From: Lantana camara
Lineage: Eukaryota > Streptophyta > Magnoliopsida > Lamiales > Verbenaceae
DNA length: 64,000 nucleotides
Direction: 5' to 3'
Assembly (NCBI GenBank): GCA_037501455.1
Contig: CM074856.1
Span: 89,912,001 to 89,976,000, forward strand
The notes below the pieces were generated by a model. The model ran no database searches. It saw only the letters and a program-made list of their open reading frames with translations, and was not told the origin of the DNA. Every line of letters starts with the position of its first letter. The stretch's first letter is position 1. Made by a program: the position numbers and the translations under genes. Positions 1 through 64,000 of the stretch are shown one piece after another.

Positions 1-190
1 ATTCAAGAATTTCATATAGAATCAAAGCACGATTTAAATCACATTTCTAATTAGAAAATAAACAATTAAATACATTCACTTTACTATCGAAAATTAAGTA
101 AAACCTGAAATAGGTAACAATTAAATTCTATAATTCAATTAAATCAAATAACATTTAATATTTAATAAATATATATAAATACATTATATT

Positions 191-222
<32 letters not shown>

Positions 223-239
223 TACGTACAGCAACAAGC

Positions 240-620
240 AATAACAATGCATGCAATTTCATTAAATCATGAACAATTTTATGCATGAAACATTTAACCT
301 CAACATATGCATGCATGAAACTCATTCACGTACCGAAATTAAATATGCATGCAATTTCATTCATAAAACAAAATGTACATGCATGCAAACATTCCTTAAT
401 CAACTTACATGCACTTAATGTTAATATATTTATAAATATATTATAATGCACGTACAGCCCATGCGATTAGCAACAAATGAAAAATTATGCATACATATAC
501 AAAAACAAAACAATTTAATTCTCAACATGCATGCATGAAATTTTCAACAAAACAATTAAAAACATTACTCATGCATGCATGCATTGATATGTATATTATT
601 ATGTGACCAAGCCTGCATGC
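240..620. promoter_or_regulatory. Cluster of CATGCATG (RY-type) palindromes
   Basis: Many copies of TGCATGCA or CATGCATG lie within about 380 bp. Similar clusters are at 2180-2310, 12383-12535, 14040-14290, 19349-19502 and 21010-21255, all inside Q-family LTRs. CATGCA is the known binding core of plant B3-domain seed regulators (ABI3/FUS3/LEC2). That these copies act as such is inference; they could also be simple drift of an AT-rich palindrome. Confidence 0.4.
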
Positions 621-691
621 ATAATGGAGAATTAGAAACACATAAAGAAACCATGCAAATTTGAATTGAAAGCTTAATTCTTTTCGGAAAG

Positions 692-854
692 AGCAGGGGT
701 CGCGGCCGCGGCCCATTTTCTTCATGAAATGGTAGCGGCCGCTACCCTAATAAAATCTGAATTTTCTGCCAAAATCAAGAATACGAGAGCAGCCCCAAAA
801 TCAGTCGTGGGCGCGACAGAATTTCATGCATTTTAGGGTCGCAGGCGCGACCCT
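692..854. repeat. GC-rich palindromic hairpin array (Q LTR copy A)
   Basis: Four hairpins stand in AT-rich DNA: an imperfect one at 697-714 (core CGCGGCCGCG); a perfect 16-bp palindrome GGTAGCGGCCGCTACC at 731-746; GTCGT/GCGAC around loop GGGC at 804-817 (one T.G pair); and AGGGTCGC/GCGACCCT around loop AGGC at 835-854. The flank GACGCAGCAACA also borders the array at the same place in the other Q LTRs, where the stems are completely different (GACAC/GTGTC). Confidence 0.8.
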
Positions 855-1832
855 GTTCATAACAGCAAAAGACGCAGCAACACTGCAGAAAAACAGAGCA
901 GCAACATATCCATCTCTAACGCACAAGTTCAGATATATTAAGATCACGAATATGCAAGGAAACTACTCCACCACAACACACAAAACTGACAGCAACAACA
1001 AGAGTTAGCGCAGCAGATTGACAGCAGGAAATCCAGGCCAAAAACAGGGTAAAAAGTCATGTGAAAACAGGGTATGATTGATCTCCATTAATCTCAACAC
1101 ATTCATATAAGTTAGGCTAACAAATGTGCAGCAAAACACCACAAATTCAACCTATAAATCAGTCCCACAACAGTTCAAACATGAAAGCTGTCATATGTGA
1201 CATTTTTATGAAATTTACTCAATGATCCAAAGTTGATATCTCATAAATACTTCAACAACGATGAAATTAATGATCATAAATGAAAATAAGATATCAAAAC
1301 AATCATTCTCAAGCTTGGAATCACTCAAATCCATCAAGAATCGAAGAAGATCGACATAAATGCTCAAAACCGACTATATTGCAAGATCAGCCGAAAATGC
1401 ATGAAACCATGATCAAATTTGGGGATGAAAGCATGAAAATGATCAGAAATGAACATATATTACAACCCTAAGCTTACCTTGTTGATTGGATGAAGATAGG
1501 ATGAGATTTGAGCTCCAAAATCTCCAAGGAACCAAGGGTTACGGGAAAGAACTGGAGAGCAGTAACTTTGGCTGAGATTTGTGATTTGTGTGTGGGTTGG
1601 TTCGGTTAGGGCTTGGTACATCAGGTTAGGTGGTTGAGTTAGGGTTCCATAGCATCAAACCATGGTTAATTTCGTCAACAAATGAATAAGTTATGGCCAT
1701 TTTAGTGCAACAAGGTCAGTTTCGTCGCCGTTTCGTTTTTCGGTTGAAATTCGGAGGTTCAATTGACGTTAGAAAAATATAAGGCTAAGTTTACTAAACT
1801 TGAATTTTCGTTACGAGTTCAGGGAAGTTGAC

Positions 1833-1852
1833 GGAACTCGAATCCGAGTTCC
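1833..1852 (-). other. Conserved GATT-loop hairpin in LTR
   Basis: Perfect 8-bp arms GGAACTCG and CGAGTTCC enclose loop AATC (GATT in element sense). The same hairpin is at 13733-13752 and 20700-20719. Families E (30454-30473) and X (60844-60863) carry GGAATTCG/CGAATTCC with the same loop, a compensatory base-pair change. It lies upstream of the CT-rich leader, in the presumed promoter part of the LTR. Confidence 0.7.
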
Positions 1853-2315
1853 CGAGCTCAAGATATTAAATACGGAACCAAGGGTGCGCTAAATGCTCGT
1901 TAGCCCCCGACTTGGATTCCAAAATTCAAATTAAATCCGAAACACATGCAAATGAATTCGAAAATACGAAACGAACAAATATTCATATACAAGACACGTA
2001 TACGTTCAACAAATTAAATTCGCACAAAATTCCGGTATCAATTCAAATAGAAACGAAGCACGTAAATGTCACTCATGGACAAAGTAACAAATAAATTCAG
2101 AATATTAACAACTAATGCAACATTTACATACTAATATAATATATTATAAATACATGTATGAAAATTTAATTTATAATTACACATGCATGCATACGTATAT
2201 ATATATTATAACTACATGCATGCAATATATATAAGATATAAATATAAAATGCATGCATAATTAATTTGAACTTGTAAAATGCATGCATTACAAATTCATG
2301 CATACGTACACTATT

Positions 2316-2318
<3 letters not shown>

Positions 2319-2371
<53 letters not shown>

Positions 2372-2381
2372 GGTCAAAATA

Positions 2382-2426
<45 letters not shown>
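2319..2426. repeat. (AT)n microsatellite with partial copy of S start
   Basis: A pure AT run at 2319-2365 is followed by 19 bp identical to the start of element S (TGATGGGGTCAAAATACGA, 2366-2384). A second AT run then leads to S itself at 2427. The AT run plus the first 19 bp of S has been duplicated. Confidence 0.85.
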
Positions 2427-2432
<6 letters not shown>

Positions 2433-3233
2433 GGTCAAAATACGATCGTCCCACGTAAGACACGTGGCATCACCGAGATGATGACATCTGTCTCCCCAAG
2501 GCTGCACCATCAATACACGAGCGCTAAGCCCAACGAGCGCAGTCCTTCTTCAGGAGTTAAGCCCAACGAGCGCTGTCACTCCCACGAGCGTCCTACATAC
2601 TAAATGATTGGTACGCCCACGTGCCCAGGGAGCCCTCTTCGAGCGTCACACTCCCTCAGAGTGGCCTCCCCTTTGGCCCGTCACTTGAACTGAAGCCTTC
2701 GTTCCCCTCCGCGGATATCTTGGCTTCCAATACTCCAGGTTGTCACGAGCGCGCTCTTAAGCCCTCGTTACCAACCACCCAAATGGCTCTCTGACACATC
2801 GTACATGCCCGCGCACCTGCCACTGTTGCCAGCACCAACTTTTAGCCGCTTTTGCAGAAGATTCCTCCTAGGTTTCTCTCTCATGGCGCCACGTGTTAGG
2901 GCAACATTCGGCCAGGACCACTTGAGGCAAATGGCCAAAGGGCCCTTGACCCTCAACTATAAATAGCTAAAGTCATCTTCTACACTGGTAAGCATTCTTC
3001 ATCACTGAAACTGTGACTGAACTCATATTTTTTCATACCTTGAACTGACTTGAGCGTCGGAGAGCCAAACTGGGTATCACCCCCAGTTCCCCCAGCTTGG
3101 CCTTCTGACTTTTCTTGTGCTTGTCCCAACAGGTAGAACCCCCTTTTCATTTCCGGCGAAGCTCCGGTGGTTTCCTCCACAAAATACAAATCGTAAAGTG
3201 ATCGGATTCGGACCTTCACTTTTCTGAACCCAT

Positions 3234-3235
<2 letters not shown>
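2427..3235 (+). mobile_element. S: 809-bp solo-LTR-like insertion
   Basis: It begins TGATGGGGTCA and ends TGAACCCATCA, giving short inverted termini with TG...CA ends. ATATA flanks both sides, but inside AT microsatellite this is weak TSD evidence. It contains a TATA box CTATAAATAG (2957-2966) and a repeated motif CCCAACGAGCGC (about 2530 and 2563). It is absent from the homologous Q LTRs, so it is an insertion. It has no PBS, PPT or coding region. It could instead be a small non-autonomous element of another class. Confidence 0.6.

Positions 3236-3286
<51 letters not shown>
3236..3286. repeat. (AT)n microsatellite, right flank of S
   Basis: About 50 bp of alternating AT continues the tract split by S, then merges into Q LTR sequence shared with 14310 onward. 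Confidence 0.85.
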
Positions 3287-3291
<5 letters not shown>

Positions 3292-3580
3292 TATATAAAT
3301 GTAATTAATATTAATAACATTAAATAAAATAATTAACATTTAATATATATAAAATAAAATGAAATACATAAAACACGTATAAATAATTATTCGCGCAATT
3401 AAGGAGCACACAAGTTATTCACATAAATTCAATTTCAAATATTGCATATATTTCAATTAGTCACTTATTTAACAATTAAACAATGAAATTTAATATAGAA
3501 AACACTAAGACCAATTAATTTGCGCAATTAAGTAAACATATACGTCATGCTGTACTAATAAAAAGAACTGGGGCGTTACA

Positions 3581-4228
3581 GGAGAGGCCTAGCTTGCGGC
3601 CATTAAAGTTATTATTACAAATGGTTCATATTTCTACAAATATTCCGAATTACTCCTACCCCTATTTTAATAATTATTGTAAACAGTTTCCAATTTGTTA
3701 TATCCTATTGTTAATATTTTAGATCAAGAACTTCTTGATCATATAAATATATATATACATATACACATATCTATAAGTTATTATACCCCTTCACTTAGTC
3801 ACTTTGACTAACTACTCGCCTACTTTAAAATGCATGATTTCAAGAATCAAGGAACGACAACTAGATGTATCTTAAAGCTTTAAGGTGTCATGTATAGTAG
3901 GTCAGAACTGATTCTAAAGTCTGAAAGTTCCGAGTATGTTTATATTCTAAATCAGCTACCCTTATATTTTACACCAGCATGCCACCATGTTATACTCCTC
4001 TTTATGTCAGTTACTTTGATCAATAATAATAGCATTGGTTCTTTGTGTGCGTTAACATTTTTGCACACTTACAAAGTTTTAAATCTCTTTATCTTCCGCT
4101 GCACTATGTTGTAAGCTTTACTATGTATTACCTAGACCGTTCGTCGTAGTATTTCTCGAGTGTTAGGTCTAACCTCCAATCGACGAGTATTGTGGTGCGG
4201 GGGTTATAGTGCTAGGGAAGGCGCTACA
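3581..4228 (+). mobile_element. P-element LTR1, 3' fragment
   Basis: Collinear with 7783-8431 of LTR2. It ends GGCGCTACA directly before a PBS. The 5' part lies beyond the Q insertion, outside the window. A reading frame of 74 codons (3890-4114) recurs in all P LTRs but follows LTR homology and shows no known domain, so I do not call it a gene. Confidence 0.85.
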
Positions 4229-4236
4229 GCTTAAAG

Positions 4237-4248
4237 TGGTATCAGAGC
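4237..4248 (+). other. Primer binding site, initiator Met-tRNA
   Basis: TGGTATCAGAGC is the standard plant PBS complementary to the 3' end of initiator Met-tRNA. It sits 8 nt after the LTR end. Identical PBS copies lie at 8440-8451 and 43826-43837 in the other P units. Confidence 0.95.
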
Positions 4249-4989
4249 TGCAGGTTGCGAAAATCTGGGGTTCATAGAGTCTCGTAACTATTTTTGTTTC
4301 CTTAGTGCTTAAATTGTGATCATTCACTGTTTGGGGCCGACCAGCATATGATTTGTTATAATTGTGATACTAAACCCTTCCTCTGTCAATTCAACCATAT
4401 AGTTTTAATCCATCCCAAAATCCTGATTTTTATCAAATCCTTCAGTGCTTTTCGAAACTATCCATTTCATTGGTAAATTCGGTTATAAGATCTACATCTC
4501 CTTCACCTTACGTGCATCTCTTCACTTACACTTCCTAGCTCGTTCAAGTCTCAAGTTATTAGAGTTGCTTCAAGATACCAGTAGGATTAGAAATTAACAT
4601 ATTGATTTTCTATACCTTTACACTCTTTACCTTTACATACTAAAGATGTTCTGTTTCTTAACTGCTGCTATTTGGAATCTTGCATTTTCGTGATCATTTA
4701 CAAATCATTCTCAACTATCATGCATTATATTCTCTCTGTAAGGGTGATTGCAGTTATAAATGTCATCCCTCCCCAAAATTGTTAAAGGTACGCCTTTTAA
4801 ACGCGCCAGTTACTGCCTTATAAGAATCTGGCGCCATGCATCCATTCATTGCATCTCAATTAAGTGCGTATTTAAATTTTTGTACTTGAACAATTATCTT
4901 ATGTGTTTAAAGTAAGTTCTACTTTGGGAACTTGTCTTATCATGAATAGAGGATACACACACTACCTAAAGTTATTACGAAACATGAGT

Positions 4990-5026
4990 AGAATCTGAGG
5001 ACAGATTCTCTTTAATGGGGCAGGAT
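4990..5026 (+). other. PPT with upstream hairpin (P)
   Basis: AGAATCTG (4990-4997), loop AGGA, and CAGATTCT (5002-5009) form a perfect 8-bp hairpin, followed by TTTAATGGGGCAGGAT and then the LTR start TGTAACAACC at 5027. The same structure is at 9205-9241 (loop CGCA) and 44591-44627 (loop AGGA). Confidence 0.85.
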
Positions 5027-6144
5027 TGTAACAACCCGGATCTCGGGGCTAAAAAGAATAGGTAAGAAAAGGATTAGAAGAAAACCATAACCCATCATGC
5101 ATTACATTTTATGTGAACTATGTGCTTTTATGCCTCGATTTTTACAATATCTTATTATGAGACACATATTACTATCCATTCACTGAGCCTAAACCTTCAC
5201 ATATTCCTCATAAAACCATAGAAAAGCTAAATCTTACACTTTCCGGATTCATATCCAAACTTTCGTTATTCCGAAATACATCTTGAAATTTGTTGGCCAA
5301 AATTCCCATTAGGTCCCTAGATACTATTCATTCCTAAATGTAGGAATTTGTAGAGGCATTTTTTTCTATCAAATATCATAGTCAAATGAATCCTTTAATC
5401 ATTTCGAGAATTTTGATAACATCCACAAACCATAATTCCTATTCTAACTCTCGTAGTATCAAAAATCGTCCGGAAACCCTAGTTTTGAGTATTTCGTATT
5501 CAAACACTTTCTCTATTCAATATGATAACCAAAACAATCCTTGAATTATTTTATGAATTCTCATACACTTACCGAAATTTAATTCCAACCGTGGCTTATT
5601 TTATAAATACTTTCCTTTTTAAAAATTATTATTATAAACGTTTAACTTTCATTTAATATCCAAAATTATACTAAAATCGTTTCTTGAATTTTTCTCTAAC
5701 TATGATAATTTTTTCAACCTTTAAGCTTCCTCATAGCTTCGTTTATATAATTTATCATGATTTTCATAATCTCTAACATTTACAACTTTCAAACCAAAAA
5801 CCTAAACGTCACACATTTATAATCATGACGAAACTCATTTTTCACTTATTCTTTCACTACTTTCACCATTTCGAGCTCTCATCTCTAAACCCTAGTATAA
5901 ATTTTATATTGTTTTATATTTATTTTTATTAAATATGACATCATCCATGACATCACCTTCCTAAAATAGAAAGGCTAAGTGTATGATATAAAATCCTCCA
6001 CATTTCCTACATATTCTCCACATATTTTTGTGATACAAAATCTTCCACATTTCTTTCCTAAAATAGAATGCTAAGTGTGTGATACAAAAATCTCCACATT
6101 CCCTACCTATTCTTTAAAATTTCTCTTAGGTCCTTAACTCCTAC

Positions 6145-6235
6145 CTATAAATACCCTAAATCTCATTCACAAAATTCATACCAAAATCACATTTCTCTCT
6201 CTCTATTTTCGAGCTCCTCACTCTCTCTACATGGT
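6145..6235 (+). promoter_or_regulatory. LTR promoter: TATA box, CT-rich leader, splice donor
   Basis: CTATAAATA at 6145-6153 is followed by a CT-rich leader with TCTCTCTCTC and then ATG/GTATGTG, a good 5' splice site, at 6233/6234. The TATA box recurs at 10335-10343 (LTR3) and 45729-45737 (LTR4). In LTR3 the ATGGTATGTG is changed to AAGTTATGT. Transcription start and splicing are inferred. Confidence 0.6.
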
Positions 6236-7486
6236 ATGTGCTTTTCTTTTATTATTTCATGCTTTATATTATGTTCTTAGAATAATATAGTTGTAGCATG
6301 CTTAGAATTAATTAAAATTATGCTTTAGGAATTTTATTTTATGAAATATATGCCTAAATTGTTAGTTTTATGTACAATGTGCTTACATTATGAATTTTAT
6401 TTAATTAAATGCATGAATTAGGATATAATATAATCTAAGTATATTTCTAAATATTTATGATCATACTTGATTAAATTCATGCTTAGAATAATTTATTTAG
6501 AATTAATTTTATGACTAAAGTTACATAAACTGCTACATTTTAAGTTTAATTATATGTTATAAACTTAGAATTAATTAAAAATGGTCATGAACTAATATGA
6601 ATACCTTCATAAGTTTAATAACATGTTCATAATGTTATTGAATCAAATTAAGGTGCACGTGTGATAGTGTGTGTGTGTATGCCTAATTTTTTGTTATAAA
6701 TTGTTTAATTCTTAAAATTTTGAATAGTAAATGTTTTCAATAGTAATTTTGACTTTTTCATCAACATTTATTAGTATAATTTCGAAATTAATGTAAAAAT
6801 AATTATAAATTGAGTTTTGAAAATGTTAAAGAAGGATTTTATCCGAATTTTCCAAAAAAATCGGCAATTTCATAAACGTTTTCTAAAATGTGACCTACAT
6901 TTTCAAGTTAAACCCTAATTTTCATTTCAAATACTTATAATTAGGATCATAATGTGATTAATAAATATTTGATTAGTTAGAGAATTCATAAAACCTAATT
7001 CATTAAAGAAATTCCCTTAAACGGAAAAAATTAGGGTTTACGTAATATTCTCTAACGTGTTATACTCTATGTGCTTACTTGAATAGAACAATCAGATCTA
7101 ATGTGTTACACTTTTAAGTATGAATATTATATACCTTATGTGCTTATTTGATTAGAATAATTAGAACTTATTCCTAAGGCTATAGTAGTTAATGCTTTCA
7201 GGCAAAATTAAGACCGATCAATGGAATCCACATGACTCAATCTGACTACCGATATTAGGTGAGGGTTAAAATGTTTTCAACTGGAATCATGCCTATACAT
7301 ATATATCTATATAAAATTATTTTCAAACCTACCTATTATTTATGGTTTACTACCCGATATACATAATACTATACTACTATAAGGGCACCGGAATCAACGT
7401 TTTATTAGGACACTGTATACTTTAAGTCCACTTTATCAAAACATTGATTCTTGGCAAGCAAGAAAAATACATTATCATTATTATTA

Positions 7487-7700
7487 TTATGGGCCCCGGC
7501 TATATCCGTGTCGAGCAATTACCCAGAAGGTATTGGGCCAAGGGTGTTGTTGGTGATGCGGACTGCCACCAACAATTGGTAGTGGTTTAGTTGGAGGTTA
7601 GATATTCCACACCAAGAGATAAGGGAGATGTAGGACCTCCCGCTTATTTTTTACGTCACCGCGGGGTAGCTCCCGGGGCGCTACACCGGCGTTAAGGAGG
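7487..7700 (+). other. GC-rich structured segment of P LTR
   Basis: It begins GGGCCCCGG. TTGTTGGTG (7547-7555) pairs with CACCAACAA (7567-7575), a perfect 9-bp hairpin. The motif GGAGGTT at 7593-7599 matches the conserved P2 loop of the other families. Copies are at 42873-43080 and 47100-47300; LTR4 has lost two pairs of the stem. It is a likely diverged member of the P1-P4 domain described at 23921. Confidence 0.5.
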
Positions 7701-7997
7701 TATTATCATAGTGGTTTTACTAAAGTATCGGTACCATGTACAGTGTCGTTACTATTTTGCCAACTATTTAAGGAGTTATGGATGGAGAGGCCTAGCTTGC
7801 GGGCATTAAAGTTATTATTACAAATGGTTCATATTTCTACAAATATTCCGAATTACTCCTACCCCTATTTTAATAATTATTGTGAACCGTTTCCTATTTG
7901 TTATATCCAATTGTTAATATTTTAGATCAAGAACTTCTTGATCATATAAATATATATATACATATACACATATCTATAAGTTATTATACGCCTTCAC

Positions 7998-8014
7998 TTA
8001 GTCACTTTGACTAA
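7998..8014 (+). other. TTAGTCA hairpin near LTR 3' end
   Basis: TTAGTCA, loop CTT, TGACTAA: a perfect 7-bp hairpin. It is the P version of a hairpin found in almost every LTR family here: CAGTCC/GGACTG in D and Q, CAGTCT/AGACTG in F and Y, TCAGTCA/TGACTGA in K, TTAGTC/GACTAA in L. Confidence 0.7.
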
Positions 8015-8431
8015 CTACTCGCCTACTTTAAAATGCATGATTTCAAGAATCAAGGAACGATAACTAGAGGTATCTTAAAGCTTTAAGGTGTCATGTATAG
8101 TAGGTCAGAGCTGATTCTAAAGTCTGATAGTTCAGAATATGTTTATATTCTAAATCAGCTACCCCTATATTTTACACCAGCATGGCACCATGTTATACTC
8201 CTCTTTATGTCAGTTACTTTGATCAATAATAATAGCACTGGTTCTTTATGTGCGTTAACATTTCTGCACACTTACAAAGTTTTAAATCTCTTTATCTTCC
8301 GCTGCACTATGTTGTAAGATTTACTATGTATTTCCTAGACCGTTCGTCATAGTATTTCTCTAGTGTTAGGTCTAACCTCCACTCGACGAGTATTGTGGTG
8401 CGGGGGTTATAGTGCCAGGGAAGGCGCTACA

Positions 8432-9241
8432 GCTTAAAGTGGTATCAGAGCTGCAGGTTGCGAAAAATTGGGGTTCATAGAGTCTCGTAAGTTTTTTTGT
8501 TTCCATGGTGCTTAAATTGTGATCAATCACTGTTTGGGGCCGACCATCATATGATTTGTTATAATTGTAATACTAAACCCTTCCTTTGTCAAGTCAACCA
8601 TATAGTTTTAATCCACGCCAAAATCCTGAGTTTTATCAAATCCTTAAGTGCTTTTCGAAACTATCCATTTCACTGGTAAATTCGGTTATAAGATCTACAT
8701 CTCCTTCACCTTCCGTGCATCTCTAACTTTTGAAGCCCCATCACTTACACTTCCTAGCTCGTTCAAGTCTCAAGTTATTAGAATTGCTTCAAGATACCAG
8801 TAGGACTGGAAATTAACATATTGATTTTCTATACCTTTACAATCTTTACCTTTACATACTAAAGATGTTGTGTTTCTTAACTGCTGCTATTTGGAATCTT
8901 GCATTTTCGTGATCATTTACAAATCATTCTCAACTATCATGCATTATATTCTCTCTATAAGGGTGATTGCAGTTATAAACGTCATCCCCAAAATTGTTAA
9001 ATGTACGCCTTTTAAACATGCCAGTTACTGCTTTATAAGAACCTGGCGCCATGCATCCGTTCATTGCATCTCAATTAAGTGCGCATTTAAATTTTTGTAA
9101 TTGAACAATTATCTTATGTGTTTAAAGTAAGTTCTACTTTGGGAACTTGTCTTATCATGAATAGAGGATACACACACTACCTAAAGTTATTATGAAACAT
9201 GAGTAGAATCTGCGCACAGATTCTCTTTAATGGGGCAGCAT
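8432..9241 (+). mobile_element. P-element internal region 2 (non-coding)
   Basis: 810 bp collinear with internal region 1. PBS at 8440-8451. The pre-PPT hairpin AGAATCTG/CAGATTCT at 9205-9224 has its loop changed from AGGA to CGCA and its stem intact. A 60-codon frame at 8497-8679 includes CYNCNTKPFLC, which superficially resembles a zinc knuckle but lacks the CCHC spacing. No coding function is supported. Confidence 0.85.
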
Positions 9242-10493
9242 TGTAACAACCCGGATTTCGGGTCCAAAAAGAATAGGTAGGAAAAGGATTAGAAGAAAAC
9301 CTTAACCCATCATGCATTTCATTTTATGTGAACTATGTGCTTTTATGCCTCGAATTTTATAATATCTTATTATGAGACACATATTACAATTCATTCACTG
9401 AGCCTAAACCTTCACATATTCCTCATAAAAACATGGATTCATATCCAAACTCTCGTTATTCCGAAATACATCTTGAAATTTGTTGGCCAAAATTCCCATT
9501 AGGTCCCTAGATACTATTCATTCCTAAATGTAGGAATTTGTAGAGACATTTTTTTCTATCAAATATCATAGTCAAATCAATCCTTTAATCATTTCGAGAA
9601 TTTTGATAACATCCACAAACCATAATTCCTATTCTAACTCTCGTAGTATCAAAAATGGTCCGGAAACCCTAGTTTTGAGTATTTTGTATTCAAACACTTT
9701 CTCTATTCAATATTTTAACCAAAACAATGCTTGAATTATTTTATGAATTCTCATACACTTAACGAAATTTAATTCCAACCGTTGCTTATTTTATAAATAC
9801 TTTGCTTTTTAAAAATTATTATTATAAACGTTTAACTTTCATTTAATATCCAAAATTATACTAAAAACGTTTCTTGAATTTTTCTCTAACTATGATAATT
9901 TTTTCAACCTGTAAGCTTCCTCATAGCTTCGTTTATATAATTTATCATGATTTTCATAATCTCTAACATTTACAACTTTCAAACCAAAAACCTAAACGTC
10001 ACACATTTATAATCATGACGAAGCTCATTTTTCACTTATTCTTTCACTACTTTCACCATTTTGAGATCTCGTCTCTAATCCCTAGTTTAAATTTTATATT
10101 GTTTTATATTTATTTTTATTAAATATGACATCATCCATGACATCACCTTCCTAAAATAGAAAGGCTAAGTGTATGATATAAAATCCTCCACATTTCCTAC
10201 ATATTCTCTACATATTTTTGTGATACAAAATCTTCCACATTTCTTTCCTAAAATAGAATGCTAAGTGTGTGATACAAAAATCTCCACATTCCCTACCTAT
10301 TCTTTAAAATTGCTCTTAGGTCCTTAACTCCTACCTATAAATACCCTAAATCTCATTCACAAAATTCATACCAAAATCACATTTCTCTCTCTCTATTTTC
10401 GAGCTCCTCACTCTCTCTACAAGTTATGTTCTTTTCTTTTATTATTTCATGCTTTATGTTATGTTCTTAGTATAATATAGTTGTAGCATGCTT
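9242..10493 (+). mobile_element. P-element LTR3, part a
   Basis: 5' segment of LTR3, starting TGTAACAACCCGG. It is broken by Q, with target duplication TGCTT at 10489-10493 and 21584-21588. The four pieces of LTR3, less target duplications, sum to about 3395 bp against 3405 bp for LTR2. Confidence 0.9.
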
Positions 10494-11224
10494 TGTAACA
10501 CCCGAGCGCAAGGTGTCACATCCCCCACACCGAGACCCGGCCCGAATATGAAATGGACGATCCATACCCGAGCCAAATCACGGCGAACGGGGACATACAC
10601 ACACTCTATGCTTGGCGGGACTAACCCTTGAACCATAAAATTAGAGTAATTACAAATACGGAAGCAATGACTATCCATTACATAAACAATGAGTAAACAA
10701 AATCCAAAAAAATTGATCCATATACATTATCAAATGCCGTCACGGCTCAATAAACAAGTACGCTCCAATAGCAACATTCATATACAATGATCACAAGTGC
10801 AAAATGCGAGTGGAAGACCAATAAACAAAAGGATTAGAAATGAAAACAAGACCTAAGACTCGAAATCCCGCCTAGCTCCCCTGACACCTGCACAAAACAA
10901 CTGAAAGCCAAACGGGTTCAGTCCAAAAGGGACTGGTGGGTATAAAAGCAGGGCATAGTGTAATATATGACTGTAATTAAACATTCACATGCAAGTTATA
11001 ATCCCAAATGAGGTTTTTAAAGAATTTCCCAAGTGGGTGAATAGAAATCATCAAAATGGATTATAGCAATTCATTAACATTAGGTCATTAATGGCCCGGC
11101 GAGTGGGCGTGCATTATCTCCAACCAACACCTCGTGTACTACATTAACATTCATTAACATTCATTCATTCTTTCTTTTCATGCATATCATTCTTTCGTGC
11201 GCATTCAATAACATATACACCTTC

Positions 11225-11430
11225 TTCCTCCGGGTTGGTGGCGGGTTTGCAAGGCCCATCCACCCATTCATTGACCAAAAGGGGAACATGACTCCCCAGA
11301 TGGCACTCAGCATCCATTCTTCGCTAACTCCTAACGAGGTCCGGTTACGTCGTTCATTGGTGGGACTAGTGTGAGGGTTTCCCGTCAGCCCATGCCTCCT
11401 CGGTTCCCCACTCACACCAAGCCCCTGGGC
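11225..11430 (-). other. P1-P4 structured RNA domain (Q copy 1)
   Basis: P4: GGTGG (11237-11241)/CCACC (11260-11264), with inner GGGT/GCCC around the TTGCAA loop. P3: GGGGA (11281-11285)/TCCCC (11293-11297) around ACATGAC. P2: near 11330-11338, CGCTAA before the CTCCTAACG side. P1: GTGTGAG (11369-11375)/CTCACAC (11411-11417) enclosing the conserved GGCTGACGGG segment on the minus strand. The same domain is at 18192-18397. Confidence 0.65.
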
Positions 11431-11525
11431 CCCATTCATTGTGAACATTCATTCATTCTCGCCAAAACATTAGGTAGGGTTCAAGAAACAAGGGCTTTAC
11501 GTTTGCAATCATTTACTCGATAAAA

Positions 11526-11885
11526 GACTCAATATATATATCATATTACTTTGGTTTAAAACCTTTCACATAGGGAGATGTATCGGGTCGTTTTATCTAA
11601 GTAGAAGAGAAACCCACCTTAAACCGCGAAAAGGAGCAAACACAAGCCTCACTGACCGGCCTCGTTTCCAACAGACTCAAAATCTGTGCAAGAGAGGTGA
11701 GGTGAGATTCAATATATATATCATATTACTTAGGCTTAAAACCTTTCACATAGGGAGATATATCGGGTCGTTTTATCTAAGTAGAAGAGAAACCCACCTT
11801 AAACCATGAAAAGAAGCAAACACAAGCCTCACTGACCGGCCTCGTTTCCAACGGACTCAAAATCTGTGCAAGAGAGGTGAGGTGA
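11526..11885. repeat. Tandem duplication, 2 x 180 bp
   Basis: Two units of 180 bp start at 11526 and 11706, each from GACTCAATAT or GATTCAATAT to GAGGTGAGGTGA, differing at a few positions. The same duplication is at 18493-18852 in the other LTR, so it predates this insertion. Confidence 0.9.
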
Positions 11886-12623
11886 GACTCAATATGACCA
11901 AATAAGACGCTCGGCAATGAAATGATTATGATACGAATGTATAAGAGATGCTATAAGGTAATGGACACGTTCATGTGCACTATTAAAGTCTTAAGGACAT
12001 ATAAACGTTCAATTCATTCATTCAATGAAGCATTCGTATTCAAACGAATTCATATCCTTCACATTTCACGTCAAAGGAATTTAAATTATATAATCAAGTC
12101 GTTCAATCTTTCATTCGAATTCATAATTTCAATCAAATTAATTCAAGAAATTCAAATATAATCCAAGTACAAGTTAAATCACATTTAAATTAGAATATAA
12201 ACAATTCAACATATTCAATTGCATTTACAATTAGAAATTAAACAATTAAATACATTCAATTAAATTTCGAAAATTAATTAGAACATGAAATAGGTAACAA
12301 TTAAATTCTAATAATTCAATTAAATCAAATAACATTTAATAAACATATATAAATATATAATTAAATATACATACATATACTATATGCATGCCATGCACGT
12401 ACAACTCATGCATGCAAAATCCTTAAATTGCATGCAAATGTAACCAATTTTAACATCGTGCATGCAATTACATTAAGGTCTAATAATTTCATGCATGGAA
12501 TATTTAGTTTTAACATGTGCATGCATAAAATTCACACTCATACGTACTGTAACAAACATGCAAGAAAGAAAAAGAAACCAGCAGTAGCAGTAGCTTCGCG
12601 GTACAGAACAAGCATGGAAATAC

Positions 12624-12750
12624 AAGGTGACACCCCCGTGTCACCTTCAAAGAACAAACCGAGACACCCCCGTGTCTCGGTACAGCAACAACAGGCCACC
12701 CTTGCAAACCCGTTACGAGCTGGAAAGAAGAAGATCGACACCCCCGTGTC
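12624..12750. repeat. GC-rich palindromic hairpin array (Q 3' LTR)
   Basis: Three hairpins share loop CCCC: AAGGTGACAC/GTGTCACCTT (12624-12647), CCGAGACAC/GTGTCTCGG (12659-12680) and GACAC/GTGTC (12737-12750). The outer pairs differ between hairpins but all remain perfectly complementary. A 140-codon frame across this region and an overlapping antisense frame are by-products of the palindromes. Confidence 0.85.
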
Positions 12751-14616
12751 AAGGACGCAGCAACAACAATTAAATCTCTCTTTCTTGGCGGAAAACAGAG
12801 CAACAACTCACGCAACAAATAGGCAAGATAGGCAGCATCAATTGGCATGAAATGCAACAACAAACCAGCCCTAACAAAGCATAAAACTGACAGCAAAAGC
12901 AAGGAGGAAATGCAGCAGTTTGACAGCAACTTTCAGGCCAAGAAAACAGGGCATAAATCGCGTAAAAACAGGGTACAACTGATCTCATTTATCCCCAACA
13001 TGTTCAGGTAAGATAAGCCATAAAAATTATAGTAAAACAACTCCAAATTAGCATACAAGTCAGCCCCAAGGAAGCTCAGACGTGAGAGGAAGATATGTGA
13101 GTTTATTTCATGAATTCCTCAAAGTATCCTTAATGACAACTCAGGAATAATTCAACTAACAAGTAATCAATGATCATAAATGAGAAGAGGATGTCAAAAC
13201 AATCATTCTCAAGCTTGGAATCAAACAAATCCATCAAGAATTGGATGAGATAGAAAGAAATGCCCAAAAACGTCTCTATACAAGAACAGCCGAAAAATGC
13301 ATGAAACCATGATCAAATTTGGGGATGAATGAATGAAAATGACCAGGAATGAACATATAATACAACCCTAAGCTTACCTTGTTGATTGGATGAAGATTGG
13401 ATGAGATTTGAGCTCCAAAATCTCCAAGGGACCAAGGGTTACGGGAAAGAACTGGAAGGCAGTGACTTTAGCTGAGATTTGTGAATTGTGAGAGGGTTGG
13501 TTTGGTTAGGGCTTGGTACAGCAGGTTAGGTGGTTGATTTAGGGTTCTATAGCATCAAACCATGGTTAATTTGGTCAACAAATGAATAAGTTATGGCCAT
13601 TTTAGTGCAACAAGGTCAGTTTCGTCGCCGTTTCGTTTTTCGGTTGAAATTCGGAGGTTCAATTGACGTTAGAAAAATATAAGGCTAAGTTTACTAAACT
13701 CGAATTTTTGTTACGAGTTCATCGAAGTTGACGGAACTCGAATCCGAGTTCCCGAGCTCAAGATATTAAATACGGAACCAAGGGTGCGCTAAATGCTCGT
13801 TAGCCCCCGACTTGGATTCCAAAATTCAAATTAAATCCGAAACACAAGCAAATGAATTCGAAAATACGAAACGAATAAATATTCATATACAAGACACGTA
13901 TAAGTTCAACATATTAAATTCGCACAAAATTCCGATATCAATTGAAATAGAAACGAAGCACGTAAATGTCACTCATGGACAAAGTAACAAATAAATTCAA
14001 AGTATTAACAACTAATGCAACATTTACATACTAATATAATATATTATAAATACATGCATGAAAATTTAATTTATAACTACACATGCATGCATACGTATAT
14101 ATATATATTATAACTACATGCATGCAATATATATAAGTTATAAATATAAAATGCATGCATAATTAATTTAAACTTGTAAAATTGCATGCAATAAAAATTG
14201 ATGCATACGTATATCATATATATAAATACATGCATGAAATATATATATAAGTTATAATCAATTATGCATGCATAATTAAATCCATGCACACGTACACATT
14301 AGTTTATATGTATATATATATTTATATTATATAAATGTAATTAATATTAATAACATTAAATTAAATAATTAACATTTAATACATATAAAATAAAATGAAA
14401 TATATAGAACACGTAAAAATAATTATTCGTGCAATTAAGGAGCACACAAGTTATTCACATAAATTCAAATTCAAATATTGCATATATTTCAATTAGTCAC
14501 TTATTTAACAATTAAACAATGAAATTTAATTATAGAAAACACTAAGACCAATTAATTTGCGCAATTAAGTAAACATATACGTCATGTTGTACTAATAAAA
14601 GAATTGGGGCGTTACA

Positions 14617-14651
14617 ACCTTTCCCCCTTAAAAGAATCCGTCCTCGGATTC
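14617..14651 (-). other. PPT with upstream hairpin (Q)
   Basis: On the minus strand, GAATCCG, loop AGGA, CGGATTC (plus-strand 14634-14651) precede TTTTAAGGGGGAAAGGT and the 3' LTR start at 14616. Same layout as in P, T and K but with a different stem. Confidence 0.85.
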
Positions 14652-14676
14652 ATTATCTGCCTGAAAACAATTGATG

Positions 14677-14955
14677 AAGGAACCCCGTTCCTCACAAACA
14701 ACAAGGAGAGAATCCCCGTCTCTCAAACAACAAGGAGAGAACCTCGTCTCTCGCAAGCAAAGAGAGCACCCCGTCTCTCGAACAAAAATAAGAGCATCCC
14801 CGTCTCTTACAAACAACGAGAGCACCCCGTCTCTCGAACAACAAGGAGAGAACCCCGTCTCTCGCAAGCAAAGAGAGCACCCCGTCTCTCGAACAAAAAT
14901 AAGAGCATCCCCTCTCTTACAAACAACGAGAGCACCCCGTCTCTCGAACAAAAAT
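14677..14955. repeat. Array of covarying hairpins in Q internal region
   Basis: About ten units of 20-36 bp, each a short palindrome around a C-rich loop: AGGAAC/GTTCCT (14678-14692), GAGAGA/TCTCTC (14706-14724 and 14735-14752), GAGAG/CTCTC (14762-14779), TAAGAG/CTCTTA (14789-14809), CGAGAG/CTCTCG (14817-14836), then a second round of similar units. Loops are mostly CACCCCGT or ATCCCCGT. Reading frames through the array are low-complexity by-products. Confidence 0.85.
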
Positions 14956-17439
14956 AAGAGCAAGGAAGTCTCCAATACTCCCAAGCCACGCACGTAAAAC
15001 CATAATTAAAATCATGTAAGACACCCCAAAGCAAGTAACAGACATCGTCCACGTTGGTTATCAATTGCTCCAATTAATTTAACATGATAAGATATCGAAG
15101 CACATAATATAAAAATTATTGGAATTAAGTTTGTATGGATGCATGTATCATGGATGCTGTAAGTACCGTTCACCGTAGTTGCGAAATTTAGAATTGTAAG
15201 TTGTCGTTGTCCAGTGCATGATCTGTCCTGAAGATAAACTTAGTGCTCAACTTGGCTTCAACCTCTTCAGGGTACCCCGGTGAAGCAATTGATGAATCCT
15301 TTAAGGATTATACTCTTGAATCCCTTCTGACTTGTACTGTTTCCAGTTTTCACCATTTCCCATAATCTTTGTTCGACCAACCAATTCTTTTTAATTGACC
15401 GAGCTTGACCTCCCCGAATACCCCTAAATCGTTTGTCCCGAACTCAGGTCTGTAGTTATTACCTTTACCATATCGAAGTCTAACATATCCCCGAATCTTC
15501 CTAATTGCACTTCCGTTATCTCTATTATTTATTTCTTCAGCCACAACTTCAAGTTTTAATTTTTGGTTCTAGGTTACGCTCTCCCCCTTAAATTTTCTAT
15601 CGTTATCCTTGAACTCCATCAATCCATCTTTCACCGAAATTCTTGATAAAACAATTTCATTTGGGGGAGGGAAGAATTTAACGAACATAGCAACCCCCTT
15701 CTCTATTCTTGTTCAATCCAACACCCCAAAGCCAACTCTAATTTCGCTTCTTTTTTTGAATCCCATTTCCATCAACCTGCCCCTTATTTGAGGTTCTTTA
15801 TTTTCTCCAACGTTACCTACCTATGCAACTCCATTATTTCCTTTCATCTGAATTCTGAGGTGGCTCGGTTAAAATGATACTTGATGGGTGAGATGAAGGA
15901 ACTCCCTATCAAATAAACACTAAAATGCATGTCGGGTTAAAATTGACGATGCATGTGTCACGTTTACATCAAGCAACTATGCATCACATTAGCGCAACGA
16001 AACCAAATAGAAATGCACGGATAATCATAAGGCCAAAAGAATAAATAATTAATGCGAAATATGATGCACGTGCTATGAATGCTTTGGAACCTGTCACCAA
16101 TGGGGTAAGTTGTTAGCTCGGTAGCTTTCTCTCGTTCCTCCAAACACGAGGTTACTTTGACTTGCTGATCATGCTTCGTCTTTCCCACGGTCTTCAAGAT
16201 TTCCAAGAATCCTGTGTATTACTTATATCTTCCACTGTCCGGAATTGAAATTTCACTATCCCTGATTCCTTCGACATCCACTGAGTTAGCCTCTGCATTT
16301 ACCCCCAAGGATCGCCCTTCAACCTTACTCATCTTCCTTACAAAATGAATCCCCAATATAATTCTGAACCCCACTTCTCGCCATCACCGTGATCAAGTCT
16401 CCCGCGCTTATCCTTTATGAGTTTAATTCACCTCCAATTGCTTATACTTGAGCGTAAGATTTTCTTGCAAAGAGTCTCTCCCCGAGAACAATCCTTCAAC
16501 CAGTCTTTGCTTTCCTTTATCGTTCCCATTTGTTGCTCCATATCTTCCAATTCAACTTCTCAATATGACAATTCATCTTGGATTTGGAAAAACGAACTCA
16601 AATCTCATTCTCCATATCGCCTCCTCCTATATATTTGTATTTTTCCAGGTACTTGCCTCTCTCTACTCCCTTCCAGACTCGTTTCCCATCTTAATCGAAA
16701 TCCAAAGCACTCCAATCCCACTCTTCCCATTCTTAACTTCGACAAACTTGATTTCAAATCACTGGACTTAGTCAGAAATCCTTCTTTGTCAATCCTTGGT
16801 GTACAACTCCTACCGAACCCATTTTATCTTAACTCCTTTTATTATTGATACTTCTTCAATGATCTAAATCCGGAATCAAAATACCTTCAAGGTTTGTTCA
16901 CTTCACTCATTAGGTTGAAAAATCCCGTTGCTTCCAATCAAAAGCACCTTGTATGGCAGAGCCGTATATGTCAATCTTCTAAGTCGTAACCATCTCATAA
17001 TCAATCCCTATTTCACCAAGTATCCTTCTACCACCGCATCTCTTAATTCAAACCTCCCATTCCGAATCGTAATCCTTGAACTCTAGCTCCCTCTAGAAAA
17101 CCTCACATCTCGAATTCTCTACATTCTTCCCGGTTGTATCCCTCCTAGCTTCCATGCCTCAGGAAGAACTAGCAATAGATCGTCTTTATCGTGGATCATA
17201 ACCTGTGAATCATAACCCATTTTCGGAGATATATACATGCGATTAATACATGCTTATGGCACTTATTCAACACGAAAGGCACAAATTCAATATAGAATGC
17301 AACAAGTAATTCGACAAGATTAAAAGAAAGACAATTTCATGTTCAAAATCGATGCAATGCACACATTATCACTTAGTTCCTATGCCGAACGACTTAGACA
17401 GACCTACACGACACGAGAGCCCGGGTTTTGCAACCCTAA
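14956..17439. other. Q internal region, no recognisable genes
   Basis: No frame on either strand shows gag, PR, RT, RNase H or integrase motifs. The longest frame here is 143 codons on the plus strand, antisense to the element. A segment near 15168 (TACCGTTCACCGTAGTTG) is shared with the K internal region near 52147. It may be a decayed or captured sequence. Confidence 0.6.
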
Positions 17440-17451
17440 GCTCTGATACCA
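17440..17451 (-). other. Primer binding site of Q
   Basis: GCTCTGATACCA on the plus strand is the complement of TGGTATCAGAGC, 8 nt from the 5' LTR edge at 17460. This fixes Q as minus-strand. Confidence 0.95.
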
Positions 17452-17459
17452 CTTAAGGA

Positions 17460-20400
17460 TGTAACACCCGAGCGCAAGGTGTCACATCCCCCGCACCGAG
17501 ACCCGACCCGAATATGAAATGGACGATCCATACCCGAGCCAAATCACGGCGAACGGGGACATACACACACTCTATGCTAGGCGGGACTAACCCTTGAACC
17601 ATAAAATCAGAGTAATTACAAATACGGAAGCAATGACTATCCATTATATAAAAAATGAGTAAACAAAATCCAAAAAAAATGATCCATATACATTATCAAA
17701 TGCCGTCACGGCTCAATAAACAAGTACGCTCCAATAGCAACATTCATATACAATGATCACAAGTGCAAAATGCGAGTGTAAGACCAATAAACAAAAGGAC
17801 TAGAAACGAAAACATGACCTAAGACTCGAAATCCCGCCTAGCTCCCCTGACACCTGCACAAAACAACTGAAAGCCAAACGGGTTTAGTCCAAAAGGGACT
17901 GGTGGGTATAAAAGCAGGGGCATGGTATAATATATGACTGTAATTAAACATTCACATGCAAGTTATAATCCTAAATGAGGTTTTTAAAGAATTTCCCAAG
18001 TGGGTGAATAGAAATCATCAAAAGGGATTATAGCAATTCATTAACATTAGGTCATTAATGGCCCGGCGAGTGGGCGTGCATTATCTCCAACCAACACCTC
18101 GTGTACTACATTAACATTCATTAACATTCATTCATTCTTTCTTTTCATGCATATCATTCTTTCGTGCGCATTCAATAACATATACACTTTCTTCCTCCGG
18201 GTTGGTAGCGGGTTTGCAAGGCCCATCCACCCATTCATTGACCAAAAGGGGAACATGACTCCCCAGATGGCACTTAGCGTCCATTCCTCGCTAACTCCTA
18301 ACGAGGTCCGGTTACACCGTTCATTGGTGGGACTAGTGTGAGGGTTTCCCGTCAGCCCATGCCTCCTCGGTTCCCCACTCACACCAAGCCCCTAGGCCCC
18401 ATTCATTGTGAACATTCATTCATTCTCGCCAAAACATTAGGTAGGGTTCAAGAAACAAGGGCTTTACGTTTGCAATCATTTACTCGATAAAAGACTCAAT
18501 ATATATATCATATTACTTTGGCTTAAAACCTTTCACATAGGGAGATGTATCGGGTCGTTTTATCTAAGTAGAAGAGAAACCCACCTTAAACCGCGAAAAG
18601 GAGCAAACACAAGCCTCACTGACCGGCCTCGTTTCCAACGGACTCAAAATCTGTGCAAGAGAGGTGAGGTGAGACTCAATATATATATCATATTACTTTG
18701 GCTTAAAACCTTTCACATAGGGAGATATATCGGGTCGTTTTATCTAAGTAGAAGAGAAACCCACCTTAAACCGCGAAAAGAAGCAAACAGAAGCCTCACT
18801 GACCGGCCTCGTTTCCAACGGACTCAAAATCTGTGCAAGAGAGGTGAGGTGAGACTCAATATGACCAAATAAGACGCTCGGCAATGAAATGATTATGATA
18901 TGAATGTATAAGAGATGCTATAAGGTAATGGACACGTTCATGTGCACTATTAAAGTCTTAAGGACATATAAACGTTCAATTCATTCATTCAATGAAGCAT
19001 TCGTATTCAAACGAATTCATATCCTTCACATTTCACGTCAAAGGAATTTAAATTATATAATCAAGTCGTTCAATCTTTCATTCGAATTCATAATTTCAAT
19101 CAAATTAATTCAAGAAATTCAAATATAATCCAAGTACAAGTTAAATCACATTTAAATTAGAATATAAACAATTCAACATATTCAATTGCATTTACAATTA
19201 GAAATTAAACAATTAAATACATTCAATTAAATTTCGAAAATTAATTAGAACATGAAATAGGTAACAATTAAATTCTAATAATTCAATTAAATCAAATAAC
19301 ATTTAATAAACATATATAAATATATAATTAAATATACATACATATACTATATGCATGCCATGCACGTACAACTCATGCATGCAAAATCCTTAAATTGCAT
19401 GCAAATGTAACCAATTTTAACATCGTGCATGCAATTACATTAAGGTCTAATAATTTCATGCATGGAATATTTAGTTTTAACATGTGCATGCATAAAATTC
19501 ACACTCATACGTACTGTAACAAACATGCAAGAAAGAAAAAGAAACCAGCAGTAGCAGTAGCTTCGCGGTACAGAACAAGCATGGAAATACAAGGTGACAC
19601 CCCCGTGTCACCTTCAAAGAACAAACCGAGACACCCCCGTGTCTCGGTACAGCAACAACAGGCCACCCTTGCAAACCCGTTACGAGCTGGAAAGAAGAAG
19701 ATCGACACCCCCGTGTCAAGGACGCAGCAACAACAATTAAATCTCTGTTTCTTGGCGGAAAACAGAGCAACAACTCACGCAACAAATAGGCAAGATAGGC
19801 AGCATCAATTGGCATGAAATGTAACAACAAACCAGCCCTAACAAAGCATAAAACTGACAGCAAAAGCAAGGAGGAAATGCAGCAGTTTGACAGCAACTTT
19901 CAGGCCAAGAAAACAGGGCATAAATCGCGTAAAAACAGGGTACAACTGATCTCATTTATCCCCAACATGTTCAGGTAAGATAAGCCATAAAAATTATAGT
20001 AAAACAACTCCAAATTAGCATACAAGTCAGCCCCAAGGAAGCTCAGACGTGAGAGGAAGATATGTGAGTTTATTTCATGAATTCCTCAAAGTATCCTTAA
20101 TGACAACTCAGGAATAATTCAACTAACAAGTAATCAATGATCATAAATGAGAAAAGGATGTCAAAACAATCATTCTCAAGCTTGGAATCAAACAAATCCA
20201 TCAAGAATTGGATGAGATAGAAAGAAATGCCCAAAAACGTCTCTATACAAGAACAGCCGAAAAATGCATGAAACCATGATCAAATTTGGGGATGAATGAA
20301 TGAAAATGACCAGGAATGAACATATAATACAACCCTAAGCTTACCTTGTTGATTGGATGAAGATTGGATGAGATTTGAGCTCCAAAATCTCCAAGGGACC

Positions 20401-21583
20401 AAGGGTTACGGGAAAGAACTGGAAGGCAGTGACTTTAGCTGAGATTTGTGAATTGTGAGAGGGTTGGTTTGGTTAGGGCTTGGTACAGCAGGTTAGGTGG
20501 TTGATTTAGGGTTCTATAGCATCAAACCATGGTTAATTTGGTCAACAAATGAATAAGTTATGGCCATTTTAGTGCAACAAGGTCAGTTTCGTCGCCGTTT
20601 CGTTTTTCGGTTGAAATTCGGAGGTTCAATTAACGTTAGAAAAATATAAGGCTAAGTTTACTAAACTCTAATTTTCGTTACGAGTTCAGCGAAGTTGACG
20701 GAACTCGAATCCGAGTTCCCGAGCTCAAGATATTAAATACGGAACCAAGGGTGCGCTAAATGCTCGTTAGCCCCCGACTTGGATTCCAAAATTCAAATTA
20801 AATCCGAAACACAAGCAAATGAATTCGAAAATACGAAACGAATAAATATTCATATACAAGACACGTATAAGTTCAACATATTAAATTCGCACAAAATTCC
20901 GATATCAATTGAAATAGAAACGAAGCACGTAAATGTCACTCATGGACAAAGTAACAAATAAATTCAAAATATTAACAACTAATGCAACATTTACATACTA
21001 ATATAATATATTATAAATACATGCATGAAATTTTAATTTATAACTACACATGCATGCATACGTATATATATATATTATAACTACATGCATGCAATATATA
21101 TAAGTTAAAAATATAAAATGCATGCATAATTAATTTAAACTTGTAAAATTGCATGCAATACAAATTCATGCATACGTATATCATATATATAAATACATGC
21201 ATGAAATATATATATAAGTTATAATCAATTATGCATGCATAATTAAATCCATGCACACGTACACATTAGTTTATATGTATATATATATTTATATTATATA
21301 AATGTAATTAATATTAATAACATTAAATTAAATAATTAACATTTAATACATATAAAATAAAATGAAATATATAGAACACGTAAAAATAATTGTTCGCGCA
21401 ATTAAGGAGCACACAAGTTATTCACATAAATTCAAATTCAAATATTGCATATATTTCAATTAGTCACTTATTTAACAATTAAACAATGAAATTTAATTAT
21501 AGAAAACACTAAGACCAATTAATTTGCGCAATTAAGTAAACATATACGTCATGTTGTACTAATAAAAGAATTGGGGTGTTACA
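17460..21583 (-). mobile_element. Q 5' LTR
   Basis: 4124 bp, same structure as the 3' LTR: P1-P4 domain 18192-18397, 180-bp tandem duplication 18493-18852, hairpin array 19591-19717 and GATT-loop hairpin 20700-20719. The plus-strand right end GGTGTTACA at 21583 is followed by target duplication TGCTT. Confidence 0.9.
19591..19717. repeat. GC-rich palindromic hairpin array (Q 5' LTR)
   Basis: Same three hairpins as 12624-12750: AAGGTGACAC/GTGTCACCTT (19591-19614), CCGAGACAC/GTGTCTCGG (19626-19647), GACAC/GTGTC (19704-19717), all with loop CCCC. Confidence 0.85.
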
Positions 21584-21976
21584 TGCTTAGAATTAATTAA
21601 AATTATGCTTTAGGAATTTTATTTTATGAAATATATGCCTAAATTGTTAGATTTATGTACAATGTGCTTACATTATGAATTTTATTTAATTAAATGCATG
21701 AATTAGGATATAATATAATCTAAGTATATTTCTAAATATTTATGATCATACTTGAATAAATTCATGCTTAGAATAATTTATTTAGAATTAATTTTATGAC
21801 TAAAGTTACATAAAGTGCTACATTTTAAGTTTAATTATATGTTATGAACTTAGAATTAATTAAAAATGATCATGAACTAATATGAATACCTTCATAAGTT
21901 TAATAACATGTTCATAATGTTCTTGAATCAAATTAAGGTGCACGTGTGAAAGTGTGTGTGTGTGTGTATGTGTGTA
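21584..21976 (+). mobile_element. P-element LTR3, part b
   Basis: Continues LTR3 after Q, matching LTR2 from about 6298. It ends in a GT-rich run and is cut by D with target duplication GTGTA (21972-21976 and 30929-30933). Confidence 0.9.
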
Positions 21977-22844
21977 TGTAACGCCCCGGTTTTCACTTAT
22001 AATTTTCATAACATTATATGTATTATATCTTCATGTATTTATATGAATTTTCATTACCGTGAAATTTATGTAAATTAATTGCTAACGTTTCTAATTACTA
22101 TTATGTGGCCTTACTTGATCATTTCATAAATATGTGGACTTAATTGCATAACATGATTCGGAGTTAGATGATTAATTGCCATGGAATGAAACTTGCTTGC
22201 ATGAATTCAATTATTTCAAGGACTTAGTTGCAAAATGTGATGATTCATCTTAGTTAGTGGAAGATATAATATATCATAGGTATATCTCTCTCCCACATTT
22301 CATTCCATACATTTTCATCATATATACACACACTCACACCCACATATATCGATCCAAACACACCAAGAAGGGAAGGAAGTATTCATCTCTTTTTCAAGCA
22401 AGATTCTTGGAGGATTTATGAAGTTAGAAGCATCATCTTCATCATCTCATCATTTCATCCATTTCTTCTTCCATCTTGAGGTATATGGAGAATTTGATTG
22501 AATCCCTTGAGATATATTTGAGTAGGGTTTGATAAGTATGATATGATTCCTTGGGTTATAAGTGCTTAGAAGCATGTTTAGGATCATTATATCTCATAAC
22601 TTGCATGAATTCTTGAATAAGAGGAAAGTTGGTTAACATGATATTTTAGGGGTTTTGAATGATGAATTCTTCATGATTGATGCATGTTTCATGGTTTATA
22701 TGCTACCTAATTGATGTCTTTAAGTTATATACATGTTATATGATTATTTTAGAGCATTTTGGTTGAGTTTACTTTGGGTTTTCATTCCTTTTCTTTCTTC
22801 CCCGAAGCTACCCCTGTTTTGCCCCTTTTTCCAGCACTGGAACA

Positions 22845-22966
22845 GTACCCGGGTGGGTACTTTTTGTGCATAAAAAGTACCCGGGCGGGTACTTTTTCCC
22901 TGTAAAGCTTCAGGACTGCTTTACCCGGTCGGGGAACTTTTCCCTTGAATTTTACCCGGCTGGGTA
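22845..22966. repeat. GC-rich palindromic hairpin array (D)
   Basis: GTACCC/GGGTAC with loop GGGT (22845-22860); AAAAAGTACCC/GGGTACTTTTT with loop GGGC (22872-22897, perfect 11-bp arms); an imperfect unit around GGTC (22921-22936); TACCC/GGGTA with loop GGCT (22953-22966). All share the core TACCC/GGGTA. Confidence 0.85.
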
Positions 22967-23920
22967 CTCCCTCATCCGAACTCCAAATAACCTGATTTTT
23001 GAACCGTTGGAAAGATTTTGAAGTCTAGAACAACCTCGATTGGAATTATCTCAATATCTTTTCCCATTTGTGAGATATTATCAATTCTTTTTGGTGTCGA
23101 TGCTTTACCGACAAACTGCATTCACCCAACTTCAAGCCTACGCCATTTTCTCCTCGCTTTGAACTAGAAAACGAGCCATATATCATCGGAAAGGCCTTTA
23201 TGTCTAGTTTCATACCCAACAATCAAAACTCAATTCCAACTTCTATATCTCAAGATATTCTAGTTTTCCTACAACGTGTGCGTTTTCGGAAATTGCCCTT
23301 TTTTGTCATACTTCACCAAAACCTTCCTTATTGCATTCCTTTCACTCTCTTGGCTCCAATATGTGAATTATATGATATATATACTTGATTAATTGATAAT
23401 TATGCTCCTACTTGACACTTCTTGGTACTTAATTGCTCAAACGTTATTGGTTGACTTCATGCCTTATATGAATTGAACTTGAAATAATTGAATGATATGA
23501 ATACATGATTTCTTGTTATTAATTTCACCTCTTAGGTGTTATTTGGTGTTTATACATGCTTAGTGTTAATTGATTGCTTGGTTTTATTTAAATTACATGA
23601 ACATTGTCGTGCGTCATACTTGGTCTCATATTGAGTCATGTCTCACGAGTTCCTACTATTCCCTTTCTTATCCAGTTTTCCTCCAGGGCGGAGATCATGG
23701 ATCGTGTGGGCATTGTCTTGTAGCCTTATCTTGTCCCGTCACTCGTCAGGTGAGGTTTAAATTCTAGCTACTTAGAACCCTTACAACCCTACGTGTGTTT
23801 TCGGCCAAAAGTATACGTATATTTATAGTTTTCAAATCTTATTGATTTACAACGGATTTCATGAATTGAACGGATTGATTGATTGATTGATTAAATGTTT
23901 TGGCGAGTAACTATTGTTCA

Positions 23921-24120
23921 CGTTGGGCCCCGAGGGTAGTGTATTGAGCCAACCGGGGAAGCAAAGGCTGACGGGTAACTCTTGCACTACCCTCACCATT
24001 GTGGGATCACCTCTGAATCCACCAGGAGGTTTGGTGGAGGAAGAAATCCCGTACGTGGGAGTCATGTTCCCGACGTACACCATGATTGGATGGTTGGGTC
24101 TTGCAAGCCCGCCATCACCC
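23921..24120 (+). other. P1-P4 structured RNA domain (D, clearest copy)
   Basis: P1: GAGGGTAGTG (23932-23941)/CACTACCCTC (23985-23994), perfect 10 bp, enclosing AACCGGGGAAGCAAAGGCTG. P2: TCCACCA (24018-24024), loop GGAGGTT, TGGTGGA (24032-24038). P3: GTACG (24051-24055)/CGTAC (24074-24078) with inner GGGA/TCCC around GTCATGT. P4: GATGG (24089-24093)/CCATC (24112-24116) with inner GGG/CCC around TCTTGCAAG. Loops are shared with other families while stems differ by compensatory changes. Function unknown; it lies inside the predicted leader intron. Confidence 0.75.
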
Positions 24121-24413
24121 GGAGGAAGAAGGATGTATTGATTGAAATTGCTAATTGTGCACGGAATTGTTTTTGTGATCACCTAACTCACTAATGAGTT
24201 GAATGATTGTACACTTTTGGTGAAAGGTTGGAGATTTGCCCTCACTCACCGGGCCACGTATTGAAGTGATCGTGATTGAATTATTAAATTGATTAGTTGT
24301 AATCTCGGGCGAGTCCTACTTTTCTATTGAACTTATATTGCCTTCTTTTTAAAAATCTTACCCGAGATTATAGCTTGCATGGTAATTGCGCATATATTTA
24401 TATACCCCTCGCT

Positions 24414-24471
24414 CAGTCCGTGTTGGACTGACCCCTCAACTTTTCAGTTTTACAGGATCGAGCTAGGCGGG
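24414..24471 (+). promoter_or_regulatory. Hairpin, polypyrimidine tract, candidate 3' splice site
   Basis: CAGTCC (24414-24419), loop GTGTT, GGACTG (24425-24430), then a pyrimidine-rich stretch and TTTTACAG/G near 24455, then GCTAGGCGGG (24462-24471). The same order occurs in Q, F, Y, K, L and T. Confidence 0.55.
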
Positions 24472-25589
24472 AATTAGAGTCTAGCTTGTCTTTTTTTCGG
24501 GTCTAGCACTTCACCTCATATTTTGGTTCAGGTATTGATACTTCTTATATTTTGTATTATGCCTTATTCATGTTGGATACGATATTGTATTGATATGTAA
24601 ATGTTGGTATCTATTAGTGTGACACCCCGAACGGAGGGCCCCACATCCCCCGAACCGAGACCCCGGTCCACACATGAAATGGAAGTCCATACATGAACCA
24701 AGCTCACGGTGAACGGAGACAGAATAAAAAAAACAACTTGTTAGGCGGGACTAGACCCTGTACCAATCAATTCAACAAAACCAAGAATGCGGAAGCAATG
24801 TAATCATGCAATCACAATCCAATAAAAATTTCAATTCATACCAGAATGTAAATACGGATTCAACTAGTTCAAGATCATGTCCTAACCTGTCCCGAATCAA
24901 TACAATGCAATAACATATAAACGGGTTCAACTAGGGCCCTAGAAACCTGTCCCGAGTTCAATAAAGTAATAACTATACAGAGTGGCTTATATAGCCCAGT
25001 TACAAGCAGGAAATAAAGGTACGGTACGATGCAATGCAAACAAGACCAAGACTCAATCAAAGACTTCAAAAGACTCCCGCCTAACGACCACAGAGCCTGC
25101 AAGACAGACACTAAAAACAACGAGAGGGAGGGGTCTGCCAACTGACTGAGTGAAGGGTGTACACACGCATATACATATATAATCAGGAAATCAGGCAGGC
25201 ATAATTCCACTATACGTTTTAGGATTAAATAAACAGGAGAGAGGAATCAAGATTAAATCAATACGTACGGGTGGAATTATGTCAGGGCATGCAAGTCACA
25301 TAAACGAGATATAATATGCATGTGTCGATATCCGTACGCCTTTGTTGATGCCCACTTTACCTATACGATCCACGAGCTCCGGTGCTGAACAGGGACTGAG
25401 ACATACCAGAGGTTACGGATATCTATGCTTAACATTTTAGGGGACCCAGCGAGAACGGGTAATTAATCCATCCTGGACTCCTCTTTTCACTCATTAAATG
25501 ACAGGTACAAGCAGGTAATCAGGAAACAAGAGTTATAATTAATTATCAGGCGGGAAAAACAAGTACAAATTAATCTCCTTTCTTCGGGT

Positions 25590-25795
25590 ACAATGTGGCC
25601 GGTAGCTAACCTCCACATCCGCGCATCAGGGTGATCTTCGGGTTGATGACTCCCTCAGATCGGAGCCCCATCTCCCACCAAACCTCCTGGTGGGTATCAG
25701 GGTAGTCCAACAGGATGGGACCTGTGCAAGAGTTCACCGTCGGCCCGATGCATCCCCGGTTCCCTCAATACACAAGCCCCTGGGCCCCAGGAACA
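25590..25795 (-). other. P1-P4 structured RNA domain (E)
   Basis: P2 is clear: CCCACCA (25674-25680), loop AACCTCC (GGAGGTT in element sense), TGGTGGG (25688-25694). P1 pairs a GGGGCTTGTGTA-like arm with a TGCACAGGTCCC-like arm using G.T pairs. The enclosed GGGCCGACGGTGA is conserved. P3 and P4 are weaker than in D. Confidence 0.6.
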
Positions 25796-25802
25796 GGTAC
25801 AA

Positions 25803-28685
25803 CGTAACGTCCCAAATCTTTTTTTTTAAACCAAACCAAAACGAGTAAGTTGATTAAGATATTGGGACATGTTTAAAATTTCGATCGAATAACTTATGTG
25901 TTAAATATTATTCTATACCTAAAATAAATTTGAATAAGGTGTGATTTAATTAATTAACTCAATATCTACTTCGGCATGGTGGAATTATGTAATAGGTGAT
26001 TGGTTGATTTAAAACTATTTAATTGACTATATTATACGTGAAAAAAAATAAATAAATATAATACTTAATCTTAATTTCTCGTCTCCTATTGTGATCGAAA
26101 CTTGTAATGTCTTATTAGGATTCAAATGATTAAGAATTGTTATTTTAATGATTAAGTTGGGTGTTGTGATACAAGTATATTGTTGTACTTATATATATAT
26201 TAGTATATCACTCCTCCGTGTAAGAAACTTAATTGCAAACGAATAATTTTCCTCCTTTGATGAGTCAGGCTCAAAAGTTGCTTATTCAATTTCATTAGAT
26301 GACAAGTGGTACGTTTCCCCTCTATCTTTACATATTTTTTTATTTGATTACTACTTTAGTAACTTAGCATTCTGTCGAAAACTATGAACAGCCTTACATT
26401 AATTGTGCTAAAGAGTCCTTCCCAAATCTAATTTCTACCATTTCGTTTGCCCAAAATTTTCGTATTTCTATATACCAACTCTGGTAAGTACTTTAATCTA
26501 TTTAATTATTTAAAATTCTTATTTAGATCTTGTTATTTTTATTTTAAAGCTCTAACTTTGAATATTTTCTGATTTGAATTGGCCTTTACAATTATAATTA
26601 AGATCTGCTAATAAAACATTAATATTATTGGTTTAATTTTAGAAGTTATTTGCCTGAATATACTATGCCCGGTTTTGGCTCAGACCATGAAACGAGGTCA
26701 TACTTAATGTATATATATGAAAAGAAATAATAATAATTATAAGATTATAAGACTGATATCAAATTAATTAAATTTGAATAGTTGTCATTAATGCCTTTAG
26801 TATGTTTGTTCAGAAAAATAAATTTGCTTCGTTATTATATTATATGCATGTATACATGTATGAATATAATAACAATATATAAATGGTGTTTTGTCTTAAT
26901 CCTTTTCATTAATTTTTTTTCCATGTGCATAAATTTTCATTAAAATAAGTATTATGCATTAATTACTGAATTGAATGCAGACGGTTGCCATGAATTCTCG
27001 GGAATTCTAGTAGTTAATGGTTCATATAAATATTTCCCTTTTTATATTTAGACATATAAGTGATTTGTTGGGAAAGCAAACCAAATGTGATAAATATTAT
27101 TAAACCTCTATTACGTTATTTGTATGCATATATTTAAAATACTTGTGTTTTGTTTCCTTTTGTGTAAATTGGTTAATCCGACTCATGCTGTTATAAACTT
27201 TGAACTGCAGTAGGAACCATAATAGAAATGTTCTCACAATCTATCAATTTATATGGTATTATAAGTATGTGTTAATACTGGAAACTCTGAATAACTTTTA
27301 TTCCTGAAAACATGATCCAATTTTTGAAAGTATTACATGAATTATTTTATTATTTAAACTTTATTTTGTGCTCAATTAAATTGTTTACATGCCTAATTCC
27401 TAGTGTGGTCTAGTAATAGCCGTACGAGTCAGTCGTGCTATAATTTAAGGTCATGTGTATGTTACAGGTGTTCCTAAGGGGGAGCCCTGATCGTGTTGAT
27501 CGTGTTGTTCTTTTGCAACCCTGTGGAGAGTTCAAGGTGAGGGATTTAAAATGTTTTCAACTGGGGTCAAAACATATATTATGTAAATATATATATCTTC
27601 TTAAAACTCAACTCTTATTTATTGAGTTTGATTTTCGACTCGTTGATACTATATATATAAATAGTTGTTTTATAATATTTTGGTATTTTGTTGAAAAATT
27701 GGATTTCCTTATAAAAATGGGTTCTTGTTATATTATATATACGTGTGAGTGAACGAAAAGTTTGATCTTGAACCGTGAAACTGTTAAGAGAAAGAAAGTG
27801 TTTGAAAGTGTGAAAATATTTTGAAAAGCGAGTAATGATCTAATAGAACCCTTGGGGACGCCCTTGGGGAATATGGGCCCGAAGTATCTAGTGGGTGAAG
27901 CCCGGAGGTGTGCGCCAAAGGCTGATCTTTACTACGTACTTCTGTGAAGCTCTGTACGGGGCGTAGCCGGAGGTTGGCTACGACACGTATAGAGTGAGGT
28001 TATTGGTACCAGGGCATATTGCCCCTATCTGTGTGATCGTGTAGTTGGTTGAGGGGCACCTCGACTAACAATTGGAGGGAGAAGGCTGGTTTATGTCTTG
28101 TGTTTCTTGTGTTCAGTGTGTAAAAGGTTGGAGAACTTACCCGTACTCGCCGGGTTACTGTGATTGATCGATCGTTTTGATTATTGGTTCACAAGTGTGT
28201 TTTCATACAACTAAAAGCTATCCCTTCTTATACATTTACACATTAGTTTTGAAAATAAGGAAAATGTGAACCAAGCTTGTGATCTTGTTTAAGTATATGT
28301 ATAACCCCCTCACTTAGTCCTTTTGACTAACGTCCCTTCTCTTCTGGTTTTGGCTTCAGGCAGACGTGAAAAACGGCAAGTTTGGACTAGGTCACCAGGT
28401 GCCGTATAGATAGTTTGTTTTGAAGTCCACTGTTTTGGAATTTCTCCTCCGTGGGAAAGTCAGTATGTATAGTTTATGTACCTATACCTAATACCGTTGT
28501 CGTTCGTCGTCGGCCTTGTCGGCCTTGTAAATGACTTTTGTGTTTGAGTGGTGTTGTTTTTTTTTATGTTTGCGCTATGCTTGTGATTGTTCGTTCATCT
28601 CCGTTCGCTGGGAAAGATCTCGAGTGAAGGCCCAAAGCTAACACTCGGGGTATTTCTCGGTGCGGGATGTGGCTAGGGCGCCACA
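25803..28685 (+). mobile_element. L: solo LTR (2883 bp)
   Basis: Starts CGTAACGTCCC (T of the usual TG replaced by C), ends GGGCGCCACA; TSD TACAA (25798-25802 and 28686-28690). No PBS, PPT or coding region. It contains AGGTGAGG, then the P1-P4 domain, a TTAGTC/GACTAA hairpin (28314-28330) and a candidate 3' splice site GGCTTCAG/G near 28360. Confidence 0.85.
27865..28090 (+). other. P1-P4 structured RNA domain (L)
   Basis: P2: CGTAGCC (27962-27968), loop GGAGGTT, GGCTACG (27976-27982), perfect 7 bp with the conserved loop but a new stem. P4-like: GTTGGTTGAGG/CCTCGACTAAC (28044-28069, two G.T pairs). The AAAGGCTGA segment of the P1 interior is present. It confirms P2 in a distant family. Confidence 0.6.
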
Positions 28686-29588
28686 TACAAGATCCACACC
28701 GGCTAGCCCAGTGCTAGGAAAGCTGGGGGCAAACAGGAATATCTCGCAAAACAGGCTAGGATTAACACTACACAATATATAAATCATTTCCGATACATAG
28801 CCGGTATATAAGATATGGCAAGGTTTTATATGAAAATCATTTGGTTTGTTTAGAGCATGCAAGGTTATAGGTCATTTATAAAAGAAAACCCTCACCTCCA
28901 AGTGCAAGAAAGACCAAGAGAAGGACAACGAAACCGGAAAGTCTCCACCGAGGAGATCACTATGCAAGAAGGACAATGACAATACTCGTGAGACAAGACT
29001 CAAAATGGAACCAAGTAGGATGCACGGAGATGTTCATGAAGTGGTGCATCATGTCATGGCATGATTCAATATGCATTAATTCAAAAATATGTTATGAAAT
29101 GGTGTGATCGTGTTCATGAGCACAAGTAATGTCATTTAGACACATCAATGATTTAATCATTCAATTAGACATGTATACAATTCATGTAAGTCAAATAAGA
29201 GGTTGAGGAGGTGAAAGGAAAGCGATAAGACGGGTTTTGGCAAAGTTTGGCAAAAGCTAACAATTTTTGAAAATGTGCAAGTGGAAGGAAAACTGGAATA
29301 TCTTGAGTTATAGAAGTAGGAATTGAGTTTTGTTTCTTGGAGCTGAAACTAGACACATAGACTTTAAAATGGTATATGGCTCGACTCGTGGTTCAAAGCG
29401 AGGTGAAAATGGCGTAGGCTCGAAGTTGAGCGAAAGCAGATTGTCGGTAATGTGGCGACATAAACAAGAATTGATTATATCTCCCAAATTAGAAAGGATA
29501 ATGAGTTGATTCCAATTGGAGGTTGTTCTAGACTTCAAAAGGTTTCCAACAGCTCAAAAATCAGGTCAATCGGAGGTTGTATGACGGA

Positions 29589-29715
29589 GTACCTGGCCGG
29601 GGAAAAACAAGACGGAAATTTACCCGGCCGGGGAGAGCAGGTGCAGAAACCTTCTGTACTAAACTACCGCCCGGGTAGTTTTGTGGGCAAAAATCTACCC
29701 GCCCGGGTAGATTTT
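29589..29715. repeat. GC-rich palindromic hairpin array (E)
   Basis: Units: an imperfect GTACCTGGCCGGGGA type near 29589; TTTACCCGGCCGGGGA near 29620; AAACTACC/GGTAGTTT (29661-29681); AAAATCTACCC/GGGTAGATTTT with loop GCCC (29690-29715, perfect 11-bp arms). Confidence 0.8.
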
Positions 29716-30453
29716 CTGGGCAAAAGAAACGCATCAAAAACAGGGCTAAACACGGGAGAAACCAAAATTCAACAAAACCACCTCAAACCTCAACCAAAAT
29801 ACTCCAAATTCAAGGCATAAGTTCATGTATGCATGCTCTAACATATATCTCAAGTTCAAGTCATGAAATCAAGTATATAACAAGTTGCCATTAAAGCACA
29901 TTCAAGCTCCATCAATGGAGTTTTGAGCCACAATCAATCAACGATCAAGATTTCAATAATTAAACGACAAGGGAGCTTAAGAGAACAACCTATATCAATC
30001 TTGGAACATAATATTCAAGTATGAGAGCAAGGAAGCAAATTTTGACATATTATCACTATTCGTCATCTTCCCCAAAAAGGCACTTAGGCAAGGATTCAAG
30101 TTGCAAGATACACATAGAATTAAAGCACGTAACGAGAGGAATACAATGGTTACCTTAGATCGTTGATCGGACGGTTGGATCTTGAGAACCCGAGCTCAAA
30201 GGGTTTATGGCCAAAAGGGGTGTTTGCTTCTCTTCTTCTTCCTCTTCCTTATTTGTACGTGTAAATGAGGGAGGGAGATGAACTTGGCTCCTTTTTGGGG
30301 CTGAGTTAAACGGGTCGGATTATACGGGTAGGGTCGAAAGGTATCCGGTCCATTCGGATCGGATTTTAAAATGGTAGGGTGATCAAATGGCTTAGAAATT
30401 AAAAGGCTAATTCATTGAATCCGAATCATTGAAACGAACTCAATGTTAAGGTT

Positions 30454-30522
30454 GGAATTCGAATCCGAATTCCCGAGCTCAAGGTAGCTACGAAGGCCCA
30501 AAACACCCTAATTAAAATTAGG
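30454..30522 (-). other. Two promoter-side hairpins (E)
   Basis: GGAATTCG/CGAATTCC with loop AATC at 30454-30473, then CCTAATT/AATTAGG with loop AA at 30507-30522. In Q and X the second position instead holds GCTAA/TTAGC within the GGGGGCTAACGAGC segment. Confidence 0.65.
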
Positions 30523-30928
30523 TCCCTAACGAGCAATTATTAGACAATTGAGTCTAAGAATAATTTAAATAAATTCTAAAGCGCACGTAATTAAATAGAG
30601 TTACACGTTCACACGTAGGCATGTGATTCGCTTAAATCATGTAGTTACCGAATTAAACTCTCTCGCGACGTCGTACCTGGCTTGCCGGAAAACTAGGGTG
30701 TCACAATTAGTAAATATGTAAATATGGTAACTATAAGTATTGAATGTTATTGCTTCCGCTTTTATTGCTCCGAATTGTTTATTGGTATTAATTGAGGGTA
30801 CCCGCCTAGCTTTTGAGTTTTTTTGTCACTCGTTCGCTATAGTTTTGGTTCATGTACGGATCATCCATTTCGTGTGTGGACTGAGCTATAATGCGGGGGT
30901 GTGGCATCTCGGCTTTCCGGGTGTTACA

Positions 30929-31649
30929 GTGTATGCCTAATTTTAGGTTATAAATTGTTTAATTCTTAAAATTTTGAATAGTAAATGTTTTCAATAGTAA
31001 TTTTGACTTTTTCATCAACATTTATTAGTATAATTTCGAAATTAATGTAAAAATAATTATAAATTGAGTTTTGAAAATATTAAAGAAGGATTTTATCCGA
31101 ATTTTCCAAAAAAATCGGCAATTTCATAAACGTTTTCTAAAATGTGACCTACATTTTCAAGTTAAACCCTAATTTTCATTTCAAATACTTATAATTAGGA
31201 TCATAATGTGATTAATAAATATTTGATTAGTTAGAGAATTCATAAAACCTAATTCATTAAAGAAATTCCCTTAAACGGGTAAAATTAGGGTTTACGTAAT
31301 ATTCTCTAACGTGTTATACTCTATGTGCTTACTTGAATAGAACAATCAGATCTAATGTGTTACACTTTTAAGTATGAATATTATGTACCTTATGTGCTTA
31401 TTTGATTAGAATAATTAGAACTTATTCCTAAGGCTATAGTAGTTAATACTTTCAGGCAAAATTAAGACCGAGGAATGGAATCCACATGACTCTATCTGAC
31501 TACCGGTATTAGGTGAGGGTTAAATGTTTTCAACTGGAATCATGCTTATACATATATATATCTATATAAAATTATTTTCAAACCTACCTATTATTTATGG
31601 TTTACTACCCGATATATATAATACTATACTACAATATGGGCACCGGAAT
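30929..31649 (+). mobile_element. P-element LTR3, part c
   Basis: Matches LTR2 from about 6677 to 7394. Cut by T with TSD GGAAT (31645-31649 and 42774-42778). The uninterrupted target CACCGGAATCAACG is visible in LTR2 at 7386-7399. Confidence 0.9.
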
Positions 31650-31969
31650 TGTAACACCCCTATATTTATTCTCATATATACTTCTAATAAATTTACTATA
31701 TAATAATAATTAATATTTTAAATGAGTTATAGTATCAACTAAGGATTAATATCTCTTATGGTAATTAAGTTTTGATGGACTCAAAACCATCAACCTTCTA
31801 ATCCATTGTCTTGAAACAACGATTTAGTTGATGGTTTTCTCAAATCCATTGTCTTGAAACAACGGTCTAATTGATGGTTTTCTCAAAACCATTAGCTAAA
31901 AACCAAGGATTGTTGTTGGGTTTTCTCTAAACAATGGGCTAGAGATTGCATGTGATTGGTTGAAAATTT

Positions 31970-31980
31970 CCATAAATAGG
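31970..31980 (+). promoter_or_regulatory. TATA box of T LTR promoter
   Basis: CCATAAATAGG is the only TATA-like motif placed before a plausible leader; the start site would fall near 32000. The copy in the 3' LTR is at 40349-40359. A short upstream ATG (32026) lies in the leader. Confidence 0.6.
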
Positions 31981-32451
31981 TTGGGAATTCAAGAAATTTT
32001 CTTCATCTCCAAAACTTGCGTAAACATGGCTTCTAAGATTTCTGTACTTACACATATAGTTATACGTATATATTAGCTTTCATAGACCTCTTCTTCAATC
32101 AAGCCAATCTTGCTCATTCCTTAGCCAAATCCTATAAACTCATATATCATTTTCATCGTTTCGACGAGACGATCGCGATAGAGTAGACGATTTCTAGTTT
32201 CGGCGAATCGAGAGTAAACTTTGAAGGCCCGTAAAGCTGCTGCGCACTCCAATACTCTTCCCGGCTAATTTTCTGGCAAATTTCGACTGAGCTTTAGACG
32301 GTTGGGACGGTCTTGGAAAAGCGAGGCTAGTAGTGTCTCTGTGTTGGTCAGAAAACAACTCCGGCGAAGCTGCGAAGACGGCAAACTAACGGCGACTCAA
32401 GGTGGAAGTGGTTCTTGGTGAAATTTTAGATCAAAAACTTTAGCAACTAAG

Positions 32452-34112
32452 GTATGTTTCAACCTAGATAGCATGTTTATGCAATTAGTTCTAAGAAATA
32501 TGGAATAAATCAGATTTAATATTTAGATTTAAGCGACTGTAGGATTTTAGAATTTATGATTTCAGCCTAGTCTGTTTATTACCGTAACCTTATTTGCTGG
32601 GATTACTAATCCATGGGTATTATAGGTTGTTAATATGACTTGGATATTGGCTAATATTTGAATTATGAATCGCTAATATTAATGATATGAAAATTATAAA
32701 TATTGAACTAATCCAATTTAATTTTAGGTTTAAGAAAATCTTGAATTTTAAATTACGTTGTAAAAATTAAAGTTTCATTGTTGGATTTCTTGAGAAATTG
32801 ATCGGAAATTAGTAAGTAAATTGAACACCATATATACACACACGTAACTTGCAAATATCTGTACAGTGGATTCATAAGAGATAATGTTGTATTATTATAA
32901 TTATTAACACAATTCTAAAAATGGATATTAGTAAAACTAAAGACAAGATTTTGTAAATCCATTGGAAGTATCACAATGTCGTAGGACTTATCAATCCACA
33001 ATATTAATGGTTTATAATTAATGATATGGAAATTGTTAATAATAGATGATAATAAAACTGTGCTGAGTAATAACCAACCATTGAGGTCATTTTATTAATA
33101 ATGATTTAGGTTGTTAGAGAAATAAATCTATTGAAAAGGTTTAAACTTGTTAATAAATAAATACTATTATATATATGCACGTAACTCAATTAGTTAATAA
33201 ATTATTTTTGATCTAATCTCTGCACCCATGACGCACAGTAGGTAATTATGTTGTAATAAAATAGTTGTTATTATTTAAACAATTATGAACAGTATAGCTA
33301 TTGATTGTTTTAAAACCAAAGCTTGCACAAGAAGTAAGGGTTGAGAATTTTATTAGTTACATTAATTAAAATAGTAATTTATTTGTAGCATATTAACTTA
33401 GCAGCAACAACGGAAATTGGTTAGTAAATATTTTTGAGAAATGGTAGTACGTAAGCAATTAATAATCTTGGTATGATTATAAATTAATAGGTGACAGTGC
33501 AAGGATCCGAATAACTCTTAAAGGATTAAGAAGCAAGTAAGAATTTCAGGTGAGGTTTCTTGAACCTTCTCATTTGTGAGCTTTACCATACCCTTCTTTG
33601 TTGGAGAACAAATTCTGTTTCATCTTCGATATAATTTCTCATAATTAAATTGATCATGAACCCTTATTGCTTGATTGAGCTATCCTTGCTTATTGTTGTT
33701 CACCAACCTTCAAACTTGAATTACCATTTGAATGATTAGATATTCTTGATTGTTCTGTTACCCATCTGAAGGAGAATTATTGTACTGTTCTGGCGGCTAT
33801 AGGGGATCCTATGGTACGTATTGTTCCCTGGGGGTTCCCTTGGAACGACTATGCGGGGGCTCCCGCTAGTCACATTGATTGAGTGTCCGTGTTTGGCCAA
33901 TACGGAAAGAGGCGATAAAAGGATGGACCCGATCTTGATATGAAATATTCTGTCTTCTTAAACCTCACTCATTACTGAACCTTGAAATTAATTACCACCT
34001 GGTTTTTATATCTTGAATTACTTCAACTTCTATTGTTATTTGATTTCATGCTCACCTCACTGGGTCATTTTGACTCACCCCTCTTTTTTTTTTTTTTTTC
34101 TTTACTTTCCAG
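32452..34112 (+). other. Predicted leader intron within T 5' LTR
   Basis: Donor CTAAG/GTATGT at 32451/32452. Acceptor after a 16-T tract, TTTACTTTCCAG at 34112. Removing it would shorten a roughly 2.5-kb untranslated leader that is otherwise full of upstream ATGs. Unspliced RNA would still be needed as genomic template. No transcript evidence. Confidence 0.45.
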
Positions 34113-34397
34113 ATATTACAGGTAAATAAATTTTGAAGAAGTAATCATTTTGGGGAAGGAATCGGTATCGACTAAGAAGAAATTATAATTATATTGCAAT
34201 ATAATTACGTTTCGTCTATGTTTTGATTAAGTCCTTATTTAAGTAGAGATATTATGTTCTAGTGGATCACTTATGTAATGTTTTAAACTTGGTTATTTAT
34301 GTAAATTACCTTTTGTTTCTTCTTCTCTGATACTTGCTCGACTCAAGTAACAAACCGGGTTCCGAATCAGTGCATTCGGGGTCGGGGTGTTACAGGG

Positions 34398-34409
34398 TGG
34401 TATCAGAGC
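34398..34409 (+). other. Primer binding site of T
   Basis: TGGTATCAGAGC, 3 nt after the 5' LTR end; complementary to the 3' end of initiator Met-tRNA. Confidence 0.95.
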
Positions 34410-34520
34410 TTAGGTTGAACGCCTAAGCTACGCTAGGACGGGGTCCTAGGGATATGGGGAAATTGATTTAGCTTATATTAGTATTAACTTTAAGTTCTTT
34501 TGAATTTTTTTTTTGATAGG

Positions 34521-35135
34521 ATGTCGAGGGACAAGGGTAAAGCAGCTATAGTTATATCTAGCTCGGACTCAGAAGAAGAGATAGGAACCTTGCAGGGGAT
34601 AATACACGATCTTGAGATAGAGATTCAGGATTTAAACAATGAACTTGCTGCGAAAGATAAAGAAATTTGTGATCTGAGAGCTTTAGTGCAAAATTATGAG
34701 ATTACCATTAATGCTAGTAACCAGAAGGAGTTGTGGGAACATCAGGAACGCACTCAGCGTTGGGGTAGGCTCACTGAGATGCAACAACATATAGATAGGA
34801 GAAGGGATTACATAACTCGTCAGTCACAGGACTTCGTAGCCCGCTCAGAGGAGTTCACCCAAATGATAAAAGATTTTAACACAATCATCACTTCAGATAT
34901 GGGTTATCTTAGGGCCAGTTATCCTTACTGTGAGACAGGAATCTACCAGGGGTGGGGTAATGCTGCAGGACCTTCTAGTGTACCAGGGCCAGTTGGAGGG
35001 AACGCTACAGAACCTATAGGACCGAACCCACTTTATGATCAGGGAGTTAATATGGGTAATGTTGGGGATGGTAACGATGGCGATGATGAAGATGGAGAAG
35101 AACCCTCAGAAGACGTAGATGCATATATCGACTAA
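34521..35135 (+). CDS. Accessory ORF1 protein upstream of gag
   Basis: 204 aa from the ATG at 34521; the frame stays open 7 codons upstream but only from a TTG. Residues 9-20 (AIVISSSDSEEE) match the pattern of a SUMO-interacting motif: hydrophobic core, serines, acidic run. Residues about 22-60 are a predicted coiled coil (regular L/I spacing), about 66-125 are charged and helical, 145-175 are Gly/Pro-rich, and 183-204 are strongly acidic. It lacks Gag, zinc-knuckle or enzyme motifs. It lies between PBS and Gag-Pol, in a different frame and 278 nt upstream. Extra ORFs are known from Ogre/Tat elements; one here is less usual. Role unknown; a scaffold or host-protein interaction role is inference. 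Confidence 0.8.
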   Translation: MSRDKGKAAIVISSSDSEEEIGTLQGIIHDLEIEIQDLNNELAAKDKEICDLRALVQNYEITINASNQKELWEHQERTQRWGRLTEMQQHIDRRRDYITRQSQDFVARSEEFTQMIKDFNTIITSDMGYLRASYPYCETGIYQGWGNAAGPSSVPGPVGGNATEPIGPNPLYDQGVNMGNVGDGNDGDDEDGEEPSEDVDAYID

Positions 35136-35413
35136 AGGAGGCAGATTAGTATGTTTCGTATATATATAAGTATAAACTAATTTTGCGGGGTATGTGGTTG
35201 ATTTTTGTACAACCACGGTACTTAATATTAGGTAGGGTCGACTCATTTTCCAATTGATAGACCCTAATTATTAACTTTTGTACTTAAAAACTTTGTACTT
35301 AATCAAAGTTGCTATATATAAAAGAAATATCTTTTTGATATAGTTAATATTATCTCATCTCAGTCTAACTCGAAGTGACTTGATAATCATTGTGATTATC
35401 AAATGTTTAGAAA

Positions 35414-38400
35414 ATGGCTTCACAACAAGCTTCCCGAACTCACTCACGTGGTCATACTGCTCGAAGGGGTAGACCTCCAATCAATCGATCGGGACCTGCG
35501 AGAGGAAGAGGACAAGGAATACCTACCGGCAATAGATCGGATGACGAACAAAGTGTCCAAAATCCCCCACAAGGACCTCAAATACCTGCAATAGGTGAGA
35601 TGTTGATGCAACAATTCGCACAATTTATCCAAAATCAGGCACAACAAGGCGGTGCTCGGGCTGAAGGAAATATAGAACAAGGAGATAAAACTCTCGAACG
35701 ATTCCTCAAATTTCATCCGCCAAAATTTGCTGGGTCACCAGATGATCGAGTTGCTGAAGAATGGTTTAGTGAAATGGAAAATATTTTTCGAGTACTAATT
35801 TACTCGGATCAACAAAAGATCAGACATGCCACTTTCTTAATGGAAGGCGCAGCTCGACACTGGTGGAGACTTACCGCTGGTCAATGGGAACAAGAAGGAA
35901 CTCCTTGGACTTGGGAAAACTTTTCACGTGTTTTCCATAATAAGTATGTTCCACAAGTAGTAAAGAATTCTCGGGAAAGAGAATTTATGGCCTTGATTCA
36001 GGGGATGGCTACAGTGGCTGAGTATGAGGCTCAATTTAATCGTTTGCTTCAATATGCACCTCACATTCAGGCAGACGAGACCCGAATGACTAGAAAATTT
36101 GTTGGTGGTCTCAGGGCAGAAATTCGAAGAGCTCTTGTGGCTTGCGATATCTTCAGCTACAATCAAGCAGTCAATAAAGCTCTGCAAGTGGAATCTGAGT
36201 TGCAAGAATTACGTCGGATTGAGGATCGAGTGAAGAAAGGAAAATTTATCAAGCATGAGAATCCAGCTCGAAAAATACAAAAAATTCAGCATGGATACAC
36301 CCCTCGTCACCTTGGAGGAGCTAAAGGAGTGGTCATCACTCCTCAGAAAACCCCAACTGAAAAGTGTAGATATTGCGGAGGGCCAAATCATAAAGAAGAG
36401 GAATGTTGGAAGAAAAATAAGAAATGCTATAGATGTGGGAATGGCGAACACTTCATCAAGGACTGCCCAGAGCAAGGTAACCCTATTGGTGCAACTGCAA
36501 AGGAAAAAGGAAAGCAACAAATGAAACCAGCAGGAGGAAAGCCAAAAGTACCAGCTAGAGCATACGCGATCACAGGAGAGGAGGCTCCTGAGCCTAACGA
36601 GGTGGTTGAAGGTAAACTCTCAATTGTTGGCACTGAGGGTAAAGTTTTATTTGATTGTGGAGCTACTCATTCTTTCATAGCACCAACTTTTGCTAATGCC
36701 TTAACAATCAATTGTGAAGTTGTTCCTTACCTAATCGAGGTACGAATGCCTGTAGGCTCTAGTTTGGTAACTGATAAATTATACTCTAAGTGTCCGATAA
36801 CAATTGAAGGAAAAGAGTATAACGCTGATCTGATTAAACTTCCAATTCAAGGTTATGATGTTATTCTAGGGATGGATTGGTTATATCGATATCAAGCCCG
36901 AGTCGACTGTTTTAATAAGAAGATCTTATTAGGAGACTCGACCCCGATACTAAGTTCTAAAATGGATACGCGTACGATTATCCCAATGATATCATTCGTG
37001 GAAGTTAAAAGAATGACTAGGGACGAGAATCAAGCATTCCTTGCTTATTTGATTAATAAGCCTCAAGATCAGCAAAGATTAGTGGAAGTAGAAGTAGTAA
37101 AGGAATACCCTGAAGTGTTTCCTGAGGATTTAGATTCCCTACCCCCACAAAGGGAAGTGGAATTTGTCATTGAAACAATTCCCGGCGCTGCCCCATACTC
37201 AAAGACGCCATATAGAATGGCACCAGCAGAATTGGCCGAGTTAAAGAAGCAACTAAGCGAGTTGCTTGATAAAGGATTTATTCGACCCAGCACTTCCCCA
37301 TGCGGAGCCCCTGTGCTTTTCGTGAAAAAGAAAGATGGAACCCTAAGGATGTGCATCGATTATCGAGAACTCAATCGGTTCACTATCAAGAACAAGTATC
37401 CATTGCCTCATATTGAAGAACTTTTTGATGTCCTTCAGGGATCTTCTGTATACTCGAAGCTCGATTTGAGGCAAGGATATTATCAGCTGAAGATTCGAGA
37501 GGAAGATATACCGAAAACAGCTTTCAATTCAAGATACGGACACTACGAGTTTGTAGTGATGCCGTTCGGATTGACCAATGCTCCAGCTGCATTCATGGAT
37601 CTTATGCATCGAGTTTTTAAACCTTTCTTGGATAAGTTCGTAGTAATATTCATCGATGATATTCTTGTTTTTTCCAAATCCGAAGAAGAACATAAGACCC
37701 ACTTGCGGCTAGTTTTGGGAACTTTGAAGGAAAATAAACTATATGCCAAATTTAGTAAATGTGAATTTTGGCTGAGCCGCGTGGCGTTCTTGGGACACAT
37801 TATTTCTGAAAAAGGGATAGAAGTGGATCCCGCAAAGGTTGAAGCCGTCACAAATTGGAAACCACCGAAAAATGTGTCTGAGATACGAAGTTTCTTGGGA
37901 TTAGCTGGGTACTACCGAAAATTTGTACCCGGATTTTCAAAACTAGCAGAGCCATTAACCCGACTAACTCGGAAAGATCAATCATTTGTGTGGGATGACA
38001 AGTGTGAAAAGAGTTTTCAAGAACTCAAAAGGAGGTTGACCACTGCACCAGTTCTTGCTCTGCCGGATGGCCTTGACGGTTTCGTCGTATATACCGATGC
38101 TTCAAAAGAAGGACTGGGGTGCGTACTCATGCAGAAAGGGAAAGTTATAGCCTATGCCTCTAGGAAGCTTAAACCTTACGAGCAAAATTATCCCACTCAT
38201 GACTTGGAGTTGGCAGCAATAGTATTTGCACTTGCAAAGTGGAGACACTACTTGTATGGGACGACTTTCGAGGTATTTACAGACCACAAGAGTTTAAAGT
38301 ACTTGTTCTCCCAAAAGCAACTCAATATGAGACAACGACGTTGGATGGAATTTCTTGAAGATTACGATTACAACATTACCTACCATCCTGGCAAGGCAAA

Positions 38401-39988
38401 CGTCGTAGCAGATGCACTAAGTAGAAAAGCAGAGATTTCACACTTAAAAGGGAAATTGAGTAATTCAGGAGACAACGCCCAAAAAGAAAGAGTAACTTTG
38501 AAGTCAAAGTGTTTTATATCCGGCTTAACCATCTTTCCTGAGATCTACTCGAGAATCAAGAGTGCTCAAATGGAAGATGAGTGGATCAGGAAGAAGAAGA
38601 ATGAAACTCAAGGTAATGATGCGACAGAGTTTAAGATCGATGATCATAGCACTCTTTTATTTAGGGGACGTATTTGCGTCCCAGATAAGCTTAGAAATGA
38701 AGTTTTAGAAGAGGCACATAAAACTTACTACTCCATGCACCCTGGTGGAACAAAAATGTACAGGGATCTCAAGCAACGTTTTTGGTGGAAGGGCATGAAA
38801 CGAGACGTGGCAGATTATGTACAAAAATGCATGACGTGTCAACTAGTTAAAGCAGAACATCAGAAGCCCTCAGGATTGTTGCAACCGCTTCCTATACCAG
38901 AATGGAAATGGGATCAGATTACCATGGACTTTGTGACCGGTTTGCCAACGGTTCAAGGTGGATACGATAGTGTGTGGGTGATTGTGGATCGATTAACCAA
39001 ATCTGTTCATTTCCTGCCGGTAAGGTCCAAGTACAATGTGGAGAAACTAGCCGAGATTTATATTCTAGATATTATCCGATTACATGGGATTCCAACTAGC
39101 ATTGTGTCTGATCGAGATCCTAAGTTCACTTCTCGCTTGTGGAAAAGCTTGCAAGAGCACTTAGGAACTAAGTTGCAGTTTAGCTCTGCTGCTCATCCTC
39201 AAACAGATGGGCAATCCGAACGAACAATCCGGATTTTGGAAGATATGTTAAGAGCAAGTGTTTTGGATTTTGGGAAAAGATGGGATAGACACTTACCTCT
39301 TATCGAATTTGCATATAACAATAGCTTTCAGGCTTCAATACAAATGGCTCCGTATGAAGCCTTGTATGGAAGAAAGTGTCGGTCCCCTCTCCATTGGGAT
39401 TTGGAAGATTGGAAAGCCCCTAGTGATCAAGATCCCAATAAGCCTTGGCCAGAGCTAATTCAAGAAACGATAGAGAAAATCCAAGTGATAAAACAAAATA
39501 TGAAGACTGCACAGGATCGACAGAAGAGTTACGCCGATAAGAAAAGAAAAGAGTTAGAATTTGAGATTGGAGATTTGGTACTTCTCAAAGTGTCGCCAAG
39601 AAAGGGATTTGTTAGGATCGGCAAAGGAGGAAAATTAAGTCCCAGGTATGTTGGCCCATTTAAAATCATAGAACACATTGGCCCTGTAGCATACCGACTG
39701 CAGTTACCAGAGAATGTTACAGGAATTCACGACGTATTTCACGTCTCTCAACTGCGTAAGTATTACCCTGATGCGTCTCATGTTATATCCTACAACGATA
39801 TCCCTCTCGAGACTAATCTCACTTATGAGGAGCGGCCTGTGCGTATACTGGATCGAAAGTTTCATGAGTTGCGAAATAAGAAAATTCCCCAAGTTAAAGT
39901 ACTATGGCGGAACCAAGATATTGAAGAGGCCACTTGGGAAAACGAGGACACTATGCGACAACGATATCCAGAGCTATTCAAATCTTAG
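35414..39988 (+). CDS. gag-pol: Gag-Pol polyprotein, Ty3/gypsy chromovirus
   Basis: 1524 aa, one frame with no frameshift. Order: Gln/Arg-rich N-terminus; retrotransposon Gag domain about 90-270; two CCHC knuckles (C318-C321-H326-C331 and C338-C341-H346-C351); aspartic protease DCGATHSFI with D414; reverse transcriptase about 600-790 with FIDD at 746-749; RNase H with D895, E932, D957, D1000; integrase zinc site H1102, H1109, C1139, C1142 and catalytic D1172, D1233, E1269; C-terminal chromodomain-like region about 1466-1522. It is expected to form virus-like particles, copy the RNA to cDNA and integrate it; the chromodomain may guide integration to marked chromatin. Start chosen at the first ATG of the frame that precedes the Gag domain. 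No stops or missing active-site residues, so it looks functional. Confidence 0.96.
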
Positions 39989-39990
39989 GT

Positions 39991-40028
39991 AAGAATCTGG
40001 GGACCAGATTCTTTTAAGGGGGGAGGAT
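39991..40028 (+). other. PPT with upstream hairpin (T)
   Basis: AAGAATCTGG (39991-40000), loop GGA, CCAGATTCTT (40004-40013): perfect 10-bp arms, running into TTTAAGGGGGGAGGAT and then the 3' LTR start at 40029. It begins 3 nt after the Gag-Pol stop. Confidence 0.9.
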
Positions 40029-42773
40029 TGTAACACCCCTATATTTATTCTCATAAATACTTCTAATAAATTTACTATATAATAATAATTAATATTTTAA
40101 ATGAGTTATAGTATCAACTAAGGATTAATATCTCTTATGGTAATTAAGTTTTGATGGACTCAAAACCATCAACCTTCTAATCCATTGTCTTGAAACAACG
40201 ATTTAGTTGATGGTTTTCTCAAATCCATTGTCTTGAAACAACGGTCTAATTGATGGTTTTCTCAAAACCATTAGCTAAAAACCAAGGATTGTTGTTGGGT
40301 TTTCTCTAAACAATGGGCTAGAGATTGCATGTGATTGGTTGAAAATTTCCATAAATAGGTTGGGAATTCAAGAAATTTTCTTCATCTCCAAAACTTGCGT
40401 AAACATGGCTTCTAAGATTTCTGTACTTACACATATAGTTATACGTATATATTAGCTTTCATAGACCTCTTCTTCAATCAAGCCAATCTTGCTCATTCCT
40501 TAGCCAAATCCTATAAACTCATATATCATTTTCATCGTTTCGACGAGACGATCGCGATAGAGTAGACGATTTCTAGTTTCGGCGAATCGAGAGTAAACTT
40601 TGAAGGCCCGTAAAGCTGCTGCGCACTCCAATACTCTTCCCGGCTAATTTTCTGGCAAATTTCGACTGAGCTTTAGACGGTTGGGACGGTCTTGGAAAAG
40701 CGAGGCTAGTAGTGTCTCTGTGTTGGTCAGAAAACAACTCCGGCGAAGCTGCGAAGACGGCAAACTAACGGCGACTCAAGGTGGAAGTGGTTCTTGGTGA
40801 AATTTTAGATCAAAAACTTTAGCAACTAAGGTATGTTTCAACCTAGATAGCATGTTTATGCAATTAGTTCTAAGAAATATGGAATAAATCAGATTTAATA
40901 TTTAGATTTAAGCGACTGTAGGATTTTAGAATTTATGATTTCAGCCTAGTCTGTTTATTACCGTAACCTTATTTGCTGGGATTACTAATCCATGGGTATT
41001 ATAGGTTGTTAATATGACTTGGATATTGGCTAATATTTGAATTATGAATCGCTAATATTAATGATATGAAAATTATAAATATTGAACTAATCCAATTTAA
41101 TTTTAGGTTTAAGAAAATCTTGAATTTTAAATTACGTTGTAAAAATTAAAGTTTCATTGTTGGATTTCTTGAGAAATTGATCGGAAATTAGTAAGTAAAT
41201 TGAACACCATATATACACACACGTAACTTGCAAATATCTGTACAGTGGATTCATAAGAGATAATGTTGTATTATTATAATTATTAACACAATTCTAAAAA
41301 TGGATATTAGTAAAACTAAAGACAAGATTTTGTAAATCCATTGGAAGTATCACAATGTCGTAGGACTTATCAATCCACAATATTAATGGTTTATAATTAA
41401 TGATATGGAAATTGTTAATAATAGATGATAATAAAACTGTGCTGAGTAATAACCAACCATTGAGGTCATTTTATTAATAATGATTTAGGTTGTTAGAGAA
41501 ATAAATCTATTGAAAAGGTTTAAACTTGTTAATAAATAAATACTATTATATATATGCACGTAACTCAATTAGTTAATAAATTATTTTTGATCTAATCTCT
41601 GCACCCATGACGCACAGTAGGTAATTATGTTGTAATAAAATAGTTGTTATTATTTAAACAATTATGAACAGTATAGCTATTAATTGTTTTAAAACCAAAG
41701 CTTGCACAAGAAGTAAGGGTTGAGAATTTTATTAGTTACATTAATTAAAATAGTAATTTATTTGTAGCATATTAACTTAGCAGCAACAACGGAAATTGGT
41801 TAGTAAATATTTTTGAGAAATGGTAGTACGTAAGCAATTAATAATCTTGGTATGATTATAAATTAATAGGTGACAGTGCAAGGATCCGAATAACTCTTAA
41901 AGGATTAACAAGCAAGTAAGAATTTCAGGTGAGGTTTCTTGAACCTTCTCATTTGTGAGCTTTACCATACCCTTCTTTGTTGGAGAACAAATTCTGTTTC
42001 ATCTTCGATATAATTTCTCATAATTAAAATGATCATGAACCCTTATTGCTTGATTGAGCTATCCTTGCTTATTGTTGTTCACCAACCTTCAAACTTGAAT
42101 TACCATTTGAATGATTAGATATTCTTGATTGTTCTGTTACCCATCTGAAGGAGAATTATTGTACTGTTCTGGCGGCTATAGGGGATCCTATGGTACGTAT
42201 TGTTCCCTGGGGGTTCCCTTGGAACGACTATGCGGGGGCTCCCGCTAGTCACATTGATTGAGTGTCCGTATTTGGCCAATACGGAAAGAGGCGATAAAAG
42301 GATGGACCCGATCTTGATATGAAATATTCTGTCTTCTTAAACCTCACTCATTACTGAACCTTGAAATTAATTACCACCTGGTTTTTATATCTTGAATTAC
42401 TTCAACTTCTATTGTTATTTGATTTCATGCTCACCTCACTGGGTCATTTTGACTCACCCCTCTTTTTTTTTTTATTTTCTTTACTTTCCAGATATTACAG
42501 GTAAATAAATTTTGAAGAAGTAATCATTTTGGGGAAGGAATCGGTATCGACTAAGAAGAAATTATAATTATATTGCAATATAATTACGTTTCGTCTATGT
42601 TTTGATTAAGTCCTTATTTAAGTAGAGATATTATGTTCTAGTGGATCACTTATGTAATGTTTTAAACTTGGTTATTTATGTAAATTACCTTTTGTTTCTT
42701 CTTCTCTGATACTTGCTCGACTCAAGTAACAAACCTGGTTCCGAATCAGTGCATTCGGGGTCGGGGTGTTACA
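40029..42773 (+). mobile_element. T 3' LTR
   Basis: 2745 bp, same length as the 5' LTR. The seven differences include one in the T tract and one that restores perfect pairing of CCGTATT/AATACGG near 42267 (CCGTGTT in the 5' LTR). Followed by TSD GGAAT. Confidence 0.95.
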
Positions 42774-43817
42774 GGAATCAACGTTTTATTAGGACACTAT
42801 ATACTTTAAGTCCACTTTATCAAAACATTGATTCCTGGCAAGCAAGCAAAATATATTATCATTATTGTTATTATGGGCCCCGGCTATATCCGTGTCGAGC
42901 AATTACCCAGAAGGTATTGGGCCAAGGGTGTTGTTGGTGATGCGGACTGCCACCAACAATTGGTAGTGGTTTAGTTGGAGGTTAGATATTCCACGCCAAG
43001 AGATAAGGGAGATGTAGGACCTCCCGCTTATTTTTTACGTCACCGCGGGGTAGCTCCCGGGACGCTACACCGGAGTTAAGGAGCTATTATCATATTGGTT
43101 TTACTAAAGTATCGGTACCATGTATAGTGTCGTTACTATTTTAACAGCTATTTAAGGAGTTATGGATGGAGAGGCCTAGCTTGCGGGCATTAAAGTTATT
43201 ATTACAAATGGTTCATATTTCTACAAATATTCCGAATTACTCCTACCCGTATTTTAATAATTATTGTGAACCGTTTCCTATTTGTTATATCCTATTGTTA
43301 ATATTTTAGATCAAGAACTTCTTGATCATATAAATATATATATATACATATACACATATCTATAAGTTATTATACCCCTTCACTTAGTCACTTTGACTAA
43401 CTACTCGCCTACTTTAAAATGCATGATTTCAAGAATCAAGGAACGACAACTAGAGGTATCTTAAAGCTTTAAGGTGTCATGTATAGTAGGTCAGAGCTGA
43501 TTCTAAAGTCTGATAGTTCCGAGTATGTTTATATTCTAAATCAGCTACCCTTAAATTTTACACCAGCATGCCACCATGTTATACTCCTCTTTATGTCAGT
43601 TACTTTGATCAATAATAATAGCACTGGTTCTTTGTGTGGGTTAACATTTCTGCACACTTACAAAGTTTTTATTCTCTTTATCTTCCGCTGCACTATGTTG
43701 TAAGCTTTCCTATGTATTACCTGGACCGTTCGTCGTAGTATTTCTCGAGTGTTAGGTCTAACCTCCACTCGACGAGAATTGTGGTGCGGGGGTTATAGTG
43801 CTAGGGAAGGCGCTACA
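42774..43817 (+). mobile_element. P-element LTR3, part d (3' end)
   Basis: Resumes at GGAATCAACG after T and ends GGCGCTACA at 43817 before the PBS. Holds the GC-rich structured segment (42873-43080) and the TTAGTCA hairpin near 43383. Confidence 0.9.
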
Positions 43818-44627
43818 GCTTAAAGTGGTATCAGAGCTGCAGGTTGCGAAAATTTGGGCTTCATAGAGTCTCGTAAGTTTTTTTGTTTCCTTAGTGCTTA
43901 AATTGTGATCAATCACTGTTTGGGGCCGACCAGCATATGATTTGTTATAATTGTGATACTAAACCCTTCCTCTGTCAAGTCAACCATATAGTTTTAATCC
44001 ACGCCAAAATCCTGAGTTTTATCAAATCCTTCAGTGCTTTTCGAAACTATCCATTTCATTGGTAAATTCGGTTATAAGATCTACATCTCCTTCACCTTAC
44101 GTGCATCTCTAACTTGTGAAGCCCCTTCACTTACACTTCCTAGCTCGTTCAAGTCTCAAGTTATTAGAATTGCTTCAAGATACCAGTAGGACTAGAAATT
44201 AACATATTGATTTTCCATACCTTTACACTCTTTACCTTTACATACTAAAGATGTTGTGTTTCTTAACTGCTGCTATTTGGAATCTTGCATTTTCCTGATC
44301 ATATACATATCATTCTCAACTATCATGCATTATATTCTCTCTATAAGGGTGATTGCAGTTATAAATGTCATCCCCAAAATTGTTAAAGGTACGCCTTTTA
44401 AACACGCCAGTTACTGCTTTATAAGAACCTGGCGCCATGCATCCATTCATTGCATCTCAATTAAGTGCGCATTTAAATTTTTGTACTTGAACAATTATCT
44501 TATGTCTTTAAAGTAAGTTCTACTTTGGGAACTTGTCTTATCATGAATAGAGGATACACACACTACTTAAAGTTATTATGAAACATGAGTAGAATCTGAG
44601 GACAGATTCTCTTTAATGGGGCAGGAT
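43818..44627 (+). mobile_element. P-element internal region 3 (non-coding)
   Basis: 810 bp, collinear with the other two internal regions. PBS 43826-43837; pre-PPT hairpin AGAATCTG/CAGATTCT 44591-44610; PPT to 44627. No coding potential recognised. Confidence 0.85.
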
Positions 44628-47600
44628 TGTAACAACCCGGATTTCGGGGCCAAAAAGAATAGGTAAGAAAAGGATTAGAAGAAAACCTTAACCCATCATG
44701 CATTGCATTTTATGTGAACTATGTGCTTTTATGCCTCGATTTTTACAATATCTTATTATGAGACACATATTACTATTCATTCACTGAGCCTAAACCTTCA
44801 CATATTCCCCATAAAACCATAGAAAAACTAAATCTTACACTTGCCGGATTCATATCCAAACTTTCGTTATTCCGAAATAAATCTTCAAATTTGTTGGCTA
44901 AAATTCCCATTAGGTCCCTAGATATAGGAATTTGTAGAGACATTTTTTTCTATCAAATATCATAGTCAAATGAATCCTTTAATCATTTCGAGAATTTTGA
45001 TAACATCCACAAACCATAATTCCTATTCTAACTCTCGTAGTATCAAAAATCGTCCGGAAACCCTAGTTTTGAGTATTTCGTATTCAAACACTTTCTCTAT
45101 TCAATATTATAACCAAAACAATCCTTGAATTATTTTATGAATTCTCATACACTTACCGAAATTTAATTCCAACCGTGGCTTATTTTATAAATACTTTCCT
45201 TTTTAAAAATTATTATTATAAACGTTTAACTTTCATTTAATATCCAAAATTATACTAAAAACATTTCTTGAATTTTTCTCTAACTATGATAATTTTTTCA
45301 ACCTTTAAGCTTCCTCATAGCTTCGTTTATATAATTTATCATGATTTTCATAATCTCTAACATTTACAACTTTCAAACCAAAAACCTAAACGTCACACAT
45401 TTATAATCATGACGAAGCTCATTTTTCACTTATTCTTTCACTAGTTTCACCATTTCGAGCTCTCGTCTCTAAACCCTAGTATAAATTTTATATTGTTTTA
45501 TATTTATTTTTATTAAATATGACATCATCCATGACATCACCTTCCTAAAATAGAAAGGCTAAGTGTATGATATAAAATCCTCCACATTTCCTACATATTC
45601 TCTACATATTTTTGTGATACAAAATCTTCCACATATCTTTCCTAAAATAGAATGCTAAGTGTGTGATACAAAAATCTCCACATTCCCTACCTATTATTTA
45701 AAATTGCTCTTAGGTCCTTAACTCCTACCTATAAATACCCTAAATCTCATTCACAAAATTCATACCAAAATCACATTTCTCTCTCTCTATTTTCGAGCTC
45801 CTCACTCACTCTACATGGTATGTGCTTTTCTTTTATTATTTCATGCTTTATATTATTTTCTTAGTATAATATAGTTGTAGCATGCTTAGAATTAATTAAA
45901 TTATGCTTTAGGAATTTTATTTTATGAAATATATGCCTAAATTGTTAGTTTTATGTACAATGTGCTTACATTATGAATTTTGTTTGATTAAATGCATGAA
46001 TTAGGATATAATATAATCTAAGTATATTTCTAAATATTTATGATCATACTTGATTAAATTCATGCTTAGAATAATTTATTTAGAATTAATTTTATGAATA
46101 AAGTTACCTAAAGTGCTACATTTTAAGTTTAATTATATGTTATGAAGTTAGAATTAATTAAAAATGATCATGAACTAATATGAATACCTTCACAAGTTTA
46201 ATAACATGTTCATAATGTTCTTGAATAATATTAAGGTGCACGTGTGATAGTGTGTATGTGTGTGTGTGCCTAATTTTATGTTATAAATTGTTTAACTCTT
46301 AAAAATTTGAATAGTAAATGTTTCAATAGTAATTTTGACTTTTTGGTCAACATTTATTAGTGTAATTTCGAAATTAATGTAAAAATAATTATAAATTGAG
46401 TTTTGAAAATATTAAAGTAGGATTTTATCCGAATTTTCCAAGAAAATCGGCAATTTCATAAACGGTTTCTAAAATGTGACCTACATTGTCAAGTTAAACC
46501 CTAATTTTCATTTCGAATACTTATAATTAGGATCATAATGTGATTAAAAAATATTTGATTAGTTAGAGAATTCATAAACACCTAATTCGTTAAAGAAATT
46601 CCCTTAAACGGGTAAAATTAGGGTTTACTGAATATTCTCTAACGTGTTACACTCTATGTACTTACATGAATAGAACAATAAGATCTAATGTGTTGCCCTT
46701 TTAAGTATGAATATTATATACCTTATGTGCTTATTTGATTAGAATAATTAGAACTTAGTCCTAAGCCTGTAGTAGTTAATACTTTCAGGCGAAATTAGGA
46801 CCGAGCAATGGAATCCACATGACTCTATCTGACTACCGGTATTAGGTGAGGGTTAATATGTTTTCAACTAGAATCATGCCTATACATATATATCTATATA
46901 AAAATTATTTTCAAACCTACCTATTATTTATGGTTTACTATCCGATATACATAATACTATACTGCAATATCCCTTTTCAAGGGAAAAATACTTTTAAACT
47001 GGAATCAAAGTTTTATTAGGACACTATACACTTTAAGTCCACTTTATCAAAACATTGATTCCTGGCAAGCAAGCAAAATACATTATCATTATTGTTATTA
47101 TGGGCCCCGGCTATATCCGTATCGAGCAATTACCCGGAAGGTATCGGGCCGAAGGTGTTGTTGGTGATGCGGACTGCCACCAACTGTTGGTAGTGCTTTA
47201 GTTGGAGGTTAGATACTCCACGCCAAGAGATAAGGGAGATGTAGGACCTCCCGCTTATTTTTTAAGTCACCGCGGGGTAGCTCCATAGGCGCTACACCGG
47301 AGTTAAGGAGGTATTATCATATTGGTTTTACTAAAGTATCGGTACCATGTACAGTGCCATTACGATTTTACCAACTATTTAAGGAGTTACGGATGGAGAG
47401 GCCTAGCTTGCGGGCATTAAAGTTATTATTACAAACGGTTCATATTTCTACAAATATTCCGAATTACTCCTACCCCTATTTTAATAATTATTGTGAACTG
47501 TTTCCTATTTACTATATCCTATTGTTAATATGTTAGATCAAGATCTTCTTGATCATATAAATATATATATACATATACACATATCTATAAGTTATTATAC

Positions 47601-47988
47601 CCCTTCACGTAGTCACTTTGACTAACTACTCGCCTACTTTAAAATGCATGATTTCAGGAATCAAGGAACGACAACTAAAGGTATCTTGAAGCCTTAAGGT
47701 GTCATGTATAGTAGGTCAGAGCTGATTCTAATGTCTGATAGTTTCAAGTATGTTTATGTTCTAAATCAGCTACCCTTATATTGTACACCAGCATGCCACC
47801 ATGTTATACTCCCCTTTATGTCAGTTACTTTGATCAATAATAATAGCACTGGTTCTTTGTGTGCGTTAATATTTCTGCACACTTACAAAGTTTTAAATCT
47901 CTTTATCTTCCGCTGCACTATGTTGTAAGTTTTACATATGTATTACCTAGACCGTTCGCCGTAGTATTGTGGTGCGGGGGTTGTAGTG
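44628..47988 (+). mobile_element. P-element LTR4, cut near its 3' end
   Basis: Begins TGTAACAACCCGG. Nearly full length; it stops at TTGTAGTG where K begins. The expected continuation toward GGCGCTACA is not found later in the window. Small indels separate it from LTR2 and LTR3. Confidence 0.88.
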
Positions 47989-48889
47989 TGTAGCACCCCA
48001 AGTAGTGGGGAACCACACCCCTGCACTATGACCCGACACGTGTACTAAATGGAAAGTCCACACATGCACCAAGTCAAAGTGAATGGGTGACAAACAAAAA
48101 AACCAATCTAAGCTAGGCGGTACCTAAACTTTGTACAAAGGAAAATATGCAAAACCTGAATGCGGAAGTGATACAAACATGAACTTTCAAAAACTTTACA
48201 TATCATGCATAATAAAACCATACATCAGAACAGGTCCAACTAAATCAAGAACCTGTCCTAACCTGTCTCGGTTAAAATACATCAGAACGGGTTCAACTAA
48301 TCCAAGCACCTGTCCTAACCTGTCCCGAAATATCATTCATTCACAAGGCAGAAACCTGTATAGATTATACCATAATATTTACATAATTACAAACAGATGC
48401 AGATCAGAGATTCAAAACTTAATCAAATAGACACAGACTCAGTAGACACAAACTTAACAGACACGACACAAAGCCGCCTAGCCCGAACTCCAAGAACCTG
48501 AACCTGCAAACTAAAAACATAAAGAGGGAGGGATCAGCACACTGACTGAGTGAGGGGCTACACACGCACGCGTACATACGTATACAGAGCACAGCACATA
48601 AAGCATTTAAAGTCCATGAATCGGGGCGTGGTTTTTGCAATCTAAATCATTTTACCCGTTATAATAATATATAGGGAAGAGTAAAAGAGTTAGACCGAAG
48701 GCCAAAATAACCAAATTTTAGGTAATTATAAGTCCACTCCCGTTCCACGAACGATCCATACAAAGCTCATACAACACACCCACGACTCACACGCACATTC
48801 ATAAAGTTTATTCAGAATCATAGTCAGAATCGGAATCAGGTCATACCTTCAGACGGATGAGGGGAGTGCTCAATGCTTCTCATACCCTC

Positions 48890-49015
48890 CGGCCCTACGC
48901 ACGCACCCTCACACACCCCACCACGCACACACTCACTCACACACACCACCACACACACACACACCACCACGCACGCACTCACTCACACACACACACACAC
49001 ACGCACCACGTTCAT
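48890..49015. repeat. CA/CCA/CTCA simple-sequence tract
   Basis: Interspersed ACAC, CACCAC and CACTCACTCAC runs. A length variant occupies 53430-53555 in the K 5' LTR. Frames through it (up to about 96 codons) are His/Thr-rich artefacts. Confidence 0.85.
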
Positions 49016-50099
49016 AATCATAATCATATCATACATACACGTTCAAATCATAACAAAACATAACATAACGCACACATCCCACACACACATTCACAAACAT
49101 AACACGCACATTCATACTTATCGTATGTACGTATCATATACACAACCTAACACATAGTCACACATATTCGTATTGCACACGTATCTACATATACTTATGG
49201 CTTATATTCGCATGCGTACATACCGGGCACATTTCATTAGGGTATAATTATAACCTAACCTCACCTGGTACCAACAAGGCTGAAGACAAAGCAAACGGTC
49301 CACTCGGAACCTGCACGACCAACTTGTCACCACCCCGGGTGCACCTGTACCAACGGAGCACACAAAACACAACATAGGGCTCAGACTCAGACTCAGGCAA
49401 CCACACAGAGACGCACGACAATGCTCAAACACTTAAAAGATGCAATCACGTAGGCAAGGTTCAAATTCATATTAATTACGTGCAAAATAAAATATCACAT
49501 AGTTTAACATATTCATAAAACACCTCAAGAGATATTCTTATGCACAATTAATTCAAACAAACAAAAAGGAAAGGCAATGCAAGTCACATTATTTCATATT
49601 AATTCATATATCAAATAACCAATTCATATTCATACGAATAAATTATTTCTTACATACAAAGTCTCTAATTAAATCATTCATATCATGGTAATTATGTTTA
49701 AATTGTCAAGATATAATATTTCATTTTTATGTAACTAAAATTATCATATTCGTTTATTGCATGCCAAGATTTGCTTAATTGAAGTTATACAAAATTTTTC
49801 ATATTTTAGGAAAATTAAACATACACCCCTTAAAGTTAAACAAATAGCGAAATTCAACATATCGAGATTCAATTATCAAATCAAAACATCCACACATGTC
49901 GTATTTCATTAAATATAAAATTTCATATACATCGGGATACATTTCGATCAACAAATCAAGCAAATAGCAATGAAATTACATTTAAACAATTAAATCAATT
50001 AGTCCCAAATAAACAAAATAATTCGTAATAGTTAAACCGGGCGTCCGATTAACGAACGGGAAGTGACGTTGGACTCACCAAAACGAGGCGGACAAACTG

Positions 50100-50860
50100 T
50101 CTGAAGCCCGCCGGAATGCCGCCACCGGAGCCGCCGGAACAGTGGCTGGCCTCCGCTCGTCCGCCACCGGAACGTGCCGGAAAAATCCCCAATATTCACC
50201 CGTGCAAGAATTCCTCGTGCTCGTTCCAAAACCTCGATCAATTTTTGGAAAATCCGAGCCAATCTCCTCCAATTTCAGATCTAAGAACACGAAAATCCCC
50301 AAATCTTCAAATCCAAATTACTTCCAAACCGGTGAACGAAAATGAAATCCAAAAAAGGCATTGTCTTACCCGTAACGAGCTCTTTGAAACCCATATACTG
50401 GGTGCCGAAAAATATCCCCGGAGCTGACCTCCGCTGTTGAACCGCCGCTGCACCGCCGCCGTTCAGTTGGCCACGGCGCGAATTAAGCCAAACCGAGGCC
50501 GAAAATGGACTCACCACGTCAAACACATCAGGAAGGGGTACCTGTTCGTCGGAGAAGTTTGCCGGAACGCGGCGGAAGATGCCTCTACTGTAGAAGGCCG
50601 CCGCGTCAACTTCAGGCGGCGCGTGAGCCGCCGTCTGGTGGCCGTTGGCCGCGCCGCCAACGTCAAACGAAATGCCGGGAAGTCCTCTTCCCAACCCTGA
50701 GGCGCGTGTCGAAAACTCAACACCGTAAATCGCCGAAAATGGCCGGCGAAGTCGCGGTGCCAATTCCCTCCACCAGCCGCGACAGTAAACCGGTGAGAAG
50801 GCCCACCTCCGGTTGTCATCGGGCCACGATCTTGGTACTGTTGTGACCGCATCATCGAGC
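50100..50860 (-). other. GC-rich LTR segment with hairpins (K)
   Basis: Markedly GC-rich against its AT-rich surroundings. CGTTGGC (50643-50649)/GCCAACG (50656-50662) is one clear hairpin. Frames up to 160 codons on several strands result from base composition. The inverted relative K' has a corresponding GC-rich stretch at 54380-54890 with different hairpins, so this belongs to the LTR rather than to a captured gene. Confidence 0.55.
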
Positions 50861-51317
50861 TCTTCGAAATAGACTATTCATTAATCGAATTCCGTCGAGA
50901 AATGGCCGAGTTCGGATTAGTGTGTGTTAGTGTGTGTGAATAGTAGCGGGGGAACGGGTTAAATTCTGGAGAAGAGAGAGAGAGCTGAAGCTGGAATTAC
51001 GAGGATCTGGGTATTATAGTTCAGGTCCTCGTACGCGAAAACGATCGGAAGAAGGGGTTAACGACGTCAGAATTAGGCAAACTCAGAGTCTACGGACTAG
51101 TCCCGATGCCCCTAACGTGTTGAAGGGGTCTAAGAGGTCGAAATCTCGATTGAACGAGGTATGACCGAAAAACCCCTAAAAAGAGAAAATTACAAAGCGG
51201 CCCCTAAACTCTAAAGGAGTTCAAAATAGGACCGCGAAAAACACAAAATCACAAAATTAAACACAGAAAAGGTTGAAACGTGGCGTACCTTATACGTCGA
51301 ACGAACGGGATGTTACA

Positions 51318-51353
51318 AACTCCCCTCCTTCAAAAGGACCTGTCCTCAGGTCC
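51318..51353 (-). other. PPT with upstream hairpin (K)
   Basis: On the minus strand GGACCTG, loop AGGA, CAGGTCC (plus-strand 51336-51353), then TTTTGAAGGAGGGGAGTT, then the LTR start at 51317. Confidence 0.85.
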
Positions 51354-51610
51354 CAGTGCTGAGTCGAAGAGCTTCGAGTTGTAGTACCTCAATCCACCTC
51401 CTGAAATCATGTAGAGTCATGGCCCTGACTGTGAAGTTTACTCCCTCTAGGGTGTCTCGTTGTCACAAAAGTCGGTCCGAACACTTGACCATTGGTCGCT
51501 TCAAACTCGTTCGATCCCCACTAGGCCACTGCACCCAAAGCTCGCTGCTGTCGCATCCTCGTCGCTTGCAAACTGTCGTCTGGCCAGACGTACTCAACTC
51601 CAACAAACAA

Positions 51611-52010
51611 GAGAGAATCCCATCTATCAACACGTAAGTGAGAGAACCCCGTCCCTCAGCACACACAAAAGAGAGAACCCCGTCTCTCAGGGACATAATT
51701 GAGAGAGCCCCGTCTCTCAAACATAGAATCGAGAGAACCCTGTCTCTCAACCTAAGCCCGACATATTCCACATCTCCCAGACATTCTAGTTTGAGAAAAT
51801 CCGGCATTTCTCAAACCCCTAAATCTTCGGGAATCCCACATCCCTCGAATACCTAAGTATAAGAGAATCCAACATCTCTCGTGCACAGAACTCAGAAAGA
51901 ATCCAACATCTTTCTATCACATAATTTAGAGAGAATCCAGCATCTCTCTAACACACAAATAGAAAGAGTCGACCTCTCCCTGGCACGTAAACAGAGAGAA
52001 TTAAATCTCC
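51611..52010. repeat. Array of covarying hairpins in K internal region
   Basis: About 13 units with spacing near 30 bp. Clear ones: GAGAGA/TCTCTC (51671-51688 and 51731-51748), TTGAGAGA/TCTCTCAA (51699-51720), TTTGAGAAA/TTTCTCAAA (51790-51815), AGAAAGA/TCTTTCT (51894-51915), TTAGAGAGA/TCTCTCTAA (51926-51951). Loops are ACCCCG in the first part and ATCCNNCA in the second. Stem changes are matched on both arms in most units; end units are degenerate. Confidence 0.85.
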
Positions 52011-52507
52011 CTTTTTGCTCAAGCACACAAGCAAGATCAAAGGTCACAAACATCAATACACATCACACTTGGCAAAGGTATCACATAATAACAGGAATTA
52101 ATCAAATAAAGGATGCATGTATGCTCGTGCCATGGATGCTTAGTGTACCGTTCACCGTGGTGTTGATAATCCTGACCATAAAGTTGAGATGATACCATGG
52201 AAGCTATTTAAGTTGTTGGTGTTGCAACCCTGTAATTAAAATACTAAAGTTGGTGCATGAGGGTTAGATTTGCAAATGAAATATGGCATTTAAGTCACGT
52301 AAGTGCAACAATGAAAAGCAATTAAGAGCACATTGATAAAACGTTACACAATCATAGTCATAACGCACACATAGTCACATAACTCGGTGCAATTCCTACT
52401 GAGGAAGCAAAATTTCATGTCAAACGGAAGCAATGCGCACATATTCCTATGCCGTATGACCTAGACTGACACGACACGATTCTAGAGCACCGGTTCTGAA
52501 CCTGGTA

Positions 52508-52519
52508 GCTCTGATACCA
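52508..52519 (-). other. Primer binding site of K
   Basis: GCTCTGATACCA on the plus strand, 7 nt from the 5' LTR edge at 52527. Fixes K as minus-strand. Confidence 0.95.
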
Positions 52520-52526
52520 CTTTAGA

Positions 52527-53887
52527 TGTAGCACCCCAAGCGGTGGGGCACCATACCCCCGCACTATGACCCGACACGTGTACGAAATGGAAAGCCCGCA
52601 CACGCACCAAGTCAAAGCGAACGGGTGACAAACAAAAAAACCAACCTAAGTTAGGTGGTACCTAAACCTTGTACAAAGGAAAATATGTAAAACCTGAATG
52701 CGGAAGCGATACAAACATGAACTTTCAAAAACTTTACATATCATGCATAATAAAACCATCCATATAATAATTCAATTACACGGGTCCAATTAAATCAAGA
52801 ACCTGTCCTAACCTATCCCGGTTAACATACATCAGAACGGGTTCAACTAATCCAAGCACCTGTCCTAACCTGTCCCGAAATATCATTCATTCACAAGGCA
52901 GAAACCTGTGTAGATTATACCATAATATTTATATAATTACAAACAGATGCAGATCAGAGATTCAAAACTTAATCAAATAGACACAAACTTAACAGACACG
53001 ACACAAAGCCGCCTAGCCCGAACTCCAAGAACCTGAACCTGCAAACTAAAAACATAAAGAGGGAGGGATCAGTCACACTGACTGAGTGAGGGGCTACACA
53101 CGCACGCGTACATACATATACGGAGCACATCACATAAAGCATTTAAAGTCCATGAATCAGGGCGTGGTTTTTGCAATCTAAATCATTTTACCCGTTATAA
53201 TAATGTATAGGGAAGAGTAAAAGAGTTAGACCGAAGGCCAAAACAACCAAATTTTAGGTAATTATAAGTCCACTCCCGTTCCACGAACGATCCATACAAA
53301 GCTTGTACAACACACCCACGACTCACACGCCCATTCATAGAGTTTATTCAGAATCATAGTCAGAATCGGAATCAGGTCATACCTTCAGACGGATGAGGGG
53401 AGTGCTCAATGCTTCTCATACCCTCCGGGCCCTACGCACGCACCCTTACACACCCCACCACGCACACACTCACTCACACACACCACCACACACACACTCA
53501 CTCACCCACACACACCCCACGCACGCACTCACTCACACACACACACGCCACGTTCATAATCATAATCATATCATACATACACGTTCAAATCATAACGAAA
53601 CATAACATAATGCACACATCCCACACACACATTCACAAACATAACACGTATATTCATACATATCGTATGTACGTATCATATACACAACCTAACACATAGT
53701 CACACATATTCGTATTGCAAACGTATCTACATATACTTATGGCTTATATTTGCATGCGTACATACCGGGCACATTTCATTAGGGTATAACTATAACCTAA
53801 CCTCACCTGGTACCAACAAGGCTGAAGACAAAGCAAACGGTCCACCTGGAACCTGCACGACCCACTTGTCACCACCCCGGGTGCACC
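52527..53887 (-). mobile_element. K 5' LTR, 3' portion, interrupted
   Basis: Collinear with 47989-49345. At 53887 (GGTGCACC) it stops and K' begins. TCAGTCA, loop CAC, TGACTGA (53069-53085) is a perfect 7-bp hairpin; the 3' LTR copy has a 2-bp deletion that weakens it. Confidence 0.85.
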
Positions 53888-54885
53888 TGTAACATCCCGT
53901 TCGTCCGACTTATAAGGTACGCCGTGTTCCAACCATTTTATGGTTTTAATTATGTGATTTTGTGTTTTGTGTGGCCCTATTTTGAACTCTTTTAAGAGTT
54001 TAGAGGCCTTTTTGTAATTTTCTCTTTTAGGGGTTTTTCGGTCATTTATCGTTCGAATGAGATTTTGACTATTTTGACCCCTTCAACACATTCGGGGCAT
54101 CGAAACGAGTCCGTAGACTCTGAGTTTGTTTAATTCTGACGTCATTTGCCCCTTCTACCGTTTTTTTTTCGCGCGAGGACTCGGGATAAAACACCTGGAT
54201 CCTCGTTAACATGACATAACTCAGCAGCTCTCTCTCTCTCTCTTCCCCAGGTGAAACACGACACCCACACATACTCGAAGGTGTGATTTCATGCACAACT
54301 CAAACTCGTTCGTTTCTCGACGAAATTCGACGATCCAATAGTCCATTTCGATTATCTCGAAGACGCGGTCACAACCGTACCAAGAATTCGACCAATTGAC
54401 GAGCGATGACGGAGATACGGCTGAATTTCAGTTACGCAGGTGGAGGGTGGCGGAGCCGCCACTTCGCCGCCCATTCGCGGCGGCTTCCGGCCGTCTTCCT
54501 GCGACACGCGCCCCAGGCCGGGCAAGAGGACGTCCCTGCGTTTCATCTGATGTTGGCGGCGCCCGTTACTGTAGCGACAGCGATTTCTCCGCTCCGGTGA
54601 TCTTTTTCGACGAAGGTTAGTCTTTCCTACCCTTTTCCGACCCCCTGAGTCCATTTTCAGCATCGATTTCATCCAATTTTCGCCGCATGTGGTGGTTCCG
54701 ACGATGTGTGCGGAGGCAGATTATTCGGCGGCCAACGGGGGCCTTTTCCAGCCATCTTTGGGCCTCGGGCTCTTCACGAAAGTTGTTCGGAACGACGAGA
54801 ACTAGTGGCCTTTGATCACACGACTCCTGATTCGGTGGTTTGGCGGCGGATCGCGGTGGCATAGTGGTGGTGCAACGGCGGCGCT
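53888..54885 (+). mobile_element. K': K-related LTR, opposite orientation, partial
   Basis: Starts TGTAACATCCCGTTCG, matching the minus-strand start of the K LTR at 51317 and reading the same way for several hundred bases with divergence. Cut at 54885 by M. Hairpins GTGGCGG/CCGCCAC (54447-54462) and CGCCGC/GCGGCG (54465-54482). Confidence 0.75.
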
Positions 54886-55202
54886 TGTAACACCCCAAAC
54901 GGAGATGTGCCACATCCCCCGCACTATGACCCAGACCCGGAACATGAAATGAAAGTCCATGCCCGAATCCGAATCAGAGCGAACGGGAGACCAACTCACA
55001 CACTAGGCTAGGCGGATCTAACTTGACCAAAACTCAGAGTGCGGAGCAATTAAAACCAACAACAATAGATAGCGGAAGCATTTAAAACAAAACATATAAA
55101 GCAGGTGACGGGTTCAACTAGCATAGATACCTAATCCTGGATAATAGATCAACAAACATAACAAGTGACGGGTTCAACTAGCATAAATCCCTAGTCCCGA
55201 AT
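54886..55202 (-). mobile_element. M: LTR fragment, part a
   Basis: Plus-strand start TGTAACACCCC marks the LTR 3' end of a minus-strand element. GCTAGGCGGA at 55007-55016 pairs with TCCGCCTAGC at 58048-58057 in part b. Interrupted by F (TSD CGAAT). Confidence 0.75.
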
Positions 55203-55925
55203 TGTAGCACCCCGGACACGTGGAGGTACCACACCCCCGCACTATAGGTCAATCCACATACGAAATGGCCAATCCGTACATGAACCAACCTATAGCGAAC
55301 GGGTGACAATGCAATACACGACAAGCTAGGCGGGATACTCGAACATGCGACATAATAAAGCGGAAGCATAAACATAACATTATCAACTATTTTTATTTAT
55401 CCAATCATGACATTTCTCATCTTCCAAACAAAATATATTCTACCTTACATATCAATACATTATCATCTCCTAAAATAAATAAATAACATATAACCGTAAA
55501 CATGATTCTCTCGATCAATAATAAACAATCAAATAAATGCACCGTGTTTGACTCAATTCTAACAACTGGACTCGACTCACTTCCCGCCTAGCACGCACCT
55601 GCAATACATGAAAGGTGGAGGTGTCAGTCTGTGAAGACTGAGTGAGGGGTTTACATATATATTAGCGCAGATAACATGCAAGTTATATTCTCGGGTAAAG
55701 GTTTATAAGAGGGAAATATACAAGTTCAAGAATAGTATAGCTTCGCCCGAGAATACAACTATCAATATTAAATACTTGTTCTTTCATGCAATCGATAAAC
55801 ATGCTTGCTTGATTATTAATCATTATGTGATCATGCGATTCATTTATCGTGCAATCATGCAATAGTGTAACCATATAACACGTTCATGGAATGGAGATCA
55901 TGCAATCAATACATGGCTTGCTTGT

Positions 55926-56232
55926 AACACGATAGGGTTGTTCTTCCTGTGGTTGGACGGACAACCACTAGCTCCAAGACCAGCCTAGCGCCCTCACTAA
56001 GGAGAACCTGGCCAGGAGAACGCATGTACACGATAGGCCTTTGTTCTTCTTGTGGTTGGACGGACAACCACCAGCCCGAAGACCAGTCCAGCGCCCTCAC
56101 TAGGGAGGACCTGGCCAAGAGAACACACGAACACGATACGGTATTGTTCTTCCTGTGATTGGACGGACAATCACCAGCCTGAAGACCAGTCCAGCGCCCT
56201 CACTAGGGAGGACCTGGCCAGGAGAACACATG
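55926..56232 (-). repeat. Three tandem 103-bp units, each with a hairpin
   Basis: Hairpins at 55949-55968, 56052-56071 and 56155-56174, spaced exactly 103 bp. Units 1 and 2: GTGGTTG/CAACCAC. Unit 3: GTGATTG/CAATCAC, a compensatory pair change. The loop GACGGA is constant. The adjacent GGAAGAAC on the minus strand resembles the GGAGGAAGAAGG that follows P4 in other families, so this may be P4 in triplicate. Confidence 0.85.
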
Positions 56233-56706
56233 ACTTGCTTGATTTTGTGCACACTATCATGACCTACTTACTTGATTCATGAACAATAATATAACTTGAA
56301 AGGATAAATACTTTCATGAAATTATAATATAAATACCTTTGGCCAAAAACCACGTAAAGGTTATACGGTTCTGTATAACTAGAAATTAAACCTCACCTGA
56401 CAGGCGACACACGACTTGTGAATGCGTGAACGTGCTCATGATCCACAATCTCCGCCCTGGAGAATAACTGGACAAGAAACGGGACAATGTACGTGCATGA
56501 GACCATAATTCAAGCATATTCTTCCATATAATGACGCACGGCATGATCATACACGAGACATCGAGCAATACACAATGTAACATGATAACATGTTGTTTCG
56601 ACATATAATCAATCATATAATAGCAATTTGGGGTCAAATAAGCCATTGGAACGAGGGGCTAAGAATGTAATTTTATGCAGAAAGTTTCTGCACTACCAGA
56701 GAGCTG

Positions 56707-56904
56707 GGAACGGCCGTTCCAGGGTTCAATTCAAAGTGGGAATGGCCGTTCCCACTGTCGGGCTCTCCGAAGATGGGAACGGTCGTTCCCGTCTGTGAGA
56801 CAAAGTGGGAACGGGCGTTCCCATCCTCGCCGCCTGACACATTATTCAAACAATGGGAACGGTTGTTCCCCAATTGCAAAGGGGACGGGAACGGCCGTTC
56901 CCGT
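56707..56904. repeat. GC-rich palindromic hairpin array (F), six units
   Basis: GGAACGGCCGTTCC (56707-56720); GTGGGAAT/GTTCCCAC loop GGCC (56736-56755, one T.G); GATGGGAAC/GTTCCCGTC loop GGTC (56772-56793, one T.G); TGGGAAC/GTTCCCA loop GGGC (56806-56823); GGGAAC/GTTCCC loop GGTT (56855-56870); ACGGGAAC/GTTCCCGT loop GGCC (56885-56904). The core GGGAAC/GTTCCC is constant. Confidence 0.9.
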
Positions 56905-57865
56905 TACACAGAAGGTTCAGAAAACAGGGGAGAAGAACAGGGGAGCTACGAACCAAGCTCCCAAAGCTCCCAAAACACTCATAATCCATTCCATATATTA
57001 TATTCATAGGAGGAAACATGTATACATGCTTAAAGTGCAATAAAGCACAATACAAACACTTGTTTCATGCTTGATCATCTCAAATCATCAATTCCAAGTT
57101 CATATACAAATCCATCATATATCATCAAATTCTCGAAGAATTCATGCATGATTTCAAACTATGATCAAGTATTCATGCTTCTAACATCAAGTAATCAAGC
57201 TATTGCATCCAAATCATAACCCTAGTTTCCCACATAAATTTCAAGAGATCATATATGTGCTCATCCCTACCTTGAATGAAAGAAGGAGAAGAAAGGATGG
57301 AGATATGATGAAGATGATGGCCTAAGACTTCCAATTCCTCAAAGATTTTAGCTTGCAATGGATGAAATTCCCTTTTCTTTCCATGGAGGGTTGGCTCGGT
57401 GAAGAAGGAAGCAAATGGTATGTTTTGATGAAAGTGAAGAATGAAGCTTGGAGAAGAGATGCATATAACGTGATATTTGGGGAAAATATGCAATATTTGC
57501 AATTAAATCCCTAATGTTTATAAGTCATGCCATTAAGTATATCAAGTTTGGAAATGAGCAATTAGGTCCCAAAAGGTTTGTATGCAATTTAGTCCCTCAA
57601 TTGAAATGAATTAGCATTTAAGGACAATTTGGCAATTAAATCAAATTGGACAATTAATTCATGTAACAATTAAATTCCATTCATACAAGGATTCTCAAAA
57701 TGAAATGAATATCACACAATTTTCACGTAATCATGTTGAACACAATTTATAGAAATTAATCTAACACGTTTAAATTAAATAAACGAAAATAATAAAATAA
57801 AGTCCTAACGCTCGAAACCCACACGTGTCGAGCATACCTGACTATCTGAAAATCGGGGCGTTACA

Positions 57866-58120
57866 CGAATATCAACATAAAGTAATAATCATCAAGTGCC
57901 ACAAGGGTCGAATGAGAGTGACACGCAGGGCTACCGAATAGTAAAGTATAATCTCAAGTCTACAAGTCAAAGCATAAGTAAAGTGTATGAAAAGACAAAT
58001 GAAAATAGAAAGACTAGACCGACGAAGTGCAACTCAAAGGACTCACTTCCGCCTAGCAAACGCTAACAACCTGCAACTAAAAGTGTAAATGAGGGGTCAG
58101 TCAACTTGACCGAGTGAGGG
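57866..58120 (-). mobile_element. M: LTR fragment, part b
   Basis: Resumes after F. TCCGCCTAGC at 58048-58057 and a CAGTCA/TGACCG hairpin at 58098-58112 (on the minus strand CGGTCA/TGACTG, paired through a G.T). Cut at 58120 by Y. Confidence 0.7.
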
Positions 58121-58989
58121 TGTAGCACCCCGCACGTGAGGCACCACATCCCCCGCACTAAGGCTCAACACGAGTAACGAAATAGTAAATCCGCACCCGT
58201 ATCAAACCCTAGCGAACGGGAGACAAACATAAAAACCTTCCTAAGCTAGGCGGAACTAGACCCTGCAATGATAACCAAATCACAATATATAATGCATGGC
58301 AAAGCCCAAGTACAAACATACAAACCATAAACGGAATTTGGGCTCTTCAGGCCTCTTTTAAAACATAACAAAACCCAGTAAAAGCAATTCAATAACGATT
58401 ACATAAATATTCAAGTCCAAGATACTGCAGAATCGAATCAAACATAAATCCAATACATGAATGAGTGCAGGGACTCTCCTAACCTAACTCGACCCACTTA
58501 AAGACTCCAAACACCTCCGCCTAGCTCGAAACTCCAAAGCCAAACCTGCACACTAAAGTGTTGGGGAGGGAGAGGGTCAGTCTCTAGAAGACTGAGTGAG
58601 CAGGAGCGATATATATATAAAAACATGCACATGCAAGTCATAAATTCCGAACAAGATTTTATTTGAAATTAGTTCCCAAAAGGGCAAGAGAATGATTAAT
58701 CAATGCTCGGATTTTATGACTACTCATATTAATTCATTACATTCATAAATCATACATAAACATAAGGCTCGGCGAGTGAGCGTGCACAATCTCCAACCAA
58801 ACTCCGACCGTGTATGACAAATATCATTAATAAGTTGATTAGGTGTTCATGCGATATATCATAATACATGCAGACCATAAATCATATCATAAATATATTC
58901 GTTTGGGCAATCCGTGTCCCGGCTTTCCCGCACGGTGCATAATCATATCATAAAATATACATAAGCATAAGCATAAATCATAACCAACC

Positions 58990-59205
58990 TTCTTCCTCCG
59001 GGTGGTGGACGGGCTTGCAAGACCCGGCCACCGGTTCATACATAGGCCAATGGGGGTACATGAATCCCCCAAAGGCACTCAGCTCCCATTCCCCGCTAAA
59101 CCTCCTAGCGAGGGCCGGTATCACCGTATATAAGGTGGGACTAGTAGAAGGGATCACCGTCGGCCCTTGCCTCCCCGGATAGCCACTTGCATTAAGTCCC
59201 TGGGC
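58990..59205 (-). other. P1-P4 structured RNA domain (Y)
   Basis: P4: GGTGG (59004-59008)/CCACC (59028-59032) with inner GGG/CCC around CTTGCAAGA. P3: GGGGG (59052-59056)/CCCCC (59066-59070). P2: CGCTA (59094-59098), loop AACCTCC, TAGCG (59106-59110). P1: GGGACT/AGTCCC (about 59127-59192), with the inner part of the stem lost. Confidence 0.65.
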
Positions 59206-60135
59206 CCGTGAACATATCATATTTGCATAATCTCGCCAAAACATTTGCTTTCATACTTAGGATACATACTATAAGAAAACATACCTTACCGTGCAACTCG
59301 GCATATGCTATACACGTACCTCTCCGTGTCATCCTAATCCGTAGCTAGCATGAAGACACACGGTTTGGAGCATAGCCTCGTTGCAAAACCATTTTTAAGC
59401 TTATATACGCTCATACATATAATTCAGAAGAATTTACTCGATAACTTCATTTGAAAACCATATATATATAATCATAAGGTTTTGGCCAAAGCTTTTCACA
59501 TAAGGGTTGTAGGGTTTGTTACATAGCTAAAACAAAACCACCCTCACCTGAACCGTGACGAAACAAGGAACGAGTTACCAAGTGCCCGAAGGATCAAGAT
59601 CTCTCCACCCTGGAGATAAACTGTACAAAAGACAACATGACGTGTTCGTGAGACTCAAGACTCTAAATGAACCATATATGACGCACGGGAATGCTCAAGC
59701 ATGATATGAAGGCATAAAGATCATAATAAGTCATTCACTCATTCATTCATTTTCATTCAAAATCATCAATTCATATCTCCAATCAAATTAATTCAAGAAT
59801 TCAAATAGGAGCATAGAACATATTCAAGCTCACCCATAATGCTACCACATACTTCATATTACATAAGATAGCATATTTCCAAGGTTTGACAACAAGAAGG
59901 AAGCATATGAAATAGAAAATGAATTACGCGATTCATAAACCACATATAAACACACATAAATGGCAATAAGTAAAAGCATGCCTAAAACTCATCCAAATGC
60001 CATGAAATTAAACCATAAAGCTCCCAACATATAGAAAAACAAGTTCATAGTTCAACACAAAAGGAGATAAAGTCATTCAAGAGGTGAAACAAATCAAAAA
60101 CCGAAAAGGGAGCAACACGGACTGCGCAGGGGAAG

Positions 60136-60258
60136 GGACACGGGGGTGTCACCCTCCTTAGCCAAAGTGAGCCACGACCGTGGCTCAGTACAGAGCTTCC
60201 CAGAAGTTGTGACACGCCCGTGTCTCACACTTATGTGTAAATGAGACACGGGGGTGTC
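60136..60258. repeat. GC-rich palindromic hairpin array (Y)
   Basis: GACAC/GTGTC loop GGGG (about 60137-60150); TGAGCCAC/GTGGCTCA loop GACC (60168-60187); GACAC/GTGTC loop GCCC (60211-60224); GACAC/GTGTC loop GGGG (60245-60258). The second unit has a different stem with full pairing. Confidence 0.85.
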
Positions 60259-60421
60259 ACGGTACAGAACTAAACCACACACAAAGTTTTACCGGCAAAA
60301 CTGAACCCATACCAAATCAATCCAAAAGCATACCAAATCAACTCCAAATGCTATGAAACTTAATATAAAACATATTTAGCATGTTAGGAACATTTTTCGT
60401 TTAGAGTGCAAAGGCTAAATC

Positions 60422-61741
60422 TGTAACGCCCCCGTTTTTCAGTTTAAATAATGTGACGTATTTGTTTATAAATTGCGCAAATTAAGTATTTAATTATATG
60501 ATTAATTGTTTATAAGTGTTTTTATTTGATTTAAAACCGTAAACTTTTGTTATTTAATTTAATTAATATGGAATTTAAGTTTAGTAAGTTATTTATAACA
60601 ATATAAATTCGTTCATGCGCATGAGCGTTCTAATTGTGCTTTGTTCATATATGTATTGATATCGAAATGTCGTGAAAATTTAATAGGTCGTAAATATGTG
60701 TGTTATGAACATGCCTATATGCTCGGTTTATGTTTTCGGATTCATTTGACGTGTTTATGAATTTAATTTTGATTGTGGAACCAAATCGGGGGCTAACGAG
60801 CAATTAGCGCACCCTTGGTTCCGTACGTGATATCTTGAGCTCGGGAATTCGGATTCGAATTCCGTCAACTCCGTTGCCTTCGTATCGACGATTCGGAGAC
60901 AATGGAACAAGCCTCATACCTTTTTGAAATCATTAAGACCTCCGAAATCCAACCGTAACGGACAACTCGTGCAAGAAGAGCTCTTCATGTTGACTAGTCT
61001 CCTTGGTGGGACCCTTTTTACTTAACCAAACTTAACCACACCTTAACCATGACTTTGGTGCCTAGAGTTAACTCCTTCCTCTCCCTTTTAGCAGCAAAAA
61101 CCGAACCATATCTCCTTCATTTCTGCAGCTACTGATCGAGAGAGAGAGATAGAGGAGAAGAGAGAAACCTTGGCCATCCTTTGTGATTTTGAGCTCAAAT
61201 CACCATTTTTCTTCACCAAATCTTTAAGGTATGAATATTTATGTCTTCTCTACTCTATTATGTTTGATTTCATCTACTTAAATCATGTTTTGGATCAGAT
61301 TTGATTAGGGTTTGAAATTATGAGATATGGAGCTCCAAACTTGGTGATCAAACTATTTCCCCTGTTTTCGAACTGCTGTGTGAAAGTTAGTGTTGTTGCA
61401 TGATCATATGGCCTCCATTTCGTGTGAAAATGCATGGAGTTGATGTACACTCATTGTTATATATGTTAGCATTCATGTTTCAAGTATTTGGATCCATTTG
61501 AAGCCTCAAAACCGAAATACATGGCCTATTCTTATGCATGATCATTGACAGACTTGTTGCTGTTGTGTTTGGTAACTTGTTGGTCATCCTAAGGTGCTTT
61601 AAATTGTACCATTTTGCATATATATGATGTATATAAGTTGTTTAGTATGTTAGCATGCATTCCCCAAAGTTTCAGATCCAAATTCAAGCCCTAAGTACTT
61701 GATCAAGGCATGATAGAATCATTAGGGCTCATATGTCCGAT
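60422..61741 (+). mobile_element. X: Q-related LTR, 5' portion
   Basis: Starts TGTAACGCCCCCG and resembles the Q LTR start: shared AATTGCGCAAATTAA, shared GGGGGCTAACGAGCA segment, and the GATT-loop hairpin (60844-60863). A CT/GA-rich leader near 61130-61230 ends in TAAG/GTATGA, a splice-donor-like site. Cut at 61741 by Y2. Preceding AAATC may be the target duplication. Confidence 0.75.
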
Positions 61742-61950
61742 TGTAGCGACCCAGTTTTGTTTCACGGTTTCGATGATCTTAACGTGTGATTTAGCTTTTG
61801 CACTCTAAATGAAAAATGTTCATAACATGCCAAATATGTTGTATATTAAGTTTCAGAGCATTTGGAGTTCATTTGGTATGCCTTTGGATTGATTTTGTAT
61901 GAGTTCAGTTTTGCCGGAAAAATTTCAAGTGTGAATAAGTTCTGTACCGT

Positions 61951-62074
61951 GACACCCCCGTGTCTCATTTACTCATAAGAGTGAGACACGGGCGTGTCAC
62001 ACTCTCTGGGCAGCTCTGTACTGAGCCACGCCCGTGGCTCAGTTGGGCAAGGGTTGGTGACACCCCCGTGTCAC
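61951..62074. repeat. GC-rich palindromic hairpin array (Y2)
   Basis: GACAC/GTGTC loop CCCC (61951-61964); GACAC/GTGTC loop GGGC (61985-61998); TGAGCCAC/GTGGCTCA loop GCCC (62022-62041); GTGACAC/GTGTCAC loop CCCC (62057-62074). Same order of stems as Y read on its own sense strand; loops vary. Confidence 0.85.
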
Positions 62075-63002
62075 TTCCCATGCGCAGTCTTCGTTACTTC
62101 CTCTTCGGTTTTTGATTTATTTCCCCTCCTTAATGACTTTATCTCCTTTTGTGTTAAACTATGAACTTGTTTTGCTTTGTGTTAGGAGTATTGTGGTTCA
62201 ATTTCGTGGCATTTGGATGTGTTATAGGCATGCTTTTACTTGATGCCGTTTATGTGTGTTTATATGTCGTTTATGAATCGCCTCACTTATTTTCTGTATC
62301 ATATGACTTCTTCTTGTTGTCAAACCTTGGATATATGCTATGTTATGTAATATGAAATATGTAGTAGCTTGTTGGGGGAGTTTGAACATGTTCTATGCTT
62401 CTATTTGAGTTCTTGAATAAATTGAATGGAGATATGAATTGAATTATCTATGATTGAACAAGTGAATAAATTGATTATATGATTTTCATGATCTTTATGT
62501 TTTTATATCATGCTTGAGCATTGCCGTGCGTCATATATGGTTCATTTAGAGTCTTGAGTCTCACGAACACGTCTTGTGGTCTTTTGTATAGTTTGTCTCC
62601 AGGGTGGAGAGCTTTTGATCGTTCAGGCACTTGGTGCTCGATCCTTGTTTCATCGCGGTTCAGGTGAGGGTGGTTTTCGTTGTAGCTATATAACAAACCC
62701 TATAACCCTTATGTGCAAAGCTTTGGCCAAAAACCTTATGATTATATATATATGATTTCCAAACGAAGCTATCGAGTAAATTCTTCTGAATTATACGTAT
62801 GAGCGTACATAAGCTTAAAAATGGTTTTGTAATGAGGCTATGCTCCAAACCGTGTGTCGTCATGCTAGCTATGGATTAGGATGACACGGAGAGGTACGTA
62901 TATAGCATATGCCGAGTTACAAGGTAAGGTATGATTTCTTATAGTATGTATCATAGGTATGTATTAATATGTTTTGGCGAGACACATTTATTACTTATTA
63001 CA

Positions 63003-63210
63003 GAACGGGCCCCGGGACTTAGTATATGTGGCTAACCGAGGAAGCAAGGGCTGACGGGGATCCCATATACTAGTCCCAACCAAATTACAGCGGTACCGGA
63101 CCTCGTCAGGAGATTGGCGGGGAAAGGGAGCTGAGTGCCATCTGGGGAGTCATGTAACCCCTTTTGGTCAAAGACAGAGGTGGTCGGGTCTTGCAAACCC
63201 ACCACCAACC
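63003..63210 (+). other. P1-P4 structured RNA domain (Y2)
   Basis: P1: GGGACT (63014-63019)/AGTCCC (63072-63077) and AGTATATG (63021-63028)/CATATACT (63064-63071), 14 bp with one bulged T. P2: CCTCGTCA (63101-63108)/TGGCGGGG (63115-63122) around GGAGAT, two wobble pairs. P3: GGGG/CCCC (63144-63161) around AGTCATGTAA. P4: GGTGG (63179-63183)/CCACC (63202-63206) with inner GGGT/ACCC around CTTGCAA. Confidence 0.75.
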
Positions 63211-64000
63211 CGGAGGAAGAAGGTTGGAACTTATTTATAATTGAAATGATTGATTGACTGATTGATTATTGATTGATAGGCACTGTGCGGGAAGGCCGGG
63301 AATCGGATTGCCCAAACAAATATATTTAGGATATGACATGATTTATGGTCTGCCTGTATTATGATATATTGCATGATCGCCTAATCAATATATTATTGAT
63401 AATTGTCGTACACGGTCGGAGTTTGGATGGAGGTTGTGCACGCTCACTCGCCGAGCCTTATATTTATGTATGATTTATGAATGTAATGAATTTAATATGA
63501 ATTAGTCGTAAAAGTCGAGCATTGTTTATCTATTTTCTTGCCCTTAGTGGGAACTAATTCCAAACAAAACCTTGCTCGGAATTTATGACTTGCATGTGCA
63601 TGTTTTATATATATCTATCGCTCCTGCTCACTCAGTCTTCTAGAGACTGACCCTCTCCCTCCCCACTCTTTTAGTGTGCAGGTTTGTTCTTTGGAGTTTC
63701 AGGCTAGGCGGAGGTGTTTGAAGTTTTTGAGTGAGTCGAGTTAGATTAGGAGAGTCTCTCCACTCATTCATGTGTTGGAATTATGTATAATTCATTTCAG
63801 TTATATCGTGCAATTGGATACCTATGTATTTATTATGAAATTGGGTTTACTGAGTTTTGCTATGTTTTAAAAGAGGCCTGAAGAGCCCAAATTCTATTTA
63901 TGGTTGGTATGTTTGAACTTTTGCTTTGATGCATTATACTTCATGGATTGGTTTTCATTGCAGGGTCTAGCTCCGCCTGGCTTAGGAAGATAAGTTTTTA

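Follow-up and report, generated by a model that had tools for sequence, protein, structure and literature searches.

The retroviral packaging signal psi is composed of several hairpins in the genomic leader, located downstream of the major splice donor and between the primer site and gag, and spliced RNA lacks it. In HIV-1, SL3 has a GGAG loop. Among plant LTR elements, Cassandra and the retrozymes contain 5S RNA and hammerhead sequences inside their LTRs, LARDs are large non-autonomous elements, and BARE belongs to the Ty1/copia type. How plant LTR elements separate packaged from translated RNA is poorly known.

According to the sections of PMC3735527 used here, BARE1 and BARE2 of barley are LTR elements in which translated and packaged RNAs form separate pools; BARE2, which parasitises BARE1, is said to retain conserved signals for dimerization and packaging. 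The BARE intron is 104 nt long, lies in the coding region and ends gag translation; a structured LTR intron is not mentioned in those sections. A 2025 review states, in the parts available, that plant LTR elements are generally without introns, the exceptions being Ogre and EVADE, which are intron-bearing and alternatively spliced (PMC12786077). Their introns are tied to subgenomic RNAs, whereas the putative intron described below is untranslated and lies inside the LTR. The words "packaging signal" do not occur in the main text of that review. For sunflower elements, the available part of PMC7730604 describes splicing in other clades and no Tekay in the expressed set. A survey of LTRs was unable to build models for plant Metaviridae, which vary too widely in length (PMC3601003), and a word search of the available text of a plant structured-RNA survey (PMC12218528) gave no occurrence of transpos, LTR, gypsy or retro. 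No description of the present domain or of a structured plant LTR intron was found among open-access titles and the starts of abstracts.

The domain considered here is, like psi, a conserved multi-hairpin RNA downstream of a donor motif, and the GGAG loop of its second hairpin can be likened to that of SL3. In contrast to psi, it is placed in a putative intron within the LTR (in family Q about 0.7 kb upstream of the LTR end, which the primer site follows), it has no Rfam match, and its recognition by Gag is proposed only. With Cassandra and the retrozymes it shares the presence of structured RNA in non-autonomous plant LTR elements, but it has a different fold and an intronic position; an LTR RNA of their kind was rejected, as the Rfam searches gave no hammerhead or 5S match. 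Q resembles a LARD in combining 4.1-kb LTRs with a 2.8-kb inside without long ORFs, whereas the feature described here is an RNA domain of the LTR and not the non-coding inside. That no named motif matches, as stated in the initial annotation, agrees with Rfam 15, which gave no family at the gathering score in the 64 kb, only two matches at E up to 0.5 in the window, both of a single miRNA model to an AT repeat, and two chance-level matches in a permissive search at the domain. A group II intron was likewise rejected, given no Rfam group II match in the window and an acceptor motif ending in CAG. The domain is rated as an LTR-element leader signal in a new place and with a new fold.

The window, which is the whole 64-kb stretch of DNA analysed, is plant DNA made of nested LTR retrotransposons, as seen from self-comparison and reading. 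The domain is located in the sense strand of long LTRs from a group of plant Ty3/gypsy-type elements. Families Q and Z have LTR pairs, D, E, L, Y, Y2 and V are single LTRs or pieces, and families W and X are also present. After the 5′ LTR of Q stands TGGTATCAGAGC, presumably a primer-binding site of the initiator-tRNA type, and its position defines the minus strand as the sense strand. As no ORF of at least 200 aa is found inside Q, this element looks non-autonomous. Z is the only window element whose gag-pol ORF is intact (1525 aa; matches to gag, protease, RT, RNase H, integrase and chromodomain); its RT region is 79% identical to a Coffea eugenioides protein among 120 relatives listed, and the element presumably belongs to the Tekay lineage. 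Judged by its LTRs, Z is young. Between its primer-binding site and gag it has an extra 213-aa ORF, for which the coiled-coil Pfam family TACC_C scores 26.0 bits, under the cut-off of 29.9. Family X has the look of a tandem LTR-inside-LTR array; its inside measures about 0.8 kb, and the array is broken up by insertions of Q, D and Z. The non-coding insides of Q and W contain repeated hairpin-like units.

Table 1. Positions of the domain copies, their parts and surrounding features in the window
Feature	Position	Strand	Remarks
Domain, D copy	23925-24132	+	cmsearch, 194.6 bits (D is part of the model); used for pair counts
Domain, E copy	25578-25787	-	cmsearch
Domain, L copy	27875-28085	+	23.5 bits, E 6.6e-5; absent from first model
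Domain, Q copy, LTR at 10494-14616	11220-11432	-	cmsearch
Domain, Q copy, 5′ LTR 17460-21583	18187-18399	-	cmsearch; sense is minus strand
Domain, Y copy	58988-59207	-	cmsearch
Domain, Y2 copy	63007-63223	+	cmsearch
Partial domain-like match, LTR family X	7491-7624	+	weak: 13.2 bits, E 7e-4, filters off, 761 bases
P0 closing stem (D)	23925-24120	+	GGG 23925-23927 with CCC 24118-24120
P1 (D)	23932-23994	+	GAGGGTAGTG 23932-23941 with CACTACCCTC 23985-23994
Word of the conserved core enclosed by P1 (D)	23966-23974		GGCTGACGG
P2 (D)	24018-24038	+	TCCACCA 24018-24024, loop GGAGGTT 24025-24031, TGGTGGA 24032-24038
P3 (D)	24051-24078	+	GTACGT 24051-24056 and GGG 24057-24059 with CCC 24069-24071 and ACGTAC 24073-24078
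P4 (D)	24089-24116	+	GATGG/CCATC and GGGT/GCCC around CTTGCAA
Purine-rich tail after P0 (D)	24121-24132	+	GGAGGAAGAAGG; recognisable in most of 29 rows
Putative internal leader exon	23687-23749	+	between CTCCAG and AG/GTGAGG motifs
Putative last leader intron with domain	23750-24455	+	GTGAGG donor to TTACAG acceptor motifs
P5 hairpin	24239-24254	+	GCCC-TCACTCACC-GGGC
P6 long-range stem	24295-24375	+	AGTTGTAATCTCGGGCGAG / CTTACCCGAGATTATAGCT, then TGCATG
P7 hairpin	24414-24432	+	CAGTCC-GTGTT-GGACTG; 3′ arm contains branch-point-like CTGAC
Q LTR pair	10494-14616 / 17460-21583		98.8% alike
Z LTR pair	31648-34396 / 40027-42775		99.7% alike
Extra ORF of Z	34494-35135	+	213 aa
Family X array	3581-10493, 42771-47968
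Hairpin-like units, Q and W	14680-14962, 51602-51751		GAGAGACGGGG..CTCTC
Tandem units, family V	55920-56232	-	three units of about 104 bases
Second conserved block	1826-2061, 13726-13961, 20693-20928, 60636-60870		near the LTR start
Palindrome window	56724-56923	-
Palindrome window	60061-60300	-
Palindrome window	61821-62140	+
Palindrome window	22818-23017	+
Palindrome window	19504-19703	-

The domain of about 210 nt consists of four hairpins (P1-P4) and a short closing stem (P0), and the search of the window with a covariance model (cmsearch) locates seven copies. The two Q copies belong to the two LTRs of one element, and Y and Y2 are about 86% alike. The first model was constructed from six copies (Y2, Y, Q twice, D and E); it recovers these six and the unseen copy of family L, with no other match up to E 10 in the window. 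The stem sequence of L has little in common with the other copies, its P2 reading CGTAGCC-GGAGGTT-GGCTACG and its P4 forming eleven pairs as counted by eye. Every stem quoted in the initial annotation was found in the window sequence, and the D copy is present where it was placed, with ends other than the proposed 23921 and 24120. The partial match in family X occupies the equivalent spot of the putative intron and is unreported up to E 10 in the whole-window search. In families V, Z and W the domain is unrecognised by the covariance model, the best match in Z reaching E 0.4 in 571 bases. At the position of the domain in other families, V has tandem units, each a hairpin followed by GGAAGAA or a near form; the model does not recognise them, and they are perhaps a derived form of the domain.

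The core of the domain is strongly conserved, and the stems vary to different degrees. Among 50 copies, both sides change in 15 of the 16 pairs of outer P1 and in all eight model pairs of P2, the outermost of which is unpaired in 29 of 49. The outer stem of P4 is paired in 95.3% of cells, with two-sided change in 5/5 pairs, and its inner stem in 83.0%, with such change in 3/4. In P3 the outer stem, with 78.6% of its cells paired, is the weakest helix, and the inner stem reaches 84.2%. P0 is paired in 96.3% of cells with zero two-sided changes, and thus has no covariation support. The loops, initially described as constant, are so in most copies and deviate in Q, E, Y and L: the P2 loop of Q is GGAGT, E and Y have GGCCGACGG, L retains only GGCTGA, and the P4 loop TTGCAA is missing in E and L.

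The surroundings of the domain have the order of motifs of a spliceosomal intron, that is donor, branch point and acceptor, although not all three occur in every copy. In the window, AG/GTGAG or AG/GTGGG is found at most 450 bases upstream of six of the seven copies, a hairpin with CTGAC, CTAAC or a near variant on its 3′ arm in six, and an acceptor motif beyond that hairpin also in six. E is the sole copy without donor, hairpin and acceptor, and its donor sits past an inserted L element; the L copy has P5, P7, donor and acceptor. P5 is present in all seven copies. Copies sampled elsewhere in the genome, which include several from one family and are not independent, were compared with 2000 control places. 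The donor motif (GTGAG/GTGGG) occurs 164-386 bases upstream in 19 of 20 (control 3.8%), being absent at L149. P5, formed around CTCGCC or a close variant of it, is present in 16 of 19 (2.9%), its stems including GCCC/GGGC, GCTC/GAGC, ACCC/GGGT and ACCCC/GGGGT. The P7 branch-point hairpin is found in 12 of 18 (3.2%) and the acceptor motif in 11 of 18 (0.4%), so that six and seven copies, respectively, stay unmatched and count against the explanation favoured below. The long-range stem P6 was scanned in 17 regions with recognised P7 (12 of 13 sampled and 5 of 6 window regions; the twins L159 397-612 and Q 11220-11432 and the copies without P7 were left out). It exceeds the shuffled controls in 12 of them (p<0.05) and has p≥0.05 in five, including Q 18187 and L; it stands mostly immediately 5′ of TGCATG, with a sequence varying by family.

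Families V, W and Z all have donor and acceptor motifs despite the lack of a recognised domain. In D, V, W, X, Y2, Z and L an acceptor-like site is seen by eye about 45-90 bases upstream of the donor, which suggests a small internal exon. The leader-intron position proposed in the initial annotation is borne out by the enrichment of donor, branch-point-hairpin and acceptor motifs around the sampled copies, and, as read from sequence, the domain-bearing stretch is very probably the last intron of a long spliced leader. A copy of the spliced junction of D has no genomic match with at most one mismatch. This search gave 30 matches, all with two mismatches, of which 26 read TTTCAG in place of CGTCAG, like an ordinary acceptor. 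L184, one of the 26, was rejected as a spliced junction on inspection, being an ordinary acceptor, and L183, among the remaining four, as an ordinary acceptor of another family. A second cross-family block, AACGAGC...GAGCTCGGGAA...CGGATTCGA, lies near the LTR start and is about 80% alike over 237 bases.

The spread of the domain was followed in 25 stretches of 10 kb taken at round coordinates of the same 1.27-Gb genome, which are not random draws. With a second covariance model, which includes L, 13 of the 25 stretches yielded 20 copies (E up to 0.1). Rough extrapolation from 20 matches in 250 kb, with a wide error, gives of the order of 100,000 copies genome-wide. The weakest match (L145 999-1138, 19.8 bits) is without P5 and P7. 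Occurrence can be dense, as in L158 1-10000, where three copies of 171, 112 and 103 bits lie within 10 kb. Twenty additional copies were obtained through the core pattern. The 22-base core CCGRGRANGCANNGGCYGACGG has 30,916 exact matches genome-wide and its reversed pattern none. The closing pair of the core hairpin is G-C in 7,227 of them, G-U in 3,149, A-C in 185 and, by subtraction, A-U in 20,355. Independence of the two sides predicts about 4,900 A-C against the 185 counted; since the copies are related, these counts are descriptive and not a probability. Among the first 100 places, core matches are by eye often spaced 6.0-7.7 kb apart on the same strand, which fits many Q-like elements with short insides. 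In L141, a divergent domain (47.6 bits) is followed by an LTR end, the primer-site-like word GGTATCAGAG and, downstream, gag-like and RT-like stretches 44% and 80% identical to Z. The domain is apparently carried by at least one element with coding sequence. L156 was rejected as a coding element with a 3′-LTR domain, as its LTR appears inserted in a pol remnant.

Outside plants, one core pattern has no matches in viral contigs, and a shorter one occurs in 9 viral contigs and at least 120 prokaryote stretches. Running the first model over 89 such loci (9 viral and 80 prokaryote) gave 75 matches with E no higher than 10, mostly confined to model positions of about 30-55, which are the pattern itself. 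The best two outside matches were L017 with 26.0 bits (positions 10-69) and L004 with 22.3 bits. Because the loci had been selected by the core pattern, these matches were taken as chance; no plant copies were found among the 89 viral and prokaryote loci. A score of about 25 bits is thus insufficient by itself, since prokaryote DNA selected by the core reaches 26.0 bits, on a level with L and with the lowest-scoring sampled matches. The L copy was not selected by the core and is without the exact core; it and other weak matches were accepted because of the surrounding motifs.

Pairing and two-sided change were compared with shuffles, slid structures and a tree-based null, in which the substitutions of each branch are reassigned among stem columns. 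Six copies aligned by plain MAFFT have 88.4% paired cells (shuffles 83.0 ± 1.0%, slides no more than 51%), and two-sided change is seen at 15 of 50 pairs (shuffles 7.5 ± 1.9, slides no more than 4). A hand-blocked alignment of seven copies, built with the structure known, gives 95% paired cells against 58% under the tree-based null and two-sided change in 27 of 49 pairs against 4.7 ± 1.9, a value not reached in 2000 replicates. With 50 aligned sequences the figures are 90.4% (shuffles 78.8 ± 0.4, slides at most 47%) and 41 of 50 pairs (shuffles 22.1 ± 2.2, slides at most 20). Alignments fitted to a structure or model are biased towards it, and two sets were compared: a fitted set of 47 sequences (the 50 rows less three more than 97% alike) and a structure-blind MAFFT set of 39 rows, from which the eight most divergent or truncated rows, including L, were dropped. 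The fitted set has 90.1% paired cells against 50.1 ± 3.9% under the tree-based null and 111 independent two-sided events against 33.5 ± 5.3 (0/200). The structure-blind set has 85.6% against 63.1 ± 3.0 and 45 events against 18.4 ± 3.5 (0/200); the number of its pairs with two-sided change, 24 against 16.7 ± 3.0, is a weaker signal (1/200).

Pair-level tests were run with an R-scape-like custom script and not with R-scape. The G statistic is significant for 7 of 47 pairs in the fitted and 3 of 44 in the structure-blind alignment, and all-against-all for one pair per alignment, both within the structure. A paired/unpaired statistic gives 3/47 and 0/44, with no all-pairs match. An earlier pair test on 20 sequences (29 rows minus nine more than 96% alike) had given 8/49 in the fitted and 1/47 in the structure-blind alignment, with no all-pairs match. 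The whole structure is clearly covarying and single pairs mostly are not; of the R-scape-type check named in the initial annotation, the part on the structure as a whole came out in its favour, while single pairs passed modestly. In MFE scans of 200-nt windows over 11 LTR stretches, the domain has z-scores of -2.4 in D and -2.5 to -3.8 in L, and the domain windows of E, Q, Y and Y2 fall outside the seven best. Given its composition, the fold has no exceptional stability, and stability was rejected as evidence for the domain. Windows with short, family-specific palindromes of the putative first leader intron, several repeats per LTR family (GGGAACGGCCGTTCCC in V, CACGGGNGTGTC types in Y and Q), beat shuffles at z -3.3 to -7.8 and mostly fold better than the domain.

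These data bear directly on the reading that no selection on RNA took place and that pairing is a by-product of descent, alignment or DNA palindromes. It could draw on the 98-100% identity of 40 scored D copies, on the preference of model-fitted alignments for the model structure and on the modest pair-level tests. However, the tree-based null is rejected in the fitted and in the structure-blind alignment, the structure slid by one column shows no signal, and L differs from the other copies at most stem positions with pairing maintained. The absence of RNA selection is accordingly scarcely credible, being rejected at the level of the whole structure, and the selected RNA fold suggested in the initial annotation is almost certainly real, supported by copies outside the model and by the tree-based null. 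A compact fold with a strongly conserved core could also belong to a self-cleaving or catalytic RNA, or to a small RNA transcribed on its own; for an inserted hammerhead or 5S RNA one would expect a match in Rfam, where nothing reaches the gathering score and nothing at E 0.5 is credible, and such an identity is most improbable. A translation element, such as an internal entry site or a shunt, would suit a long unspliced leader rich in ATGs (in seven families the putative last intron has between 7 and 37, with bounds approximate by a few bases). Yet the putative splicing would take the domain out, and the LTR end is several hundred bases further downstream, so this role is very unlikely.

Nuclear export of unspliced RNA would give the domain a role like that of the mouse IAP and MusD transport elements or the comparable simian retroviral CTE, as intron-bearing genomic RNA must exit the nucleus; the Rfam searches gave no match to such elements, and export as the main role is improbable. 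A further possibility, unlikely though deserving more weight, is splicing control, in which the folded intron, chiefly P7 and P6, delays or modulates excision of the last leader intron and leaves some RNA unspliced. In this reading P1-P4 would bind SR-type or other splicing factors through its GGA-rich loops and purine tail. The location of the domain between donor and acceptor motifs, the placement of P6 and P7 between domain and acceptor, and the recognisable purine-rich tail all agree with splicing control, as does the occurrence of P7 in V and Z, and of P6 in V (p 0.02) and, less clearly, Z (p 0.07), two families without a recognised domain. On the other hand, it leaves unexplained that V, W and Z combine splice-site motifs with the lack of a recognised domain, and familiar examples of plant intron-retention hairpins are simpler than the P1-P4 domain. 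Splicing control and export share much of their evidence with the preferred reading, a cis-acting label of unspliced genomic RNA, and could act alongside it.

Such a label, as the main function of the domain, falls just short of an even chance, and the combination of fold, intron and genomic-RNA label, as the best explanation of the whole, is evenly poised. Most likely, the label could serve packaging, export or retention, and its carriers are a non-coding family together with one or more coding elements. We infer that the LTRs are transcribed and that the last leader intron is spliced from some transcripts and retained in genomic RNA. Only the unspliced RNA could template a new LTR with the intron, and since new LTR copies keep the putative intron, the reverse-transcribed RNA would be the unspliced one. 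Because the domain lies inside the intron, it would be present only in that RNA and would label it exactly. Exposed loops, for instance the GGAG loop of P2, would be bound by the element's Gag, or by a host factor for export or retention, directing the labelled unspliced RNA into particles, with spliced RNA going to translation, much as with retroviral psi. P7 pairs the branch-point region and may leave splicing incomplete. A cis role is argued by the presence of the domain in non-coding Q, which has LTRs and a primer site, and upstream of the coding-like part of L141. Intact Z without a recognisable domain, and V and W likewise, count against a label. A packaging-type signal is favoured by the intron-label argument, by the constant location of the domain, by the retention of its loops and by its occurrence in a non-coding element.

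More broadly, and tentatively, a large share of the long-LTR elements in this plant genome may carry a new RNA class, a structured LTR-leader intron, in which the splicing state sets the fate of the RNA, and non-autonomous families retain the fold and the priming sites and use borrowed proteins. If this is true, spliced RNA would be translated, unspliced folded RNA would be packaged, and non-autonomous families would amplify on borrowed proteins. The domain offers a way to detect and sort long LTRs that evolve fast, and its fixed place makes the choice between packaged and translated RNA in plant LTR elements testable.
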